Shown here piece by piece: positions 1 through 64,000 of a DNA stretch of 64,000 nt. This DNA is from Serratia quinivorans (lineage in GTDB: Bacteria > Pseudomonadota > Gammaproteobacteria > Enterobacterales > Enterobacteriaceae): the NCBI GenBank assembly GCA_900457075.1, contig UGYN01000002.1:3162001-3226000 (forward strand), in the 5' to 3' direction. The notes beneath the pieces are model-generated. The model had not been told where the DNA came from, did not search any database, and saw only the letters and a list, made by a program, of their open reading frames with translations. How positions within the stretch are numbered: the stretch's first letter is position 1; each line of letters starts with the position of its first letter. Both the position numbers and the translations under genes were made by a program.

Positions 1-1
1 A

Positions 2-1030
2 TTTGCAGGAAAAAGAATGCATACCGTGCTCAATTACTCAAATCAAAATTATAAAAATGCATTCAGACAGATAGTGATTGCAGACCCCAAAATGGCTGGG
101 CAAGCCGACGGGGTGCTGGCGACTTATCGCGATGTTGAACAGGCGCTTAAACATCATCGATTCGAGGCGGCAATTGTCACCGTCAATGAAGAGCATCATC
201 ACGGCATTTTGAAGCGGCTCACCGAGGCCGACATTCCTCGGATCCTTTGTGAAAAACCACTGACCGCAACGCTGGATGAAGCAAAGGATCTTGAATCGGC
301 GTTGAGCGCCAAGATCTTCTCCATGAATCTTGTTGAGCGTTTCAGCCCGGTGTTTCAGGATTTTTTCGCGTGGCGAAATACTGTAGAAACACTGAAGCCT
401 GCTCGCGTGCAGCTCTATTGGGGAAAAAACAGGGTAAGGGATTGCAGACCGACTATGGGGGTGCTCAGTGAAGCGATTCATCCTCTCGACCTAGCCTCTT
501 TTGCTTTCGGCATTCGCGAGATCGACGTCATCGGCGGGTTTATGCATCACAGCAATTTCTCTAACCGCCCGGAAGATGCTATAGCCGACTCATTGCATTG
601 CAAACTTATCAGCGAAGACCGCTGCATTATTTCGGCGCATGCTTCCTTTACCTGGATGTCTCGCCGGCGTGAAATGTTCGCGCATTTGGTGGGAGCGAAA
701 GACAGCTATATCGTTCATTTCACTTTCGATATGCCGCGTTGGGATTGCGACAGCGTCACCGTCAGCCGCATTGATCCCAAAGACGGTCACCGAACTACGG
801 TTTTGAAGAAATCATATACAAATCAGGACTTCCCCGAACCGCTGGATCAGCTGAGTAAAGTCTATCGATTTGTGACCCGCTCGCTTGACGATAAACCTGC
901 TGGTATGAATGAACCCGACAGTATCGTTGGATTGGAACAGGCGATGCGTCTGCAGACTTGGCTGGAACAAATACATCTGGCGTTGGAACCGCAAAGCAAG
1001 GGCCAAGCCGAAAAGCTATTCGCATCCTGA
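2..1030 (+). CDS. Gfo/Idh/MocA-family oxidoreductase, 5' end outside the window
   Basis: NAD(P)-dependent oxidoreductase of the Gfo/Idh/MocA type. The reading frame is open to the window edge, and the residues before the first ATG (FAGKR at bases 2-16) read as the end of the family's GxGxxGxRH nucleotide-binding motif, so the true start lies upstream and the ATG at 17 is internal. The ADP-binding strand ends in VIADP, and the family motif CEKPL lies near residue 83, followed by a C-terminal substrate domain. The next gene starts 22 bases downstream, so it is probably part of the same operon as the peptidase and the NRPS-PKS. Its substrate is unknown; a tailoring or precursor role in the cluster is inference. 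Confidence 0.75.
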   Translation, partial: FAGKRMHTVLNYSNQNYKNAFRQIVIADPKMAGQADGVLATYRDVEQALKHHRFEAAIVTVNEEHHHGILKRLTEADIPRILCEKPLTATLDEAKDLESALSAKIFSMNLVERFSPVFQDFFAWRNTVETLKPARVQLYWGKNRVRDCRPTMGVLSEAIHPLDLASFAFGIREIDVIGGFMHHSNFSNRPEDAIADSLHCKLISEDRCIISAHASFTWMSRRREMFAHLVGAKDSYIVHFTFDMPRWDCDSVTVSRIDPKDGHRTTVLKKSYTNQDFPEPLDQLSKVYRFVTRSLDDKPAGMNEPDSIVGLEQAMRLQTWLEQIHLALEPQSKGQAEKLFAS

Positions 1031-1052
1031 CAACGCGATGGAGGGGGGAGTT

Positions 1053-2321
1053 ATGCATCTCTATGAGAATGAAGCGGCACAGATAGCGCACAGGACATTC
1101 GAATGTTGGTTTGAAGAGGAAAAAGGGCGGATTTCAGACGCACTTGCCGACTATATCAGTATCGATACTACGTCGCCTAACGAGTGGCGAGCCAGACCTT
1201 TTCTAAAAAAATTGCTCGAACCGCTCGGTTTTACGCTGACGGAGTTGACTCTGCCGGATAGCTTTTGGTCGCATCCCGAACGTGCGCCTGAGCCGGTTTC
1301 CAAGCTCTCCGCCCACTCTTCGCTGTTACGTGCCCACCGGCCGGGAAAACCCGGAGGAAGGCACATTATTGTCAATGCGCATGTGGATGTCGTGCCGCTG
1401 CAACCGGAGTTTAAAGATGGCATGACAGCCCGAGTTTTCGAGGACAGAATCGTTGGCCGCGGCGCGGTCGATACCAAAGGCAACCTCATCATGTTCGTTG
1501 AGGCGCTGCGTTGGCTTATCGCATCGGGCAACGATACCAATCATGCATTGACCCTCGATTTGGTCTCAGAAGAGGAAATTGGCGGTAATGGCGCATTGGC
1601 TTCCACGCTCAGCGGCTGTCCGGCGGATTGCTGTCTGGTGCTGGAGCCGACCGGCGGCGAAATCTTCAGAGGACACCGAGGTTGCGTGACGTTTGAAGTC
1701 GAGTTCACCGGGCATGCCCGTCATATGGGGGATGCGAAAGAAACGGAGTTTACGGCAATTGACGCCGCGACGGAGGCGGTTCGTCAGTTAAAAAATCTGG
1801 AGAAACGCCTCGACGGCGAAAAGGTTCTCGTTCCTGCATTCATCGATTGGGAAAGAGCCTTACAGATTAACGTGGGGGAAGTTAGAGGGGGAGATTGGTA
1901 TGGTTCGACGCCTCGCTCCTGCAAAATATCCGGTAACTGCGGTTTCCTGCCCCATCAGGGGTTGGAGGGAACGCAGGAGAGGCTTAAGCACTTCTTTTCA
2001 ACGCTTGTCGAAAATATGCCCGACATAGGGTTTTCATTAACCTGGCCGGCATTACGCAACGAATCCTGCCTGATCCCTATGGACAACCCATTCATCACTG
2101 CACTTGCCGCGCTCACCGGGCATAAAGCGCCGTTTCGTGCCTGGAATGTGAGCTGCGATGGGCGGCATTACGCCCGATTAATGGGGGTTCCGACGGTGAT
2201 TTATGGCTGTGGAAGCCTGAAGGAGGCGCATGCGGTAAACGAAACGCTTAATTTTCATGAGCTTAAAGAAGGCATAGCGCTGACTGCAAAAATTTTGACT
2301 GACACCCTAGGAGGAAAGTGA
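1053..2321 (+). CDS. M20-family metallopeptidase (ArgE/DapE/aminoacylase type)
   Basis: Zinc-dependent amidohydrolase or peptidase of family M20, 422 residues. Visible motifs are HVDVVP near residue 110 (first metal ligand), GRGAVDTKGN near 135 (bridging aspartate), SEEEIGGNG near 172 (catalytic glutamate pair) and LEPTGG. The start at 1053 is chosen because a strong GGAGGGGGGAG ribosome site lies just before it; the frame is open further upstream but overlaps the preceding gene. The stop overlaps the NRPS start (TGATG). Families of this kind cleave N-acyl or dipeptide bonds. In this operon it may mature a precursor or hydrolyse the product, which is inference. Confidence 0.85.
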   Translation: MHLYENEAAQIAHRTFECWFEEEKGRISDALADYISIDTTSPNEWRARPFLKKLLEPLGFTLTELTLPDSFWSHPERAPEPVSKLSAHSSLLRAHRPGKPGGRHIIVNAHVDVVPLQPEFKDGMTARVFEDRIVGRGAVDTKGNLIMFVEALRWLIASGNDTNHALTLDLVSEEEIGGNGALASTLSGCPADCCLVLEPTGGEIFRGHRGCVTFEVEFTGHARHMGDAKETEFTAIDAATEAVRQLKNLEKRLDGEKVLVPAFIDWERALQINVGEVRGGDWYGSTPRSCKISGNCGFLPHQGLEGTQERLKHFFSTLVENMPDIGFSLTWPALRNESCLIPMDNPFITALAALTGHKAPFRAWNVSCDGRHYARLMGVPTVIYGCGSLKEAHAVNETLNFHELKEGIALTAKILTDTLGGK

Positions 2322-5300
2322 TGGGCCATACAGCATTTCGACCTGGCATGGATAATCGCGGCATCGGCCATTGTGCACATACCGATCCGCGCCCGGTGTT
2401 CCGGTTATTTGAAGATTGCGCTGCGCGCAACCCGAAGGCTGATGCGCTGATCCACAATGGCCGTCATGTCAGCTATGCGGCTCTGGATGACAAAGCGAAT
2501 GGCTACGCTTGGGCGATACAGCAAGCCGGCCTGAGCCGCGGCGACATCGTTCTTCTCGCGCTTCCCCGGGGCGAGGCATTGATCGCTGCGCTTATCGGCG
2601 CACAGAAAGCGGGGGTGGTTTATCTCCCGATCGATCAGGAATTTCCCGCTGCGCGAGTCGACTATATGGCACAAGACGCCAACGCTCGAGCGGTCATTAC
2701 CCACCGCGAAAATGCCGCCTCATGGCAGGAAAAAGTGCCACAAATCATCTTTCAGGAAGATATCGAAGCGACCCCGGCGCGAGTGGAGGCCGATGTTGAC
2801 TGGCTCGAACCGATGTATGTCATTTATACCTCGGGCACGACCGGTAAACCGAAAGGGATTATGCAGTGCCATCAAACCGTCAGCAACTTGGTGCAATGGC
2901 ATAACCAGGCTTCGGGCATCGACTGCACAGGGCGAGTGCTGCAGTTCGCCTCTTTTGGATTTGATGTCTATCTTCAGGAACTGTTCCCGGCGCTGACGAC
3001 CGGAGGCACCGTCGTTTTGATTGATGAAAAGGATCGCATCGATCCTGCGGCGGTGGCCAAATGCATCATCGATAGCGAAATTTCAACCCTGTTTCTACCC
3101 GTCTCAGTGCTTTCCGCGCTGTTTGAAGATCCTTCGACGCTACCCGACACTCTGGCCCATATCGTGACGGCGGGTGAGCCGCTGGTGATCACCGGGAAAC
3201 TGCGCGAAGAGCTGAACAAACGGCCCAATCTGATCATCTGGAATCACTACGGCGTGTCTGAATCGCATGTCGTGACGCAAGCTGGATACTCCGCCGCAAC
3301 GTATTTGCCGGAAAACCCGAATCTTGGCCGCCCGATCGATAATGTCGTCATCTCGATTCTCAACGATGATGGCGTGCCGGCAAAAGACAATGAGCCGGGA
3401 GAGATTTGGATTAGCGGCGCCTGTCTGGCGCAGGGATATATCAATATGCCGGAAAAAACGGCGGCGCTGTTCCGGGAATGTGATGGTGTAATGTGGTATC
3501 GGACGGGGGATTACGGCTACTTCTTGCCGGGCGGCGAGATCGTTTTCACAGGCCGCAAAGATGATCAGGTGAAAATTTCAGGGCATCTTGTCGTGCTGAG
3601 CGAAGTCGAGTCGGCGCTCTTGCAACATCCCGCCGTTTCGTCCTGCGCTTGTACCGTTCAGGGTGCCGCCGCCGATGGCGTCATCCTCGCGCACTGCACG
3701 CTGCGTGAAAACGTTGATGCTGGTGCGTTGAGGGAGTTTGTCTCTGGGCTTTTACCCTCTTGGTCAGTGCCAGGCAGAATCGTTTTCCATGAAAAGTTGC
3801 CTATCGGCGCAACGGGCAAGGTTGACCGGCGAGTCCTGGCCGCACCGGAATACCTGGACAGAAATCAGATGGGCGTGCCGTTCGAGCCTGCCAGCGATGC
3901 TTTGGGTGGCATCATACTCGATACGTTGGAGAACGTGCTGAATCTGCGCGGGATTGGCATGCAGGATACCTTCGCGCTCCTGGGGCTAAGTTCGCTCAAT
4001 ATGATTAGGGCTGCCACGCTATTGAGCCAAAAAGTCGAGCGGACGATCAGTCCGATGTCGTTCTTCGAATGTGCGGATCCCGCCGGATTGAGAGACGTTT
4101 TGGCCGGTAAGCCTGAAAAAGACCCTTCGACGGTGACGGAACGTAGGGCGACGAATAAGATCGCCATTATCGGCATGTCGGGGCTGTTCCCGGGTGCTGA
4201 CGATATTGCAACGCTCTGGGAGGCCATGCTGGCGGGCAACAATATGCTGAGCCGGCTGGAAGAAGAGGGAGATGCGTTGCCGGAGGCTGCACTCCTGCCG
4301 AAGAAGCGAGGCAAAAACCGTTTTATCGGGCGCATAGAAGGTATGGGCAGTTTCGACCCGTCGCTGTTTGGCATCTCTGCCCGTGATGCTTTATGGATGG
4401 ATCCGCAACAGCGCAAGTTTCTTGAACAATCATGGCGCTGTTTTGAAGATGCGGGTATTGATCCTCGGAGTATCCACGGGCGGGTCGGGGTCTTTGCCGG
4501 CAGTGCCGAGAGCACTTATCTATTTTATCTTCAGCCCCGTATACGCAGCAGCCTAGACTATCTGAACACGGTAATCAGCGCAGATAAAGATTTTCTCGCC
4601 ACTCGCGTGGCGTGGCATCTGAACCTACATGGGCCGGCGATGAACGTACAGAGCGCATGTTCCACCGGGCTTCTTGCGGTTCACGAGGCCTGTCAGGCAA
4701 TTCGGAGCGGTGAATGTGATATGGCGCTGGCGGGAGCTTCTTCTTTGATGATCCCGCAGGAAAGGCATATTCCTTATGAGCCTAATACGATCTTTTCCGA
4801 AGATGGGTTGACGAGGCCATTTGATGAACGCCGCGATGGTACTACTATGACCAACGCCGTTGCTGCACTGTTGCTTAAACCGCTGGACGCAGCGCAGCGT
4901 GATGGCGATCCGATCTATGCGGTCATCAGCGGTACCGGCGTTAGCAATGATGGGCATCGAAAGGCCAGTTTTTCCGCCCCCAGCGTGACCGGGCAGGCTG
5001 AGGCGATCCGGGGGGCGTTAGCGAACGCCGGCGTGACGCCCGCGGATATTTCTTTCATTGAGACGCACGGTACGGCGACAAAGCTGGGCGATCAGATTGA
5101 GCTTGCGGCATTGAGTCAGGTCTTTGACGTCCCCGACCGTCAGGGCCAATGTATCCTGTCATCCGTCAAAGCGAATCTTGGGCATGCGAACCGCGCAGCC
5201 GGAACCGTTGGACTGATTGCCGCAGTTCTTTCATTGTCTCATCGAACGGTGCCGGGATTGGCGCATTTTGTCCGGGCCGACGAGGCGTTGGCATTGGATC

Positions 5301-8300
5301 GTTCGCCTTTTCGCATTGTGCAGCGGCCGGAACGCCTGCCGGAAAAGGGAACGTTATACGCCGGGGTCAGTTCTTTCGGGATTGGCGGCACCAATGTCCA
5401 TCTTGTTATTGAATCTGCGCCGACGTACCCCGAGATGAGAGAAACGGCACAGACGGAATTGCTGTTGCTTTCCGCGTCGACCGCCGAGAAATTGGACGCG
5501 CTTAAACGTTCGCTTGTTCACGCATTAAGAAAACGGCCTTATTCCCTTTCTCAGGTTGTCAATACTTTGAACATCGGCCGGCCGGCTTTTAAGCACCGAG
5601 CTGCGTTTGTCGCCGATAGTACGGCCGATTTATGCGCGCGTCTTGACGGCGATCTTTACGCCGCGCATGGCGATGAGAGCAAACGCACGAAATCAATCTG
5701 GCTCTTTACCGACGCGCCATTACCCTACTTAGGGGCCGGCAAAGCGTTATATGACCGAAATCCCACCTTCCGCCAGGTCATCGACAGCTCCATTGCCGCT
5801 ATGGATGAGAGCGAGAGCGGCAAGGCGTTCAGCGAGTGGTTCGGCGACGCGCCTTCAGCAGTTGAGTATAAGCAGAGCGCGGTTTGGCGGCCGTTGAGTT
5901 TTATGGTTCAGATGGCGGCGGCGCGCGCACTGATTGCACTGGGCGTACAGCCGGACGCGATTGCCGGCGGGCGCGAGAGCGCATTGGCCTATCTGGTTTT
6001 GTCACAGGCCTGCACGCTCGAAGCGGCGCTGACATTGATGGTCCGACTGAGTGAGGCGGGCGAGGCGCAAGAGATCGTCGCGCTCATCAAGAATTTCAGC
6101 GCTGTGCTTGATCCCGCCGATGCCGAATTGGATTTCCACTTCCTGTCACCGTCTACGGGCCAGTCCCTGTCCGTGAACGCGCTCTGCGAGAAAGAAACGC
6201 TACGCGCAACGTTGAGCCGGGAGAGTGCATGCACCGGCGGGCTGCGTCGGCCCCCGGCGGATGAAACGGAGGAGATCGTCATCTTGGGCGCCGACTCTTT
6301 GAGTGCCGCTGTTCCGCCGCTTGAGCCGGAAAAACGTGAGGGATTTATCTTCTCTGCAACGGCGGGTGATGAAATGGCCTCTTTTGCCCGCGTCATCGGC
6401 AAGCATTGGTGTTCCGGGGGACATGTGGAGCGAGCCAAACTGGTGGCTAAATGGGCACTCCGCATCAACGGTTTGCCTGGCACTGTCTTCGAGAAACACG
6501 AGTACATGTTGCCCCTTGAATGCCCGACGAGTGTACAGGCTCAGCCTACGCCTGCCGCTTTGCCACTGGCTCAGCAGCTCTGGCACAGAGAGTTGAGGAG
6601 CGAACCGCCCGAACGTTTATTCGACTGGGCGGCGCTGGCTCAGCGCTCGCCAGCTTGGAGCGTTGTCGGCAACGATCGCCAGAGCAAAGCGCTGGCCGAG
6701 CGAATGCGGCGGTCGGGGCTCGTCATCCATTACGTCGAGCCACAAAACCTGGCTAATGGGCTGCCTGCTGATTCGGTCATCATCAGCGCGACAGATGCGG
6801 CGGCGGAGCAGCAATTATTGCTCGTTGCCCGGTGTTTGAAGGCCATGAAATCAGCGAGAGAGGCGGAGCTACTCATCATCCGCCAAGAAGATACGACATC
6901 GCCCAATTTTATTCCCGACGCTGCGTTGGCCACGGCCGCCGCCGTCGCGGCGATTGAATATCCCGGTATCAAATGCCGTTTCGTGACTTTTGATGCCGTG
7001 GCCTCGCTTGATGTGATGGATGTTCAACTGGCGACAGAAATGGGGGCTCTTGCCGAGAGGCTGCAAGCATCGACGATTGTATGGCGCGAGGGCGGGCGTT
7101 TTGCAGAAACCTATTCCGCTCGCGCGGCCTTTGCCACAAATATGCCCAATCTCGATAAAAACAGCGTGATTTTCATTACAGGCGGCACGGGGAATGTTGG
7201 GCAGGTTCTCTCTGACGTGCTGGCGATGAAACTGCGGTGTCGTTTGGTGTTAACCGGTCGCAGGCCGATGGAGGAGCCGGGCGTCAACGCACAGCTGAGA
7301 TCGCTGCAGGAGCGGGGGAGTGAGGCGATCTATATACCGTGCGATGTGAATGACGAGCAACAGGTCTATCAGGCGCTCGATCTGACCGTTAAAAAATTCG
7401 GTAGGCTTGATTTGGTGTTCCATCTTGCCGCGTCAATCAATGAAGAGCGTTTCCTTTGTTTCCTCGCCGATCTTTCCGAAGACAAACTGAAAGAGCAAAG
7501 TGATCCGAAAATCAGAGGGATGTACGCGCTGGACAACGGGTTGAAAGCATTAACGTTGGCGCCGGAACGGATCGCGTTCTCTTCCATTTCCGTCACGTTG
7601 GGCGGCGCAGGCTATGCGCCATACACCCTCGCTAATAGACTGATGCTGCGCGAAGGACTTGCGGCAGGGTGGCGTCTTATCCATTGGGATGTGTTTGAGA
7701 AAACGGCGCAGTCAGCCGGCGACGGCCGCATTGCTCTCGGCTCCAGCCTGAAAGGCGCAGGCCTGACGGGGGAGGATGCCTGGCATGCCCTGACGCACGT
7801 GTTGGCGACCTCGGCAAGAGAAACCGCCGTGTTCAAGTTTTCGCCGTTTAACCGGCCAACGAGCGCCAGAAAGAAAGCCGCGACGCTTGAGACACATTCG
7901 GCGCAAGAGAGCGACGCATTGAGAGAGCATCTGAGCCGGTTATGGGCAGATAATCTCGAACTGGATGCGCTGCCTGAACATGCGGATTTCCTCGCGCTGG
8001 GCGGTGATTCGATGGCGGCTATAGGCATCACGATGGACATTCGCAGCAGTTTGGCTATCGAGGTCCCGCCCGATCAACTGCTCAACAACACTGAATTTGA
8101 TGCGTTTGCCCGCAGCATCGTTGAACTTGTCCGGAAGGCTAACGGTGGCGCATCGCATGAGGATGCGCTGGAAAAATCGATACGCCTTATTTGGGAGGAG
8201 CAGTTGGAGCAAGAACATCTTGCCGCAGACACGGATTTTCTCTCGGCGGGCGGTGACTCGGTATCGGCGATCGGCGTGACGATCGATATTAGGCATCAGT

Positions 8301-9958
8301 TGGGAATCGACATCGATCCCGATCTGCTATTGCGACATCCTCGTTTGGACACGTTTTGCCGGGCAGTCAAGGATATTGCAGAACAGCGCGTTGCAGACGC
8401 GGACAGCGGCTTGGTCGAAGCGATTCGGAAAATATGGGAGGATAATCTGGAGGTGCGGATCACGGACCGGAAAGCGGATTTTCTTGCGGCGGGGGGCGAC
8501 TCCATGTCAGCGATTGGTGTGACGATGGATATACGCGAGAAGCTTGGTATAGATGTCACGCCTGATGTGTTGCTACAGCATACAGGGTTGGATGTCTTTA
8601 TCGATAAAGTGGCCGCACTGACCGCACTGACCGCACTGACCGCACTGTCATCGCCTGAACCACAACGCCCGATGGCCCAAAAGCCGTTGTCGTATCGCGC
8701 GTCTCCCTTGCAGACTCGATGGTTCTATATGCACAGGGAAGGTTATGGGAATCTGATCATGCCCGTCAGCCTTAAGGGCGATATCAATGTGGCCGCCTTG
8801 CGAGAGGCCATTGATGGCGCGATTGGCGACTTTGACGCTTTACGCACAGTGTATCATGAAGAAAGTACGGGCATTGTTCGGGCGGATGTTCTTTCCAAAG
8901 AAAAACTGACGCCCACGCAGATCTTGCCGGAAGAGGCCCAGGCATCGGGGCAACTCGGCGACCTGATTAATGCGTTGCAGGCTTCGCCGTTGTCTCTTAC
9001 CGCGCCGCCGATAAGAAGCTGGATCCTGCGAACATCGGCAACCAGCGTGTTGATCATCTTTCATACTCATCATATTTGCTTTGATGGATGGACCACTGCG
9101 CTGCTTTCGGATGCCATTCGCTCTTATTATGAAGACGGCGTAGGGCTGTCGGACACTAAGCCCTATAGCCTGGCGGCGGCGGAGGCGTACTCCTGGCTGG
9201 AGGGCGCCCAAGGCAGGGAACAATTGGCGCGTTTGCGCTCGCTGTTCAAAGGGGCGCCGTTGCCCGTCAGACCTAGGCCGGACCTTAACGGGAACGACGC
9301 TGAACGCGCCGCGCACAAGGTGAGCGGCATGCTGTCACCGCAAACGGTCGAGAGGATGCGTGGCAAGGCCGCGGTCAATGGCGTGACGCTGTTTACTGCC
9401 ATGATGGCCGCTTTCGCTCGGTTGTTATCCGAGTTTTCAGGTGAATATGATTTAATCTTCGGCACGACCAGCAGTGGCAGAATGGCTTCGGGGGCAGATC
9501 GTACCGTGGGCGTGTTTGTCAATCCTCTGCCGGTAAGAATGAAATTGGATGCGGATAATATGCAGCGCAGTGCTTTAACGGCGGCGCGCGAGGCGACATT
9601 CATGGTGCAGGTGGGGATGCGTTTTCCGATTACCGAGCTGGTGGAGCATGTTGACCCCTTCACTCAGCGAGGTCTTAATGGCGCGTTTACATCTTATTTC
9701 CTCTATCAGAACTTTAAAAAACCGTCGAAATGGAAAGGTATTGAATATGAAATAGGTGAGCCGGAAGACGACACGGAAAATTCAGACTTGATGCCTTTCG
9801 TGAGCAAAGAGGAAATATTAATGCGTCATCTTGAACTGATCGTCTTTGAGCGTGACGACGGCAGCCTTTCTCTCAATCTTTGGGGACGAAAGAGTCTTTA
9901 TTCATCAGCCTGGCTGCAGGCCATGCTGGAGCGGTACAGGTGGCTTGCTGACGAGTAA
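2321..9958 (+). CDS. Hybrid NRPS-PKS: A(Pro)-PCP-KS-AT(degenerate)-KR-ACP-ACP-ACP-C
   Basis: 2545-residue assembly-line enzyme. The A domain (about 30-510) has YTSGTTGKPKG near 168. Its specificity residues, read by alignment to GrsA, are D,V,Q,F,V,A,H,V,V plus the A10 lysine, very close to published proline codes. The PCP serine is S558. The KS (about 612-1045) keeps C780, H916 and H955. The following AT-like region has G-G-R-E-S (1216-1220) where GHSxG is expected, so the catalytic serine is R1218. The KR has GGTGNVG near 1620 plus Y1768 and N1772. Three tandem carriers follow (S1897, S1980, S2061), then a C domain with an intact HHxxxDG (H2250-G2256). There is no thioesterase. The start at ATG 2321 overlaps the upstream stop and follows AGGAGG. 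Predicted action: load proline, extend by one malonyl unit supplied in trans, ketoreduce, then condense with an amine. Confidence 0.9.
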   Translation: MGHTAFRPGMDNRGIGHCAHTDPRPVFRLFEDCAARNPKADALIHNGRHVSYAALDDKANGYAWAIQQAGLSRGDIVLLALPRGEALIAALIGAQKAGVVYLPIDQEFPAARVDYMAQDANARAVITHRENAASWQEKVPQIIFQEDIEATPARVEADVDWLEPMYVIYTSGTTGKPKGIMQCHQTVSNLVQWHNQASGIDCTGRVLQFASFGFDVYLQELFPALTTGGTVVLIDEKDRIDPAAVAKCIIDSEISTLFLPVSVLSALFEDPSTLPDTLAHIVTAGEPLVITGKLREELNKRPNLIIWNHYGVSESHVVTQAGYSAATYLPENPNLGRPIDNVVISILNDDGVPAKDNEPGEIWISGACLAQGYINMPEKTAALFRECDGVMWYRTGDYGYFLPGGEIVFTGRKDDQVKISGHLVVLSEVESALLQHPAVSSCACTVQGAAADGVILAHCTLRENVDAGALREFVSGLLPSWSVPGRIVFHEKLPIGATGKVDRRVLAAPEYLDRNQMGVPFEPASDALGGIILDTLENVLNLRGIGMQDTFALLGLSSLNMIRAATLLSQKVERTISPMSFFECADPAGLRDVLAGKPEKDPSTVTERRATNKIAIIGMSGLFPGADDIATLWEAMLAGNNMLSRLEEEGDALPEAALLPKKRGKNRFIGRIEGMGSFDPSLFGISARDALWMDPQQRKFLEQSWRCFEDAGIDPRSIHGRVGVFAGSAESTYLFYLQPRIRSSLDYLNTVISADKDFLATRVAWHLNLHGPAMNVQSACSTGLLAVHEACQAIRSGECDMALAGASSLMIPQERHIPYEPNTIFSEDGLTRPFDERRDGTTMTNAVAALLLKPLDAAQRDGDPIYAVISGTGVSNDGHRKASFSAPSVTGQAEAIRGALANAGVTPADISFIETHGTATKLGDQIELAALSQVFDVPDRQGQCILSSVKANLGHANRAAGTVGLIAAVLSLSHRTVPGLAHFVRADEALALDRSPFRIVQRPERLPEKGTLYAGVSSFGIGGTNVHLVIESAPTYPEMRETAQTELLLLSASTAEKLDALKRSLVHALRKRPYSLSQVVNTLNIGRPAFKHRAAFVADSTADLCARLDGDLYAAHGDESKRTKSIWLFTDAPLPYLGAGKALYDRNPTFRQVIDSSIAAMDESESGKAFSEWFGDAPSAVEYKQSAVWRPLSFMVQMAAARALIALGVQPDAIAGGRESALAYLVLSQACTLEAALTLMVRLSEAGEAQEIVALIKNFSAVLDPADAELDFHFLSPSTGQSLSVNALCEKETLRATLSRESACTGGLRRPPADETEEIVILGADSLSAAVPPLEPEKREGFIFSATAGDEMASFARVIGKHWCSGGHVERAKLVAKWALRINGLPGTVFEKHEYMLPLECPTSVQAQPTPAALPLAQQLWHRELRSEPPERLFDWAALAQRSPAWSVVGNDRQSKALAERMRRSGLVIHYVEPQNLANGLPADSVIISATDAAAEQQLLLVARCLKAMKSAREAELLIIRQEDTTSPNFIPDAALATAAAVAAIEYPGIKCRFVTFDAVASLDVMDVQLATEMGALAERLQASTIVWREGGRFAETYSARAAFATNMPNLDKNSVIFITGGTGNVGQVLSDVLAMKLRCRLVLTGRRPMEEPGVNAQLRSLQERGSEAIYIPCDVNDEQQVYQALDLTVKKFGRLDLVFHLAASINEERFLCFLADLSEDKLKEQSDPKIRGMYALDNGLKALTLAPERIAFSSISVTLGGAGYAPYTLANRLMLREGLAAGWRLIHWDVFEKTAQSAGDGRIALGSSLKGAGLTGEDAWHALTHVLATSARETAVFKFSPFNRPTSARKKAATLETHSAQESDALREHLSRLWADNLELDALPEHADFLALGGDSMAAIGITMDIRSSLAIEVPPDQLLNNTEFDAFARSIVELVRKANGGASHEDALEKSIRLIWEEQLEQEHLAADTDFLSAGGDSVSAIGVTIDIRHQLGIDIDPDLLLRHPRLDTFCRAVKDIAEQRVADADSGLVEAIRKIWEDNLEVRITDRKADFLAAGGDSMSAIGVTMDIREKLGIDVTPDVLLQHTGLDVFIDKVAALTALTALTALSSPEPQRPMAQKPLSYRASPLQTRWFYMHREGYGNLIMPVSLKGDINVAALREAIDGAIGDFDALRTVYHEESTGIVRADVLSKEKLTPTQILPEEAQASGQLGDLINALQASPLSLTAPPIRSWILRTSATSVLIIFHTHHICFDGWTTALLSDAIRSYYEDGVGLSDTKPYSLAAAEAYSWLEGAQGREQLARLRSLFKGAPLPVRPRPDLNGNDAERAAHKVSGMLSPQTVERMRGKAAVNGVTLFTAMMAAFARLLSEFSGEYDLIFGTTSSGRMASGADRTVGVFVNPLPVRMKLDADNMQRSALTAAREATFMVQVGMRFPITELVEHVDPFTQRGLNGAFTSYFLYQNFKKPSKWKGIEYEIGEPEDDTENSDLMPFVSKEEILMRHLELIVFERDDGSLSLNLWGRKSLYSSAWLQAMLERYRWLADE
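8613..8648 (+). repeat. Four tandem 9-bp repeats in the NRPS-PKS linker
   Basis: The unit CCGCACTGA occurs four times head to tail, the last copy differing at its final base. It encodes an Ala-Leu-Thr repeat in the linker between the third ACP and the C domain. The in-frame unit can change linker length by slippage without breaking the gene. Confidence 0.85.
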
Positions 9959-10006
9959 TATGCTAGCTTGAAACATTATTTATACTAATTGAGTAAAGGA
10001 GAAAAC

Positions 10007-11728
10007 ATGGCCTCTGTGCTTTTGGCGTCGCAAATGGGGATCCGTGTGGCGCGAGAGATGCCTGCTAGCGTCGATTCAATTCCTCACGCTTGGTTGCTTA
10101 GAGGCGGTTATCTTTTCCAGCATGCGGCAGGCATTTTTTACTTTTCTCCTCTGATGTATCGCGTCGAGCAAAAAGTTTCCGCGCTGATTGCTGAAGAGAT
10201 CACTAAAGAAGGGGGCAGCCAAGTTCGGCTGCCGATTCTTCAGAATGCCGAGCTTTGGAAACAGTCGGGTCGTTGGGACGTGTATCGCCACGAAAAGTTG
10301 ATGTTCCAACTGACCGATCGCAAAGAAAGAGAGTTCGGTTTGTCGCCTACGGCGGAGGAAGCTGTGTGCGATATGGCGAAGAAAATGATCGTATCTTCAG
10401 CGCAACTGCCGCTTATTTTGTTCCAGCAAAATATGAAGTTTCGCGATGAACTGCGTCCGCGCTCCGGTCTGCTGCGAACCCGTGAATTCATCATGATGGA
10501 TTCCTATAGTTTTGACATCGACGAAGCGGGGTTGGACGTTTCTTATCAGAAGATGCGTCAAGCGTACCAAGCTATTTTTGAACGGTTAGGACTCAATTAC
10601 ATTATCGTTCAGGCGGACAGCGGCGCGATAGGCGGGGCCAGCTCCGAAGAGTTCATGTCGATCAGCGAAGCGGGTGAAGACACGCTGCTGTTCAATGATA
10701 TCTATGCGGCCAATTTGGAAAAGGCGGCCTCCCTGCCGGCTGAACCGATCCGCGTGCCGGAGGCGGAAAAACGCATTGTTGAAGCGAATCATTGCACGCT
10801 GGAAGCAGTCTCGGCGGAGTATGGATTTTCTCCATCATCGACGATGAAAACGGCGTTGTATGACATTCATCATTCGGGTAGCAAAGAACGGGTCGCCGTA
10901 TTAATGCGTGGTGATGGCGATGTGAATCTTGTCAAACTGGCGAGCGCGTTTGGTGGCCTGGAAGCGGTGCTGGTCGATGATGCTGAAATCAATAGCCTCA
11001 TTGCGGCTAAACCTGCTTTTCTTGGACCGTTCGGCGCGGTCGCGGATTTGAAAATGGTGGCCGATAAAAGCCTCGAGGGGCTGACATCGTTACTGACCGG
11101 AGCCGGCGAGCCAAACAAATTCGTGCTGTCAGTTAAGCCGGGGCGAGATTTTCCTTTACCCGAGTATATTGATATCCGCGAGGCGAAAGTGGGAGAACTG
11201 GGGCCGGACGGCTGTCCGCTTAAACAGTGCCGCGGCGTTGAAATCGGACATATTTTCAAACTGGGCGACAAGTATTCTAGGGCGCTTAACGCCGGAGTCT
11301 ATGACAGCACGCAGACCTTCCGCCCTTTCCAGATGGGATGCTATGGCATTGGCACTACGCGAGTCATCGCCGCATTGGTCGATCAGAACTGCGATCCGCA
11401 AACGGGGCTGATTTGGCCATTGCAGGTTGCGCCGTTCCATGTTCATTTGGTCGCGCTGAAAGCCGCGTTGCAGCCTGAAGCCTTGAAAATTGCGGCGTTA
11501 CTCGCCGAAAAAGGCGTTGAAGTGCTGGTTGACGATCGCAAAGGCTCGGCTGGGGAGCTGCTGAAAGATTCGGATATCCTCGGTTTGCCTTTGCGGATTG
11601 TGATCGGCCGTGATTTCTCCGAAGGTAACGTGGAGTTTCTCAATCGGCTGAATAACGAGCGCATGTTGGTTGATATTGATACGGTGATTGGGAGGATTTC
11701 CACGATCGTTTCCTCAACTCTTAAATAA
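10007..11728 (+). CDS. Second, divergent prolyl-tRNA synthetase, probable self-resistance copy
   Basis: Class II prolyl-tRNA synthetase, 573 residues, the length of bacterial ProRS (E. coli 572). Motif 2 (KFRDELRPRSGLLRTREF), motif 3 (MGCYGIGTTR), an insertion domain with the TMKT lysine motif of the editing site, and a C-terminal anticodon-binding domain are all visible. It is clearly divergent: the proline-site segment PTHEE reads PTAEE (A116 replaces His), and the N-terminal segment RAGMIRKLASGLYTWLP has become RGGYLFQHAAGIFYFSP. Start ATG 10007 follows AAAGGAG; an in-frame TTG at 9989 is less likely. It lies 48 bases after an NRPS whose A domain reads as proline-specific. Housekeeping proS is not expected here. 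Resistance to a ProRS-targeting product is inference. Confidence 0.88.
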   Translation: MASVLLASQMGIRVAREMPASVDSIPHAWLLRGGYLFQHAAGIFYFSPLMYRVEQKVSALIAEEITKEGGSQVRLPILQNAELWKQSGRWDVYRHEKLMFQLTDRKEREFGLSPTAEEAVCDMAKKMIVSSAQLPLILFQQNMKFRDELRPRSGLLRTREFIMMDSYSFDIDEAGLDVSYQKMRQAYQAIFERLGLNYIIVQADSGAIGGASSEEFMSISEAGEDTLLFNDIYAANLEKAASLPAEPIRVPEAEKRIVEANHCTLEAVSAEYGFSPSSTMKTALYDIHHSGSKERVAVLMRGDGDVNLVKLASAFGGLEAVLVDDAEINSLIAAKPAFLGPFGAVADLKMVADKSLEGLTSLLTGAGEPNKFVLSVKPGRDFPLPEYIDIREAKVGELGPDGCPLKQCRGVEIGHIFKLGDKYSRALNAGVYDSTQTFRPFQMGCYGIGTTRVIAALVDQNCDPQTGLIWPLQVAPFHVHLVALKAALQPEALKIAALLAEKGVEVLVDDRKGSAGELLKDSDILGLPLRIVIGRDFSEGNVEFLNRLNNERMLVDIDTVIGRISTIVSSTLK

Positions 11729-11773
11729 TATGTATTAGTCGCGACTTGATCTGATATATGGCCTTGAAAGGTT

Positions 11774-12749
11774 GAGAGTTACCGGTTTTGATATGGGTGT
11801 CGAATCCTTATACAAAACACGAGGTAACTCTCATGCTTCATACTACCAATCCCGTTATCAAACACAAAGCCGGTTTGCTCAATCTGGCGGAAGAACTCAG
11901 CAACGTATCGAAATTCTGTAAAATCATGGGCGTTTCACGTGATACATTTTATCGTTACCGCGAACTGGCCGATGAAGGTGGCGTGGATGCGCGGATAAAC
12001 CGGAGTCGTCGCGCACCAAACCTTAAGAATCGTATCGATGATGCCACTGAGCGGGCTGTTGTTGATTATGCCGTTGAGTTCCCGGCTCACGGCCAGCACC
12101 GGACCAGTAACGAGCTGCGCAAACAGGGCGTTTTTATCTCCGGTAGCGGTGTCCGTTCCGTTTGGTTACGTCATAACCTTGAGAACTTCAAAAACGCCTG
12201 AAAGCGCTGGAAGAAAAAGTGGCCCGTGACGGCATTGAACTGACTGACAGCCAGACCGCAGCGCTGGAACGTAAAGCCAGTGATGATGAAGCATGTGGTG
12301 AGATTGAAACCGCTCATCCGGGTTATCTGGGCTCACAGGACACATTCTACGTGGGCAACCTGAAAGGTGTCGGGCGTATCTATCAACAGACGTTCGTTGA
12401 TACGTACTCGAAGGTGGCTCACTGCAAGCTTTACGTCACCAAAGCGCCGATTACAGCAACTGATTTGCTACTGCCATTGTATGAGTCTTAGGGCCTGCCG
12501 ATGCTGAGAATACTGACAGACAGAGGTACAGAATATTGCGGCAAAGTGGACCACCATGATTATCAGCTTTATCTGGCGATAAATGACATCGGACACACAA
12601 AAACTAAGGCGATGTCACCACAGACCAACGGCATCTGCGAGCGGTTCCATAAAACGATCTTTTTTAAACACTCCCAGCCGTTATCATCCAAACGTGAAAG
12701 CCGATCTACTTGTTCTATAACTATCGTATCTCCTGGCCCAGCATCCTGA
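11774..12749 (+). mobile_element. Decayed IS481-family insertion sequence
   Basis: The transposase remnant is preceded by an inverted repeat (GAGAGTTACC at 11774-11783 and GGTAACTCTC at 11823-11832) and by a TGT at 11798 that may be the left tip of the element. The right end is not recognisable because the 3' part is lost. The element lies exactly between the biosynthetic cluster and the conjugative-element leading region. Confidence 0.7.
11833..12740 (+). pseudogene. IS481-family transposase, broken by frameshifts, a deletion and a stop
   Basis: Conceptual translation gives an N-terminal helix-turn-helix (NLAEELSNVSKFCKIMGVSR) and then an rve-type DDE integrase core (QTFVDTYSKVAHCKLYV, RILTDRGTEYCG, SPQTNGICERFHKTI). 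It is broken by a one-base loss in the A-run near 12190-12195, which ends the first frame at 12201. A small deletion after TATDLL and an in-frame TAG at 12489-12491 follow, and homology is lost after about 12660. The usual C-terminal part is missing. It cannot make active transposase. Confidence 0.85.
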
Positions 12750-12836
12750 AGCAGTCTTCATAAGTTCCGGCCGATGTAATGCTGCACCTGAAGCATTTTC
12801 AACATACCAGCCAGCTATACCCATTTGATACCACAT

Positions 12837-12865
12837 TTGACATAAGCTCCATTTGCTCTGAAAAT
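12837..12865 (+). promoter_or_regulatory. Candidate sigma70 promoter before the hairpin array
   Basis: A perfect -35 box TTGACA (12837-12842) is followed after 17 bases by GAAAAT (12860-12865), a fair -10 box. Transcription would start near 12872, so an RNA would begin just before the first hairpin at 12880. No other strong promoter is seen before the gene at 13205. Confidence 0.45.
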
Positions 12866-12879
12866 AAACATGCTTACTC

Positions 12880-12937
12880 GTTGTCTTCGGACAACCACCA
12901 ATGCTCAATGGGTCTGTGATGAGCGCCTTCGGGTGAC
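12880..12937 (+). repeat. Structured repeat unit A (two covarying hairpins)
   Basis: Hairpin 1 is GTTGTC-TTCG-GACAAC (12880-12895). Hairpin 2 is GCTCA (12903-12907) paired to TGAGC (12920-12924) around a 12-base loop, enclosed by CACC (12896-12899) and GGTG (12932-12935). The unit ends in GCCTTCGGGT. It is an imperfect copy of the unit at 12941-13000, with compensating changes in both stems. Confidence 0.75.
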
Positions 12938-12940
12938 CTA

Positions 12941-13000
12941 GCTGTCAGTCGACAGCCACCAATGATCCAGTCACTTGTGAGGATCGCCTTCGGGTAGTGG
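12941..13000 (+). repeat. Structured repeat unit B (two covarying hairpins)
   Basis: Hairpin 1 is GCTGTC-AGTC-GACAGC (12941-12956). Hairpin 2 is GATCC (12964-12968) paired to GGATC (12981-12985), again around a 12-base loop ending in TGTGA. The unit ends in GCCTTCGGGT like unit A. Relative to unit A, one pair in stem 1 and two in stem 2 differ on both sides, and pairing is kept. Confidence 0.75.
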
Positions 13001-13008
13001 CAAAAAAC

Positions 13009-13078
13009 GCTTCCGTAGCTTGAAAGGAAGCACACCGTTTACGGTGTAGTACATCTGCCCGCCTTTGAGAGTAGATGT
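13009..13078 (+). other. Three further hairpins after the repeat units
   Basis: GCTTCC (13009-13014) pairs with GGAAGC (13026-13031). ACACCG-TTTA-CGGTGT (13032-13047) is a perfect 6-bp hairpin. ACATCT (13051-13056) pairs with AGATGT (13073-13078). Together with the two repeat units they make about 200 bases of near-continuous local structure with no open reading frame worth calling, ending about 125 bases before the first accessory gene. Confidence 0.65.
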
Positions 13079-13150
13079 CATCGTAGTTTTGATGAACAAG
13101 GCTTAACTTTCTTACCTATGATGATTGCGCGTGACGCAATCAAATCCCAA

Positions 13151-13204
13151 GGGAAATACCTTTCCCCTGGGAGCGGTGTTTCCCTTTTTTACAGGAGAAA
13201 CACC
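13151..13204 (+). promoter_or_regulatory. Leader 1: hairpin, T-tract and sequestered ribosome site
   Basis: Arm 1 (13151-13160, GGGAAATACC) pairs with arm 2 (13175-13184, GGTGTTTCCC) over 10 bp including one G-T, directly followed by six T, as in an intrinsic terminator. Arm 2 can instead pair with the ribosome-site segment (13194-13204, GGAGAAACACC), which ends at the ATG. Arm 1 and the ribosome-site segment are near copies, so they compete for arm 2. Confidence 0.6.
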
Positions 13205-13543
13205 ATGTCTGTTTTTACTTCTTCAGTTGTTCCTGATTTCTTCTCAACCCTGCACCGTGTCAAATCGGCTGTCCAGCGAATACCTTTTCGCATGGCGCCG
13301 CCGCGTTTTACTGACTGGTACGTCAATGCGGCAGGTAATTTTGCCGTTCGCGCGCATGTTATCTGCAGTGATGATGGTTCGGTCAGCGCGTTGCTGACGC
13401 TGCGCAAAGGTTGGTACAAAGGCGAATATACCTACGCAAGCACCCATGTTGTGCTGGCTTGCAAACATACCGAGCGCAGAAAAGCTTACCGACTCGCTAG
13501 CCAACATGCTGAGCATCTGGCCAGACTGCGTTACCGCTTTTAG
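13205..13543 (+). CDS. Small basic hypothetical protein, first leading-region gene
   Basis: A 112-residue protein of unknown function. It is arginine- and lysine-rich, with no membrane segment or recognisable motif; the C-terminal third (HTERRKAYRLASQHAEHLARLRYRF) looks like a basic amphipathic helix. The start at 13205 is set by GGAG eight bases upstream and by the leader structure that ends at this ATG; the frame is open further up. It opens the series of accessory genes that share the leader design. I do not recognise the family. Confidence 0.65.
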   Translation: MSVFTSSVVPDFFSTLHRVKSAVQRIPFRMAPPRFTDWYVNAAGNFAVRAHVICSDDGSVSALLTLRKGWYKGEYTYASTHVVLACKHTERRKAYRLASQHAEHLARLRYRF

Positions 13544-13574
13544 AGCGGTCGGTTTACCCACTTAATACCCTGAC

Positions 13575-13633
13575 GGGGATTTACACCCGATATGGGGATA
13601 AATCCTGCTTTTCTTTTTGTGGAGGATTTATCG
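13575..13633 (+). promoter_or_regulatory. Leader 2: hairpin, T-tract and sequestered ribosome site
   Basis: GGATTTA (13577-13583) pairs with TAAATCC (13599-13605), with an inner CCC/GGG extension, followed by a T-rich tract (13608-13619). ATAAATCC (13598-13605) can instead pair over 8 bp with GGATTTAT (13624-13631), which overlaps the ribosome site GGAGG of the next gene. Confidence 0.6.
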
Positions 13634-14008
13634 ATGCATACCCAGTTATCCAACGTACTTGACGTGAAAACCGCGCTTGATGCGTTTCATTTCCTTTGCC
13701 TGGTTGAAGGTAAGCTCATGAGTATACGGGCTTGCCAGCGTCTGGGATTGGGTCTTGAACGTGAAGACCTCACTGAGCTGAATGATGTGGAAAATGCCGT
13801 TATCAATGCGGGAGAGGCCTTTGGTGGTTTCCTGCTGGTCATGCAGTACGGCTATATATCGACACTTTCCGCTAACGGGCAAGCGCTTATGGCTCGCCTG
13901 GATACACTGAGCAAAGATATTAACGCGTCTTATTGGGCGCAGGCCGTGGAGCAAGGCAAGCGCTATGTCGAAGCCGACATAGCTATTGGCGAGCTCGAGG
14001 TTTGGTGA
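13634..14008 (+). CDS. Hypothetical accessory protein, 124 residues
   Basis: Unknown function. The protein is soluble, mildly acidic and mostly helical by composition (LDVKTALDAFHFLCLVEG, GQALMARLDTLSKDI), with no signal peptide or catalytic motif that I can see. Start ATG 13634 follows GGAGG at 13621-13625 and sits at the end of leader 2. It belongs to a run of same-strand genes, each with its own leader, that is typical cargo of the leading region of conjugative elements. The family is not recognised. Confidence 0.65.
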   Translation: MHTQLSNVLDVKTALDAFHFLCLVEGKLMSIRACQRLGLGLEREDLTELNDVENAVINAGEAFGGFLLVMQYGYISTLSANGQALMARLDTLSKDINASYWAQAVEQGKRYVEADIAIGELEVW

Positions 14009-14042
14009 CCGGCACGGCAGCCTGACAGACACACACCCTGAC

Positions 14043-14103
14043 GGGGATTTATTCCCGTCCGGGGGATAAATCCCCCCAATTTTTTGTTACCGGAGGATTT
14101 ATC
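14043..14103 (+). promoter_or_regulatory. Leader 3: hairpin, T-tract and sequestered ribosome site
   Basis: GGGGATTTAT (14043-14052) pairs with ATAAATCCCC (14066-14075) over 10 bp, followed by a T-tract (14080-14085). ATAAATCC (14066-14073) can instead pair with GGATTTAT (14095-14102) at the ribosome site. Leaders 2 and 3 share much primary sequence, so they look like duplicates. Confidence 0.65.
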
Positions 14104-14682
14104 GTGAGTATGAACGTGTATTTTGTCGCACCACCGTCCCAGGACGCGTGGATTGATTTTACCCTGGCGGTGACCGAGGTGTTCTGGTTGTTGCCGGATG
14201 AGGCCCGGCCAGAAGGTATCACGGAAGCCGGCCAGCTGTTTGATGGCATAATCTTCGAAACGGCCGGTTTACGTTTATCACCGGAATCAGAGGAAAATAT
14301 CCCGATGCAACCGGTGCCTTACGTCGAAGAACGTGTGGGGTTCTTTAAGCGCCCCGACTTTTTTCACCGACTGGTTCTGACACTGATTCATAACCTGTGC
14401 CCTGGCTCTGTACGGATAGAGCGGAACGACTCCAGACTCGCCAAATATCCAGGATGGGAGTTGCCACTACTCTGGTTGCGCCATCACCTCAAACGCCCGG
14501 AACTTATTGCTCCGGGTGAAGTGGATGAGGCGGCACTGACTGATGACTCCATTCTTTACCATTTGGAAGGGTATAGCAGTCATAACGATGATCCCGATGA
14601 ACTGCTTTGTCGCTGGTGCGTTATTGTCGGCATGGATGACGTGCTGGCGGCGCGTTTGAATCAGGCGCATTCGGCGGCATAG
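14104..14682 (+). CDS. Hypothetical accessory protein, 192 residues
   Basis: Unknown function. It is an acidic, soluble protein with no transmembrane segment. A tryptophan- and leucine-rich middle (YPGWELPLLWLRHHLKRPEL) and the tail DELLCRWCVIVGMDDVLAARL are its most distinctive parts. The start is GTG 14104, or ATG 14110 two codons on, both after GGAGG. The leader ends exactly here. It is probably a phage- or plasmid-type accessory protein, but the family is not recognised. Confidence 0.65.
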   Translation: MSMNVYFVAPPSQDAWIDFTLAVTEVFWLLPDEARPEGITEAGQLFDGIIFETAGLRLSPESEENIPMQPVPYVEERVGFFKRPDFFHRLVLTLIHNLCPGSVRIERNDSRLAKYPGWELPLLWLRHHLKRPELIAPGEVDEAALTDDSILYHLEGYSSHNDDPDELLCRWCVIVGMDDVLAARLNQAHSAA

Positions 14683-14705
14683 TCGCGATTTTTTTATTCA
14701 CCCGG

Positions 14706-14756
14706 CAGGGCCTCCCTGCAGGGGAGCTCCTGTCCGTATACCGAGAGGAGTGACCC
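14706..14756 (+). promoter_or_regulatory. Leader 4: weaker member of the leader set
   Basis: CAGGGCCTCCC (14706-14716) pairs with GGGAGCTCCTG (14722-14732) with two mismatches. CTCCT within arm 2 can pair with AGGAG of the ribosome site (14746-14750). There is no T-tract after arm 2, so a terminator reading is weaker than for leaders 1-3. Confidence 0.4.
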
Positions 14757-15242
14757 ATGGGGCTTGATATCAACTTTTTCCGTCAGCGTAAGGCTGACTA
14801 TCCGATGTTGCCGGTTAACGGCGACTGGACACCCGTTGGCGACTGGGTGCCGTGTTCACCAGAGTGGCTGGAGGACGGCGGTGATTGTGTGCAGGCGCCG
14901 CGAATATACAACCACAAAACGTGTAACCACTACCATCCGCCGCTGCTGGTTCACTCCTGTCATTTTCGCGGGTTTACTGCGTTGATGCATTGGGTGGCCA
15001 ACAGTGTCGGTGACGTCAAAAGCGGTGAACTGATGGCGTTCGACCGCAGCGACATCCAGATGCTGCAGATGCTGTTGTCACGATTGAATGAAGCGAACTG
15101 CCATGAGGAGTTCCCTGATGACTCTCGCGACTACTGTGATGTGTACTGGATGCAGGTCGACTTACTGAAAACGTACGTTAACAGCGTACTTACCGGCTTC
15201 GATTTTAGCCGGCATCACCTTTACTTCCGGGCTTCGTGGTAA
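14757..15242 (+). CDS. Hypothetical accessory protein, 161 residues
   Basis: Unknown function. It is a tryptophan- and histidine-rich soluble protein that opens with MGLDINFFRQRK. Several Cys and His residues (CNHYHPP, HSCHFRGF) could bind metal, but no standard motif is present. Start ATG 14757 follows GAGGAG. The C-terminus (FDFSRHHLYFRASW) is short and aromatic. It lies in the accessory block between two other unrecognised genes. Confidence 0.65.
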   Translation: MGLDINFFRQRKADYPMLPVNGDWTPVGDWVPCSPEWLEDGGDCVQAPRIYNHKTCNHYHPPLLVHSCHFRGFTALMHWVANSVGDVKSGELMAFDRSDIQMLQMLLSRLNEANCHEEFPDDSRDYCDVYWMQVDLLKTYVNSVLTGFDFSRHHLYFRASW

Positions 15243-15280
15243 CACCACCACGCTGACCCTAATGTTTCATTTTCCCTGGA

Positions 15281-15330
15281 GGGGCTTTCCCTCCCGGGGA
15301 AGTCCGTCTCCAGAACACAGGAGACTTACC
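15281..15330 (+). promoter_or_regulatory. Leader 5: hairpin and sequestered ribosome site
   Basis: GGGGCTTTCCC (15281-15291) pairs imperfectly with GGGGAAGTCC (15296-15305). GTCTCC (15306-15311) pairs with GGAGAC (15320-15325), and AAGTC (15300-15304) can pair with GACTT (15323-15327), both covering the ribosome site. There is no T-tract. Confidence 0.45.
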
Positions 15331-15933
15331 ATGTTGCATTTTAACCCTGCAGAACTGCGCGCCGTGGTGGCTGAAGTCCGCGCCAATCAGTGTGCGTTGG
15401 TGTTGGCCAAAGACGACGGCGTCTATCTGATGCCGGCTGTGGGCGAACGAAACGCCACCGGCCGTATCAAGCACCTGGCGTATGCCGACGGGTGTCATCC
15501 TGATAAAGATGATGCCTGGTATGAAACGTCCCGGCGGCTCGCCGGCGGCGACGACTTTGGCGAGGCGCTGATGCTGAACGACAGTTGTATCGAGCGAATA
15601 CTGTCGCAAGGCCATGAGCTCTGGATCCACCTGTTACCCGAAACGGTCTATATGCACGTTGCCACGGTTAACTGGGTGTGTGTCGCCGACTTCCGTCGTA
15701 TAACCGCCCGCATGCTGCAGCTGGCCGAGGTCCATTACTCGGTTTGTGTCAGCCAGGATGAGTTTAAACACTGGCGTGAGCGGTCCATCAACTTGCTGGC
15801 CACGGCCTGTCATACCGATTGCAAGCGGGCAAAGCCCGCCGATCGGGAAGACTATCTGGTCATGTTCGAACGGCTGAAACAGCGTGTTGACACGGTAAAC
15901 CCGAAAGGGGCACTGCGTTACCCCGCTCTCTAA
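15331..15933 (+). CDS. Hypothetical accessory protein, 200 residues
   Basis: Unknown function. It is a soluble protein with a regular alpha/beta look (LRAVVAEVRANQCALVLAKDDGVYLMPAVGE near the N-terminus) and no catalytic motif that I can name. The C-terminal third is rich in basic residues (HTDCKRAKPADREDYLVMFERLKQRV). Start ATG 15331 follows AGGAG at 15319-15323, and leader 5 ends there. It precedes the ArdC gene by 75 bases. Confidence 0.65.
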   Translation: MLHFNPAELRAVVAEVRANQCALVLAKDDGVYLMPAVGERNATGRIKHLAYADGCHPDKDDAWYETSRRLAGGDDFGEALMLNDSCIERILSQGHELWIHLLPETVYMHVATVNWVCVADFRRITARMLQLAEVHYSVCVSQDEFKHWRERSINLLATACHTDCKRAKPADREDYLVMFERLKQRVDTVNPKGALRYPAL

Positions 15934-15948
15934 CCACTTTTTTCTGTC

Positions 15949-16008
15949 CCCTGGGGCGTATTCTTCGCCGCCAGGGGAGGAATGCGCCTTTTTTACGAGG
16001 AGCACTCC
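15949..16008 (+). promoter_or_regulatory. Leader 6: hairpin, T-tract and sequestered ribosome site
   Basis: GGCGTATTC (15955-15963) pairs with GAATGCGCC (15980-15988) over 9 bp including one G-T, followed by six T (15989-15994). An overlapping stem CCCCTGG (15948-15954) with CCAGGGG (15971-15977) extends it. GGAATGCGCC can instead pair, with two mismatches, to GGAGCACTCC (15999-16008), the ribosome site of ardC. Confidence 0.6.
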
Positions 16009-17019
16009 ATGAAGAAAACATCATCATCACGTCGGCCGGCAAAAGCCCGTCGCGAACGTACTGACCTGTACCAACAGGTTACGGACAAAATCATTGCCGC
16101 CATCGAGACGGGAACCTTGCCCTGGCGCAAGCCCTGGCGGACCGACAAGGGCCGCGGCGCGTCGACGGCCATCATGCCGCAGAACGGCACGACCGGTTAC
16201 CACTACAGCGGCGTGAATGTGCTGCTGTTATGGATGGCCGCGGACGAAAGGGGTTTTCACTCCAATCGCTGGCTCACCTACAAGCAGGCGGAAGCCGTTG
16301 GTGGGCATGTGCGTGCCGGCGAAACCGCGACCCTGGCCGTGGTATTCAAACCCTGGGACAAGCAGGTGGAGGATGCTGACGGCCGGCAGTTGTTTGACGA
16401 AGAGGGGAACCCGCTGAAAACGCGAATACCCATGCTGAAGCCGTTGTACCTGTTTAACGTTGCCCAATGCGACGACCTCCCGGAAACCGTTGTCGGCATT
16501 ACGCCGGCAGAGGAGCCGGAAGAGGAGGGGGCGTTGGTCGATGCGAAAACACAGGCTCAGGTCAGCACCCTCGTTGAGGCCTGCGGCGTTCGGGTTGAAC
16601 AGGTTTACCAGGACAGGGCATTTTACTCCCCGCTCCGCGACCGGATTGTCCTGCCACAGGTTCAGCAATTTCGAACCGAGGAGGATTACTGGTCGACGTT
16701 ATTGCATGAACTGGTGCACAGCACCGGTCATGCAACACGGCTCAACCGGGAGGGGATCACGTCTTCTTCCCGCGCGTTCGGAGACCCGGTATACGCGTTC
16801 GAGGAACTGGTGGCGGAGCTGGGCAGTGCTTTTATGTGCGCACAGCTTGGCGTCTTTGGCGACATCCAGCACGACAGTTACCTTGAACATTGGCTCAGGG
16901 TATTGCGTGAAGATAAGCGCGCGCTGTTTCGTGCGGCAAAACAGGCCCGTGAGGCGTCAGAGTTTTTACTGAAACCCCTGGCGGAACCGGTGACAACCGA
17001 TCCTGCCGTTGCGGCATGA
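16009..17019 (+). CDS. ardC: ArdC-type antirestriction protein, zincin metallopeptidase fold
   Basis: Antirestriction protein of the ArdC family, 336 residues. The N-terminal ssDNA-binding domain (DLYQQVTDKIIAAIETGTLPWRKPW) is followed by a zincin-like domain with HELVH near residue 233 and the downstream glutamate helix EELVAELGSAFMC. In conjugative plasmids ArdC protects entering single-stranded DNA from host restriction, so this gene marks the leading region that enters a recipient first. Start ATG 16009 follows GAGGAG and the leader. The stop overlaps the next frame (ATGA). Confidence 0.88.
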   Translation: MKKTSSSRRPAKARRERTDLYQQVTDKIIAAIETGTLPWRKPWRTDKGRGASTAIMPQNGTTGYHYSGVNVLLLWMAADERGFHSNRWLTYKQAEAVGGHVRAGETATLAVVFKPWDKQVEDADGRQLFDEEGNPLKTRIPMLKPLYLFNVAQCDDLPETVVGITPAEEPEEEGALVDAKTQAQVSTLVEACGVRVEQVYQDRAFYSPLRDRIVLPQVQQFRTEEDYWSTLLHELVHSTGHATRLNREGITSSSRAFGDPVYAFEELVAELGSAFMCAQLGVFGDIQHDSYLEHWLRVLREDKRALFRAAKQAREASEFLLKPLAEPVTTDPAVAA

Positions 17020-17030
17020 GGAATCTGGTG

Positions 17031-17309
17031 ATGACGATTGAACAACGTTACTGGCAGACCATTGCCGGCAGGTTACTGGCCAAATACTTTGGCCTGGCCT
17101 TAAACGATACCGATCTGTGTGAAGCGGAGTGCGTGATGGCTTTACAGGAAGCGGGAGTGCGGCCGTTTGAGGCGATCAACAACCTGGTGGATAAATACCA
17201 CCTGGTACGCCTGGGCGCCAGTCCCTTTACCCCATCATCACCGTATCTGCGCCAGGCGGAAGAGCTGGGTGTGATCGGTGAAACAGAACAGGAGATTACC
17301 GATGACTAA
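17031..17309 (+). CDS. Hypothetical protein downstream of ardC, 92 residues
   Basis: Unknown function. It is a small soluble protein with a helical first half (QRYWQTIAGRLLAKYFGL) and no motif I recognise. ATG 17031 is preferred, but ATG 17016, which overlaps the ardC stop, is also possible and would add five residues. Its end overlaps the next start by eight bases, so ardC and the two small genes after it look translationally coupled and need no leader of their own. This fits the absence of a leader structure here. Confidence 0.6.
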   Translation: MTIEQRYWQTIAGRLLAKYFGLALNDTDLCEAECVMALQEAGVRPFEAINNLVDKYHLVRLGASPFTPSSPYLRQAEELGVIGETEQEITDD

Positions 17310-17574
17310 AACCACCAACAAGGGGCTGCAGGTCACCGTTGACCCTGAGATTGCCGGCGAGCTGGCGTACATGCTGAAGCTTCAGCAGACCTGTGGCGCG
17401 CCCGTTCAGCTTGAGAATGTCGAGGGCCTTATCCATTACATTCTGGCCAGTATTGCCGATGGTAGCCGACGTCCGGGCTCGTGGGAGCGCGGATTATTGG
17501 TACAGCTGGGATTGGTCGCTGATGGCGACGAACACCAGGTCTACCGGGCTCACTATGGCGAGCAAGGCCACTAA
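17302..17574 (+). CDS. Hypothetical protein, third gene of the ardC unit
   Basis: Unknown function, 90 residues. The N-terminus (TTNKGLQVTVDPEIAGELAYMLKLQQ) resembles small plasmid-encoded regulators in style, but no domain is certain. Start ATG 17302 has AGGAG ten bases upstream and overlaps the previous stop, which supports coupling. It is followed by a 110-base gap that holds leader 7. Confidence 0.6.
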   Translation: MTKTTNKGLQVTVDPEIAGELAYMLKLQQTCGAPVQLENVEGLIHYILASIADGSRRPGSWERGLLVQLGLVADGDEHQVYRAHYGEQGH

Positions 17575-17627
17575 GGGTAGGGCAGTATCATCGTCCTGGC
17601 CATCATGAGGTAACACCTGACCCAACG

Positions 17628-17684
17628 GGGGAGACTTTCCCCCGCTGGGGAGAGCTCCCTTTTTTTTAAGAGAGGAGAAAGACC
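17628..17684 (+). promoter_or_regulatory. Leader 7: hairpin, eight-T tract and ribosome site
   Basis: GGGGAGACTTTCCCC (17628-17642) and GGGGAGAGCTCCC (17647-17659) pair with each other with mismatches and are followed by eight T (17660-17667), the longest T-tract of the set. Here the 3' half of arm 1 (GACTTTCCCC), rather than arm 2, best matches the complement of the ribosome site (17674-17684). Confidence 0.5.
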
Positions 17685-18608
17685 ATGTCGAACTGGTGCA
17701 AAAACCGTTTAGTGATCACGGGCCAATCCGTTTTTGTGGATGAACTGCAGCAATGGGTCAATGGCCATGTTGTGCCTGACTACCGGCACGCCATTCAGCA
17801 GAGCTGCCGGCTATTCCTGGCCGGCTGCGCCGGCATACTGAAGCCGGCTACGACAAAACCCGGCGTTTACGTGCCTTACCCGGGTTTATTAATGCACCCG
17901 GGGATCGCATCGCCTCAGAATCTGGCCTTTGAACACTGGTTCGGGTTGCTGAAGGCGGATGTCACGTTAACGACCGAGAACATCCGTCTGATTGAACGTC
18001 TCTACCGCCAGTCGGGTCTTGACGCCGTGAAATGGGAGAATATCCCCAACGTCGCGAAGGAGCGTATGGCGGATGTCCTGTCTCGCCAGTATGCGGACTG
18101 GTTCGGCCTGGTGGGGGTGAGTCCTGACATCGATGCCGGCATATGCTGGGAACGTTTGGGCATGATGCCTGAGTATACCGCACCGTGCGATATGCTGATG
18201 CTGATCCCGACGCGTCTGGCGACCGAACTGAATGGTTCAGGCGCTTTGTTACGTGATGTGCCGACCACGACCGATCTCTATGGTCGACAGTACGGCGTCG
18301 AATGGCCATCAGGCCATAATGCCGGTTGTGTGCGGGACGGCATCAACACGCTGACGGTGCACTTTGATTCCCCGTGGTACCCGCCAGCCGGCGAGGTTAT
18401 CGGGACAGTGTCGGAGCGGTTCAGTTGCCAGGTGGAACATACCTGGTACATGCCTGATGCGGAACGCAGTGGTTACGATCGCTACGACCGCGGCGAGCAT
18501 GTCGACGGCGGACGAATAGCGGCTGAAGTTGAGGCCGGTGAAGTGATCCACCTGACCTACGCCGACAAGGATTCGGTGCCGTTGTCACCGAATGCAGCAG
18601 CCGGCTAA
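17685..18608 (+). CDS. Api92-like protein with ferredoxin-like domain
   Basis: A 307-residue protein whose opening MSNWCKNRLVITG is the signature of the Api92-like family (DUF1281, YubB-type ferredoxin-like domain) common on conjugative plasmids, islands and phages. The C-terminal half (GINTLTVHFDSPWYPPAGEVIG, then ERFSCQVEHTWYMPDAER) matches the part of the family that precedes the ferredoxin-like fold. The biochemical role is not established. Start ATG 17685 follows GAGGAG. It is usually found with ArdC and small accessory genes, as here. Confidence 0.8.
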   Translation: MSNWCKNRLVITGQSVFVDELQQWVNGHVVPDYRHAIQQSCRLFLAGCAGILKPATTKPGVYVPYPGLLMHPGIASPQNLAFEHWFGLLKADVTLTTENIRLIERLYRQSGLDAVKWENIPNVAKERMADVLSRQYADWFGLVGVSPDIDAGICWERLGMMPEYTAPCDMLMLIPTRLATELNGSGALLRDVPTTTDLYGRQYGVEWPSGHNAGCVRDGINTLTVHFDSPWYPPAGEVIGTVSERFSCQVEHTWYMPDAERSGYDRYDRGEHVDGGRIAAEVEAGEVIHLTYADKDSVPLSPNAAAG

Positions 18609-18638
18609 TCACCGACTTTTGTTAACGCATTAACTTAT

Positions 18639-18667
18639 GGCCACCGATGTTCGGTGGTCTTTTTTTT
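18639..18667 (+). terminator. Intrinsic terminator after the Api92-like gene
   Basis: CCACCGA (18641-18647) pairs with TCGGTGG (18651-18657), followed by a run of eight T starting at 18660. It is a conventional terminator, separate from the leader hairpin of the next gene. Confidence 0.8.
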
Positions 18668-18672
18668 CCCGT

Positions 18673-18721
18673 GGGGGAGTTCCCCCACTGTGGGTGAACT
18701 CCCTTGTTAAAGGAGTTCACC
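18673..18721 (+). promoter_or_regulatory. Leader 8: hairpin and fully sequestered ribosome site
   Basis: GGGAGTT (18675-18681) pairs with AACTCCC (18697-18703), with an inner CCCAC/GTGGG stem. GGTGAACTCC (18693-18702) can instead pair perfectly over 10 bp with GGAGTTCACC (18712-18721), which contains the ribosome site and touches the ATG. This is the clearest case of the alternative pairing. Confidence 0.65.
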
Positions 18722-19402
18722 ATGTTGACGTTTACTGAAGCACAAAAACAATTCATCGACCTCTTTGGCCAAACGGCACGCTACCATCATCGATATAAGG
18801 TCTTCTCTGACTTTGTTCAGTGTGGCGCAATAGCAATGCACAATCGTTTCTGTCCAGACGAAGAACTGGAGAAACAGTATCTGGCGATTATCAAAGGGTA
18901 TGAACGTGAAGACGTTGAGCGCCTGGCGCACTTACTTGCCCTGGTACGAATTGCACTGAATGCTCAGGCCTGTGATTTTCTGGGGATGACCTTTATGCAG
19001 CTGGAGCTCGGGGATAAACACCGTGGGCAGTTTTTCACGCCCTGGAGCGTGGCATCCATGATGGCCAGGCTGCAGTTCACCGGGCTGGAGCAAAAATTGC
19101 AAACTCAGCCGTTTGTCACCATCAGTGAACCTGGCTGTGGTGCCGGCGGCATGATGATTGCTGCTGCAGTGGAGATGCAGGCGCTGGGATACGAACCCTC
19201 ACAGCATATGTGGGTTTCCTGTGTTGACATTGATGTGGTGGCTGTGTCGATGGCCTATATCCAGCTGTCATCACTGGGTATACCCGGTGAAATTGTACTG
19301 GGAAACGCATTGGCAAATGAACGTCGATTGGTGATGTATACACCGATGCATTGGCTGGGGAAATGGTCACTTCGAATACACCAGTATCATTCAGAAAATT
19401 AA
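18722..19402 (+). CDS. Orphan N-6 DNA methylase-like protein without NPPY
   Basis: A 226-residue SAM-dependent methyltransferase-like protein. It has the type I HsdM-like GQFFTPWSVASMMA segment, the SAM-binding motif EPGCGAGGMMIAA and an acidic VDIDVVAVSM strand. The catalytic NPPY/F motif expected of adenine methylases is absent; the corresponding region reads GNALANERRLVMYTPMHWLG. The ending YTPMHWLGKWSLRI is the usual C-terminus of the short plasmid and island versions as I recall them, so it is probably full length and not truncated. It may bind rather than methylate DNA. Start ATG 18722 follows AAAGGAG. Confidence 0.7.
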   Translation: MLTFTEAQKQFIDLFGQTARYHHRYKVFSDFVQCGAIAMHNRFCPDEELEKQYLAIIKGYEREDVERLAHLLALVRIALNAQACDFLGMTFMQLELGDKHRGQFFTPWSVASMMARLQFTGLEQKLQTQPFVTISEPGCGAGGMMIAAAVEMQALGYEPSQHMWVSCVDIDVVAVSMAYIQLSSLGIPGEIVLGNALANERRLVMYTPMHWLGKWSLRIHQYHSEN

Positions 19403-19739
19403 CCAACACCGCCCTGGATGGGGCGGTAATACCTGGGTTAATTGCGATGTAACGATGATGAAATGCATGGTCTGGTTACCCGTAATACAGGGCTGAGGAT
19501 ATGAGCGTTTGTTTTTTCTCTTCAGTCAGGTTGCCAGATAAAAAAGGATACTCATGGAAAATCAGGCACTTTCGCTGCGTATGAGTATATAATGGGATCG
19601 TCAGGGTTGATAACTGTCTATCAACCTGAAATCAGCTGACCTCGGAAAACTTTTTCTTCTGGAAAAAGGTTTTCCTGTAGTCATTGCCGTGTTGACCTGT
19701 GCAGCATAAGCGCCGGTCATGTTTTACGGAGTGCTGCTG
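19403..19739 (+). other. Non-coding gap with three hairpins and a -10-like box
   Basis: No gene is visible. ACCGCCC (19408-19414) pairs with GGGCGGT (19421-19427), a possible weak terminator for the methylase gene. TATAAT (19588-19593) could be a -10 box but has no good -35. CAGGGTTGATA (19602-19612) pairs with TATCAACCTG (19619-19628) with one bulged G. GGAAAAC-TTTTTC (19644-19656) pairs with GAAAAA-GTTTTCC (19662-19675) over 13 bp with one bulge. The gap lies just before the helicase-relaxase pair, so it is a candidate place for an origin of transfer or a regulatory leader. Confidence 0.5.
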
Positions 19740-21188
19740 ATGTCTTATTGTGATACGCCTGAACAGGCCGCCATCATCGGTTGGTCTGGAAGCAAACTGG
19801 TGGTTAGGGCTTTTGCCGGCACCGGAAAAACGTCCACACTGGTGCGGTTTGCGTTAGCGAACCCGGACACCAGGATGCTCTATCTTGCCTATAACCGGGC
19901 CATCAGGGATGAAGCAGAGCAAAAATTCCCCTTCAATGTGGTCTGTAAAACCTCTCATCAGCTGGCCTGGCCCAACTTCGGACGTCACTATCAACAACGG
20001 TTGACCGGCAATCTGCGGATCACTGACGTTGCCCGTCAACTCAACACGCGGTACTGGCCTCTGGCACGTGTGGCCATTACGACCTTCAATACCTTTCTCT
20101 GCAGTGCTGATAGCCAGTTTGGACCGCAACACCTGCCGGATGATGATGCGCGCAGCGGGTTATCCGCTGAAAAAATCCTGGCGGCGGCACAGCTGCTCTG
20201 GCGTGAGTCAGCCCGTCAGGACGGCTCCTTTCCCGTCACCCACGATGTCTACCTCAAACTTTATCAGCTCTCTGAACCTGATCTCGCCAGACGCTGGCAG
20301 ACGGTGCTGTTCGATGAAGGGCAGGACGCGAATCCGGTCACGCAAGCCCTGGTGCTGTCACAGCGCTGTAATGTGGTCATGGTCGGCGATCGCCATCAAC
20401 AAATTTACCGGTTCCGCGGGGCAGAAAATGCGCTCGATGCCGGGCAACTGGCCGATGCCGATCAGCTTTGTCTGACACACAGCTTCCGGTTTGGCCCCGC
20501 AGTGGCCAGGGTTGCGAATATGCTGCTTAAACGGCAGGGGGAAACGCTGTCCCTGATCGGGAACGGCGGTGAAGACAACGTCGTGGCGAGCTTGCCGGAA
20601 ACGGACAAATCAAAACACGTGGCCGTACTCAGTCGGACCGTTGCAGGCGTGATTGGTGTGGCGCTTGAAGCCAGCCTGGCGGGCAGAAAAGTGTATTGGG
20701 TTGGCGGCATCGCCGGCTACAAAACAGAGGAACTGGAGGACCTGTACTGGTTCTCGGCTGATATGCCTGAACGGATGCAATCCCCGCTGCTGGCACGAGA
20801 ATACCGTAATTTTGAGGAGTTTGAGTCGGTGGCCAGAGCAACCAAAGATGTGGAAATGAATCAGGGTCTTCGGTTACTTGATCAGTACTTCCCGTTACCA
20901 CAAAAGCTGCAGGTAATGCGTGAACATGCGGTCACTGATGAACGTCAGGCGCAGGTGACCGTTTCGACAGCACATCGTAGCAAAGGGCTGGAGTGGCCCG
21001 TCGTGGTGTTGAACCATGACTTTGCGGATATCACGGATCCCCTGATGGCCGATAGGGAACGTACCGATGAAACCAATCTGCTGTATGTCGCTGTAACCCG
21101 GGCCCGGCAAACGCTGGTACTGAATGATCTACTGCAGGTGTTGATGGACGACGAAGGTGAGGATATCACTGGAGGCCTGGCATGCTGA
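19740..21188 (+). CDS. UvrD/Rep-like superfamily 1 DNA helicase
   Basis: A 482-residue ATP-dependent helicase. Walker A FAGTGKTS is near residues 25-32, motif II LFDEGQDANPV and motif III VMVGDRHQQIYRFRGA follow, then VSTAHRSKGLEW and LLYVAVTRARQTLVL (motifs V and VI). It is shorter than UvrD (about 720), lacking most of the 2B domain. ATG 19740 is chosen because GGAG lies seven bases upstream; an in-frame ATG at 19719 lacks this. Its stop overlaps the relaxase start, so the two are co-translated and probably act together in conjugative DNA processing. Confidence 0.85.
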   Translation: MSYCDTPEQAAIIGWSGSKLVVRAFAGTGKTSTLVRFALANPDTRMLYLAYNRAIRDEAEQKFPFNVVCKTSHQLAWPNFGRHYQQRLTGNLRITDVARQLNTRYWPLARVAITTFNTFLCSADSQFGPQHLPDDDARSGLSAEKILAAAQLLWRESARQDGSFPVTHDVYLKLYQLSEPDLARRWQTVLFDEGQDANPVTQALVLSQRCNVVMVGDRHQQIYRFRGAENALDAGQLADADQLCLTHSFRFGPAVARVANMLLKRQGETLSLIGNGGEDNVVASLPETDKSKHVAVLSRTVAGVIGVALEASLAGRKVYWVGGIAGYKTEELEDLYWFSADMPERMQSPLLAREYRNFEEFESVARATKDVEMNQGLRLLDQYFPLPQKLQVMREHAVTDERQAQVTVSTAHRSKGLEWPVVVLNHDFADITDPLMADRERTDETNLLYVAVTRARQTLVLNDLLQVLMDDEGEDITGGLAC

Positions 21189-22882
21189 AGGCGATCAAAG
21201 AACTGCTTGTCGGGACCCGGGATATGCCGGCAAAACCAGCGGCAGGCATTTTAGCCTCCCGGAGTCCTGCTGGCTACTATATGCCCGCGTCCGCAGAACA
21301 GCTGTTGAGCACGGCACCCCGTAAGCAGTGTTTACAGCAGTTATGGGAAAATTGTTCGCTTCCCAAAGACCTCTATGAACACTTCTATCTGCAGCCACTG
21401 AAGCAGCTCATGACGTTGATACAGGTGTTGCCGGCAGCGCCGCAGGGTGAGTATGCCCGGGAAGGGGGATTGGTTGATGTCACGCTGCAGACAACGACAT
21501 ATGCAGTGCGTCTGGCCAAAGGCCACATGCTGCCCCCAGGGGCCGCGCCCGAAGAACAATCGGCCCAGAATGTGCAGTGGAATGTCGTGGTGTTTTACGC
21601 TGCACTTTGGCACTACCTGCCGCTGTTGAACCAGCTGCAGGGCGAGTTCCAGAGTGGCCGCGCCTGGTTACCCGGTTTGACGGTGCCGGGTGAACCCTAC
21701 CGTTTTCGATTCAGGACGGCTCCATCAGCCCCGACACTGGCAACAAGTCAAAGTGCGATGATTGCGGCCCGGCTGCTGCCTGCCGAGGTCATCAACTGGC
21801 TATCAACACTGCCGGCGGCAACACACGCGTTGATGACAGTCGCTTCCCGACAGCCCAGCACATTACCTGTGATAGACGACATTATCCAGGAGGCGGCCAG
21901 GCTGGCGCGCGGCGATAGCCTGTCCGTAGCGTCCTCTTCGGCATCCCTCTCCGACACATTGACAGTACCTTTACCGTCGGTGGCGCCGACGACAGAAATT
22001 ATCACCTCTTCAGTACCCACGATTGATTTGCAAAGTGCAGTCAGCAGCACTAACCCGCCGCTCGTTGATGAGCCGTTGCCGGCAGAGACATTAAATCAGC
22101 CCGAAGAAAATGCAGCGTCAGCAACGGAGGTATTACTGAGCTCGGCCCTGGACGCGCCGGTCAACGATAAGCCTTTGGCTGAGATGGTCGTGGTGCCAGA
22201 AACGGTGGTCGGCATCGAAGAGGATATGCAGGCCCTGTTGTCATTAATGGCGGTTGAGGTGTCAGCACCGGCTTGCCAGGTTATCCAGGAAGAGGGAGAC
22301 GCCCCTCAGAAAGAGAGCCCCATCCCTGAAAATAACCAGGGGCCGGTACATGACATGACCACTGTAATTGAAGATAGCCGTGATTTACCAGACATAATAG
22401 AACCTGATTTATCAGAAAATACAGATTCATCGGTTATTTCAGTATCTGAACATTCATCAAGGAAACCACAGCCAGAAGAAATTAATACAGAGGATAACTT
22501 GATCGCAGAAAATAACATTAGGGGTGCCTTCCTACAGTGGTTGAGTCTTGGAGTCAGGAAAGGGAATATATCAATTAACACCATGGATTCCAGAGCGCAT
22601 ATTGTCAGTGGTTTCGTATTTCTCTGCGTTCCAGATATTTTTCATCTGTATATAAAAGAAAATGATTTGGAGCGGACAGACCGAAATTCAATCCAAAAGG
22701 CGTTTGAAAAAATGGGCAGACATCGGATCCGTAAGGGGCAGCGATTCTTTATCGGTCATCTTTATCAACAGCCAGAGGGGACGGGGGCATATCGTCGTAT
22801 CAATGGCTACCTGATTAAGGCAAATAGTTTATATGGTGGGACAAGAGTACCAGAGGACAGCCCGTTACTCGTGATCCCGTAG
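21182..22882 (+). CDS. TraI_2/MobH-type relaxase with degenerate HD site
   Basis: A 566-residue protein of the PFGI-1-class conjugative relaxase family. The N-terminal domain (about 30-230) keeps the family landmarks GGLVDVTLQ and the PPGAAPEEQ block. A low-complexity Ser/Thr/Pro/acidic region (about 245-440) leads to a C-terminal winged-helix domain (AFLQWLSLGVRKGNISIN to the end). The metal-binding residues expected from the family appear lost: the HHH cluster before GGLL reads EYARE, and LLHDLGK reads LWHYLPLL. It may be an accessory or inactive relaxase, or a variant. It overlaps the helicase gene by seven bases. Confidence 0.75.
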   Translation: MLKAIKELLVGTRDMPAKPAAGILASRSPAGYYMPASAEQLLSTAPRKQCLQQLWENCSLPKDLYEHFYLQPLKQLMTLIQVLPAAPQGEYAREGGLVDVTLQTTTYAVRLAKGHMLPPGAAPEEQSAQNVQWNVVVFYAALWHYLPLLNQLQGEFQSGRAWLPGLTVPGEPYRFRFRTAPSAPTLATSQSAMIAARLLPAEVINWLSTLPAATHALMTVASRQPSTLPVIDDIIQEAARLARGDSLSVASSSASLSDTLTVPLPSVAPTTEIITSSVPTIDLQSAVSSTNPPLVDEPLPAETLNQPEENAASATEVLLSSALDAPVNDKPLAEMVVVPETVVGIEEDMQALLSLMAVEVSAPACQVIQEEGDAPQKESPIPENNQGPVHDMTTVIEDSRDLPDIIEPDLSENTDSSVISVSEHSSRKPQPEEINTEDNLIAENNIRGAFLQWLSLGVRKGNISINTMDSRAHIVSGFVFLCVPDIFHLYIKENDLERTDRNSIQKAFEKMGRHRIRKGQRFFIGHLYQQPEGTGAYRRINGYLIKANSLYGGTRVPEDSPLLVIP

Positions 22883-22968
22883 TCGTTCCAGGCAGGGAGT
22901 AGCTCATAAGATGTTGGGTGCAACTAACGGATTGTGAGTGGATAAATAAGTTAACTTGAGGTTATAAA

Positions 22969-24000
22969 ATGAAAAACGAAGAAAAGATGCACGACGAGTG
23001 GGAATTTCTGCTCGAGGAATATTTCTTTACTAAGCAACTTCGTTCAGCAACGGAATGGAGCTATAGGAAAGTAGCTTTAACGTTTACGCGTTTTATCGGT
23101 GGAACTATTACTCCAGCCATGGTGACGCAAAGGGATGTGTTGCACTGGCGCCGGCATCTGTTAAAGGAGAAAAAGCTTTCGGTACATACCTGGAATAATA
23201 AGGTGGCTCACCTGAGGGCAATATTTAACCTAGCTATAAAAAAAACTTTGGTTCAGCACACTGAAAACCCTTTTAATGGAACGATAGTCCCATCGGACAC
23301 TAAGAAAAAACGAATATTGACGAAGTCTCAATTGACCCGTCTCTACCTCGTGATGCAGCAATATGAACAGAGGGAGAAAGAGAGAAAACCAGTGAAAGGT
23401 GGAAAGTGCGCACTCTATCCGACCTGGTTCTGGATGACGGTATTGGACACATTTCGATATACCGGCATGCGTAACAATCAGATGATCCACATCAGACTGA
23501 GAGATGTGAACCTTGAGCAAGGCTGGATCGAGCTTCGGCTTGAAGGCAGCAAAACACATCGAGAGTGGAAAGTGCCGGTGGTTCGTCAACTAAGAGAGCG
23601 AATAAAGCTACTCATTATGCGAGCAACAGAACGAGGTGCTGGCCAGCATGACTTGCTTTTTGACGTCAAACGATTCACCAGCCCACGTCATGCTCATTAC
23701 ATCTATGACGAGAAAAATGTTCTGCAGTCGTTCCGTAGTTTCTATCGCCGCTTATCCAGGGAATGTGGATTTGATGTTTCTTCGCATCGGTTCCGTCATA
23801 CATTGGCGACAGAGTTGATGAAAGCTCCTGACAGAAACTTGAAACTGGTGAAGGATCTGCTGGGTCACCGTAACGTCAGCACAACAATGGAATATATCGA
23901 ACTGGATATAGAAGTTGCCGGTAAGGCACTGGAGCAGGAGCTTGTTTTACATACGGACATCACTGCGACGAGAAGCTTACAAAGCTTGACACAGGCATGA
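22969..24000 (+). CDS. int: Tyrosine recombinase, ICE integrase
   Basis: Site-specific tyrosine integrase, 343 residues. An N-terminal SAM-like core-binding domain (residues about 10-110) is followed by the catalytic domain with Arg in YTGMRNN (about 168), HRFRH (about 273-277), LLGHRN (about 299) and the nucleophile in MEYIEL (about 309). It is closer in style and size to XerC/D than to P4-type integrases. Start ATG 22969 follows GAGG. It reads toward the tRNA-Phe gene 193 bases away, as expected for an element inserted at the tRNA 3' end. Confidence 0.9.
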   Translation: MKNEEKMHDEWEFLLEEYFFTKQLRSATEWSYRKVALTFTRFIGGTITPAMVTQRDVLHWRRHLLKEKKLSVHTWNNKVAHLRAIFNLAIKKTLVQHTENPFNGTIVPSDTKKKRILTKSQLTRLYLVMQQYEQREKERKPVKGGKCALYPTWFWMTVLDTFRYTGMRNNQMIHIRLRDVNLEQGWIELRLEGSKTHREWKVPVVRQLRERIKLLIMRATERGAGQHDLLFDVKRFTSPRHAHYIYDEKNVLQSFRSFYRRLSRECGFDVSSHRFRHTLATELMKAPDRNLKLVKDLLGHRNVSTTMEYIELDIEVAGKALEQELVLHTDITATRSLQSLTQA

Positions 24001-24030
24001 TTTGCTGTGAATATCAACAGTGATCGAGAA

Positions 24031-24065
24031 AAGGACGCCTGCGCACGAACGCAGGCATCCTTCTT
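24031..24065. terminator. Terminator hairpin after the integrase
   Basis: AAGGACGCCTGCG (24031-24043) pairs with CGCAGGCATCCTT (24050-24062) with one C-A mismatch, followed by a short pyrimidine tract. The stem is strong; the weak T-run makes Rho-independent function plausible but not certain. It lies between the element and the tRNA. Confidence 0.6.
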
Positions 24066-24192
24066 GAGGAATTCAACTTACAACGTCGCGGTAGTAAACA
24101 GTTAACCTGTTATCTCTTTGACAAGTCGATTCCGTATTAACCACCCGTTAAAGTTCTCATCCTTTAACCAGTGCGCATTGATGCAGAATTAG

Positions 24193-24268
24193 TGGTGCCC
24201 GGACTCGGAATCGAACCAAGGACACGGGGATTTTCAATCCCCTGCTCTACCGACTGAGCTATCCGGGC
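24193..24268 (-). tRNA. pheV: tRNA-Phe (GAA)
   Basis: The reverse strand gives a complete 76-base cloverleaf starting GCCCGGATAGCTCAGTCGG, anticodon GAA in the loop TTGAAAA, T-arm GGTTCGATTCC and encoded CCA. As far as I recall it equals the enterobacterial tRNA-Phe. It lies next to speC, as pheV does in E. coli. Its 3' end faces the integrase, so the 3' half is the likely attachment core and was regenerated on insertion. No second copy of the core is seen in the window. Confidence 0.95.
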
Positions 24269-24972
24269 AACGGGGCGCATTTAACCCTATTGGCCGGAAA
24301 TCGTCAATCGCTTTCTGTCACAAAGCCGATCGGTTGCTCTATTTTCATGCAATGGCAGGTTGGGCAGGTGAGAGTCAGTGGTGTTGTTTGGTAATAGATA
24401 TGCAAAAAAATCGTCTATTTATACCGTTTTGATTTTTCTGTGTTTTATTTTAATTGTTTAATTAACAATGTGTTACTTGTTAAGCTTTCGTAATCAAAGC
24501 AGCATAATTGTCACTTGAACCTCATAAAAAAACATGCAATCATTGCGCAAATTTTAGCACTCTACGTCCCCTAACGGCGTTCCCGCTCATTTAAGTCAGA
24601 GGGTTGCAGGCATGACTGGTTTTGTTACTCAAGCGTCACTGCGCACCAGACATCAAATGATGCCGTTACTCAACCGTTACCCTTCCCGAACGCAATCCGT
24701 CAAAAACGCCCAGCCTGCCATGCGGTAAGGCTATCTGATGCTCGCTGTTAGGCATTATTAAAAATAGAGCGGCGGCTCTGCTTTTACTGATGTCTATCGG
24801 ACGCTGCCGATACCAGTCCCCGATAGTTACCTGATAATCTTAAGAGAGTCAGCCGGTCACGCTTGCGCTTTATGCGCTAACGCCGGACATCAATTTGCCG
24901 GGATAATTTTTGTTATCCCATCACCGTGCCCCGTGGCACCACCTCATCCTTAACCGTTTGAGAGTTAGCACA
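24269..24972 (+). promoter_or_regulatory. Long upstream region of speC
   Basis: A 704-base stretch without an established gene. It starts AT-rich (24390-24560) and holds one small reading frame (24612-24728). After that frame comes a short hairpin AGAGC-GGCG-GCTCT followed by GCTTTT, which could terminate or pause. The rest (24840-24960) is GC-richer. A leader this long before a polyamine gene suggests regulation at the transcript level, but no known riboswitch is recognised. Confidence 0.4.
24612..24728 (+). CDS. Possible leader peptide upstream of speC, 38 residues
   Basis: An ATG at 24612, preceded by GCAGG, opens a 38-codon frame rich in Arg, Gln, His and Pro, ending PAMR. It is followed by a small hairpin with a T-run and then by speC 245 bases later. 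Ornithine-sensing leader peptides (SpeFL) control speF in E. coli. This frame is not clearly similar to SpeFL, so the assignment rests only on position and layout. It could be chance. Confidence 0.25.
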   Translation: MTGFVTQASLRTRHQMMPLLNRYPSRTQSVKNAQPAMR

Positions 24973-27136
24973 ATGAAAGAATTGAAAATAGCCACCAGCG
25001 CCAGTTTGGTTGCCACCATTGAAACACTGCGCCAGGTCGTCCGCATCGAGCAAACGGACTACACCGACGTGGCCGCGTTAGTGGTGTCGGTTGATGACGT
25101 CAACGCAGGTCACCTGGCGCAGCTCAAAGCGACCGGGTTCGAAATACCGACCTTTGTGGCGGTGGCAGGGGACGAGCATCTCTCCCCGGACTACCTGCCG
25201 TTGATCAGCGGTGTTTTTGCGCTGGAAGGCGCCAGCAAGGCGTTCTATATGGCACAGCTCGAAGCCGCCGCCGATGCCTACGAGCAGGCGCTGCTGCCGC
25301 CGTTTTTCAAGACGCTGAAAACCTATGTGGAAATGGAAAACTCAACCTTTGCCTGCCCGGGCCATCAGGGCGGCGAGTTTTTCCGCAAGCACCCGGCCGG
25401 CCGGAAGTTTTTTGAGTTCTACGGTGAAACGCTTTTTCGTTCCGACATGTGCAACGCCGACGTTAAGCTGGGCGATTTATTGATCCACGAAGGCTCGGCC
25501 AAGGATGCGCAAAAGCATGCGGCACGGGTTTTCAACGCCGATAAAACCTATTTCGTGCTTAATGGTACCTCTGCCGCCAATAAGGTCGTGACCAATGCTT
25601 TGCTGACCCGGGGTGATTTGGTGTTGTTCGATCGTAACAACCACAAGTCCAACCACCACGGTGCACTGATCCAGGCCGGGGCAACGCCGGTCTATCTGGA
25701 AACCGCGCGTAACCCGTTTGGTTTCATCGGCGGCATTGATTCGCGCTGCTTTGATGAGCGTTACCTGCGCGAGCAAATCCGCGAAGTGGCACCTGAAAAG
25801 GCAAATGCGGCACGTCCGTTCCGCCTGGCGATTATTCAGCTCGGTACCTACGACGGCACCATCTATAACGCCCGTCAGGTGATCGACACCATCGGCCACC
25901 TGTGTGACTACATTCTGTTTGACTCTGCCTGGGTGGGGTACGAAGGTTTTATCCCGATGCTGAAAGAGTGCTCGCCGCTGTTGCTGGAGCTTGATGAACT
26001 GGATCCGGGCATCTTTGTCACCCAGTCGGTGCATAAACAACAGGCCGGTTTCTCGCAGACTTCGCAAATCCACAAGAAAGACGACCACATCAAGGGCCAG
26101 AAGCGTCACTGCAACCACAAGCACCTTAACAATGCTTTCATGCTGCACGCCTCTACCAGCCCGTTCTATCCACTGTTTGCCGCGCTGGACGTTAACGCCA
26201 AGATGCATGCCGGGGCTGCCGGTCGCCGCATGTGGCTGGACTGCGTGAAGCTGGGTATCGAGACGCGCAAGCAACTGCTGGAACGCTGCTCGCAGCTCAG
26301 GCCGTTTATTCCGCCGCAGGTGGCGGGTAAAAACTGGCAGGATTACGACACCGATCTGATCGCCAACGACGCGCGTTTCTTCAATTTTGTGCCGGATGAA
26401 AAATGGCACGGTTTTGAAGGTTACGCGCAGGATCAGTACCTGGTCGACCCGTGCAAGCTGCTGCTGACGACGCCGGGTATCGACGCGGCTACCGGCCAGT
26501 ACACCGAGTTTGGCGTACCGGCGACTATTCTGGCCAACTTCCTGCGTGAGAACGGCATAGTGCCGGAGAAATGCGATCTTAACTCGATCCTGTTCCTGCT
26601 GACCCCGGCGGAAAATCCGGCCAAGATGGAACAGTTGGTGGATATGCTGGTGCAGTTCGAACGCTATGTGGAAGAAGACGCGCCGCTGAGCGTGGTGCTG
26701 CCAACGGTGTATCGCAAGAATGAACAGCGCTATCGCGGCTATACCCTTCGCCAATTGTGCCAGGAAATGCATGACCTGTACGTCAGCTTTGACGTCAAAC
26801 AGTTGCAGAAAGAAATGTTCCGCCAGCGTCATTTCCCGCAGGTGATGATGAACCCACAGGATGCCAACGTGGAGTTTATCCGCGACAACGTTGAACTGGT
26901 GCCGATTGGTCAGGCGGAAGGGCGCATTGCGGCGGAGGGCGCGCTGCCTTACCCACCGGGCGTATTGTGCGTGGTGCCGGGGGAAGTGGTGGGGCGGGGC
27001 GGTGCAGCGTTACTTCCTGGCGCTGGAAGAGGGTATCAACCGGCTGCCGGGCTTCTCGCCGGAGCTGCAGGGCGTGTATATCGAGAAAAAGGATCACGGC
27101 TGGAAACGTATCTTCGGTTATATGATCAAGCAATAG
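24973..27136 (+). pseudogene. speC: Ornithine decarboxylase SpeC with a one-base insertion near the 3' end
   Basis: Constitutive biosynthetic ornithine decarboxylase (PLP enzyme, ornithine to putrescine), about 720 residues when reconstructed. The PLP lysine segment TQSVHKQQAGFSQTSQIHK and long stretches are near identical to E. coli SpeC. After VVPGEV (codon at 26986) one extra G at 26988-26989 shifts the frame; removing it restores WGGAVQRYFLALEEG and a stop at 27134-27136. As sequenced, the last roughly 50 residues are replaced and the frame runs on to 27186. Start ATG 24973 matches the family. It is either a real late truncation or a base error in a G-run. Confidence 0.85.
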
Positions 27137-27141
27137 TCTTG

Positions 27142-27166
27142 AGCGGCCCGCAACGGCCGCTTTTAA
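27142..27166 (+). terminator. speC terminator
   Basis: AGCGGCC (27142-27148) pairs with GGCCGCT (27155-27161), followed by TTTTAAA. It lies six bases after the ancestral speC stop, inside the shifted frame, which supports 27136 as the original end. Confidence 0.75.
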
Positions 27167-27240
27167 ATCATCCCGGTCCGGGATGACAAAGCCGAGTGCT
27201 GGCGCTACCTTTAGGTAAAAGTGTCCAGTAGCGGAATAAG

Positions 27241-28353
27241 ATGATGAAAGAAGAGGGTAATCTCGAGTGGGTCGGTAGAGAGAAGCGACGTTCGACGCTA
27301 CGTAATTTTAACTGGTTCTTATTGGTTAATGTGCTGCTGGCGCTTTATCTGCTGTTTCAGCGTGCCCAAGCATGTGGCGAGCACTCTCTGATTTCTTTGT
27401 TGCGTGGCGCACCGGCTATCTGCGGCGTGGTATTGGTGTCTGCTCTGTCTTTTGTTGCGTTGCGTCAGTTGGCCGCCCGAGGTGAACAGGCCGCCTGGCG
27501 TGGCGGGGTGGTTTGTATTTTGTTGTTGGCCCTGTGTTGGTGCGGCGTTTTTCACCATCTGATCGTCAACGACAGTATTAATCTGCTTTACCCGTTAACC
27601 CTCGGCCTGCTGTTTTCTTCTCTGATCGCTTTTTATCTGTCCCCGCGGCTATTTTTCCTGTTCAGCATTCCGGTGCTGCTGGTGGCGATTGCCGAAAATA
27701 TCTTCATCAACAGCGCATTTTCGCTGGTGAACCTGATCTCCTATGCGCTGATGCTGTTTTTGATTTATTCGGCGCGGAGCCGGCTGGAGCAGTGGTTCCA
27801 ACTGGCGATCGAGCGCGAGCTGGAAAATAAGCAGCTGATTGAACGCCTGAGCAAGCTGGCCAACCGCGATCCGCTGACTGGCATTGCCAACCGCCGCTAC
27901 TTCGACAACTACTTTGATGCGGTTCTGTTGCGGGAATCAACCCTGCAGGCGCCGTTTTCCCTGATCCTGCTGGACGTCGATTTTTTCAAAAAATACAACG
28001 ACCACTATGGTCATCAGCAGGGGGATGAGTGCCTGACTCGCTTGGCTACCTGTCTGGAGAGTGCCACCCGGCGTTCGCAGGATCTGGTGGCCCGCTATGG
28101 TGGTGAGGAGTTTATTATTCTGCTGCCAAAATCCGACGCCGACGAAGCCGTGCAGGTGGCGAAGAGGATTGAAGGTTTGCTTGCCGGTCTGGCGATGCCG
28201 CATGCGGCTTCTGAGGTAGCGCAATGGGTGACGGTCAGCCAGGGGGTAGCGCAATGGCAGCCGGGACAGAACCGTGAACAACTGCTGGCAGCAGCCGATC
28301 AGGCTCTGTACCGCGCCAAGGAGCTTGGCCGTAATGGCTACAGTATTGCTTAG
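27241..28353 (+). CDS. Membrane diguanylate cyclase (GGEEF)
   Basis: Makes cyclic di-GMP from two GTP. The N-terminal half (about 20-180) has several hydrophobic segments (FNWFLLVNVLLALYLLF, GVVCILLLALCWCGVF, LLYPLTLGLLFSSLIAFYL and more), giving an inner-membrane sensor domain that I do not assign to a named MASE type. A coiled linker leads to the GGDEF domain with RDPLTGIANRRYF, an RxxD inhibitory site (RSQD) and, five residues on, the active-site GGEEF. It is predicted to be catalytically active and subject to product inhibition. It stands alone between speC and mltC; ATG 27241 or 27244 are both possible. Confidence 0.88.
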   Translation: MMKEEGNLEWVGREKRRSTLRNFNWFLLVNVLLALYLLFQRAQACGEHSLISLLRGAPAICGVVLVSALSFVALRQLAARGEQAAWRGGVVCILLLALCWCGVFHHLIVNDSINLLYPLTLGLLFSSLIAFYLSPRLFFLFSIPVLLVAIAENIFINSAFSLVNLISYALMLFLIYSARSRLEQWFQLAIERELENKQLIERLSKLANRDPLTGIANRRYFDNYFDAVLLRESTLQAPFSLILLDVDFFKKYNDHYGHQQGDECLTRLATCLESATRRSQDLVARYGGEEFIILLPKSDADEAVQVAKRIEGLLAGLAMPHAASEVAQWVTVSQGVAQWQPGQNREQLLAAADQALYRAKELGRNGYSIA

Positions 28354-28363
28354 GGATGCTGGT

Positions 28364-28394
28364 GGTCAGGGCGACGGGAAAGACCGCCCTGACC
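28364..28394. terminator. Hairpin between convergent dgc and mltC
   Basis: GGTCAGGGCG (28364-28373) pairs perfectly with CGCCCTGACC (28385-28394). There is no T-run on either side, so termination is inferred from the position between convergent genes. Confidence 0.5.
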
Positions 28395-28400
28395 GGGTGA

Positions 28401-29477
28401 TTAACGGCGTCGATAGCTCTTCTGCGCGTTGTTCACCTTCACCAGATAGCGGCGCGATTCACTGGCCGGATGCTTGGTAGTCAACGTCTGGTAGACGTCG
28501 CCCGGTTGCATGCCGTTGATGATGCCGACCGCGCGGGTTCTGTCGCTGGAGAACACTCTTAGCACACTGCCCGCCCCGCCGTTATAGGCGGTGATTACCG
28601 CGTAGCGACGCGAGGTTGGGTTCTGGATGCCGCCCAAATAGTTGTTCTGCAAAATGGCCAGATAGGCGGTACCGGTGTCGATGTTGTTCTCCGGATCGAA
28701 CAGGTAACTGCGGCTTGGTTTACCCCATTTGCCACGCATCTGGAACACGTCCTTACCGGCGGTGTGTTGTACCACCTGCATCAGGCCCAACGCATCCGAA
28801 CCGCTCACCGCATAGGGGTTAAAGCTCGATTCGGTCTGCATAATCGCCAGGATCAGCGATTCTTCCACCCCGTACTTCTCGGACGCCTTGCGGACCATCG
28901 GCAGGTATTTATGCGCACGCTTGTCCAGGTGGTTCGGTACCAGTTGAATGGTGACCGAGTAAATCACGTGCAGGCCGGAGGTGCGTTTTTGCAGTTTGGT
29001 CTGCACCAGATAGTCGGCGAAATGCGCCGCACGCCATTCCCAACGGATTGGTGCGCCTTTGTTATCCAGCACCTGGCCGTACAGGAACGGCTCTTTACTG
29101 ATCTGGATATCGTTGACGTCGGAATACAGATCGATAGAACCCGGATCGTCCCCCATCAGCAAGGTGCTGATAATCGCCTGGCGCAGGTGGGCGGCAGGAT
29201 CGGTGGTGGCGATGGTTTCAATGGTGATGGCACCAGAATCAAAGTTGATGTGGCTACGAGTCTGATACTGGTCAGTGTATTTAACGTAATCTTTTGGCCC
29301 GGCGATCAGAACTTCGTTCAGACCCCAGATATTCTCGATGTTGTGGGCGAATTGGCCCATCAGGATCTCAAAGCCGTTGGTGTCTTTGACCAGGGCTTCG
29401 TTGACTTCAGTATTTTTTTTGCCGGAACAGGAAATCAGCAAAGGCGCTATCACTAGCAGAGCTAAAATTTTCTTCAT
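28401..29477 (-). CDS. mltC: Membrane-bound lytic transglycosylase C
   Basis: Outer-membrane lipoprotein that cleaves peptidoglycan glycan strands to 1,6-anhydro products; 358 residues (E. coli 359). Signal peptide [17 protein letters not shown] with the lipobox cysteine at 17, an MltC N-terminal domain, then an SLT domain with the catalytic glutamate in MQTESSFNP and the motifs GLMQV and AYNGG. The start is set by the signal peptide; the frame is open further upstream. It follows yggX and mutY on the same strand. Confidence 0.95.
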
Positions 29478-29532
29478 CTTAAAGCCGTATACGGGAAGTG
29501 TTGAAGAGGGCCAGCGCCTGGCCCCAACAGCG

Positions 29533-29805
29533 TTATTCGCTTGGTGGCGTATAGCCTTCGATGTGCACGTCGTGCCCTTCAAACAGGAACTTGATCATCT
29601 CTCCTTCCAGCAGTTTGCGGTCATCAACGTTCATCATGTTCAGTTTTTTCTCGTTGATCAGCATGGTTTGTTTTTTCATCCATTCTGCCCAGGCTTCCTT
29701 CGAGATCTCGTTATAGATGCGTTTGCCGACTTCCCCTGGATAAAGCTGGAAATCCTGCCCTTCGGCGTCGCGCTGCAGGAAGGTACAAAAAATGGTTCTG
29801 CTCAT
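29533..29805 (-). CDS. yggX: YggX, Fe(II)-trafficking protein
   Basis: A 90-residue protein of the YggX family linked to protection of iron-sulphur clusters and oxidative stress in enterobacteria. It opens [20 protein letters not shown], with the conserved cysteine at 7, and carries the family core [27 protein letters not shown]. Its start overlaps the mutY stop by four bases (ATGA), so the two are translationally coupled. mltC follows on the same strand. Confidence 0.95.
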
Positions 29806-30899
29806 GCTAATTCCTCATCAATGGCTCTATCGCCAAATAAACCCTGTTGGCGCGGGGACTGTTTTGCCAACTGTTGTAACAGGCGGTCAACCGGCGCTGC
29901 CAGCCCGACCGATGGCGGCTGCGCCAAGTTATACCAGAGACCGGCTCCCTCATCCATGCTGGCCGCCGCGTCGTTCATTTCCAACCATATCGGCACGATA
30001 TCGAGATGGAAATGACTGAAAGTATGACGAAATGCGGTCAACTGCTGTTGGCGATTGTTGTTCAGACCGCGTTGTTGCAGCCAGAGTTCCATCTCTTCGC
30101 GTTCGCCGAACTGCGGGAAGCAGAACAGGCCGCCCCATAAGCCGACGGCCGGGCGCTGTTCCAGCCAGGCTCGTTCGCCGTGTTGCAGCAATAAAAAGTA
30201 GGCGGTTTTTTCCGGCAGCGTCTGCTTGGGCTTTTTGCCGGGGTATTTCGCCCAACTGTGATGGGCATAGGCGATGCAGCCGAGGTTGAGCGGGCACAGC
30301 TCGCACTTGGGTTTGGAGCGGGTGCAAACCATCGCCCCCAGGTCCATCATCGCCTGATTGAACTGGCCGACGCCCTGCGCCGGGGTGACGTCTTCACTGA
30401 TCTGCCACAGCCGGTTTTCGACCTCTTTTTTGCCCGGCCAGCCTTCGACTGCATAGCAGCGAGCCAACACGCGTTTCACGTTGCCGTCGAGGATCGGGTA
30501 ATGCTGGCCGAGTGCCAATGACAGTACCGCACCGGCCGTTGAGCGGCCAATGCCGGGCAGGGCGTGGATTTCTTCAAAGGTTGTCGGGAACTCGCCGCCG
30601 TGCTGTGCGACAATAGTCTGCGCGGCCTTGTGCAGGTTGCGAGCACGGGCGTAGTAACCCAGGCCGGTCCACAGGTGCAGCACTTCGTCCAGCGGCGCTT
30701 CTGCCAGCGCACGCACGTTGGGAAAACGTGCCATAAAGCGTTCAAAGTAAGGGATCACGGTGGCAACCTGAGTTTGTTGCAACATGACCTCGGAGAGCCA
30801 TACTTTATAGGCGGTTTTATCAAGCTGCCACGGCAGGGTTTTACGGCCGTAACGCTGGTACCAGTCAAGCACCACCTGTGCGAACTGTTGTGCTTGCAT
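29802..30899 (-). CDS. mutY: A/G-specific adenine glycosylase MutY
   Basis: Removes adenine mispaired with 8-oxoguanine; 365 residues. The helix-hairpin-helix [16 protein letters not shown] precedes the catalytic aspartate in [23 protein letters not shown] carries the catalytic glutamate, and the 4Fe-4S ligands are [19 protein letters not shown]-terminal NUDIX-like domain recognises 8-oxoG. Start ATG 30899 (MQAQQF) matches E. coli; ATG 30902 is adjacent. It is divergent from trmB across a 180-base gap. Confidence 0.95.
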
Positions 30900-31079
30900 C
30901 ATAAGCAGATTCGATATCCGGCAGAAAATGAAGCGCGATTGCAGCATAGAGTCATGATGCTGTAAACCGGAACTTTCCGACGTCGCACGGCAGGTACACA
31001 AGATGAACACTTGCTAAACCAATGTATCTTTGCATAATGCGCGTTTCCCTAATTGGCAGCCAAACAGACAGAAAGCACT

Positions 31080-31799
31080 ATGATTAATGACGTCATCTCC
31101 CCAGAATTTGATGAGAACGGCCGTGCGATGCGCCGTATCCGCAGTTTTGTTCGCCGCCAGGGGCGGTTGACCAAAGGCCAGCAGCACGCGCTGGACAACT
31201 ATTGGCCGGTGATGGGCGTGGAGTATCAGGCTGAACCTGTCGATATCACCGCACTGTTTGGGCGCGATGCGCCGACCGTGCTGGAGATCGGTTTTGGCAT
31301 GGGCGCCTCGCTGGTGACCATGGCGGGCCATAACCCGCAGCAGAATTTCTTGGGGATTGAAGTACACTCGCCGGGCGTGGGTGCCTGCCTGGCCGACGCT
31401 ACCGAAGCGGAGCTGAGCAACCTGCGCGTGATGTGTCACGATGCGGTTGAGGTGCTGGAGAATATGATCCCGGATGGTTCGCTGGACATGGTGCAGCTGT
31501 TCTTCCCCGATCCGTGGCATAAAGCGCGCCACAACAAACGTCGCATCGTACAGACGCCGTTTGTTGAACTGGTGCGCCGCAAATTGAAAGTCGGCGGCGT
31601 CTTCCATATGGCCACCGACTGGCAGCCTTACGCAGAACATATGTTAGAGGTTATGAACGGGATCTCAGGCTATCGTAATCTTTCCAGCGATAATGATTAC
31701 GTGCCGCGTCCGGATTCACGACCACTGACAAAATTTGAATTACGCGGCCAGCGTCTGGGACATGGCGTTTGGGATTTGATGTTTGAGAGGAAAGAATAA
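31080..31799 (+). CDS. trmB: tRNA (guanine-N7)-methyltransferase
   Basis: Methylates G46 of tRNAs using SAM; 239 residues, the E. coli length. It carries [11 protein letters not shown] (SAM site) and the family signature [18 protein letters not shown]. The start at 31080 ([10 protein letters not shown]) is by homology; a TTG further up is in frame but not supported. The stop overlaps the yggL start by one base. Confidence 0.97.
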
Positions 31800-32125
31800 T
31801 GGCTAAGAACCGCAGTCGTCGTTTACGTAAAAAGTTACACATTGAAGAGTTTCAGGAGCTGGGTTTCTCCGTAGCATGGCGTTTTGCCGAAGGCACCGCG
31901 GTTGAAGATATCGACAGCACGCTGGACGCTTTCATCGACGAAGTGATCGAGCCGAACGGCATGGCGTTTGACGGCAGTGGCTATCTGCAGTGGGAAGGTT
32001 TGATCTGCCTGCAGACTATCGGTCACTGTACCGACGAACAGCGTGAACTGGTCAAAAAATGGCTGGAAGCGCGCAAGCTGACCGACGTTAAGGTTAGCGA
32101 TCTGTTCGATATCTGGTGGGACTGA
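31799..32125 (+). CDS. yggL: YggL family protein (DUF469)
   Basis: A 108-residue protein of the YggL family, equal in length to E. coli YggL, which has been associated with ribosomes (50S). The basic start [23 protein letters not shown] is followed by an acidic central part (TAVEDIDSTLDAFIDEVIEPNG). It is coupled to trmB by a one-base overlap. A terminator follows. Confidence 0.93.
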   Translation: MAKNRSRRLRKKLHIEEFQELGFSVAWRFAEGTAVEDIDSTLDAFIDEVIEPNGMAFDGSGYLQWEGLICLQTIGHCTDEQRELVKKWLEARKLTDVKVSDLFDIWWD

Positions 32126-32163
32126 TTTTCCCCGCCTGATTTTGCGCTGTATTCATTGATTGT

Positions 32164-32191
32164 AAGGTGCCTTAACGGCACCTTTATTTTG
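32164..32191 (+). terminator. trmB-yggL terminator
   Basis: AAGGTGCC (32164-32171) pairs with GGCACCTT (32177-32184), followed by TATTTT. Confidence 0.8.
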
Positions 32192-32208
32192 TCCGGAGTG
32201 TGACCGCG

Positions 32209-33132
32209 GTGGTAACTACATTGGATAACGCGTTGCTGGAAGAGATCCTGCAACAGGTGCGCCCGCTGATTGGCCAGGGCAAGGTGGCGGACTATATTCC
32301 GGCGCTGGCGGAAGTGGCGTCCGATCGTCTGGCGATCGCCGTTTGCACTGTCGACGGTGAAATGTTCCAGGCCGGTAACGCCACCGAGCGCTTCTCTATT
32401 CAGTCAATCTCCAAGGTGCTGAGCCTGACGCTGGCGCTGACACGCTATCAGGAGCACGAGATCTGGCAGCGGGTCGGCAAAGAGCCTTCCGGTCTGCCGT
32501 TCAACTCGCTGCTGCAGTTGGAGATGGAGCAGGGCAAGCCGCGCAATCCGTTTATCAACCCCGGTGCGCTGGTGGTGTGCGACATGCTGCAAACCCGGCT
32601 CAGTGCCCCCAAACAGCGCATGCTGGAAGTGGTGCGCCAACTGGCCGGAGAAGAAGACCTGGCCTATGATTCGCGGGTCGCCCGTTCCGAGTTTGAACAC
32701 TCCGATCGCAATGCGGCCATCGCCTATCTGATGAAGTCGTTCGGTAACTTTGAAAACGACGTGCTTACCGTGCTGCAAACCTATTTCCACTACTGTGCGT
32801 TGCGGATGAGCTGCCTGGAGCTGGCGCGCAGCTTTGTCTACCTGGCCAATCACGGTCGTGACCTTAGCGGACGCGAAGTGATCAGCCCACTGCAGGCGCG
32901 CCAGATTAATGCGCTGATGATGACCAGCGGCATGTACGACGGCGCGGGGGAATTTGCCTATCGCGTGGGCATGCCGGGCAAGTCCGGTGTCGGCGGCGGT
33001 ATTGTCGCCATCGTCCCCGATGAGCTGTCGATCGCCGTCTGGTCGCCAGAGCTGGATGCCTCCGGTAACTCACTGGCGGGAACTGCGGCGCTGGAACTGT
33101 TGTCTCAACGGATTAGCCGTTCGATTTTTTAA
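32209..33132 (+). CDS. glsB: Glutaminase
   Basis: Hydrolyses glutamine to glutamate and ammonia; 307 residues (E. coli GlsB 308). A beta-lactamase-like serine fold with the catalytic SxxK in [11 protein letters not shown] and the family segments [28 protein letters not shown] and [13 protein letters not shown]. There is no ATG near the start. GTG 32209 is preferred for its ten-base spacing from GGAG; GTG 32200 is in frame but too close. It is followed 30 bases later by yggN on the same strand. Confidence 0.93.
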
Positions 33133-33162
33133 TCCCACCACGGAAGGGAGTCAGGAGAAAAT

Positions 33163-33879
33163 ATGTTAAAGAAAACCGGGTTAGCCTTACTGCTGTTGAC
33201 TGCTTCACAGGCCCATGCCGAGTATCAGTGCAGCGTTAAACCCCAGGACGACGTGATTATCAGCCCGCAGAACGTGCAGGTGACAGGAGCCAGCGGCAAC
33301 CTGCAGATTTCAGCGGATGGCGATGTGACCCGCAACGGGCAGGCGTTGACCCTGACTGACAGCCAGCGCCAGAAGGCCTTCAGCTACCAGAGCGCATTGC
33401 GTAAGGAACTGCCGTGGATCGACAACGGCGCGCAGCAACATCTGGAAAAAGCGCGTGTAGCGTTGGATAAGGTGATCGTCAAGGAATTAGGCAGCGACAG
33501 CAACGTGCGCAACCGCCTGACTACGCTCAATGGCCAGCTCAAACAGCAGATGAACCGCATCATCGAACACCGCAGCGACGGCCTGACCTTCCACCACAAG
33601 GCGATTGATCAGGTTGAGCAGGATGGCCGTAATCTGGTGCAGCAGAGCATGGGCGGCGTGTTGCAGGACAGCCTGAACGAGATGGGCGTCAAGCAGGCGG
33701 CCAACAGCGGCGGCAATCCGTTGCAGGCGATCATGGGCAATCTGGGTGGCTTGCAAAAAGCGATTCAGAACGAATGGAACAACCAGGAGCAGGACTTCCA
33801 GAACTTCGGCCACGACGTGTGTAATCGCGTTACCGGCCTGGAAACTCAGCGCAAAGACCTGCTTAATGCTTTGAAGTAA
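33163..33879 (+). CDS. yggN: YggN family periplasmic protein (DUF2884)
   Basis: A 238-residue exported protein with signal peptide MLKKTGLALLLLTASQAHA, cleaved after about residue 19. The mature part begins with a cysteine-containing beta-rich segment (EYQCSVKPQDDVIISPQN) followed by long helices (QQHLEKARVALDKVIVKEL). The function is unknown; the family is conserved beside glsB and hemW in enterobacteria. ATG 33163 follows AGGAG. Confidence 0.9.
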   Translation: MLKKTGLALLLLTASQAHAEYQCSVKPQDDVIISPQNVQVTGASGNLQISADGDVTRNGQALTLTDSQRQKAFSYQSALRKELPWIDNGAQQHLEKARVALDKVIVKELGSDSNVRNRLTTLNGQLKQQMNRIIEHRSDGLTFHHKAIDQVEQDGRNLVQQSMGGVLQDSLNEMGVKQAANSGGNPLQAIMGNLGGLQKAIQNEWNNQEQDFQNFGHDVCNRVTGLETQRKDLLNALK

Positions 33880-33975
33880 CACGGAATGATGTCTGGAAGT
33901 GTGTTTTTTGACCTTTTAACCACTATCTGACAGACTGGCTAAACTATAATCAATGGCCAAAAGGATTTTGCATTG

Positions 33976-34218
33976 ATGCCAGTAATATTTCGTTATAAAG
34001 GCTATAAGTTCTTTTTTTATTCGAATGAAGGCGAGCCGTTAGAACCGGCTCATATTCATGTCAGAGATGCGGTGGCAGAAGCCAAATTCTGGCTAACGCC
34101 TGAAGTGCAGTTAGCCCGAAATGATGGGTTTAATATCAGAGTGTTAAAAGAGTTAACCGGAACCGTTGAAGTTCATAAGAGGTTATTTTTGGAGGCCTGG
34201 AATGAGTATTTCAGCTAA
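33976..34218 (+). CDS. DUF4160 domain protein, possible toxin partner
   Basis: An 80-residue protein opening MPVIFRYKGYKFFFYSNEGEP, followed by AHIHVRD and KFWLTPEVQLARNDGF, the DUF4160 signature. DUF4160 and DUF2442 genes are very often adjacent and have been proposed as toxin-antitoxin-like pairs; activity is not established. The start is ATG 33976. It overlaps the next gene by 17 bases. It sits in an accessory insertion between the backbone genes yggN and hemW. Confidence 0.85.
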   Translation: MPVIFRYKGYKFFFYSNEGEPLEPAHIHVRDAVAEAKFWLTPEVQLARNDGFNIRVLKELTGTVEVHKRLFLEAWNEYFS

Positions 34219-34450
34219 GAACGTAAGCTTTGATGAGACTACGATGTGGGTTGAATTGAGCGACGCCAGAATTATCGGTGTGCCACTCGCATGGTTCCCC
34301 CGGTTGCTCAAAGCTACGGACGAAGAGCGTGCCCGTTATGAGCTGAGTGCCCGTGGTATCCATTGGGAGGCGTTGGATGAAGATATTTCCGTTGAAGGTT
34401 TGCTAAAGGGACGGGGTGATATCACCCATCGTCCCCATCATGCCGCCTGA
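34202..34450 (+). CDS. DUF2442 domain protein, partner of the DUF4160 gene
   Basis: An 82-residue protein with the DUF2442 pattern: an N-terminal beta hairpin (VSFDETTMWVELSDARIIGVPLAWFPRL) and the ending GIHWEALDEDISVEGLL. Start ATG 34202 follows GGAGG and overlaps the end of the DUF4160 gene. Proteins of this type are candidates for DNA-binding antitoxins or partners. Its function in this organism is inferred only from the pairing. Confidence 0.85.
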   Translation: MSISAKNVSFDETTMWVELSDARIIGVPLAWFPRLLKATDEERARYELSARGIHWEALDEDISVEGLLKGRGDITHRPHHAA

Positions 34451-34475
34451 TTCATGGGTGTTTACGGAGAACGCT

Positions 34476-34911
34476 ATGAGCCATACTCGCTACGAAACTG
34501 ATGTTGTCGCCTGGGCAAATGAACAGGCTGCTCTTTTGCGCTCCGGAAAATTGTCTGAGATCGATGTTGAAAAGATCGCCGAGGAGATTGAGGACGTGGG
34601 AAAGAGCGAGCAAAGGGAACTTGCAAGCCGAATGACGGTGCTGATAGCACACCTGCTGAAATGGAAGTATCAGCCGGCGCGTCGTGGCACCAGTTGGGAA
34701 AGAACGATTAAGGCGCAGCGTAAAGAGGTGCTTTATAGCCTGAAAGAGTCGCCCAGTTTTAAAAAGCAAACTCGGCGATGCAGACTGGCTGGATGTGGTT
34801 TGGTCCAAGGCGATAGCGCTGGCGACGACGGAAACCGGGTTGGACGTTTATCCGGAAAACGGGATTTGGGATATTCAGCAGGTGCTTTCCCACGAGTTCT
34901 ATCCAGATTGA
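34476..34911 (+). pseudogene. DUF29 protein, broken by a one-base insertion
   Basis: The N-terminal 98 residues (SHTRYETDVVAWANEQAALLR, then EIDVEKIAEEIEDVGKSE) match DUF29. An extra A in the run at 34768-34770 shifts the frame. In the next frame the family ending continues (GDADWLDVVWSKAIALA, then YPENGIWDIQQVLSHEFYPD) to a TGA at 34909-34911. Removing one A would restore a protein of about 144 residues. As sequenced it is truncated or fused to unrelated sequence. It forms a cassette with the two upstream genes. Confidence 0.85.
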
Positions 34912-34916
34912 AACCA

Positions 34917-34945
34917 AAAAAAGCGCTGATAATTCAGCGCTTTTT
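34917..34945. terminator. Bidirectional terminator between the DUF29 gene and hemW
   Basis: AAAAAGCGCTGA pairs with TCAGCGCTTTTT around TAAT; the A-run and T-run on the two sides serve both convergent genes. Confidence 0.85.
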
Positions 34946-34946
34946 G

Positions 34947-36086
34947 CTATTCATCCGCCAGGAACAGCTCCAGCAGCGAGTTCAGGAACAGTTTGCCTTT
35001 CTCGGTGATCTGCCAATATTCCGGCGTTTCTTCCAGATAGCCTTTCGCCAGCGCTTCATCCAGCGGGGCGCGGATAGTGCTTTCATCCAGCCCGGTGTAG
35101 TTGACGAACTCGGCGCGCGGCGCGGCCTCCAGCAGGCGGAAACGGTTCATAAAGAACTCGAATGGCCGATCCGCCGTCGTCACCTCATGCTGCTTGTCCA
35201 TATACTTGCCCTGCATAAAACCGCGCGGATGCTTGGTTTTCGCGGTGCGCAGAATGCGGCCGTCGCTGAAGGTCAGTTTGCCGTGTGCGCCACAGCCAAT
35301 CCCCAGATAGTCGCCAAAGCGCCAGTAGTTGAGGTTGTGCTGGCACTGATAGCCCGGCTTGGCATAGGCCGAAGTTTCATACTGCTGATAGCCGGCGGCG
35401 CTCAGCAACTCATGACCCCGCTCGAAAATATCCCACAGCGCATCGTCGTCCGGCAGTACCGGCGGGCGTGAGCTGAACAGGGTATTGGGTTCGATGGTCA
35501 GCTGATACCACGACAGGTGCGGCGGGTTCAGGGCAATCGCCTGGCGCAAATCGTCCAGCGCCTCTTCCAGCGACTGGTCCGGCAGGCCGTGCATCAGATC
35601 GAGGTTAAAGCTGCGCAGGCCGAGACCGGTGGCCAGATGCGCTGCGCGTTTGGCCTCTTCCGGGCCGTGTATGCGCCCCAGACGGGTTAACTTCTCGGCG
35701 CTGAAGCTCTGCACCCCGATAGAAATGCGGTTCACTCCGGCCCGCTGATAGCCGCTGAAGCGATCGGCTTCCACGGTGCCGGGGTTGGCCTCCATGGTGA
35801 TCTCTGCGCCATCAACGACGTGAATGCGCGCCCGCACGCCGTCCAGCAGCGATTGCATCGCCTCGGCACTCAGCAGGCTGGGGGTGCCGCCGCCGATAAA
35901 AATGGTACTGACTTCCCGGCCGGCCACCAGCGGCAGATCGGCATCCAGATCCGCCAGCAGGTGATCAACATATTCCTGATGCGGGACTTCGCCCTTTAAC
36001 GCATGCGAGTTGAAGTCGCAGTACGGGCATTTCTGCACGCACCACGGGATATGGATGTACAAACTCAGCGGAGGCAACTTAAGCAT
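34947..36086 (-). CDS. hemW: HemW, radical SAM haem chaperone
   Basis: Radical SAM protein of the HemN-like group, 379 residues. It has CVQKCPYC (the CxxxCxxC cluster site plus following aromatic), GGGTPSLL, and EANPGTVE for SAM binding. HemW, formerly annotated as coproporphyrinogen oxidase, acts as a haem-transfer protein and lacks the extra HemN cysteine. It overlaps rdgB by eight bases on the same strand, giving the unit yggT-yggU-rdgB-hemW. Confidence 0.95.
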
Positions 36087-36672
36087 TACGCATGGCTTCC
36101 AGCATCAGTTTCAGCGCCTTGCCACGGTGCGATATCGCGCGTTTTTCGTCGCGGCTCAGTTCGGCGGCGGTGCGGCCCAGTTCCGGGACGTAGAAGATCG
36201 GATCGTAGCCGAAACCGCCTTCACCTGCCGCAGTGTCGGTGATTTCACCGGCCCAGCTGCCGTGGAACACCAGCGGCGTTGGGTCTTCGGCGTGGCGCAG
36301 ATACACCAGCACGCAGTGGAACTGAGCGCCACGGCTGCCTTGCGGTACGTCTTTCAGTGCCACCAGCAGTTTGTCGAGGTTTTGCCGGTCAGAGGCGTCA
36401 ACGCCCGCGTAGCGTGCAGAATAGATGCCCGGCGCACCGCCCAGGGCGTCCACCGCCAGGCCCGAGTCGTCGGCGATCGCCGGCAGGCCGGTGATTTGCG
36501 CCGCGTGACGGGCTTTCAGGATGGCGTTTTCGATAAACGTCAGGCCGGTTTCCTCGGCAGATTCTACGCCCAGCTCGGTTTGTGCGACCACATTCAGCCC
36601 GAAATCGGCCAGCAGGTCGGCGAGTTCGCGCACTTTGCCCGGGTTACCGGTGGCAAGAACGACTTTTTGCAT
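36079..36672 (-). CDS. rdgB: Non-canonical purine NTP pyrophosphatase
   Basis: Hydrolyses dITP, ITP and XTP to monophosphates, keeping inosine out of DNA; 197 residues as in E. coli. It carries [15 protein letters not shown] at the N-terminus, the [24 protein letters not shown] metal and base site in two parts, and GFGYDPIF. It is in an operon with yggU upstream and hemW downstream. Confidence 0.96.
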
Positions 36673-36689
36673 GATGACTACCTTGAAAT

Positions 36690-36980
36690 TTATTCGATTA
36701 GCGCCGCGACCACGTCGGGGATCTGTTGCGGATTAACGATGCGTAACTGTTTATGCCGCCCCAGTTCGCCTTTCTCGATGGTGACGTTGCCTTTCGCCAC
36801 TTTGAACTGTTTGGCGAGAAACTTGATCAGATGAGCGTTAGCCTGGCCGTCTACCGGCGGGGCGGTAATGGCGACTTTAAGTTCGTCGCCATGCAAACCG
36901 ACAATCTGGTCGCGGCTGGCTTTCGGCTGAATATATAGCCTGATCGCCAGCCCGTCCAGCACCGGGGTTACTGCACTCAC
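36690..36980 (-). CDS. yggU: YggU family protein (DUF167)
   Basis: A 96-residue DUF167 protein with the compact alpha/beta core [32 protein letters not shown]. The function is unknown. It overlaps yggT by four bases and precedes rdgB by 17, so it belongs to the same operon. Confidence 0.94.
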
Positions 36981-37531
36981 AGCAGGAACCAGATCTCACC
37001 GAACAGATCCATGCCCAGGTAGTTGATCAGATACAAGATAAGGATCACCACCATCGCCGAAAAATCAATGCCGCCCATGGCCGGCAGAATACGGCGGATG
37101 GGTGACATCAAAGGTTCGGTCAGTTGGTACATCAACTGGTCGATTGGGCTGCGGCCCTGGCTTATCCAACTCATCAACGCGCGGATAATCATTACCCAGA
37201 AGATCAGGTAACCGGCCGACTTCACCAGCGAGATCAGGCCAAACAGCAGGTTATACGGGCTGAGTGACATTGCGCCGCCCTGGATCAGCAGCAACAGCGG
37301 GTACTTGATGGTCATCAGCAGGAACGCCAGCAGCAGTGATGCGCTGTCGATCGGCCCCATCGATGGGATAATGCGGCGCAGCGGGCCGATTACCGGCTGG
37401 GTGATCTTCACGATAAACTGCGCGAATGGGTTGTAAAAGTCAGCGCGCGTCCACTGCATCCAGATACGCAGCAGCAGTACCATGACGTACAGATCAATAA
37501 CGGTTTTGACCAAAAAAGTCAGCGTTAGCAT
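36977..37531 (-). CDS. yggT: YggT family inner-membrane protein
   Basis: A 184-residue protein with two copies of the YggT domain, each a hydrophobic hairpin ([21 protein letters not shown] and [21 protein letters not shown]), each followed by a Pro-Ile-Arg-Arg-Ile loop ([28 protein letters not shown]). Family members are implicated in osmotic-shock or potassium phenotypes, not settled. It lies between proC and yggU on the same strand. Confidence 0.94.
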
Positions 37532-37562
37532 GTAGTAGCCCTTCTCCTTAACTCTCGATTAT

Positions 37563-38384
37563 TTAAAATGATTTTTCCATTTCCTGCGCGCGGGATACTG
37601 CCGCCTGCATGGCTTTGGCCACGGTTGCCGGCAGCTGTTGCTCGTTGAAAACGCGCAGTGCTTCGGCGGTGGTGCCGCCTTTGGAGGTGACCTGCTCACG
37701 CAAGGTCGACAATGGCGTATCCGGGTTGGCTTCCACCAGCGCAGCCGCGCCGGAGGCCGCCTGCTGCACCAGATTACGGGCGGTCTGGCTGTCGAAGCCC
37801 ATACGTTCGGCTTCCTGTTGCATGGCTTCCATAAACAGGAAGAAATAAGCCGGTGCGCTGCCTGCTGCGGCGATCACGCTATTAATGCCGTTTTCATCTT
37901 CCACCCAACACACCTTGCCGACTGATGCCATCAAATCGCTGGTGTAGTCGCGGTCCTGTTGGCTGACCTGCTGCGGCGCATACAGGCCGCTCATGCCTTT
38001 GCCCACCAGCGATGGGGTATTGGGCATGATGCGCACGATGTTCAGCTTGTCACCCAGCAGTTGATAAAAACGGCTGACCTGGATACCGGCGGCGATCGAC
38101 AGAACCAGCTTGGCGCTGAAATCCACTCCTTCGCGCAACGGCTGGCAGACGTCGGCCATCATTTGCGGTTTGACTGCCAGCACCACGACATCGGCGGCTT
38201 GTGTGCAGGCCAGATTGTCGCTGCTGCTGACGATGCCGTAGTCCGCCGCCAGCGCATCACGGTTTTTAGCCGAAGGTGCACAGACGCTAATGGATTTGGC
38301 CGGATAACCGCCCGCCACCAGGCCGGCGATGATAGCGCGCGCCATGTTGCCGGCGCCAATAAAGGTGATCTTGCGATGCTGCAT
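37563..38384 (-). CDS. proC: Pyrroline-5-carboxylate reductase
   Basis: Last step of proline synthesis, reducing P5C with NAD(P)H; 273 residues. The N-terminal GAGNMARAIIAGLV Rossmann motif and the C-terminal signature around MQQEAERMGFDSQTARNLVQQAASGAA and VTSKGGTTAEALRVF are clear. Its place between yggS and yggT, unlike in E. coli, is typical of Serratia and Yersinia. The presence of a proline-activating NRPS elsewhere in the window is probably coincidental. Confidence 0.97.
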   Translation of the reverse strand: MQHRKITFIGAGNMARAIIAGLVAGGYPAKSISVCAPSAKNRDALAADYGIVSSSDNLACTQAADVVVLAVKPQMMADVCQPLREGVDFSAKLVLSIAAGIQVSRFYQLLGDKLNIVRIMPNTPSLVGKGMSGLYAPQQVSQQDRDYTSDLMASVGKVCWVEDENGINSVIAAAGSAPAYFFLFMEAMQQEAERMGFDSQTARNLVQQAASGAAALVEANPDTPLSTLREQVTSKGGTTAEALRVFNEQQLPATVAKAMQAAVSRAQEMEKSF

Positions 38385-38404
38385 TAGAATCCCTCGTCAG
38401 TATA

Positions 38405-39112
38405 TTAGGCCTGTGAATAATCACGGGCGCCAAAAATGGCGGTGCCAATACGCACCATGGTGCTGCCTGCGGCAATTGCCGCCGTCATATCATCGGTCAT
38501 GCCCATCGACAGGGTGTCTACCTGCGGATATTGCTGCTGCAGGGCCAGAAAGGCGTCGCGCATTTGGCCGAATACCGCCAACTGGCTCTGATAATCCTCC
38601 TGCGGGGCTGGAATAGCCATCAGCCCGCGCAGTCTGAGGTTAGGCAGGGCGGCAACCGCCTCCGCCAGCGCCGGCAATTCAGCCAGTACAATGCCAGACT
38701 TACTCTGCTCATCGCTGATATTTATTTGGATCAGAACGTTAAGCGGCGGCATGTCCGCCGGGCGCTGGTCATTCAGGCGCGAGGCGATACGCAGCCGATC
38801 GACGGTGTGACACCAGGCGAAGTTCTCTGCCACCAGTCGGCTCTTGTTGGATTGCAACGGGCCGATAAAGTGCCAATCCAGCGTTGCGCCTTCCGGCAGC
38901 GCGGCGAAATGCTGAACCTTATCCACCCCTTCCTGAACATAGTTCTCGCCGAAGGCGCGCTGGCCCGCCGCGATGGCTTCTGCTATCGCCGCCACAGGTT
39001 TGGTTTTGCTTACTGCAAGCAGCGTAACTTCTTCTGGAGCGCGTGCGCAGCCTTGAGCGGCCGCGGCAATGCGGTTTCTGACATCCTGCAGATTCTGTTG
39101 GATAGTGCTCAT
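38405..39112 (-). CDS. yggS: YggS, PLP homeostasis protein (PLPBP)
   Basis: A 235-residue alanine-racemase-like TIM barrel that binds PLP without known enzymatic turnover and maintains B6 and amino-acid balance. The PLP lysine lies in LLAVSKTKP, with the family motif GENYVQEGVDK and the C-terminal LSMGMTDDMTAAIAAGSTMVRIGTAIFG, noted here in parts as LSMGM and RIGTAIFG. It is 20 bases upstream of proC and divergent from the PilT-like gene. Confidence 0.96.
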   Translation of the reverse strand: MSTIQQNLQDVRNRIAAAAQGCARAPEEVTLLAVSKTKPVAAIAEAIAAGQRAFGENYVQEGVDKVQHFAALPEGATLDWHFIGPLQSNKSRLVAENFAWCHTVDRLRIASRLNDQRPADMPPLNVLIQINISDEQSKSGIVLAELPALAEAVAALPNLRLRGLMAIPAPQEDYQSQLAVFGQMRDAFLALQQQYPQVDTLSMGMTDDMTAAIAAGSTMVRIGTAIFGARDYSQA

Positions 39113-39132
39113 TATTGACCCAGGAGATTGAT

Positions 39133-40155
39133 ATGGATATCGATGAATTCGTGGCCCTTAGTGTAAAGCATAATGCTTCCGATCTGCACCTTTGTACCGG
39201 TCATCGGCCGATGTTGCGCATAGATGGTGAACTTCAGCCGCTGGAAGGGGCGGAAATACTGAGCGAAGCCAGAATGCAACTGCTGTGCAACGGCGTGCTG
39301 CAGCCGTTACAACGACAGCAGTTACAACAACAAGGGCAGTTGGATCTGGCGCTTTCGCTGCTGGGTGATATCCGGCTGCGCGCCAATTTTTTTCTGCAAA
39401 ACCTGGGCGTATCCGTTGCATTGCGGCTGATAGCGGGCCAATGTCCGACTCTGGCAGCATTGGCGGCGCCAGATATTATCCCTGCGTTGGTGCGACGTGA
39501 AGACGGCCTGATCCTGGTGACCGGCGCGACCGGCAGCGGTAAATCCACTACCTTGGCGGCGATGATTGACGACATCAATCAGCACCAGCGGCGGCATATC
39601 CTCACGTTGGAAGATCCGATTGAGTTTATCCACCGCAGCAGGCAGTGTTTGATTCAGCAGCGGGAGTTGGGGCGCGACAGCCACAGTTTTGACGACGCAT
39701 TGCGTGCCGCACTGCGTGAGGATCCGGATGTGATCCTGTTGGGGGAGTTGCGCGATACCGCTACCATCCGCCTTGCTCTGACCGCTGCAGAAACCGGCCA
39801 CCTGGTACTGGCCACGCTGCATACCCGCAGTGCGCCGCAGGCGGTGGATCGGCTGGTGGATGTTTTTCCGGCGGAAGAAAAGCCCTATGTACGCGCCCAA
39901 CTGGCCGGGAGCCTGCAGGCGGTGATTGCACAAAAGCTGTTAAGTCGGCCCGGAGGCGGCAGGGTGGCGATTTTTGAGGTGCTGACGGCAACGGCGGCGG
40001 TCAGCAGCATGATCCGTGAAGGCAAAACCCATCAGTTGGCCAACGTGTTGCAAACCGGCGGGCAGTCCGGCATGCAGACCTTTGAACAGGGCCTGCAGCA
40101 GCGGATCAGCGCCGGCTTACTTGGTGGAGGGCAAGACACTCAGAATAGGGATTAA
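39133..40155 (+). CDS. yggR: YggR, PilT-like type IV pilus ATPase
   Basis: A 340-residue hexameric secretion-type ATPase of the PilT family. Walker [11 protein letters not shown], Asp box LTLEDPIEF, Walker [13 protein letters not shown] and the His box [15 protein letters not shown] are all intact. The start is ATG 39133 with AGGAG upstream; an in-frame upstream TTG is not supported. Its stop overlaps the ruvX stop region on the opposite strand by four bases. The cellular role of this isolated PilT in enterobacteria is unclear. Confidence 0.93.
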
Positions 40156-40574
40156 CCCAGCTGCCGCTCAAACCAGCTTTCCAGAATAACCACCGCCGAG
40201 GCGGAGTCCACGCTGCCCTTGTCCAACGCGCGGAAGCCGCCACGGTCGAACAGGTTGGCGCGGGCTTCGACGGTACTCAGGCGCTCATCATGCAGCGCTA
40301 TCTGTACGCCAAAACGGCCGTGCAGGCGGTTGGCGAACTTGCGTGCTTGTTCGGTCACCAATTGTTCTGTGCCGTCCATGTTCAGCGGCAGGCCGACCAC
40401 CACCAGATCCGGCTGCCACTCTTTGAGCAGCTTTTCGATCTTTTGCCAGTCCGGTGAACCGTCCTGTGCTTTGAAGGCGGCCAGCGCGCGGGCGCTGCCC
40501 GTCAGTTCCTGCCCAATGGCGGCGCCAATGCTCTTGGTGCCGAAGTCGAAGGCGATAATGGTGCGGTTGGTCAT
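40152..40574 (-). CDS. ruvX: RuvX/YqgF, Holliday junction resolvase-like nuclease
   Basis: A 140-residue RNase H-fold nuclease involved in 16S rRNA 5' maturation and suggested in recombination. It carries the first catalytic aspartate in [11 protein letters not shown], the glycine-rich [12 protein letters not shown] and the [10 protein letters not shown] motif. It shares one base with the upstream yqgE stop, so the pair is coupled. Confidence 0.95.
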
Positions 40575-41137
40575 CAGGCGTGTCCTGCGTGGTTGGCAAT
40601 GCTGCAGATGTCGATGCCCAGGCGGTTGGCGGCTTCACGCCAGCGGCTGGCGATTGGCGTATGGAACAGAATGTCGGTGTCGGCTTCAATGGTCAGCCAG
40701 GCGTTTTCCAGCACTTCCTGTTCTAACTGGCCCTTTTCCCAACCGGCATAACCGAGCGCGACCAGCACGTCATCCGGCTGCTCTGGGGTGCCCAGCGTTT
40801 CCAGCACGTCTTTCGAGGTGGTTATCATGGTATCCGGCGAGATCTGAATGCTGGAGCCGAAACCCTTGCGCGGCGTATGCAGGATAAAACCGCGATCGTC
40901 TGCTAACGGGCCACCGGCAAACACCGGTTTATCGAGGCTGATCGCCGGATCACGCGCCTGTGGCATGATCTTCAGTTTGCTCAGCACCGTTTCCACCGTG
41001 AACTGCTCCACCGGTTTATTGATCACCAGGCCCATGGCGCCGTCTTCATTGTGCTCGCAGACGTAAATCACCGAGCGTTTGAAGCGAGGATCCTGAAGTG
41101 ATGGCATAGCGATAAGAAAATGGTGCTGTAAATTCAT
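40574..41137 (-). CDS. yqgE: YqgE (UPF0301)
   Basis: A 187-residue protein of family UPF0301, function unknown, the same length as E. coli YqgE. It begins [19 protein letters not shown], with [20 protein letters not shown] following. The frame is open 126 bases further upstream, but the homologous start is at 41137. It is co-transcribed with ruvX; gshB lies upstream on the same strand. Confidence 0.95.
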
Positions 41138-41269
41138 GGTGTTATTTAAAATAATCAAGTGGTGGTAAGTTGAACAGCCGCCAGTATGCGGCCATCCCCG
41201 TCGCCTTTCAAGCCGATAGCGCCAGTTCGGGGGCAGGGTGGCGGGCGACAAAGCCGCCCGCACTGCGGA

Positions 41270-42220
41270 TTACTTCGCCGCCAGACGCTTTTCGATCGCG
41301 TCCATCAGCATACCGGTGATAGACACCGGGAAGGCCGCTTCGATTTCGCGTGCACAGGTTGGGCTGGTGACGTTGATTTCGGTCAGTCGATCGCCAATCA
41401 CGTCCAGGCCAACGAAAATCAGCCCTTTTTCTTTCAGCGTCGGCGCTACCGCGCGCGCAATTTTCCAGTCGCTTTCGCTGAGCGGACGCGCTTCGCCCCG
41501 GCCACCGGCCGCCAGGTTACCACGGGTTTCACCCTGGGCCGGAATACGCGCCAGGCAGTAAGGCACCGGCTCACCGTCCACCACCAGAATGCGCTTATCG
41601 CCTTCCTTGATCGCCGGAATGAAGTTCTGCGCCATGCAGAAACGACTGCCGTGTTCGGTCAGGGTTTCGATAATCACCGACAGGTTAGGGTCATCCTGCT
41701 TCACGCGGAAAATCGACGCGCCGCCCATGCCGTCCAGCGGCTTGAGGATGATGTCGCCATGCTGCTGGTGGAATTTACGGATGTGCGCCGCACTGCGGCT
41801 GACCAAAGTGTCCGGCGTCAGTTCCGGGAACCAGGCGGTGAACAGCTTTTCGTTGCAGTCACGCAGGCTCTGCGGCTTGTTGACCACCAGCGTGCCCTTG
41901 ACCTCTGCGCGCTCGAGAATATAGGTCGCGTAGATGTATTCGGTATCGAACGGCGGATCTTTACGCATCAGGATCACGTCCAGATCCTGCAGCGCCAGAT
42001 CCTGCTCGCTGCCAAAGCTGAACCAGCTCTCTTTATCTTCTTTCACGCTCAGCAGGCGGGTGCGGGCGCGGCCGTCACCGGCGTGCAGATAGAGATCGTC
42101 CATCTCCATATAGTGCAGTTCCCAGCCACGGCGCTGCGCTTCAAGCAGCATGGCGAAGCTGGTGTCTTTCTTGATATTGATGGAGGCGATAGGGTCCATC
42201 ACGATGCCGAGCTTAATCAT
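41270..42220 (-). CDS. gshB: Glutathione synthetase
   Basis: ATP-grasp ligase joining gamma-glutamylcysteine and glycine; 316 residues. It carries the ATP-grasp motifs ILKPLDGMGGASIFRV and KRILVVDGEPV, and the C-terminal GLDVIGDRLTEINVTSPT that holds Mg2+ and ADP. It sits between rsmE and yqgE as in E. coli. Confidence 0.97.
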   Translation of the reverse strand: MIKLGIVMDPIASINIKKDTSFAMLLEAQRRGWELHYMEMDDLYLHAGDGRARTRLLSVKEDKESWFSFGSEQDLALQDLDVILMRKDPPFDTEYIYATYILERAEVKGTLVVNKPQSLRDCNEKLFTAWFPELTPDTLVSRSAAHIRKFHQQHGDIILKPLDGMGGASIFRVKQDDPNLSVIIETLTEHGSRFCMAQNFIPAIKEGDKRILVVDGEPVPYCLARIPAQGETRGNLAAGGRGEARPLSESDWKIARAVAPTLKEKGLIFVGLDVIGDRLTEINVTSPTCAREIEAAFPVSITGMLMDAIEKRLAAK

Positions 42221-42230
42221 CTTTTCTCCT

Positions 42231-42962
42231 TTAACCCAGATCGCCGAAACGTACCTGCAAAGCGGTAATTGCGGTGAGCGCTGTGGTTTCTGTACGCAGA
42301 ACGCGTGGCCCCAGCAGGATATCAGTAAATCCGTGGCCTGTGGTCATCGCAATTTCGCCTGTAGATAAACCGCCTTCCGGCCCAATCAGCAACCGGACAT
42401 GTTCCACCGGCAGCGGCAGGGTGTTGATGCTATGGCTGGCGCGCGGGTGCAGGTTAAGCTTAAGGCTGCCATCCTGCTCGGCACACCAGGCTTCCAGCTG
42501 CATGGCCTCGCGGATTTCCGGGATGCGGTTGCGGCCGCACTGTTCGCAGGCGGCGATGGCAATCTTCTGCCACTGCTGAATTTTTTTCGCCAGGCGTTCG
42601 CCGGAAAGCGCAACGCCGCAGCGCTCGGAAAACAGCGGGGTAATGACGTTAACCCCCAGCTCGATGGATTTCTGAATGGTGAACTCCATCTTCTCACCGC
42701 GAGAAATTACCTGACCCAGATGCAGATTGAGCGGTGATTCACGGTCTTCCAGCTGGCCGGCGCTCAGCTGCACCTGCACGCTTTTCTTGTCGACCTGGGC
42801 GATCACGGCGTCAAACACCTGATTGCTGCCGTCGAATAACTGCAGCGCCTGGCCGGCGTTCATGCGCAGTACACGCCCGATATGGTTGGCGGCGTCTTCG
42901 CTTAAGAAGATTTCCGCATGGTCGATTAACGGCTGCGGGTGATAAATGCGAGGTATGCGCAT
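42231..42962 (-). CDS. rsmE: 16S rRNA (uracil-1498-N3)-methyltransferase
   Basis: SPOUT-class methyltransferase acting on 30S subunits; 243 residues as in E. coli. The start [12 protein letters not shown] fits the family; the open frame upstream is ignored. The C-terminal knot carries [16 protein letters not shown] and [17 protein letters not shown]. It is ten bases upstream of gshB, and endA follows further upstream across a repeat. Confidence 0.96.
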
Positions 42963-43019
42963 ATGAATATTCGATCCTGACTCATGTGCAGTCATCAGTG
43001 CTGCAGCTTGAAAAAAAAG

Positions 43020-43125
43020 AGTATATACCCAAAGTAATTGAAGCTGCAGCAAGGCGGCAAGTGATTCGGGTGCGCTTACGCAGTCAACACCGCTGCAGTT
43101 TTAAGTACGCAGGGGATTTAGCCCT
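43020..43125. repeat. Interspersed imperfect inverted repeat, Serratia/Yersinia-type
   Basis: The segment from TATATACCCAAAGTAATT to AAGTACGCAGGGG has imperfect inverted ends around CTGCAGC (43044-43050) and GCTGCAG (43092-43098) and contains AAGGCGGCAAGTGA. This resembles, from memory, a palindromic repeat scattered in Serratia, Yersinia and Photorhabdus intergenic regions. It is not an ORF and may be a folded transcript end for endA. Confidence 0.45.
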
Positions 43126-43813
43126 TTCGTTGCTGGCAAGCCTGCTGAACATAAGGATTATGGTTACCCTGTACCTTAGCGATGCGTGCTTCGCGCAGGC
43201 ATTCCCATTGGTTGACCGGGTATTGGCGATCCCATACTTCAAAAAGCTGGGTCTGCTGGCGTGAAAGCCGCAGTTGATAACGGTCGCGCATATAGAAGTA
43301 GGTGCGGGCGATCGTACCGCGGGCGCGGGCAGGCGGTTCGGCCTGCTTATTTTTGAAGTCCACTTTCATCGGGCACTGGCCGTACTGGCCCTCGCCGCCT
43401 TTCCATTGGCTGTACATAAAGTTATTACGATCGCCGTTCACTTCACCTATCGCCGGCTGCAGATTGTGCAAATCGGTTTCGATTTGGCGGTAACCGGCGT
43501 CTTTATTGCAGTTTTTGCGCCCGCCCTGTTGCCAGCACTGTAATTGGTGACCGAATTGCCAGGCCGGTACCACGTGTTCCCATTCGATACGTTGCGCACG
43601 TTGGGCGTTTTTACGCGCCTGGTAGCCACAACTGTTTAGATCGGGGATACCTTTTTTACCCTGCCAGTCTATCCGGCAGCCGCAGTAGAAGGAGCCGGGG
43701 GCGTCCTGATTGATTTTGGCAGCCGCCGCCTTGGCCTGAGAAAAGTTGTTGATGCCGTGCGCCTGTACGGCACCGGCAGTGAGAACCACCATAAATAAAA
43801 TTTTGCGAAGCAT
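43118..43813 (-). CDS. endA: DNA-specific endonuclease I
   Basis: Periplasmic nuclease that cuts double-stranded DNA; 231 residues. Signal peptide [20 protein letters not shown]; catalytic region [12 protein letters not shown] with the His and the downstream [10 protein letters not shown] type block (here [12 protein letters not shown]). Paired cysteines support disulphides in the periplasm. Its 3' end borders the interspersed repeat. Confidence 0.95.
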
Positions 43814-43914
43814 ATTCCAAAACAGCTCAAAATTGGAAAAGCAGGCAGGGTAGCGGAAGTTTGAAGCCGTAGCAAATGGCGATATTTACTTGTTTTAACG
43901 TATAAATCGTTACG

Positions 43915-44427
43915 CTAAACAGGCTCGCCGGCGAAAAATTTCAGTTTGTCGCCACACTGACGGCAGCGATATTCACTTTCTCCGCGCATCACCCGATTGT
44001 GGCGGCGCACGGTAAGCTGGTGCAGTTGGCAACCGCAGCGGTAGGGATAGGTTTTGCTCTGCACCGAGGCAATCTCAAACTGATGGGTACGGCTGGCTGG
44101 TACCTGTAATACGCTTTCCATCATCCAGCGCCATTCGTTGCCGTGTGGTGGCACGCGGCCAAACTGGCGAAATACCAGCAGGTGCGCCAGTTCATGCGGT
44201 ACCACTTCATCGATAAACGGCTGCTGATTTTCCATCAGCAACACCGGATTCAGCCGGATTTCCCAGGCTTGCAGCCAGGCGGTGCCCGCGCTGGTTCCGC
44301 GTTGCTGGTAAAGGATTTTTGGCTCAGGGAACTCGACGGAAAAATGCTGACGGGCCAGCTGCAGTTTTTCTCGCAGACAGCGCATCACCGCCTGTTGCAG
44401 CGCAATGGGGATTCTTGCTTTGTTCAT
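43915..44427 (-). CDS. sprT: SprT family zinc metalloprotease-like protein
   Basis: A 170-residue SprT-like protein with the zincin motif [10 protein letters not shown] and C-terminal zinc ribbon cysteines (YRCGCQLH and YRCRQCGDK). The start [15 protein letters not shown] matches E. coli SprT; the longer frame is not supported. The function in bacteria is uncertain; the family resembles eukaryotic Spartan proteases. It is next to endA as in E. coli. Confidence 0.94.
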
Positions 44428-44596
44428 TGTGGCTAGCTTAAGCAAAGGCGCGCCGGCTGGCAATAAGAGGCAAAGCTAATTTGTCAGGGGTTTACCAGGC
44501 AGGTTTTTCACCGCATTGATAACCCGATCGACGCTGATGGATTGTAATCATTGTGTTAACTGCGGGATAATGAACCGTACATGCTGAGTCCCTGCC

Positions 44597-44655
44597 TGTA
44601 GGGGACGAATATATTCGTCCCGATTAACACGGGCGCAGTATACAGCGCCCCTACA
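44597..44655. repeat. Nested palindromic element upstream of fumarase
   Basis: Outer arms TGTAGGGG (44597-44604) and CCCCTACA (44648-44655) enclose a perfect 20-bp palindrome (44602-44621, half-site GGGACGAATA) and a hairpin GGGCGC (44631-44636) with GCGCCC (44645-44650). It looks like a compact mobile or BOX-like repeat in the 370-base gap between sprT and fumarase. The rest of that gap holds no recognised site. Confidence 0.55.
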
Positions 44656-44797
44656 AATCAGAGGGAGTTATGCGATTTAGCGCAATAACCGACTGATTAA
44701 AAATACGTAAGGTGTGGGGAGTTTTTTGACGCGGCCTGCCCCGAGCTGGCTGAGTAAGTGTGAATTTAACGCAGCTGATGTTGCAAGTGAGAGATTA

Positions 44798-46444
44798 ATG
44801 TCGAATAAACCGTTCCATTATCAAGATCCGTTCCCACTGAAGAAAGACGATACTGAATACTATCTGTTGAGCCGTGACCACGTTTCCGTGAGTGAGTTTG
44901 AAGGCCAGGAAGTGCTGAAAGTAGCCCCCGAAGCGTTAACCCTCCTTGCTCAACATGCATTCCATGACGCCTCATTCATGCTGCGCCCGGCGCATCAGCA
45001 GCAGGTGGCCGATATCCTTAAGGATCCGGACGCCAGCGAAAACGACAAGTACGTTGCGCTGCAATTTTTACGTAACTCAGAAATCGCCGCCAAGGGTATT
45101 TTACCGACCTGTCAGGATACCGGGACCGCCATCATCGTCGGCAAAAAAGGCCAGCGTGTCTGGACCGGCGGCGGTGACGAAGCGGCATTGTCGCGTGGGG
45201 TGTACAACACCTTTATCGAAGACAACCTGCGCTATTCGCAAAACGCCGCGCTGGATATGTACAACGAGGTCAACACCGGCAGCAACCTGCCGGCGCAGAT
45301 CGACCTCTACAGCGTTGACGGTGAAGAATACAAGTTCCTGTGTATCGCCAAGGGCGGTGGTTCAGCCAATAAGACCTATCTTTACCAGGAAACCAAGGCG
45401 CTGCTGTCCCCAGGCAAGCTGAAGGATTATCTGGTCGAGAAAATGCGTACGTTGGGTACCGCGGCCTGCCCGCCTTACCACGTGGCATTCGTTATCGGTG
45501 GTACCTCGGCCGAAGCGACGTTGAAAACCGTCAAGCTGGCCTCGACCAAGTACTATGACGGCCTGCCGACCGAAGGCAATGAGCACGGTCAGGCATTCCG
45601 CGACGTAGCGCTGGAAGAAGAGTTACTCAAAGAAGCGCAGAATTTGGGGTTGGGCGCGCAGTTTGGCGGCAAATACTTTGCGCACGACATTCGCGTGGTG
45701 CGTCTGCCGCGCCATGGTGCTTCCTGTCCGGTAGGCATGGGCGTTTCCTGCTCCGCTGACCGTAACATCAAGGGCAAGATTAACCGTGACGGCATCTGGC
45801 TGGAGAAGCTGGAGCACAATCCGGGCAAGTTTATTCCGCAAGAACTGCGTCAGGCGGGGGAAGGCGAAGCCGTCAAGATTGACCTCAACCGCCCAATGGC
45901 CGATATCCTCAAGCAGCTGTCGCAATTCCCGGTGTCTACCCGTTTGTCGCTGAGTGGCACCATCATCGTGGGGCGCGACATTGCCCACGCCAAGCTGAAA
46001 GAGCGGCTGGACAACGGCGAAGGTCTGCCGCAGTACGTTAAGGATCATCCGATTTACTACGCCGGCCCGGCCAAAACGCCGGACGGTTACGCTTCAGGTT
46101 CTCTGGGGCCAACCACCGCCGGGCGTATGGACTCTTACGTTGACCTGCTGCAGTCCCACGGCGGCAGTATGATCATGCTGGCGAAAGGCAACCGCAGCCA
46201 GCAAGTGACCGACGCCTGCCACAAACACGGCGGTTTTTACCTCGGCAGTATTGGTGGCCCGGCGGCGGTGCTGGCGCAACAAAGCATCAAAAGCCTGACC
46301 TGCGTCGAATACCCTGAACTGGGGATGGAAGCCATCTGGAAAATCGAAGTGGAAGATTTCCCGGCGTTTATTCTGGTGGATGATAAAGGCAATGACTTCT
46401 TCCAGAAGATCCAGGCCGGTCAGTGTTCACGCTGTGTGAAATAA
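44798..46444 (+). CDS. fumA: Class I fumarate hydratase, 4Fe-4S
   Basis: Interconverts fumarate and malate; 548 residues, near identical along its length to E. coli FumA/FumB. The [4Fe-4S] ligand C105 is in [10 protein letters not shown], with [15 protein letters not shown] further on. The start is [12 protein letters not shown] at 44798; the frame is open upstream but without homology. Whether it is the aerobic (FumA) or anaerobic (FumB) type cannot be told from sequence. It stands alone, followed by a terminator. Confidence 0.95.
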
Positions 46445-46455
46445 CTTTCGTCAAT

Positions 46456-46485
46456 ACTTGCCGTCCGCTTTCGGGCGGCAAGTTT
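46456..46485 (+). terminator. Fumarase terminator
   Basis: ACTTGCCG-T-CCG (46456-46467) pairs with CGG-G-CGGCAAGT (46472-46483) around CTTT, followed by TTT. Confidence 0.8.
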
Positions 46486-46613
46486 CAGGCTTGCTCTGGC
46501 CCTGTGTAAAGTCCTGTAGCCCGCTGGACGCCGCGTTTTAACCTGTATACCCTACGTGCGCAGCAGTAATACACGAATAAAGGCATATTTGGCACAGAAG
46601 GCTCGGCAACTAC

Positions 46614-47480
46614 ATGGAAACGCAAGAAAATCATATCAGGGAACTACTGGTCTGGATTGAAGACAACCTGACCAACCCGCTATCATTGGATATCGTTTCT
46701 GCCAAATCAGGCTACTCGAAATGGTATCTGCAGCGAATGTTCAAGACGCAGACCGGTCTGTCGCTGGCCTCCTATATTCGCGCCCGCCGTTTGTATCTCG
46801 CCGCTTTCGCCTTGCGCTTTACGCAAAAAACCATTCTTGATATTTCCATTGAATATCAATTTGATAACCAGCAAACCTTTTCCCGCTGCTTCAAAAAGCA
46901 CTTTGCCGAATCTCCCAGCGTCTATCGTCATGCCCGCAAGCAGGACTTCAGTCATCTGGTTCGTTCGCTGTCAGCCAACCATCCTGGTGATATTCAGGTT
47001 GACCGCATCAAGGTGGCCAAAGGGCAGTATGCGATCAAGGGGAAAAGTTACGCTTACCACCTCGATATTGCCGATTTGGATAAGTCGCATTTGCACATTC
47101 GCAGCAAAATCAGAGAGCAGTTCTATCACTCGGTGGCCAGCCGGCCGGCGTTGACCTATGCATTGACCCAGTTTATTCCTGATGGAGAGCAGGTCAGAGT
47201 GGAATATGCGCTTGGCGTTGCCGAGGACTGCCCGACCAGTGATGCCGCCGGGCTTGAGCCATGGCCGGAAATTCACGGCGATTATTGCCGCTTTTGTTAC
47301 TCCGGCAAGCCGGTGGCCTTGCACGACCATGTGGTGCAGATTTACACCCAGGCACTACCGGAATTGGGCCTGGCCCGCAGAGTAGGGCCAGACCTGACGA
47401 TGTTCAACTATTCGCTGAACGAGCGGGAGGAGTTGCAGCTTGAGCTCCAGCATCTGGTGCCAGTGACTCCAATTGGTTGA
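46614..47480 (+). CDS. Rob-like AraC/XylS regulator with GyrI-like ligand domain
   Basis: A 288-residue transcription factor. The N-terminal double helix-turn-helix (SLDIVSAKSGYSKWYLQRMF and ILDISIEYQFDNQQTFSRCFKKHF) is close to Rob/MarA/SoxS. The C-terminal part (about 125-288) matches the GyrI-like effector domain that Rob carries (289 residues in E. coli). It is not necessarily Rob itself. It is convergent with xdhC, and the two coding regions overlap by 77 bases at their 3' ends, an uncommon amount. Confidence 0.85.
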   Translation: METQENHIRELLVWIEDNLTNPLSLDIVSAKSGYSKWYLQRMFKTQTGLSLASYIRARRLYLAAFALRFTQKTILDISIEYQFDNQQTFSRCFKKHFAESPSVYRHARKQDFSHLVRSLSANHPGDIQVDRIKVAKGQYAIKGKSYAYHLDIADLDKSHLHIRSKIREQFYHSVASRPALTYALTQFIPDGEQVRVEYALGVAEDCPTSDAAGLEPWPEIHGDYCRFCYSGKPVALHDHVVQIYTQALPELGLARRVGPDLTMFNYSLNEREELQLELQHLVPVTPIG

Positions 47481-48456
47481 CCGATCGGACCGCGGTAGTG
47501 CGGTTTTTCTGCTGCACGATATCCGCCATTACCGCCAGCGCGATTTCCGCCGGGGTTTTACTGCCGAGTGGCAACCCGATCGGGGCATGAATACGTTCCA
47601 GTTCCTGTGGGCTGAATTCGGCAATTTGCTGCAGACGCTGGCGGCGGCGCGCGCTGTTGCGCAATGACCCCATGGCACCGATGTAAAATGCCGGGGTGTG
47701 GATCGCTTCCATCAGCGTCAAATCGTCCATGCGCGGATCGTGGGTCAGCGCCACAATCGCCGTATTGGCGTGGCAGCCGCCGTCTTCAATAAACTTGGCC
47801 GGGAACTGGCGCAACAATGTGACGTTGCCTCTGAGCTGAGGGGCGAAATTATCCAGCGCCTCCGGCCGATTCTCACAAACCAACACTTCAAAGCCCAGTG
47901 AGCTGGCGAAGTCGGCGCAGTACAGCGCTACGCTGGACAGCCCGGCGATCAACAAACGCGGTGCCGCGGCGATATGCAAAGTGACCTGCGGACCACGACG
48001 TTCCACCTGGGTGGCGCTGGCGAAATCGGTCAATGTCAGGCAGGTACAGGCATCGGGCAAGGTCAGGCGTTTGACCAGCGCGTGGTGTCCGTTCAGTGCA
48101 CCGGCAATTTTTGTCAGATAGGCAATACTGTCGTCACCGGCTGGCAGGGATTCGATCAGCACTTCCAATACGCCGCCGCACGGCAGTGCTACATTCGGCT
48201 CCAGACCCCCTTCACCATAACGGATCACCTGGCTGGCCGCCTGATATTCCCCGGCCGCCACGCGCCGCAGAAAATCCTCTTCCACGCAGCCACCCGACAG
48301 CGAACCACAGTAATGCCCATCCAGGGTGGCCACCAGCAGCGCCCCCGGCGATCGCGGTGAGGAGCCGTAGGTGTTCAGTACGGTGCATAGCCACACCGGC
48401 TGTTGCTTCAGCCAGCTTATCGCCTGGTTGACCACGGTGATATCGAGATGTTGCAT
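47404..48456 (-). CDS. XdhC-family molybdenum-cofactor insertion protein
   Basis: A 350-residue protein of the XdhC/CoxI family, which binds molybdopterin cofactor, promotes its sulphuration and inserts it into xanthine-oxidase-type enzymes. The N-terminal CoxI domain has TYGSSPRSPGALL and GSLSGGCVEED; the C-terminal Rossmann domain has LIAGLSSVALYCADFASSLG and FYIGAMGSLRN. The start is MQHLDITVV at 48456. It lies downstream of mocA and divergent from the molybdenum hydroxylase it probably serves. Confidence 0.88.
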   Translation of the reverse strand: MQHLDITVVNQAISWLKQQPVWLCTVLNTYGSSPRSPGALLVATLDGHYCGSLSGGCVEEDFLRRVAAGEYQAASQVIRYGEGGLEPNVALPCGGVLEVLIESLPAGDDSIAYLTKIAGALNGHHALVKRLTLPDACTCLTLTDFASATQVERRGPQVTLHIAAAPRLLIAGLSSVALYCADFASSLGFEVLVCENRPEALDNFAPQLRGNVTLLRQFPAKFIEDGGCHANTAIVALTHDPRMDDLTLMEAIHTPAFYIGAMGSLRNSARRRQRLQQIAEFSPQELERIHAPIGLPLGSKTPAEIALAVMADIVQQKNRTTAVRSVNQLESLAPDAGAQAATPPARSANS

Positions 48457-48463
48457 AGATGAT

Positions 48464-49048
48464 TTACTCGCTGGCCGGTAGCTGTGACGGAAGATCAATA
48501 TCCTGCACCACTTCGGACGTTTCAAGAGAAAGCAGGAACACTGGCTGCCCTTTAAGCAGCTCACGTGCGCCATTATCACCGCGCAATTGGCCCAGTTGTT
48601 TGCGCAAAATGGCGGAAAACCCGACCGGGTGGCCCGGCTGCTGCTGGAAAGCGGGGCGGACGATGGCGTGTTGCCGTAGGGCGGCCGCCACCTGCCGGAA
48701 AACCGTCGGCGTAACGAAGGGCATATCCGCTAAGTGGATCAGCCAGCCTTGCCAGTGTGGGGTGGAGTTAACGCCGGCGGCGATGGATCCCCCGAGGCCA
48801 GAGCTTGCCAGTAGCGTGACCGGAACCTGATAGGCCGCGCAGACCTGCTGTACCAGAAGATTGTCCGGACGGGTGACCACCCATACCGGCAGATCAGAGG
48901 CCAGCGCCTGACGCAGCGTTTGTTCAAATATCGAGCGTTGCTGACCAGAATTATCCGCAAACTCGGCATTCAATTTATTGCCTTCGCCCCCGGCCAGAGA
49001 GAAACGCTCTCCACGTCCGGCAGCGGCGATCACTATGCCCGTTGTCAT
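48464..49048 (-). CDS. mocA: MocA-like molybdenum cofactor cytidylyltransferase
   Basis: A 194-residue nucleotidyltransferase: IVIAAAGRGERFS loop, LIHLADMPFVTP metal site, GHPVGF, and GDNGARELLKG. It probably adds CMP to molybdopterin to give the MCD form used by this enzyme family, as MocA does in E. coli, though the nucleotide cannot be proven here. It is seven bases upstream of xdhC and divergent from the hydroxylase genes. Confidence 0.88.
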   Translation of the reverse strand: MTTGIVIAAAGRGERFSLAGGEGNKLNAEFADNSGQQRSIFEQTLRQALASDLPVWVVTRPDNLLVQQVCAAYQVPVTLLASSGLGGSIAAGVNSTPHWQGWLIHLADMPFVTPTVFRQVAAALRQHAIVRPAFQQQPGHPVGFSAILRKQLGQLRGDNGARELLKGQPVFLLSLETSEVVQDIDLPSQLPASE

Positions 49049-49155
49049 CTTATCCGCCCGAATTTGCGCAACTTATTATTACCTTACTAAAAATATGTGT
49101 TCTTGAGATGTGTTTTTCTTGAAAACAGCATGTTAATCATCACATAATTTTAGTT

Positions 49156-49171
49156 ATAAGCATATGCTTAT
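49156..49171. promoter_or_regulatory. 16-bp perfect palindrome in the divergent promoter region
   Basis: ATAAGCATATGCTTAT lies in the 204-base gap between mocA (leftward) and the hydroxylase (rightward), well placed to be an operator for both. The regulator is unknown. Confidence 0.5.
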
Positions 49172-49252
49172 GACGTCTACGGCAAGGTCGTCAGCGTTTG
49201 CGCAACACCACCGCTGAATACAAAAATACAATAAAGAAGCAAAGGACTTTTT

Positions 49253-52042
49253 ATGAGCAATTTTAGCCCGTCGCGGCGCCGCTTTATCAAAAGCGCCGTG
49301 ATTGCGGGGGTATCCGTGTACCTCGCGCCACTGTACAGCCGTGCTTATGCCGCGCTGTTTGAGCAAAAAATCCTTCAGTCCCCGAACTGGGATGCCCATG
49401 AAAAGCGTATTCGCTTTCGTATCGATGGTCGTGCCAAGGTGATGGGGCAAAAGGTGTTCGCCCGCGACATTCGCGCGGTCGATATGCCGCACTGGCCGCA
49501 ACAACAGGCGCACGCCTTTATTTTACGCGTCACCAAGGCCGACCGGCTGTTCGAGGGCATCGATCTCTCGTTGCTGGGAGACGACCTGCAGCCCGACCGG
49601 CTGGTAACAGCAGAGGATCTGGCGCGTGACGGCCTGGCCTTTCCGGCGTTCTACGGCGACGACATGCTGCTGCCGATCGGCAAAACTCCGGCCTATCTTG
49701 GCCAGGCGGTGGCAATTCTGATTTATCACGATTTCGCCCGTTTCCGCTTTGCCAAAGACAAGCTGAAATTCCGTGAAGAAACGCTCAAGTACGGGGCGGA
49801 AACCGGCCCGCTGGAGCGGGATCCCTGGGGTACTTTCCGCTATGTGCGCGTGGGGGGCGATAAGCCGTTCGACGACGATCGCTTCTCCAGCCTGAAAGAC
49901 ACGCCGATTTTCCCGGTATCGATGAAGAAACACCTGCCGGTCTGGCCGGAAGGTCGCGAGGGCGGCAAGCTGGATCAGGAAGGGATGTATTACGCCGGCA
50001 TGATAGCCAATGAGCTGCAAACGCCGCCGGAAGACTGGCTGGTGATGTCGCGTCGCTATACTACGCAATCCGTCGATACTTCGGCGCTGGAGCCGGATAA
50101 CGCCAACGGCTGGTACGATGCCACGACGCAGACCCTGCATCTGGTGGTGCCTACCCAGTCACCGCAGGAAGTGGCCGACGAAATGCCTCGCATGTTGGCC
50201 AAACACAATCCGCCGGTGAAACAGCTGATTTTACACCCGTGCTACACCGTCGGTTACGGTTCGAAAGATCACTTTAACTTCCCGTACTACGGTGCGGTGG
50301 CGGCGATGTACGGTGACGGGCACCCGGTACGCCTGGCCAATGACCGTTTCGAACAGTTCCAGACGGCGCTGAAGCGCCATGCCTTCGATATGAATTACCG
50401 TATTGCGGTCAACCGTCAAACCGGCGTACTGCAATCATTCCACGGCGAGATGACGGCAGACGGCGGTGGTCGCAGCAACTTTACGCCGTCGGTGGTGATG
50501 GTAGCGGCGACGGCGGCACAGTCGATTTACTACTTCCCGAAAAGCGATTTGTCGGCGGTGGGGCTGGCTTCGCGCGCCATTGATGCCGGATCTGCTCGTG
50601 GCTACGGCACGCTGCAAAGCATGGCCGCTACCGAGATGATGGTGGATGAACTGGCTGCCGAGCTGAAGATCGACCCGATCGAGTTCCGTTTGCGCAACGT
50701 ACTCAAATCCGGCATGAAAAATACCCAGGGCGCTATCCCGGCCGGGGCAATTCGTGCCGATGAAGTGCTGGAAAAGGCAGCGAAGCATGAGATGTGGTTG
50801 CAACGTGCCCAGCGGAAGGCGGAGTTTGAGAGCCGGCACCCGGGCAAGCGTTATGGCGTTGGTTTTGGCTGCGTGCAAAAAGACTTCGGCACCGGGGCCG
50901 AGACCTCGTTCGCTCGCGTCGAGCTGGGGGAAGATGGGCGCATCATGCTGCATCACAGCGGTGCCGAAATGGGAACCGGCATGTCGACCTCACAATCGGT
51001 GCTGTGCGCACAGTGGCTGGGCAAACCGGCGGATGAGGCGCACTTCTCGGTGACCGACTGGTCGGTACTGCCGATGGTCACCAGCGGCGATCCTTACATT
51101 ATGTCGCAGGCCGAACAGGACAAGTTGCAAGCCAATCCGGCCTGGACGCCAAGCTATTGCTCACCGTCCAGCGCCAGCAACTCGGCGTATTACTTCTCCC
51201 ACAGCACGCGCGAAGCGGCGCGTCTGATATTCGATCACGGCCTGTGGCCGGCGGCGATGGCCATTTGGCAATCCGGCCCCGGTGGCGGCCAGGCAGCACC
51301 ATTAGTGGTGCGCAGAGAAGACGCACGTTGGGTGGAAGGCGGACTGACCGCGGCCGGCATGGAAGTGCTGAGCCTGGAGCGGTTGGCGAAACAAGCCTAC
51401 CAGATGGGCGGTATCACCGGTGCGGCGGTACACGTATTTAACCGCTGGCAGTGGGCCGAGGCGGACTTCACCCTGAGCGCTAAAAGCGAGCGTCTGCCGA
51501 TTGACGGGCTGGCGGTGCGCAATGCCAATGGCGAGTTTAAAACCTTGCCGCGCAGCCAGGCCTACTATCCACCGACCCAACGCAATAACGCGGCGGTCAC
51601 CTATTACAGCGCCGTCGGTACCCTGGCGGAAGTGGCGGTGGATATCGCTACCGGTCAGGTGGAGCTGCTGAACCACCATTCAATCATGGAGTGCGGCAAT
51701 CTGATTGTGCCTGAGCTGGTTTCCGGCCAATTGCAGGGCGGCCTGGCAATGGGGATTGGCCATGCACTGCACGAATATTTACCGCTGTACGAAGACGGGC
51801 CTGGTAACGGTACCTGGAACTTTAACCGTTACCATCTGCCGCGCGCCAGCGATGTGGCGGTCTGGAAACAGACCGATGACATCCTGCCCGCGCTGTCGGA
51901 AACCGATCCACCCAAAGGCATGGCCGAAGTGGTGATGATCCCGGTAGTTGCGGCACTGGTTAACGCTATCGCCGACGCTACCGGCCACCGTTTCCGTGAT
52001 TTGCCCGTTCGTGCAGAAAATATTCGTGAGGTATTACAATGA
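49253..52042 (+). CDS. Tat-exported molybdenum hydroxylase large subunit
   Basis: A 929-residue molybdenum-binding subunit of the xanthine dehydrogenase superfamily, in the IorB/aldehyde dehydrogenase subgroup (COG1529). A twin-arginine signal SPSRRRFIKSAVIAG (residues 5-19) sends the folded enzyme to the periplasm. Cofactor regions visible include GAEMGTGMSTSQSVL, RGYGTLQSMAATEMMVDELA in parts, and the C-terminal PPKGMAEVVMIPVVAALVNAI. It is co-translated with the 2Fe-2S subunit (ATGA). The substrate could be an aldehyde or N-heterocycle; this is not decidable from sequence. Confidence 0.88.
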   Translation: MSNFSPSRRRFIKSAVIAGVSVYLAPLYSRAYAALFEQKILQSPNWDAHEKRIRFRIDGRAKVMGQKVFARDIRAVDMPHWPQQQAHAFILRVTKADRLFEGIDLSLLGDDLQPDRLVTAEDLARDGLAFPAFYGDDMLLPIGKTPAYLGQAVAILIYHDFARFRFAKDKLKFREETLKYGAETGPLERDPWGTFRYVRVGGDKPFDDDRFSSLKDTPIFPVSMKKHLPVWPEGREGGKLDQEGMYYAGMIANELQTPPEDWLVMSRRYTTQSVDTSALEPDNANGWYDATTQTLHLVVPTQSPQEVADEMPRMLAKHNPPVKQLILHPCYTVGYGSKDHFNFPYYGAVAAMYGDGHPVRLANDRFEQFQTALKRHAFDMNYRIAVNRQTGVLQSFHGEMTADGGGRSNFTPSVVMVAATAAQSIYYFPKSDLSAVGLASRAIDAGSARGYGTLQSMAATEMMVDELAAELKIDPIEFRLRNVLKSGMKNTQGAIPAGAIRADEVLEKAAKHEMWLQRAQRKAEFESRHPGKRYGVGFGCVQKDFGTGAETSFARVELGEDGRIMLHHSGAEMGTGMSTSQSVLCAQWLGKPADEAHFSVTDWSVLPMVTSGDPYIMSQAEQDKLQANPAWTPSYCSPSSASNSAYYFSHSTREAARLIFDHGLWPAAMAIWQSGPGGGQAAPLVVRREDARWVEGGLTAAGMEVLSLERLAKQAYQMGGITGAAVHVFNRWQWAEADFTLSAKSERLPIDGLAVRNANGEFKTLPRSQAYYPPTQRNNAAVTYYSAVGTLAEVAVDIATGQVELLNHHSIMECGNLIVPELVSGQLQGGLAMGIGHALHEYLPLYEDGPGNGTWNFNRYHLPRASDVAVWKQTDDILPALSETDPPKGMAEVVMIPVVAALVNAIADATGHRFRDLPVRAENIREVLQ

Positions 52043-52593
52043 GCATTAAAACCCAGCCGATTTCCCTGACCATCAATGAAAAGCAGTACGGCCCGATCGA
52101 AGTACCGGAAGGGCTGATGATGATCGACTTCCTGCACGAATATCTCGACCTGACCGGTTCGCGTCTTGGCTGCGGTCAGGGGATCTGTCACGCCTGCGTG
52201 GCGATTGTCGATCACCCGAGCGGCACCAGTGAGGAAGTGCGTACCTGTATCACCGGCGCGCATTTCTTCAGCGGCAAGAAAGTGCGTACCGTCGAAGGCC
52301 ACGCCAAGGTGGATGATCAGGGTGAAGTGGTCGAGCTTTCGCCGATCCAGCAGGCTTTCCTGGAGCATTACAGTTTCCAGTGCGGTTACTGCACGCCGGG
52401 CTTTGTTAACGCCGCCACTATTTTTGTCGAGAAGCTCAAGCGCGAGCCGATTGCCCGCGATCAACTGGAAAGCGCGATTGAACAGGCGCTGGACAGCCAT
52501 ATCTGCCGCTGTACCGGCTATGTGCGTTACTACGAAGCGGTACGCGACGTAGTGCTGAAAACCCCTGGCCTGGTGAAGGAGACGGCGCAATGA
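52039..52593 (+). CDS. 2Fe-2S subunit of the molybdenum hydroxylase
   Basis: A 184-residue protein with two iron-sulphur centres. The plant-ferredoxin-type site is GCGQGICHACVAIV, then VRTCITG; the second centre is QCGYCTPGFVNAA and HICRCTGYVRYYEAV. It passes electrons from the molybdenum site to the cytochrome subunit. It has no signal of its own, so it should be co-exported with the Tat-tagged large subunit. Both junctions overlap by four bases. Confidence 0.93.
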   Translation: MSIKTQPISLTINEKQYGPIEVPEGLMMIDFLHEYLDLTGSRLGCGQGICHACVAIVDHPSGTSEEVRTCITGAHFFSGKKVRTVEGHAKVDDQGEVVELSPIQQAFLEHYSFQCGYCTPGFVNAATIFVEKLKREPIARDQLESAIEQALDSHICRCTGYVRYYEAVRDVVLKTPGLVKETAQ

Positions 52594-53825
52594 AAAAACG
52601 TCTCGCACTGCTGATCCTGCTGGTGGTGATTATCGTCATCGCCGTGCTGTGGTGGCGTGAAAATCGCCATTACGACGGCCCGGTACAGCAGGTAACCGCC
52701 AGCACCGAACAGGTTGCCCGTGGCCGCTATCTGGCTCAGGCCGCCGACTGCGCTGCCTGTCATACCGCCAGTGGTGGCGCGCCAATGGCAGGGGGGTATC
52801 CGCTGGATACGCCGTTCGGCACTATCTATGGCAGTAACCTGACGCCTTCGGCCGATCAGGGGATTGGCCGCTGGACCAAGGACGACTTCTTCCTGGCGGT
52901 GACCCAGGGCGTGGCACCGGGCGGTCGTCATCTGTATCCGGCCATGCCTTATACCTCGTATAAAGGCATGTCGCGTCAGGATGCCGATGATATCTATGCC
53001 TATCTGATGACCCGTCCGGCGGTGGATGTTGCCATTCCGGAAAATGCCATGCCGTTCCCGTTTAACCAGCGCATGGCGCTGATTGGCTGGAATCTGTTGT
53101 TCCGTAGTCAGGATCCGCTGCCGGTCAGTTCGCAGGGTGATTCGGCGCAGTGGCAACGCGGCCGTTATCTGGCGGATACGCTGGGCCACTGTGGGGAATG
53201 CCACACGCCGCGCGGCATGCTGGGTCAAATGAATCTGGCCAAACCTATGCAGGGCGGTGATCTTGGGCGCTTTATGGCACCGGACATCACCCCGCACGGG
53301 TTGGCGCAGTGCGGCTGGACGCCGGACGATCTGAACCGCTTCCTCTCGACCGGCCTGGCACCGCAGGGTTCCGCCTTCAGCGAGATGCATATGGTGGTGA
53401 GTCTCAGCACCCGTCATTTGACGCCGGAAGATGGTCAGGCGCTGGCGACCTATCTGATGGGGGAACAGCCGCCGGCGGCTGTGCCGGTTAAAATCGGTCA
53501 GGGCAGCGATGCCGGGCGCATCAGCTATCAGGATCAGTGCTCCGGTTGCCATGCGCGTGAAGGCCAGGGTAAGCCTCATGTGGCGGTCGCGATGCGTGAT
53601 AACGCTACGCTGCGCCAGCCGGACGCTAAAAACCTGATTGTCTCGATACTGGACGGTTTACCGGCCCAGCAATTCCCTAACGGCGAAAGCATGCAGAGCA
53701 TGCCGGCCTTTGGCGAACGTCTCGATGATGCACAGGTGGCGGAACTGGTGAACTACCTGCGTGTGACCTGGGGCGGGTTGCCGGCGGATGTGACGGCCGA
53801 GCAGGTGAAAGCGCTACGTAAGTAA
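52590..53825 (+). CDS. Membrane-anchored tri-haem cytochrome c subunit
   Basis: A 411-residue cytochrome c electron acceptor. The N-terminal anchor KRLALLILLVVIIVIAVLWW is followed by three CxxCH sites: CAACH (54-58), CGECH near 202, and CSGCH near 320. This arrangement matches the membrane cytochromes of periplasmic aldehyde and alcohol dehydrogenases that feed electrons to quinone or oxidase. It is the last gene of the three-gene operon. Confidence 0.93.
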   Translation: MKKRLALLILLVVIIVIAVLWWRENRHYDGPVQQVTASTEQVARGRYLAQAADCAACHTASGGAPMAGGYPLDTPFGTIYGSNLTPSADQGIGRWTKDDFFLAVTQGVAPGGRHLYPAMPYTSYKGMSRQDADDIYAYLMTRPAVDVAIPENAMPFPFNQRMALIGWNLLFRSQDPLPVSSQGDSAQWQRGRYLADTLGHCGECHTPRGMLGQMNLAKPMQGGDLGRFMAPDITPHGLAQCGWTPDDLNRFLSTGLAPQGSAFSEMHMVVSLSTRHLTPEDGQALATYLMGEQPPAAVPVKIGQGSDAGRISYQDQCSGCHAREGQGKPHVAVAMRDNATLRQPDAKNLIVSILDGLPAQQFPNGESMQSMPAFGERLDDAQVAELVNYLRVTWGGLPADVTAEQVKALRK

Positions 53826-53837
53826 GGTTCAATGGAA

Positions 53838-54019
53838 AAATGGCTCGGCATATCGAGCCATTTGAGTTTGATGACAAAGTTGTCTTTGAATCCGAGATAC
53901 CCGGGCCTAGCGCACCGAGGGGCACTCCGGCGGGCAAGCCGCTACGACCCCTTCGGCACGCTCTCCCTAATAACGGGCTTTGTCAGTAGTCTGAAATGGC
54001 TCGGCATATCGAGCCATTT
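53838..54019. repeat. MITE-like element with identical 26-bp palindromic ends
   Basis: Two exact copies of a 26-bp palindrome (53838-53863 and 53994-54019; half-site AAATGGCTCG, centre GCATAT) bound a 182-base segment. Inside, TGACAAAG (53872-53879) and CTTTGTCA (53978-53985) form a subterminal inverted repeat. No ORF is inside. It fills the gap between the convergent cytochrome and GH43 genes, where the ends may also terminate transcription. Confidence 0.7.
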
Positions 54020-54023
54020 TTGA

Positions 54024-54974
54024 TTAACGATTATCTGCCGGGGGTTCACCGAATACCGGCATTCCTTCCTCATCCCATTCCAGCGGTTTAATCCGTGTAT
54101 GACGATTTGGGTCATAGAGCGGATCCCCTTCGATTTCCGTGTAATTACGCGCATGGTAAACCAAGATATCTCGCCCCTGTTCATCCAGGGTAAAGCTGTT
54201 GTGCCCGGGGCCGAACTGGCGGTTTTTTACGCTGGTGCGAAACACGGGCTGTTCGAGCTTATGCCATTGGGCGGCATCGGTGATGTCGCTGTCGATATCG
54301 GCCCATAACAGACCGAGGCAATAATTCTCGTCGGTCGCGCTGGCGGAGTAGCTGATAAATATTCTTTGGCCATGGGCGATCACCGCCGGTCCTTCATTGA
54401 CCGAGAACCCGACGGTTTCCCAAGGGAGTTCAGGTTGGCTGAGCATCACCGGCCGGCCCTTCAGCGTCCAGGGATCTTCCATTTCGGCCAGATACAGGTT
54501 GGAGTTGCCGTGGATCGCCGGATCCTTCTGCGCCCAGAGATAATAGTGTTTGCCACGATGTTCGAAGTGGGTGGCGTCGAGGGAGAAACTGTCGATATGG
54601 GTATAAATTCGGCCTTTTTCCTCCCACTCTCCGGTCAGCGGGTTGGCAGCGCTGCATTCCAGAGCAAACATTCGGTGCTGGAACAGGCCATTGGCAATCT
54701 CCGGGCTATGGGCTGCGGCGAAGTATAAATACCATTTGCCGTTAATAAAGTGCAGTTCCGGCGCCCAGATTAAATGGCTCATCGGTCCCTGCTGTGGTTT
54801 TCGCCATACCACCGTCGGGCTGGCTTGCGCCAGTTCGCTGAGGCTACGCGCGCGTCGAAGTTCTAACCGGTCATATTCCGGTACCGAGGCGGTGAAGTAG
54901 TAATAGCCATCGCTGTGGCGCAAAACAAAGGGATCGGCCCGCTGTTCAATCAAGGGATTAGGGTAGTCGCGCAT
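54024..54974 (-). CDS. Glycoside hydrolase family 43 protein
   Basis: A 316-residue five-bladed propeller enzyme. It has the catalytic base region NPLIEQRADPFVL, the pKa-modulating aspartate region near WAPELHFINGKWYLYFAA, and the acid glutamate in VNEGPAVI. There is no signal peptide, so it is cytoplasmic. GH43 enzymes act mostly on arabinosides or xylosides; arabinofuranosidase is a reasonable guess. It is ten bases downstream of a sugar symporter gene, so it probably cleaves imported oligosaccharides. Confidence 0.88.
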   Translation of the reverse strand: MRDYPNPLIEQRADPFVLRHSDGYYYFTASVPEYDRLELRRARSLSELAQASPTVVWRKPQQGPMSHLIWAPELHFINGKWYLYFAAAHSPEIANGLFQHRMFALECSAANPLTGEWEEKGRIYTHIDSFSLDATHFEHRGKHYYLWAQKDPAIHGNSNLYLAEMEDPWTLKGRPVMLSQPELPWETVGFSVNEGPAVIAHGQRIFISYSASATDENYCLGLLWADIDSDITDAAQWHKLEQPVFRTSVKNRQFGPGHNSFTLDEQGRDILVYHARNYTEIEGDPLYDPNRHTRIKPLEWDEEGMPVFGEPPADNR

Positions 54975-54984
54975 CGCAGGCTCC

Positions 54985-56391
54985 TTACGGGGTTCGGGTT
55001 TTTAGTTGCTGCTCAGAGTAGTCGGTTAGCTCGCGGTAATTAATGCGTCGCTTTTCCAGGTCGATCTGAATCTGACGCATCAGTTGGCGATCAACCTTCA
55101 GCAGGCGTACCACGCCGGCAGTGATCAGATATCCGATACCGGGGATCACGGTGAACAACAGCACGATGCTGTTAAGTGCGCCAGCGCTTTGGCTGACCGC
55201 ATCGGCCTGATAGCCGGACAGCGACATCAGGAAGCCCACCATGGCGCCGGCCACCGCCAGCCCGACCTTAAGGAAGAATAGATTGCCGGAAAAACTGATG
55301 CCGGTGATGCGCTTGCCGGTTTTCCATTCGCCGTAATCGTCCACGTCGGCCATTAACGACCAGTGCAGCGGCGAAGGGATCTGATGCAGGATATTCAGCA
55401 GGAAATAGGCGGCGACGATCAGCGAAGTGAACTGAGGGTTGAGGAAATAGAAGCCGCACGAAAACGCCGCCAGCAAAATATTGGTCCAGAAGAACACTTT
55501 CAGTTTGCAGAAGCGATCGGTCAGGGGCTTGGCCAATGCGCTGCCAACCATCATGCCAACGACGCCCAGCGCGATAAACAGACTGGCAAAGGAGGTTGAT
55601 TGTTGCATGACGTAGGTGACGTAATACATGGTGGCGGCCATGCGGATAAAACCGGGGCAGACGTTGCAAAACGTCAGCAGCAGAATGCGCACCCACTGAT
55701 CGTTTTTCCACACGTCTCTCAGATCGGATTTAAGGGCGTCATGGGTTGGCACTGCCGGACGTATACGTTCTTTGACCGTGGCAAAGCAGAACAGAAACAT
55801 GAACAGGGCAATCAGTGCCAGTACACCCATTGCCATCTGATAGCCACGCGCCTTGTTTGCGCCGCCAAACCATTCAGCCATTGGCAGCAGCGTCAGGGAC
55901 AGGATCAGGGTAGCGATACCGACCAGGATAAAACGGTAGGACTGACAGGAGACCCGTTCGTGCGGATCGGCGGTGATCACGCCGCCCAGCGAACAGTAGG
56001 GGATATTGATCGCCGTGTAGGTCAGCGACATCAAGAAGTAAGTGGCGAAGGCATAGACCACTTTGCTGTTGTAGCTCCATTCCGGCGTCGTAAACATCAA
56101 CACGCTGAATAATACATATGGCAGGGAGATCCACAGCAACCAGGGGCGAAAGCGACCCCAACGGCTTTGGGTGCGATCGGCTATTGCGCCCATGATCGGA
56201 TCGGTGATGGCATCCAGCACGCGGACTGACAGCAGCAGCACGCCGACCAGTGCGGGAGTCAGACCGTAGATATCGGTATAGAAATAGTTGAGAAACAGCA
56301 TAATCGCTCCGCCGATCATGTTGCAGCCGGCATCTCCCATGCCGTAGCCAATCTTTTCTTTTATTGATAGGGCGTTGCTCTTCATGGACAT
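54985..56391 (-). CDS. GPH-family sugar:cation symporter
   Basis: A 468-residue transporter of the glycoside-pentoside-hexuronide family with about 12 membrane segments. The hallmark N-terminal IGYGMGDAGCNMIGGAI and the loop DPIMGAIADRTQSRWGRFRPW are present. The start is MSMKSNAL at 56391 or ATG 56385 six bases later; GGAGAAA precedes both. It forms an operon with the GH43 enzyme, suggesting uptake of a plant-type oligosaccharide. Confidence 0.9.
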   Translation of the reverse strand: MSMKSNALSIKEKIGYGMGDAGCNMIGGAIMLFLNYFYTDIYGLTPALVGVLLLSVRVLDAITDPIMGAIADRTQSRWGRFRPWLLWISLPYVLFSVLMFTTPEWSYNSKVVYAFATYFLMSLTYTAINIPYCSLGGVITADPHERVSCQSYRFILVGIATLILSLTLLPMAEWFGGANKARGYQMAMGVLALIALFMFLFCFATVKERIRPAVPTHDALKSDLRDVWKNDQWVRILLLTFCNVCPGFIRMAATMYYVTYVMQQSTSFASLFIALGVVGMMVGSALAKPLTDRFCKLKVFFWTNILLAAFSCGFYFLNPQFTSLIVAAYFLLNILHQIPSPLHWSLMADVDDYGEWKTGKRITGISFSGNLFFLKVGLAVAGAMVGFLMSLSGYQADAVSQSAGALNSIVLLFTVIPGIGYLITAGVVRLLKVDRQLMRQIQIDLEKRRINYRELTDYSEQQLKTRTP

Positions 56392-56536
56392 TTTCTCCGC
56401 GCCGGCAAAGTCTAACTGAGTGGCAACGATTATTGTCCCGGTTGGCGGCGAGTTATCAGAAGTGAATGGTTGTAGAGATGGACAAATCCACCGTGGCGGG
56501 GAAACTGTGAGCCAGCTTGCAAAATAGAGCGGCAAT

Positions 56537-56575
56537 AAAAAGGCCCACAGTTTGCACTGCGGGCCTTGTTTTTTG
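56537..56575. terminator. aroP terminator
   Basis: AAGGCCC (56540-56546) pairs with GGGCCTT (56561-56567), with inner CAG/CTG pairing. The A-run on the left gives the leftward aroP transcript a T-run; the rightward side also has T residues. Confidence 0.8.
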
Positions 56576-56581
56576 GCTTGG

Positions 56582-57964
56582 TTACCCGCGACCGGCTGCG
56601 CTCACGGCACGCTGGCTACGCTGTTTAATGGCATAGCCGATGCCTAAAATGGCGACCCAAACCGGGATCAGCAACACCGAGATTTGGATCCCCGGCGTCA
56701 GGTACATGATCACCAGGATAGCGGCCATAAACACCAGGCACAGATAGTTGCTGAACGGGTACCAGAAGGCTTTGAACTTCGGTTCAACACCTTCGCGGTT
56801 CTTGGCTGCGCGGAACTTCAGATGTGCCAGGCTGATCATCGCCCAGTTGATCACCAGTGCCGACACCACCAACGCCATCAGCAGTTCGAAGGCACGGCCG
56901 GGGATCAGGTAGTTAATCAGTACGCAGAACGCCGTGGCGGTGGCGGAAACGGCAATCGCAATGACAGGGACGCCGCGACCGTCGACTTTCAGCAGGCTTT
57001 TTGGCCCGTTGCCCTGTTTTGCCAGGCCGTACAGCATGCGGCTGTTGCAGTAGACGCAGCTGTTGTATACCGACAGCGCGGCGGTCAACACCACCACGTT
57101 CAGCACCGTTGCTACCAGGTTGCTGTTCAGCGCGTGGAAGATCAGTACGAACGGGCTACCGCCTTCAACCACTTTACCCCACGGGTACAGCGACAACAGA
57201 ATGGTCAGTGAACCGATATAGAACAGCAGGATGCGGTAGATAACCTGGTTAGTCGCTTTGGGAATGCTTTTCTGCGGGTTGTCGGCTTCTGCCGCGGTGA
57301 TGCCCACCAACTCCAGCCCACCGAACGAGAACATGATCACCGCCATCGCCATCACCAGCCCCATGACGCCGTTCGGGAAGAACCCGCCCTGCGCCCACAG
57401 ATTGGTCACTGTGGCTTCCGGCCCGCCCATGCCGCTGAACAGCAGGTAGGCACCGAACACGATCATGCCGATAATCGCCACGACCTTGATGATGGCGAAC
57501 CAGAATTCCATCTCGCCATACACCTTCACGTTTGCCAGGTTGATGGCATTAATCGCCAGGAAGAATACGGCTGCCGACACCCAGGTCGGGATCTCCGGCC
57601 ACCAGTACTGCACATAGATCCCCACCGCGGTCAGTTCCGCCATGGCAACCAGGACGTACAGCACCCAGTAGTTCCAGCCGGAAGCGAAGCCGGCGAAGTT
57701 ACCCCAGTATTTATAGGCGAAGTGGCTAAAGGAACCGGCCACCGGCTCTTCGACCACCATTTCACCCAGTTGGCGCATGATCAGAAATGCGATAAAGCCG
57801 CCAATGGCATAACCGAGAATGACCGAAGGGCCGGCCATCTTTATTGTTTGCGCGATGCCGAGAAATAGCCCGGTACCAATAGCGCCCCCTAGTGCAATAA
57901 GCTGAATATGGCGGTTTTTAAGCCCGCGTTTCAGCTGGTCGCCATCATGCTGTTGACCATCCAT
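56582..57964 (-). CDS. aroP: Aromatic amino acid permease AroP
   Basis: A 460-residue APC-family permease with 12 membrane segments. It carries the RHIQLIALGGAIGTGLFLG start and EPVAGSFSHFAYKYWG loop typical of AroP/PheP. It takes up Phe, Tyr and Trp. Its place next to pdhR identifies it as aroP. The start at 57964 matches E. coli (MxGQQH); an ATG three bases upstream is adjacent. Confidence 0.93.
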   Translation of the reverse strand: MDGQQHDGDQLKRGLKNRHIQLIALGGAIGTGLFLGIAQTIKMAGPSVILGYAIGGFIAFLIMRQLGEMVVEEPVAGSFSHFAYKYWGNFAGFASGWNYWVLYVLVAMAELTAVGIYVQYWWPEIPTWVSAAVFFLAINAINLANVKVYGEMEFWFAIIKVVAIIGMIVFGAYLLFSGMGGPEATVTNLWAQGGFFPNGVMGLVMAMAVIMFSFGGLELVGITAAEADNPQKSIPKATNQVIYRILLFYIGSLTILLSLYPWGKVVEGGSPFVLIFHALNSNLVATVLNVVVLTAALSVYNSCVYCNSRMLYGLAKQGNGPKSLLKVDGRGVPVIAIAVSATATAFCVLINYLIPGRAFELLMALVVSALVINWAMISLAHLKFRAAKNREGVEPKFKAFWYPFSNYLCLVFMAAILVIMYLTPGIQISVLLIPVWVAILGIGYAIKQRSQRAVSAAGRG

Positions 57965-58002
57965 CAATCAAACCCTCTGTCGTTGCAGAATTACTCACAT
58001 GC

Positions 58003-58043
58003 TGTAAAGCAGTGGTTACGATGTGTGTTTTGTTTTATTTACG
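58003..58043 (-). promoter_or_regulatory. Candidate pair of TyrR boxes before aroP
   Basis: TGTAAA-N6-GTTACG (58003-58020) and TGTTTT-N6-TTTACG (58026-58043) fit the TyrR consensus TGTAAA-N6-TTTACA with mismatches and have centres 23 bp apart, the spacing of the E. coli aroP strong/weak box pair. They lie 39-79 bases upstream of aroP. Confidence 0.5.
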
Positions 58044-58407
58044 GCGTTATATCTATTAATTCCACGGAGCCGCTACCGTTTGGCAAAGAATAATGTTATG
58101 CGCGCCAGTTTGCACCTGCTTTATGTAGTGAGTGATTAAGATTTCAGCAGTTTAGGAAACAAAATGCGGGTTGTGTGACGACAGGGGGGATTCAATGCAT
58201 GAAATAAGCATTAACTCACATAATGCGCAAAAATAATTTAGCTCTGGCGGCTTGTCGGTGACGAAATATTAACCGGCCGAACGCACCTTTTGCGATGTAA
58301 ATAGGTATTCGTCAAAGTTTAATAAACATGCAATAGAATTCTACTTTAGAGACTTCAGTCTGCCTGACGGCAGGTTTCGCAAAAGTTAAATCAAAAACCT
58401 ACCTCGT

Positions 58408-58423
58408 AAATGGTATTACCAAG
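58408..58423. promoter_or_regulatory. Second, upstream PdhR-like operator
   Basis: AATGGTATTACCAAG differs from the PdhR consensus ATTGGTATNACCAAT mainly at its ends. It lies 140 bases upstream of the perfect site. The surrounding aroP-pdhR gap (57965-58597) has no gene. Confidence 0.55.
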
Positions 58424-58547
58424 CGCGCGTTAGCGGTTTGCAGCAGGTCTGGTATTGAGGTGTTAAAATGTGCGGGTAACCTGATTTCGATCAAGGCCCA
58501 TATGGACAGGAGGTGAATACTTTGTTACTTTACCGTCACGTTTTTGA

Positions 58548-58564
58548 AATTGGTATTACCAATT
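58548..58564. promoter_or_regulatory. PdhR operator of the pdh operon
   Basis: AATTGGTATTACCAATT is a perfect match to the PdhR palindrome, 33 bases upstream of the pdhR start. PdhR represses here and is released by pyruvate. Confidence 0.9.
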
Positions 58565-58597
58565 GACTCCGCGCCATTCGCAGAGAAGAAATCACCC

Positions 58598-59362
58598 ATG
58601 GCCTACAGCAAAATCCGCCAACCCAAGTTGTCAGACGTCATCGAGCAGCAGCTCGAACACCTGATCCTCGAGGGAACACTGCGTCCAGGCGAAAAACTGC
58701 CACCGGAGCGTGAACTGGCGAAACAATTTGATGTTTCCCGTCCTTCTCTGAGAGAGGCTATCCAGCGCCTGGAAGCCAAAGGGTTGCTCCTGCGCCGTCA
58801 GGGCGGTGGCACCTTTGTACAAACTAATCTGTGGCAGAGCTTTAGCGATCCGCTGGCTGAACTGCTGGCCGACCATCCTGAATCACAATTCGATCTGTTG
58901 GAAACCCGTCATGCCCTCGAAGGCATTGCTGCCTATTACGCAGCGTTGCGCGGTACCGACGAAGATCTGGCACGCATCCGCGATTGCCATATGCTGATTC
59001 AGCAGGCCCAGGACAGCGGCGATCTCGACGCCGAAGCCGACGCGGTCATGCAATACCAAATCGCCGTGACCGAAGCTGCCCACAACGTTGTGTTACTGCA
59101 CCTGCTGCGCTGTATGGGGCCGATGCTGGAACAGAACGTGCGTCAGAACTTTGAATTGCTCTACTCGCGCCGTGAGATGTTGGCAAAAGTGAGCAGCCAC
59201 CGCGCCGGAATTTTTGAGGCGATTGTGGCACGCGAGCCAGAAAAAGCTCGTGAAGCCTCGCACCGCCATTTGGCGTTTATCGAGGAAATCTTGCTGGATC
59301 TCAGTCGGGAGCATACCCGACGCGAGAGATCGCTGCGGCGTCTCCAGCAACGCAAGGATTAA
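58598..59362 (+). CDS. pdhR: Pyruvate dehydrogenase complex repressor PdhR
   Basis: GntR-family (FadR group) repressor, 254 residues as in E. coli. The N-terminal winged helix [20 protein letters not shown] binds DNA, and the C-terminal helical domain senses pyruvate. The start [10 protein letters not shown] at 58598 is by homology; the frame is open upstream but that would place the operator within coding sequence. It is the first gene of pdhR-aceE-aceF. Confidence 0.97.
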
Positions 59363-59532
59363 GAGCGGTTCTCTTCAGGGCACACCAGCCTGCGGGGTTT
59401 ACGTTCGAAGTGCTTAATTAAGCATTTAAGTAAGCGGCAACTAAACTGATGGGCCTGTCTTCGTGTGTTTTGCCTCAGAACACAGGAAGACAGGCTCCAA
59501 AACAAACCATTAGACAGATAAGGAATACCACC

Positions 59533-62196
59533 ATGTCAGAACGTTTAAACAATGACGTGGATCCGATCGAAACCCGCGACTGGCTGCAGGCGATCGAATC
59601 GGTCATCCGTGAAGAGGGTGTTGAGCGAGCTCAGTTTCTGATTGATCAGGTTCTGGGTGAAGCCCGTAAAGGCGGTGTTAGCGTTGCAGCCGGTGCTGCG
59701 GCTCACAACTACGTCAACACCATCGCGGTGGAAGACGAACCTGCTTACCCTGGTAACCTGGATCTTGAGCGTCGTATCCGCAGCGCTATTCGCTGGAATG
59801 CGGTAATGACCGTTCTTCGTGCTTCCAAAAAAGATCTGGATCTGGGCGGCCACATGGCTTCCTTCCAATCTTCTGCGACCTTCTATGAAGTCTGCTTCAA
59901 CCACTTCTTCCGTGCACGCACCGAACAAGATGGCGGCGATCTGGTTTACTTCCAGGGCCACATCTCTCCGGGCGTTTACGCACGTGCCTTCCTTGAAGGC
60001 CGCTTGACCGAAGACCAAATGAATAACTTCCGTCAGGAAGTTCACGGTAAAGGCCTGTCGTCTTACCCGCATCCTAAATTGATGCCGGAATTCTGGCAGT
60101 TCCCGACCGTTTCCATGGGCCTGGGCCCAATCAGCGCCATCTATCAAGCGAAGTTCCTGAAATATCTGGAACACCGTGGCCTGAAGAACACCTCTGCTCA
60201 AACCGTTTACGCCTTCCTGGGCGACGGCGAGATGGATGAGCCGGAATCCAAGGGCGCGATCACCATCGCTACCCGTGAGAAGCTGGACAACCTGGTATTC
60301 GTCATCAACTGCAACCTGCAGCGTCTGGACGGCCCGGTCACCGGTAACGGCAAGATCATCAATGAGCTGGAAGGCATCTTCGCTGGCGCAGGCTGGCAGG
60401 TACTGAAAGTGATCTGGGGTGGTCGTTGGGATGAACTGCTGCGTAAAGATACCAGCGGCAAGCTGATCCAACTGATGAACGAAACCCTGGACGGCGACTA
60501 CCAGACCTTCAAATCCAAAGACGGCGCTTACGTACGTGAGCACTTCTTCGGTCGCTTCCCGGAAACTGCTGCGCTGGTCAAAGATATGACCGACGAAGAG
60601 ATCTGGGCGCTGAACCGTGGCGGTCACGATCCGAAGAAAGTCTTTGCTGCACTGAAAAAAGCGCAGGACACCCAAGGCAAACCAACCGTTATCCTGGCCC
60701 ATACCATCAAAGGTTACGGCATGGGTGAAACCGCGGAAGGTAAAAACATTGCTCACCAGGTGAAGAAAATGAACATGGAAGGGGTTCACCACTTCCGCGA
60801 TCGTTTCAACGTACCGGTTGCCGATGCTGACATCGAAAAACTGCCGTACGTCACCTTCGAGAAAGATTCCGAAGAGTACAAATATCTGCACGAACGTCGT
60901 CAGGCGCTGGCAGGCTATGTGCCTACCCGTATGCCGAAGTTCACCGAGAAGCTGGAAATGCCGGCTCTGGCAGACTTCAGCTCCTTGCTGGAAGAGCAGA
61001 ACAAAGAAATTTCTACCACCATCGCCTTCGTGCGTGCCCTGAACGTGATGCTGAAGAACAAGTCGATCAAAGATCGCCTGGTTCCAATCATTGCCGACGA
61101 AGCTCGTACCTTCGGCATGGAAGGTCTGTTCCGTCAGATCGGTATCTACAGCCCGAACGGCCAGCAGTACACTCCGCAGGACCGTGAGCAGGTTGCTTAC
61201 TACAAAGAAGACGAGAAAGGCCAGATCCTGCAGGAAGGCATCAACGAACTGGGCGCAGCCTCTTCATGGTTGGCCGCAGCGACTTCCTACAGCACCAACG
61301 ATCTGCCAATGATCCCGTTCTACATCTACTATTCGATGTTCGGTTTCCAGCGTATCGGTGACCTGTGCTGGGCAGCAGGCGACCAACAGGCGCGCGGCTT
61401 CCTGGTAGGCGGTACTTCAGGCCGTACCACCCTGAACGGTGAAGGTCTGCAGCACGAAGACGGCCACAGCCACATCCAGTCCCTGACTATTCCTAACTGT
61501 ATCTCTTACGATCCAGCTTACGCGTACGAAGTGGCAGTGATCATGCACGACGGTCTGGTTCGCATGTACGGTGACGCGCAAGAAAACGTCTACTACTACA
61601 TCACCACGCTGAACGAAAACTACCACATGCCGGCTATGCCGCAGGGTGCAGAAGAAGGTATCCGTAAAGGTATCTACAAGCTGGACACTCTGGCAGGCAG
61701 CAAAGGCAAGGTTCAGTTGCTGGGTTCAGGTTCTATCCTGCGTCACGTTCGTGAAGCGGCGAAGATCCTGGCTGACGATTACGGCGTGGGTTCTGACATC
61801 TACAGCGTGACTTCCTTCACTGAACTGGCGCGTGATGGCCAGGATTGTGAGCGTTGGAACATGCTGCACCCAACCGAAACTCCGCGCGTACCTTACATCG
61901 CTCAGGTGATGAACGAAGCGCCAGCGGTTGCGTCTACCGACTACATGAAGCTGTTCGCAGAACAGGTTCGTACTTACGTTCCAGCCAGCGACTATCGCGT
62001 TCTGGGCACTGACGGCTTCGGTCGTTCAGACAGCCGCGAAAACCTGCGCCACCACTTTGAAGTTGATGCTTCTTACGTTGTGGTTGCTGCACTGGGTGAA
62101 CTGGCTAAACGCGGTGAAATCGAAGCTTCTGTGGTAGCTGATGCGATTAAGAAATTCGACATCAACCCAGAAAAAGTTAACCCGCGTCTGGCATAA
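59533..62196 (+). CDS. aceE: Pyruvate dehydrogenase E1 component
   Basis: Thiamine-diphosphate-dependent homodimeric E1, 887 residues as in E. coli. It decarboxylates pyruvate and acetylates the lipoyl group of E2. The ThDP site [15 protein letters not shown], then [17 protein letters not shown], and the histidine loop regions near GHEDGHSH-type sequence (here [12 protein letters not shown]) are intact. The start is at 59533 (MSERLNND). It is 13 bases upstream of aceF. Confidence 0.98.
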
Positions 62197-62209
62197 GAGG
62201 TACAGAAGA

Positions 62210-64000
62210 ATGTCTATCGAAATTAAAGTACCGGACATCGGTGCAGACGAAGTGGAAATCACCGAAATTCTGGTGAAAGTGGGCGATAAAGTTGAAGCTG
62301 AACAATCGCTGATCACCGTTGAAGGTGATAAAGCTTCCATGGAAGTCCCATCCCCGCAGGCGGGTGTGGTTAAAGAAATCAAGGTTGCCGTCGGTGATAA
62401 AACCGAGACCGGCAAACTGCTGATGATCTTTGAAGCAGAAGGGGCGGCTCAGGCCGCACCAGCTGCCAAGGCTGAAGAGAAACCGGCCGCAGCACCTGCT
62501 GCTGCACCGGCTGCCGCTGCTGCCAAAGACGTTGCGGTACCGGACATCGGTGCTGACGAAGTTGAAGTGACCGAGATCCTGGTGAAAGTGGGCGACAAGG
62601 TGGAAGCCGAGCAGTCCCTGATCACCGTTGAAGGCGACAAGGCTTCAATGGAAGTCCCGGCACCGTTCGCAGGTACCGTGAAAGAGATCAAAATCGCCAC
62701 CGGCGACAAAGTCACCACCGGTTCTATGATCATGGTGTTCGAAGTGGCTGGCGCCGCTTCTGCTGCGGCACAAGCTCCGGCTGCTCCTGCAGCACCGGCG
62801 GCCTCTGCGGCCAAAGACGTTGCAGTACCGGACATCGGCGGCGACGAAGTAGAAGTCACTGAAGTGATGGTTAAAGTGGGCGACAAAGTTGCCGCTGAGC
62901 AGTCACTGATCACCGTTGAAGGTGACAAGGCTTCTATGGAAGTGCCGGCACCGTTCGCAGGTACCGTGAAAGAAATCAAAATCAGCGCCGGCGATAAAGT
63001 GAAAACCGGTTCCCTGATCATGGTGTTCGAAGTTGAAGGCGCTGCGCCTGCTGCCGCTCCAGCCCAGAAGGCAGAAGCTGCACCGGCTCCGGCTGCAAGT
63101 TCTGCACCGGCCCAACAGGCTGCACCTGCTGCCAAAGGCGAGTTCACTGAGAACGACGCTTATGTGCACGCTACCCCGGTCATCCGCCGTCTGGCGCGTG
63201 AGTTCGGCGTAAACCTGGCGAAAGTGAAAGGCACCGGTCGTAAAGGCCGCATCCTGCGCGAAGACGTTCAGACTTACGTGAAAGACGCGGTCAAACGTGC
63301 AGAAGCGGCTCCGGCTGCTGCTGCCGGTGGCGGTCTGCCAGGCATGCTGCCTTGGCCGAAAGTGGACTTCAGCAAGTTCGGTGAGATCGAAGAAGTGGAA
63401 CTGGGTCGTATCCAGAAAATCTCTGGTGCCAACCTGAGCCGCAACTGGGTGATGATCCCGCACGTGACTCACTTCGACAAAACCGATATCACCGATCTGG
63501 AAGCTTTCCGCAAGCAACAGAACGAAGAAGCTGCCAAGCGTAAGCTGGACGTGAAGTTCACCCCGGTGGTGTTCATCATGAAAGCCGTTGCCGCTGCTCT
63601 GGAACAGATGCCGCGCTTCAACAGCTCTCTGTCCGAAGATGGCCAGAAGCTGACGTTGAAGAAATACATCAACGTGGGTGTGGCGGTTGATACGCCAAAC
63701 GGTCTGGTGGTTCCGGTGTTCAAGGATGTGAACAAGAAGAGCATCACTGAACTGTCCCGCGAACTGATGGCTATCTCCAAAAAAGCTCGTGACGGCAAGC
63801 TGACCGCAGGCGAAATGCAGGGCGGGTGTTTCACCATCTCTAGCCTGGGCGGTATCGGGACGACTCACTTCGCACCGATTGTGAATGCACCGGAAGTGGC
63901 CATTCTGGGCGTCTCCAAGTCTGCTATGGAGCCGGTCTGGAACGGTAAAGAGTTCGTGCCGCGCCTGATGATGCCAATGTCGCTCTCCTTCGACCACCGT
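62210..64000 (+). CDS. aceF: Dihydrolipoamide acetyltransferase E2, cut by the window end
   Basis: E2 core of the pyruvate dehydrogenase complex, 597 residues visible. Three lipoyl domains each carry [10 protein letters not shown] with the lipoylated lysine, separated by Ala/Pro-rich flexible linkers. Then comes the E1/E3-binding domain ([20 protein letters not shown]) and the catalytic domain, which runs to SFDHR, inside the active-site HxxxDG motif, at the last base. ATG 62210 follows AGAGG. The missing part is only the last roughly 30 residues. Confidence 0.97.

Follow-up and report, generated by a model that had tools for sequence, protein, structure and literature searches.

The window, a 64,000-nucleotide stretch of DNA, opens inside a biosynthetic operon in which a hybrid NRPS-PKS gene is directly followed by a second gene for prolyl-tRNA synthetase (ProRS), as the first-pass annotation had stated (Table 1). 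Six co-directional genes are separated by 22-48 bases or overlap; the M20 and NRPS-PKS genes overlap, and 48 bases lie between the NRPS-PKS stop and the ProRS start. The NRPS-PKS frame (2318-9958) probably starts at the ATG at 2321, behind GGAGG and overlapping the preceding stop codon. The ProRS frame (9989-11728) has its likely ATG at 10007, behind AAAGGAG.

Table 1. Features of the operon and its mobile setting (window coordinates)
Feature	Position	Strand	Remarks
Gfo/Idh/MocA-type oxidoreductase	1..1030	+	PF01408; open frame starts upstream of the window (L004:19969)
M20 ArgE/DapE-type deacylase or peptidase	1053..2321	+	PF01546
NRPS-PKS	2321..9958	+	A-PCP-KS-AT(dead)-KR-ACP-ACP-ACP-C; first PCP read by eye
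Adenylation domain	2408..3820	+	code DVQFVAHVVK, proline-type pocket predicted
Ketosynthase	4154..5269	+	C-H-H triad intact
Acyltransferase remnant	5630..6697	+	GQGxQ, GHSxGE and WxxHxR all lost
Ketoreductase	7166..7645	+	PF08659; NADPH motif; S/Y/N read by eye
Three tandem carrier domains	7890..8605 (outer limits approximate)	+	PF00550; GGDS near 7994, 8243 and 8486
Terminal condensation domain	8693..9940	+	PF00668; HHxxxDG motif
Second ProRS (bacterial type; INS editing domain present)	10007..11728	+	Pfam and NCBIfam
Broken IS481-family transposase	11726..12749	+	abuts 3' end of ProRS gene; split frames
Tyrosine integrase	22969..24000	+	beside tRNA-Phe; TraI-type and ArdC genes on its left
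tRNA-Phe(GAA)	24193..24268	-	basis of the insertion-site reading

The start of the operon lies upstream of the window, beside a cyclodeaminase gene, and PhyH, SDR, Gfo/Idh and M20 enzymes and an MFS pump are among the cluster neighbours. The M20 protein scored 159.5 bits against TIGR01910, under the cut-off of 217.6. Its gene was seen in its own genome only among 30 of the genus (E≤1e-40), as was the Gfo/Idh partner among 394 genomes of the order (E≤1e-30). The PhyH protein had no PDB relatives at E≤0.001, and a methyltransferase-like protein returned two weak, unrelated PDB matches only. Reading of the ORF lists for loci L004 and L005 and window positions 1-26000 gave no second NRPS-sized frame, and the 884 bases between the cyclodeaminase and MFS genes held no intact known gene. 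A promoter and terminator scan of 9800-13200 gave 4 promoter candidates versus 3.4 expected in a shuffled background, which is near background, and it carries no weight here.

Positions 11726-12200 match annotated IS481 transposases at 97.7%. The tRNA-Phe(GAA) gene is the probable insertion site of a mobile element; no 12-base repeat of 24101-24300 that could mark the element's left end was found, either in 40 kb of upstream sequence or within positions 1-30000 of the window. Horizontal acquisition within a mobile-element region is the best explanation for the operon, at the slightly better than even confidence that we give the whole reading set out below. The dead acyltransferase, the 884 bases with no intact known gene and the broken insertion sequence at the right edge indicate that genes may be missing.

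Synthase domains and starter unit

A Pfam scan of the NRPS-PKS identified AMP-binding, KS, KR, PP-binding (three stretches) and Condensation domains, and no TE or reductase domain. Re-reading the adenylation code by motif position gave D,V,Q,F,V,A,H,V,V, where the columns read, and K as the tenth residue, depend on the presumed GrsA reference letters. When the pocket segment was compared with 19 PDB sequences, 9bfd_B (tyrocidine synthase 2, TycB1) ranked first and 8p5o_A (gramicidin S synthase 2, GrsB1) second. Both, which we take to be proline modules, have D,V,Q,S,I,A,H,V,V in these columns, and by eye 7 of the 9 readable positions are identical to the island code. Judged by these residues the pocket is of the proline type, in agreement with the first-pass annotation.

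The acyltransferase region gave only a partial PF00698 match (19.5 versus a cut-off of 32.7 bits). GQGxQ and GHSxGE were kept in all 9 aligned relatives and WxxHxR in 8 of them (12 relatives were given). With all three motifs lost, a working AT in the PKS is ruled out, and malonate would therefore have to be loaded in trans.

The neighbouring cyclodeaminase resembles lysine-type 5gzi (246.5 bits, 43.0%) more closely than ornithine-type 1u7h (131.9 bits, 35.4%). Ten cyclodeaminase positions are named in the available part of PMC13261480, at five of which the lysine and ornithine enzymes differ. At those five the cluster enzyme sides with the lysine enzyme three times, with neither twice and never with the ornithine enzyme. 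W64, outside the published set, also sides with lysine cyclodeaminase. The best NCBIfam model was ornithine cyclodeaminase PRK07589, below its cut-off (193.8 versus 350). Since the enzyme appears closest to lysine cyclodeaminases, the starter may be pipecolate, and a piperidine unit is a serious alternative to proline. The 3-hydroxy-3-(pyrrolidin-2-yl)propanoyl core that had been predicted for the product is consequently not supported as written, as the dead cis-AT calls for a malonyl transferase in trans and the ring may be a piperidine.

A proline A-PCP-KS-KR-ACP hybrid with no functional AT is also a feature of the detoxin/rimosamide-like family, as far as the available text of PMC12828459 describes it; there PipC of pseudotetraivprolide, also lacking an AT, is served by FabD. 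PipC and the island synthase share a proline unit extended by KS-KR-ACP without a working AT, and each cluster has a dioxygenase, of the conserved DRL (PipE) type in that family and a PhyH-family protein in the island. Unlike the PipC type, the island has a single NRPS (A first, C last) with no upstream amino-acid module, TE or partner NRPS, and it has three tandem ACPs, a terminal C domain and the ProRS.

Identity, ancestry and distribution of the second synthetase

The island ProRS contains the class II core, INS and anticodon domains (tRNA-synt_2b, tRNA_edit and HGTP_anticodon) and passes NCBIfam PRK09194, proline--tRNA ligase, with 585.4 bits against a cut-off of 558. The editing Lys is kept and the class II motifs are present by eye. 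A housekeeping proS, 39% identical, lies elsewhere in the genome, the only one among 30 of its genus with two ProRS genes. The earlier description of a divergent second copy was thus borne out, and neither observation named beforehand as contradicting the proposed inhibitor and self-resistance pair, another A-domain specificity or a sole proS, was made: the pocket is proline-type and a separate proS is present, which rules out the island enzyme as the only one. The 39% identity and the tree rule out a recent duplicate of the host gene.

Relatives were gathered non-randomly, by a scan with island ProRS peptides (best 80 of 92 relatives) plus genome-search matches. The alignment had 98 rows (the island and 97 loci), from which L001, a copy of the island, was left out, while 12 rows from the island, Xenorhabdus, Rhodospirillales and Kiloniellaceae, including duplicates, were treated separately; 85 rows remained, L120 duplicating L011. 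The tree was built on 58 rows, after removal of 7 duplicates and of two out of every three loci in L037-L085. In it the island and Xenorhabdus ProRSs branched with those of four Rhodospirillales MAGs, each apparently its genome's only ProRS, a clade at which, the tree program warned, long branches meet.

Xenorhabdus sp. BG5 carries an intact ProRS 94% identical to that of the island, adjoined by only the last 129 residues of the NRPS with the same junction between NRPS 3' end and ProRS. A search of this genome gave no cyclodeaminase match; run without a positive control, it carries no weight alone. Between the two hosts dN/dS was 0.103 for ProRS, 0.074 for its INS domain and 0.065 for the 129-codon NRPS remnant. 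The ProRS ratio shows purifying selection, which would befit a gene that is useful by itself.

The search for neighbouring NRPS and ProRS genes that had been proposed returned this Xenorhabdus locus and no second intact pair: among the genus, order and class genomes sampled, the intact pair was present in one genome only. Island-type ProRS occurred in 2 of 394 order genomes. With two candidates scored per genome, no NRPS orthologue was seen in the 394 order genomes (E≤1e-90), the best-scoring matches reaching 29-34% over A-PCP-KS and at most 42% over KS alone, or in 350 class genomes (E≤1e-150; best-scoring matches 32-33%). The A domain was readable in three of 19 order-genome NRPS loci, all with other codes. 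Among 5,426 E. coli genomes none had a place covering 80% of window positions 1-12200; 3,286 matched some part, which in each of the 20 rows listed was the IS481 end. Plasmid-collection matches to ProRS numbered 69 records. Of five inspected, four had neighbours without a biosynthetic cluster and the fifth was unannotated.

The catalytic pocket has a two-residue insertion beside Y89/L93, a motif 2 K to M change, and T-A-E in the TxE loop instead of T-H-E or T-S-E. Catalytic-pocket changes are common to the Rhodospirillales ProRSs, which sit in no visible biosynthetic cluster, and are therefore ancestral and not selected by this product. We took seven pocket positions touching or lining the halofuginone site from the available part of PMC13003883, and by eye six (W80, R85, Y89, Y161, F411 and C439) are unchanged.

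The INS domain differs also from the Rhodospirillales enzymes. In the island and Xenorhabdus copies TP is replaced by EA at 265-266 (TP in 85 of 85 other rows), G by A at 343 (G in 84 of 85) and H by F at 378 (H in 85 of 85). Functional roles presumably attach to INS residues corresponding to E. coli G331 and H369.

Proposed function of the gene pair and its alternatives

We propose that a proline- or pipecolate-derived beta-hydroxyacyl amide blocks ProRS and that the extra ProRS is a resistant target, a reading to which we give slightly better than even odds. The A domain would load a cyclic imino acid, either proline or pipecolate from the neighbouring cyclodeaminase, and the KS would extend it once with malonate, the malonyl group presumably being loaded in trans. 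Reduction by the KR would give a beta-hydroxyacyl-carrier protein, from which the terminal C domain may release the acyl unit onto an amine as a beta-hydroxyacyl amide. PhyH, SDR, Gfo/Idh and M20 enzymes could tailor the product, and the MFS pump is a candidate exporter. The product would occupy the proline pocket of ProRS, and the foreign ProRS, encoded by the operon's last gene, would keep charging tRNA-Pro in the producer. The first-pass proposal is supported in part: self-resistance agrees with the tight co-directional spacing, the foreign origin and altered pocket of the enzyme, the purifying selection on it and its survival beside a mere NRPS remnant in Xenorhabdus. ProRS as the target is something we infer.

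MupM (IleRS), ObaO (ThrRS) and BorO (ThrRS) are synthetase copies that confer self-resistance. The AlaRS AcmD of ascamycin is another, according to the available part of PMC12945691. Like AcmD and the IleRS SbzA, the island enzyme is a second, divergent synthetase inside a cluster, with the housekeeping copy found elsewhere. By analogy the mode would be that of the known synthetase self-resistance pairs; unlike in the AcmD, SbzA, MupM, ObaO and BorO systems the enzyme is ProRS, and both product and resistance are predicted. Our literature search found no report of ProRS as a self-resistance synthetase or of a ProRS-directed product with a ProRS self-resistance gene. Few bacterial natural products are known to act on ProRS; phosmidosine is one.

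The plant alkaloid febrifugine and its derivative halofuginone are ProRS inhibitors whose saturated nitrogen-ring side chain, filling the proline pocket, is what the island pathway could make. We know of no bacterial febrifugine biosynthesis, and no quinazolinone genes were recognised on reading the neighbourhood of the cluster. A bolder version, which we consider rather doubtful, is a bacterial route to a febrifugine-like inhibitor. Pipecolate formed from lysine would be hydroxylated by PhyH and loaded; after a single ketide extension it would leave the synthase as an amide that places its (hydroxy)piperidine in the proline pocket; the alien ProRS with its rebuilt editing pocket would be the resistant target, on an element passed between Serratia-like and Xenorhabdus hosts.

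If self-resistance is correct, ProRS would be a new target class for bacterial antibiotics and the product a natural counterpart to halofuginone; the Xenorhabdus ProRS, lacking a synthase, would be a case of resistance to some compound having spread in nature. The cluster would name its own target, and with one main synthase gene in a probably culturable enterobacterial genus it would be directly testable. Observations running counter to self-resistance are the intact pair in a single genome, the signs of wear, the ancestral pocket changes and the conserved halofuginone-site residues.

A mobile element might instead have joined ProRS and NRPS without joint function, or the cluster might have decayed. 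IS481 debris, the stretch without an intact gene between the cyclodeaminase and MFS genes, the dead AT and the single intact pair would suit such a chance passenger, which we nevertheless find unlikely: six co-directional genes lie tightly spaced or overlapping, the junction recurs in Xenorhabdus with low dN/dS in both NRPS remnant and ProRS, and a second copy of an essential enzyme would hardly be kept for nothing.

Another reading, distinctly unlikely, is that the cluster makes a toxic analogue of proline (similar to pipecolate, hydroxyproline or dehydroproline) and that the extra ProRS protects translation by refusing it or through retuned editing, instead of resisting an inhibitor. The INS changes, with the low INS dN/dS, would accord with this, and analogues of this kind could come from the lysine-type cyclodeaminase and PhyH, but the housekeeping ProRS would still mischarge unless the second enzyme edits in trans, and the roles of the changed INS residues are presumed.

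A biosynthetic ProRS, making Pro-tRNA for the product or itself transferring prolyl as the IleRS-like SbzA does in SB-203207, has precedents in SbzA and AcmF (available part of PMC12945691) and would give work to a terminal C domain with no visible acceptor module. We regard it as improbable, as the enzyme retains every ProRS domain together with the editing Lys and the class II motifs, purifying selection is strong between two hosts of which one has a mere NRPS remnant beside ProRS, and the housekeeping enzyme already supplies Pro-tRNA.

In a last alternative the ring nitrogen would attack the thioester, much as proposed for swainsonine, to give a bicyclic pyrrolizidine or indolizidine with a target other than ProRS; this is very improbable, since the island has a terminal C domain with an intact HHxxxDG in place of a thioester reductase and the ProRS would be left unexplained. 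The fungal SwnK of the swainsonine pathway likewise combines A, T, KS, AT and ketoreductase domains; the available text of PMC5473758, in which ProRS is not mentioned, also describes 2-oxoglutarate dioxygenases encoded in its cluster and a pipecolate precursor. It shares with the island a cyclic imino acid starter (one of the two options here), one ketide extension, a ketoreductase, a dioxygenase and Rossmann reductases, and differs from it in being fungal, in its annotated AT and in its terminal thioester reductase.

Organization of the operon and its synthase

The NRPS-PKS and adjoining ProRS genes described in the first-pass annotation were both recovered by ORF reading, Pfam and NCBIfam. 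They are the last two of six co-directional genes in an operon that starts upstream of the window, with intergenic gaps of 22–48 bases and the M20 stop overlapping the NRPS start. Divergent from the nearby cyclodeaminase gene are a methyltransferase-like gene (a weak family match, below cut-off), a TviB-like UDP-sugar dehydrogenase, a PhyH dioxygenase and a phosphopantetheinyl transferase, followed by an Integrase_1 gene. In the 884 bases separating the cyclodeaminase and MFS genes, the one frame scanned against families had no match and there was no other long open frame; this stretch, without a recognised intact gene, looks like a decayed frame.

Features of the cluster and related loci (L004, DNA just left of the window; L005, DNA farther left; L006, Xenorhabdus sp. 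BG5 contig region; bare coordinates, the window)
Feature	Position	Orientation	Remark
MFS transporter	L004:17913-19196	same direction as NRPS-PKS	operon gene 1
SDR	L004:19228-19929	same direction as NRPS-PKS	operon gene 2
Gfo/Idh	L004:19969 to window 1030	+	operon gene 3
M20 deacylase	1053-2321	+	operon gene 4
NRPS-PKS	2321-9958	+	operon gene 5
ProRS	10007-11728	+	operon gene 6
OCD-family cyclodeaminase	L004:15931-17028	same strand as operon	upstream of MFS gene
Apparently decayed frame	L004:17029-17912		cyclodeaminase-MFS interval
PhyH dioxygenase, TviB-like UDP-GlcNAc dehydrogenase, weakly methyltransferase-like protein	L004:11996-15025	divergent from cyclodeaminase	
IS481-family debris	11690-12749		
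Type VI secretion genes	L005:10860-18765		recognised by reading only
Type VI secretion gene	L004:2876-4291		VasL/ImpA by Pfam
Xenorhabdus ProRS locus	L006:9542-11749		

The synthase has the domain order A-PCP-KS-AT-KR-ACP-ACP-ACP-C, the first PCP being assigned by eye. Its A-domain pocket reads DVQFVAHVV(K); usual proline codes are DVQ[LFY]IAHVVK. When the pocket segment alone was searched against the PDB, tyrocidine synthase 2 came first and gramicidin S synthase 2 second of 19. Both sequences, presumably the proline modules TycB1 and GrsB1, read DVQSIAHVV at these columns and share 7 of 9 residues with the NRPS-PKS (differences S to F and I to V). The KS keeps its catalytic Cys and two His. 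The AT gave a partial Pfam match below cut-off (19.5 vs 32.7 bits), and GQGxQ, GHSxGE and WxxHxR were all gone in an alignment with nine relatives (12 were given and 9 came through), which themselves had the first two motifs in 9/9 and the third in 8/9. Chain extension therefore needs malonyl from a trans enzyme. Housekeeping FabD is shown to serve the detoxin/rimosamide-like PipC, which also has no AT (PMC12828459). The terminal C domain retains HHxxxDG. Since an acceptor module is missing, the acceptor is most simply guessed to be a free amine. Detoxin/rimosamide-like membership was rejected because the TE, extra module and partner NRPS are all absent, and a SwnK type because there is no reductase.

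The nearest solved structures to the cyclodeaminase were lysine cyclodeaminases (246.5 and 245.3 bits, vs 131.9 for ornithine cyclodeaminase), with identities of 43.0% to the lysine and 35.4% to the ornithine enzyme. At 10 tunnel/pocket positions named for lysine cyclodeaminase (PMC13261480), the reference enzymes differ at five; the cluster protein matches the lysine enzyme at three, neither at two and the ornithine enzyme at none. It also sides with the lysine enzyme at W64, an eleventh position that we added to the published 10. Two of the three agreements are common to an alanine dehydrogenase, the third is no more than I/V, and among NCBIfam models ornithine cyclodeaminase scores best, below cut-off. 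The lysine-type assignment is thus a lean rather than proof. Pipecolate calls for a dedicated enzyme in a cluster more than proline does; either may be the starter ring, and both are kept as candidates.

Ancestry and residues of the second ProRS

A genome-wide search recovered a housekeeping proS, so that the island ProRS is the second of two in the genome and not the sole copy. Housekeeping-type ProRS occurred in all 30 species genomes of the genus (37–39% identity), and a further ProRS at E≤1e-60 in the present genome only. Across 394 genomes of the order, island-type ProRS at E≤1e-130 was found in two, the present one and G286, whose ProRS corresponds in identity and length to the Xenorhabdus sp. 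BG5 copy and occurs in 1/30 genomes of its genus. In a 58-row tree the island and Xenorhabdus copies stood beside four Rhodospirillales MAG sequences (56–58%; SH-aLRT 100%), far from the host proS, and recent duplication of the latter was rejected. In these MAGs (loci L007–L010), which may be incomplete, the INS-containing ProRS of this unusual lineage was the only one detected at E≤1e-20. Its neighbourhood was ordinary in the two read of the four, and cluster proteins had no match at any of the four loci. Given this kinship, the sole ProRS in the MAGs and the ordinary neighbourhoods, the island gene appears to encode an ordinary ProRS acquired from a distant source, the form that resistant target copies usually take.

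Catalytic changes common to the island and Rhodospirillales enzymes are a TxE loop reading T-A-E, motif 2 K to M, and an insertion of two residues next to the pocket on its A76 side. Among 85 alignment rows outside the island, Xenorhabdus and Rhodospirillales/Kiloniellaceae set, the K was present in 84 and the insertion missing from 81. Substitutions unique to the island and Xenorhabdus copies fall in the editing domain. At 378 they have F where the others have H (85/85), at 343 A for G (84/85) and at 265–266 EA for TP (85/85). Residues 378 and 343 we take to be E. coli H369 and G331 of the editing pocket. Between the two copies dN/dS was 0.074 for the editing domain, which is conserved, and 0.103 for the whole gene. 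By eye in the alignment, six of seven halofuginone-site positions discussed for bacterial ProRS in PMC13003883, read as S. aureus numbering, were unchanged (W80, R85, Y89, Y161, F411, C439), the seventh being L93, at the insertion.

By analogy, the NRPS-PKS and ProRS would work like synthetase self-resistance, with product, target and resistance all putative. Such cases are AcmD AlaRS in the ascamycin cluster and SbzA IleRS (PMC12945691), the likeness being an extra synthetase in a biosynthetic cluster. Literature searched by title and abstract start, with subscription papers mostly outside coverage, reported no ProRS as a cluster self-resistance gene.

Mobile setting and the Xenorhabdus copy

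Between the cluster and tRNA-Phe, the 5.88 Mb host genome carries genes for a tyrosine integrase, a TraI-type protein and ArdC, which identifies the region as a mobile element. In the plasmid collection, window 24300-44300 scored best against Serratia symbiotica, at 81.8% across 35% of its length. Type VI secretion genes lie left of it. The IS481-family debris starts at the stop codon of ProRS, whose C-terminus is a few residues shorter than in Xenorhabdus; genes right of the original cluster may therefore be lost.

In Xenorhabdus sp. BG5 the orphan ProRS frame is complete (582 aa), and the adjoining NRPS is reduced to its last 129 C-terminal residues, abutting the C-terminal half of an integrase gene; an integrase of this type is also encoded in L004 (57%). 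The contig also carries a DUF1281 gene, 50% identical to one in the window. From the NRPS 3' end through ProRS the two DNAs are 93.3% identical, the match ending 13 bases before the window's IS481 match. Retention of ProRS without the synthase matches the picture expected of a resistance gene, though the loss may be recent and the contig stops 0.2 kb past ProRS.

ProRS genes also occur on plasmid records. A 99 kb circular Clostridioides difficile record (L125) has two adjacent ProRS genes with GluRS and CysRS and resembles a chromosomal block. On Paenibacillus polymyxa pPpO211 (L124), a ProRS gene and a ybaK gene for Cys-tRNA(Pro) deacylase lie some 5 kb apart, and a Deinococcus sp. KNUC1210 plasmid (L126) has a lone ProRS gene adjoining an IS630 transposase.
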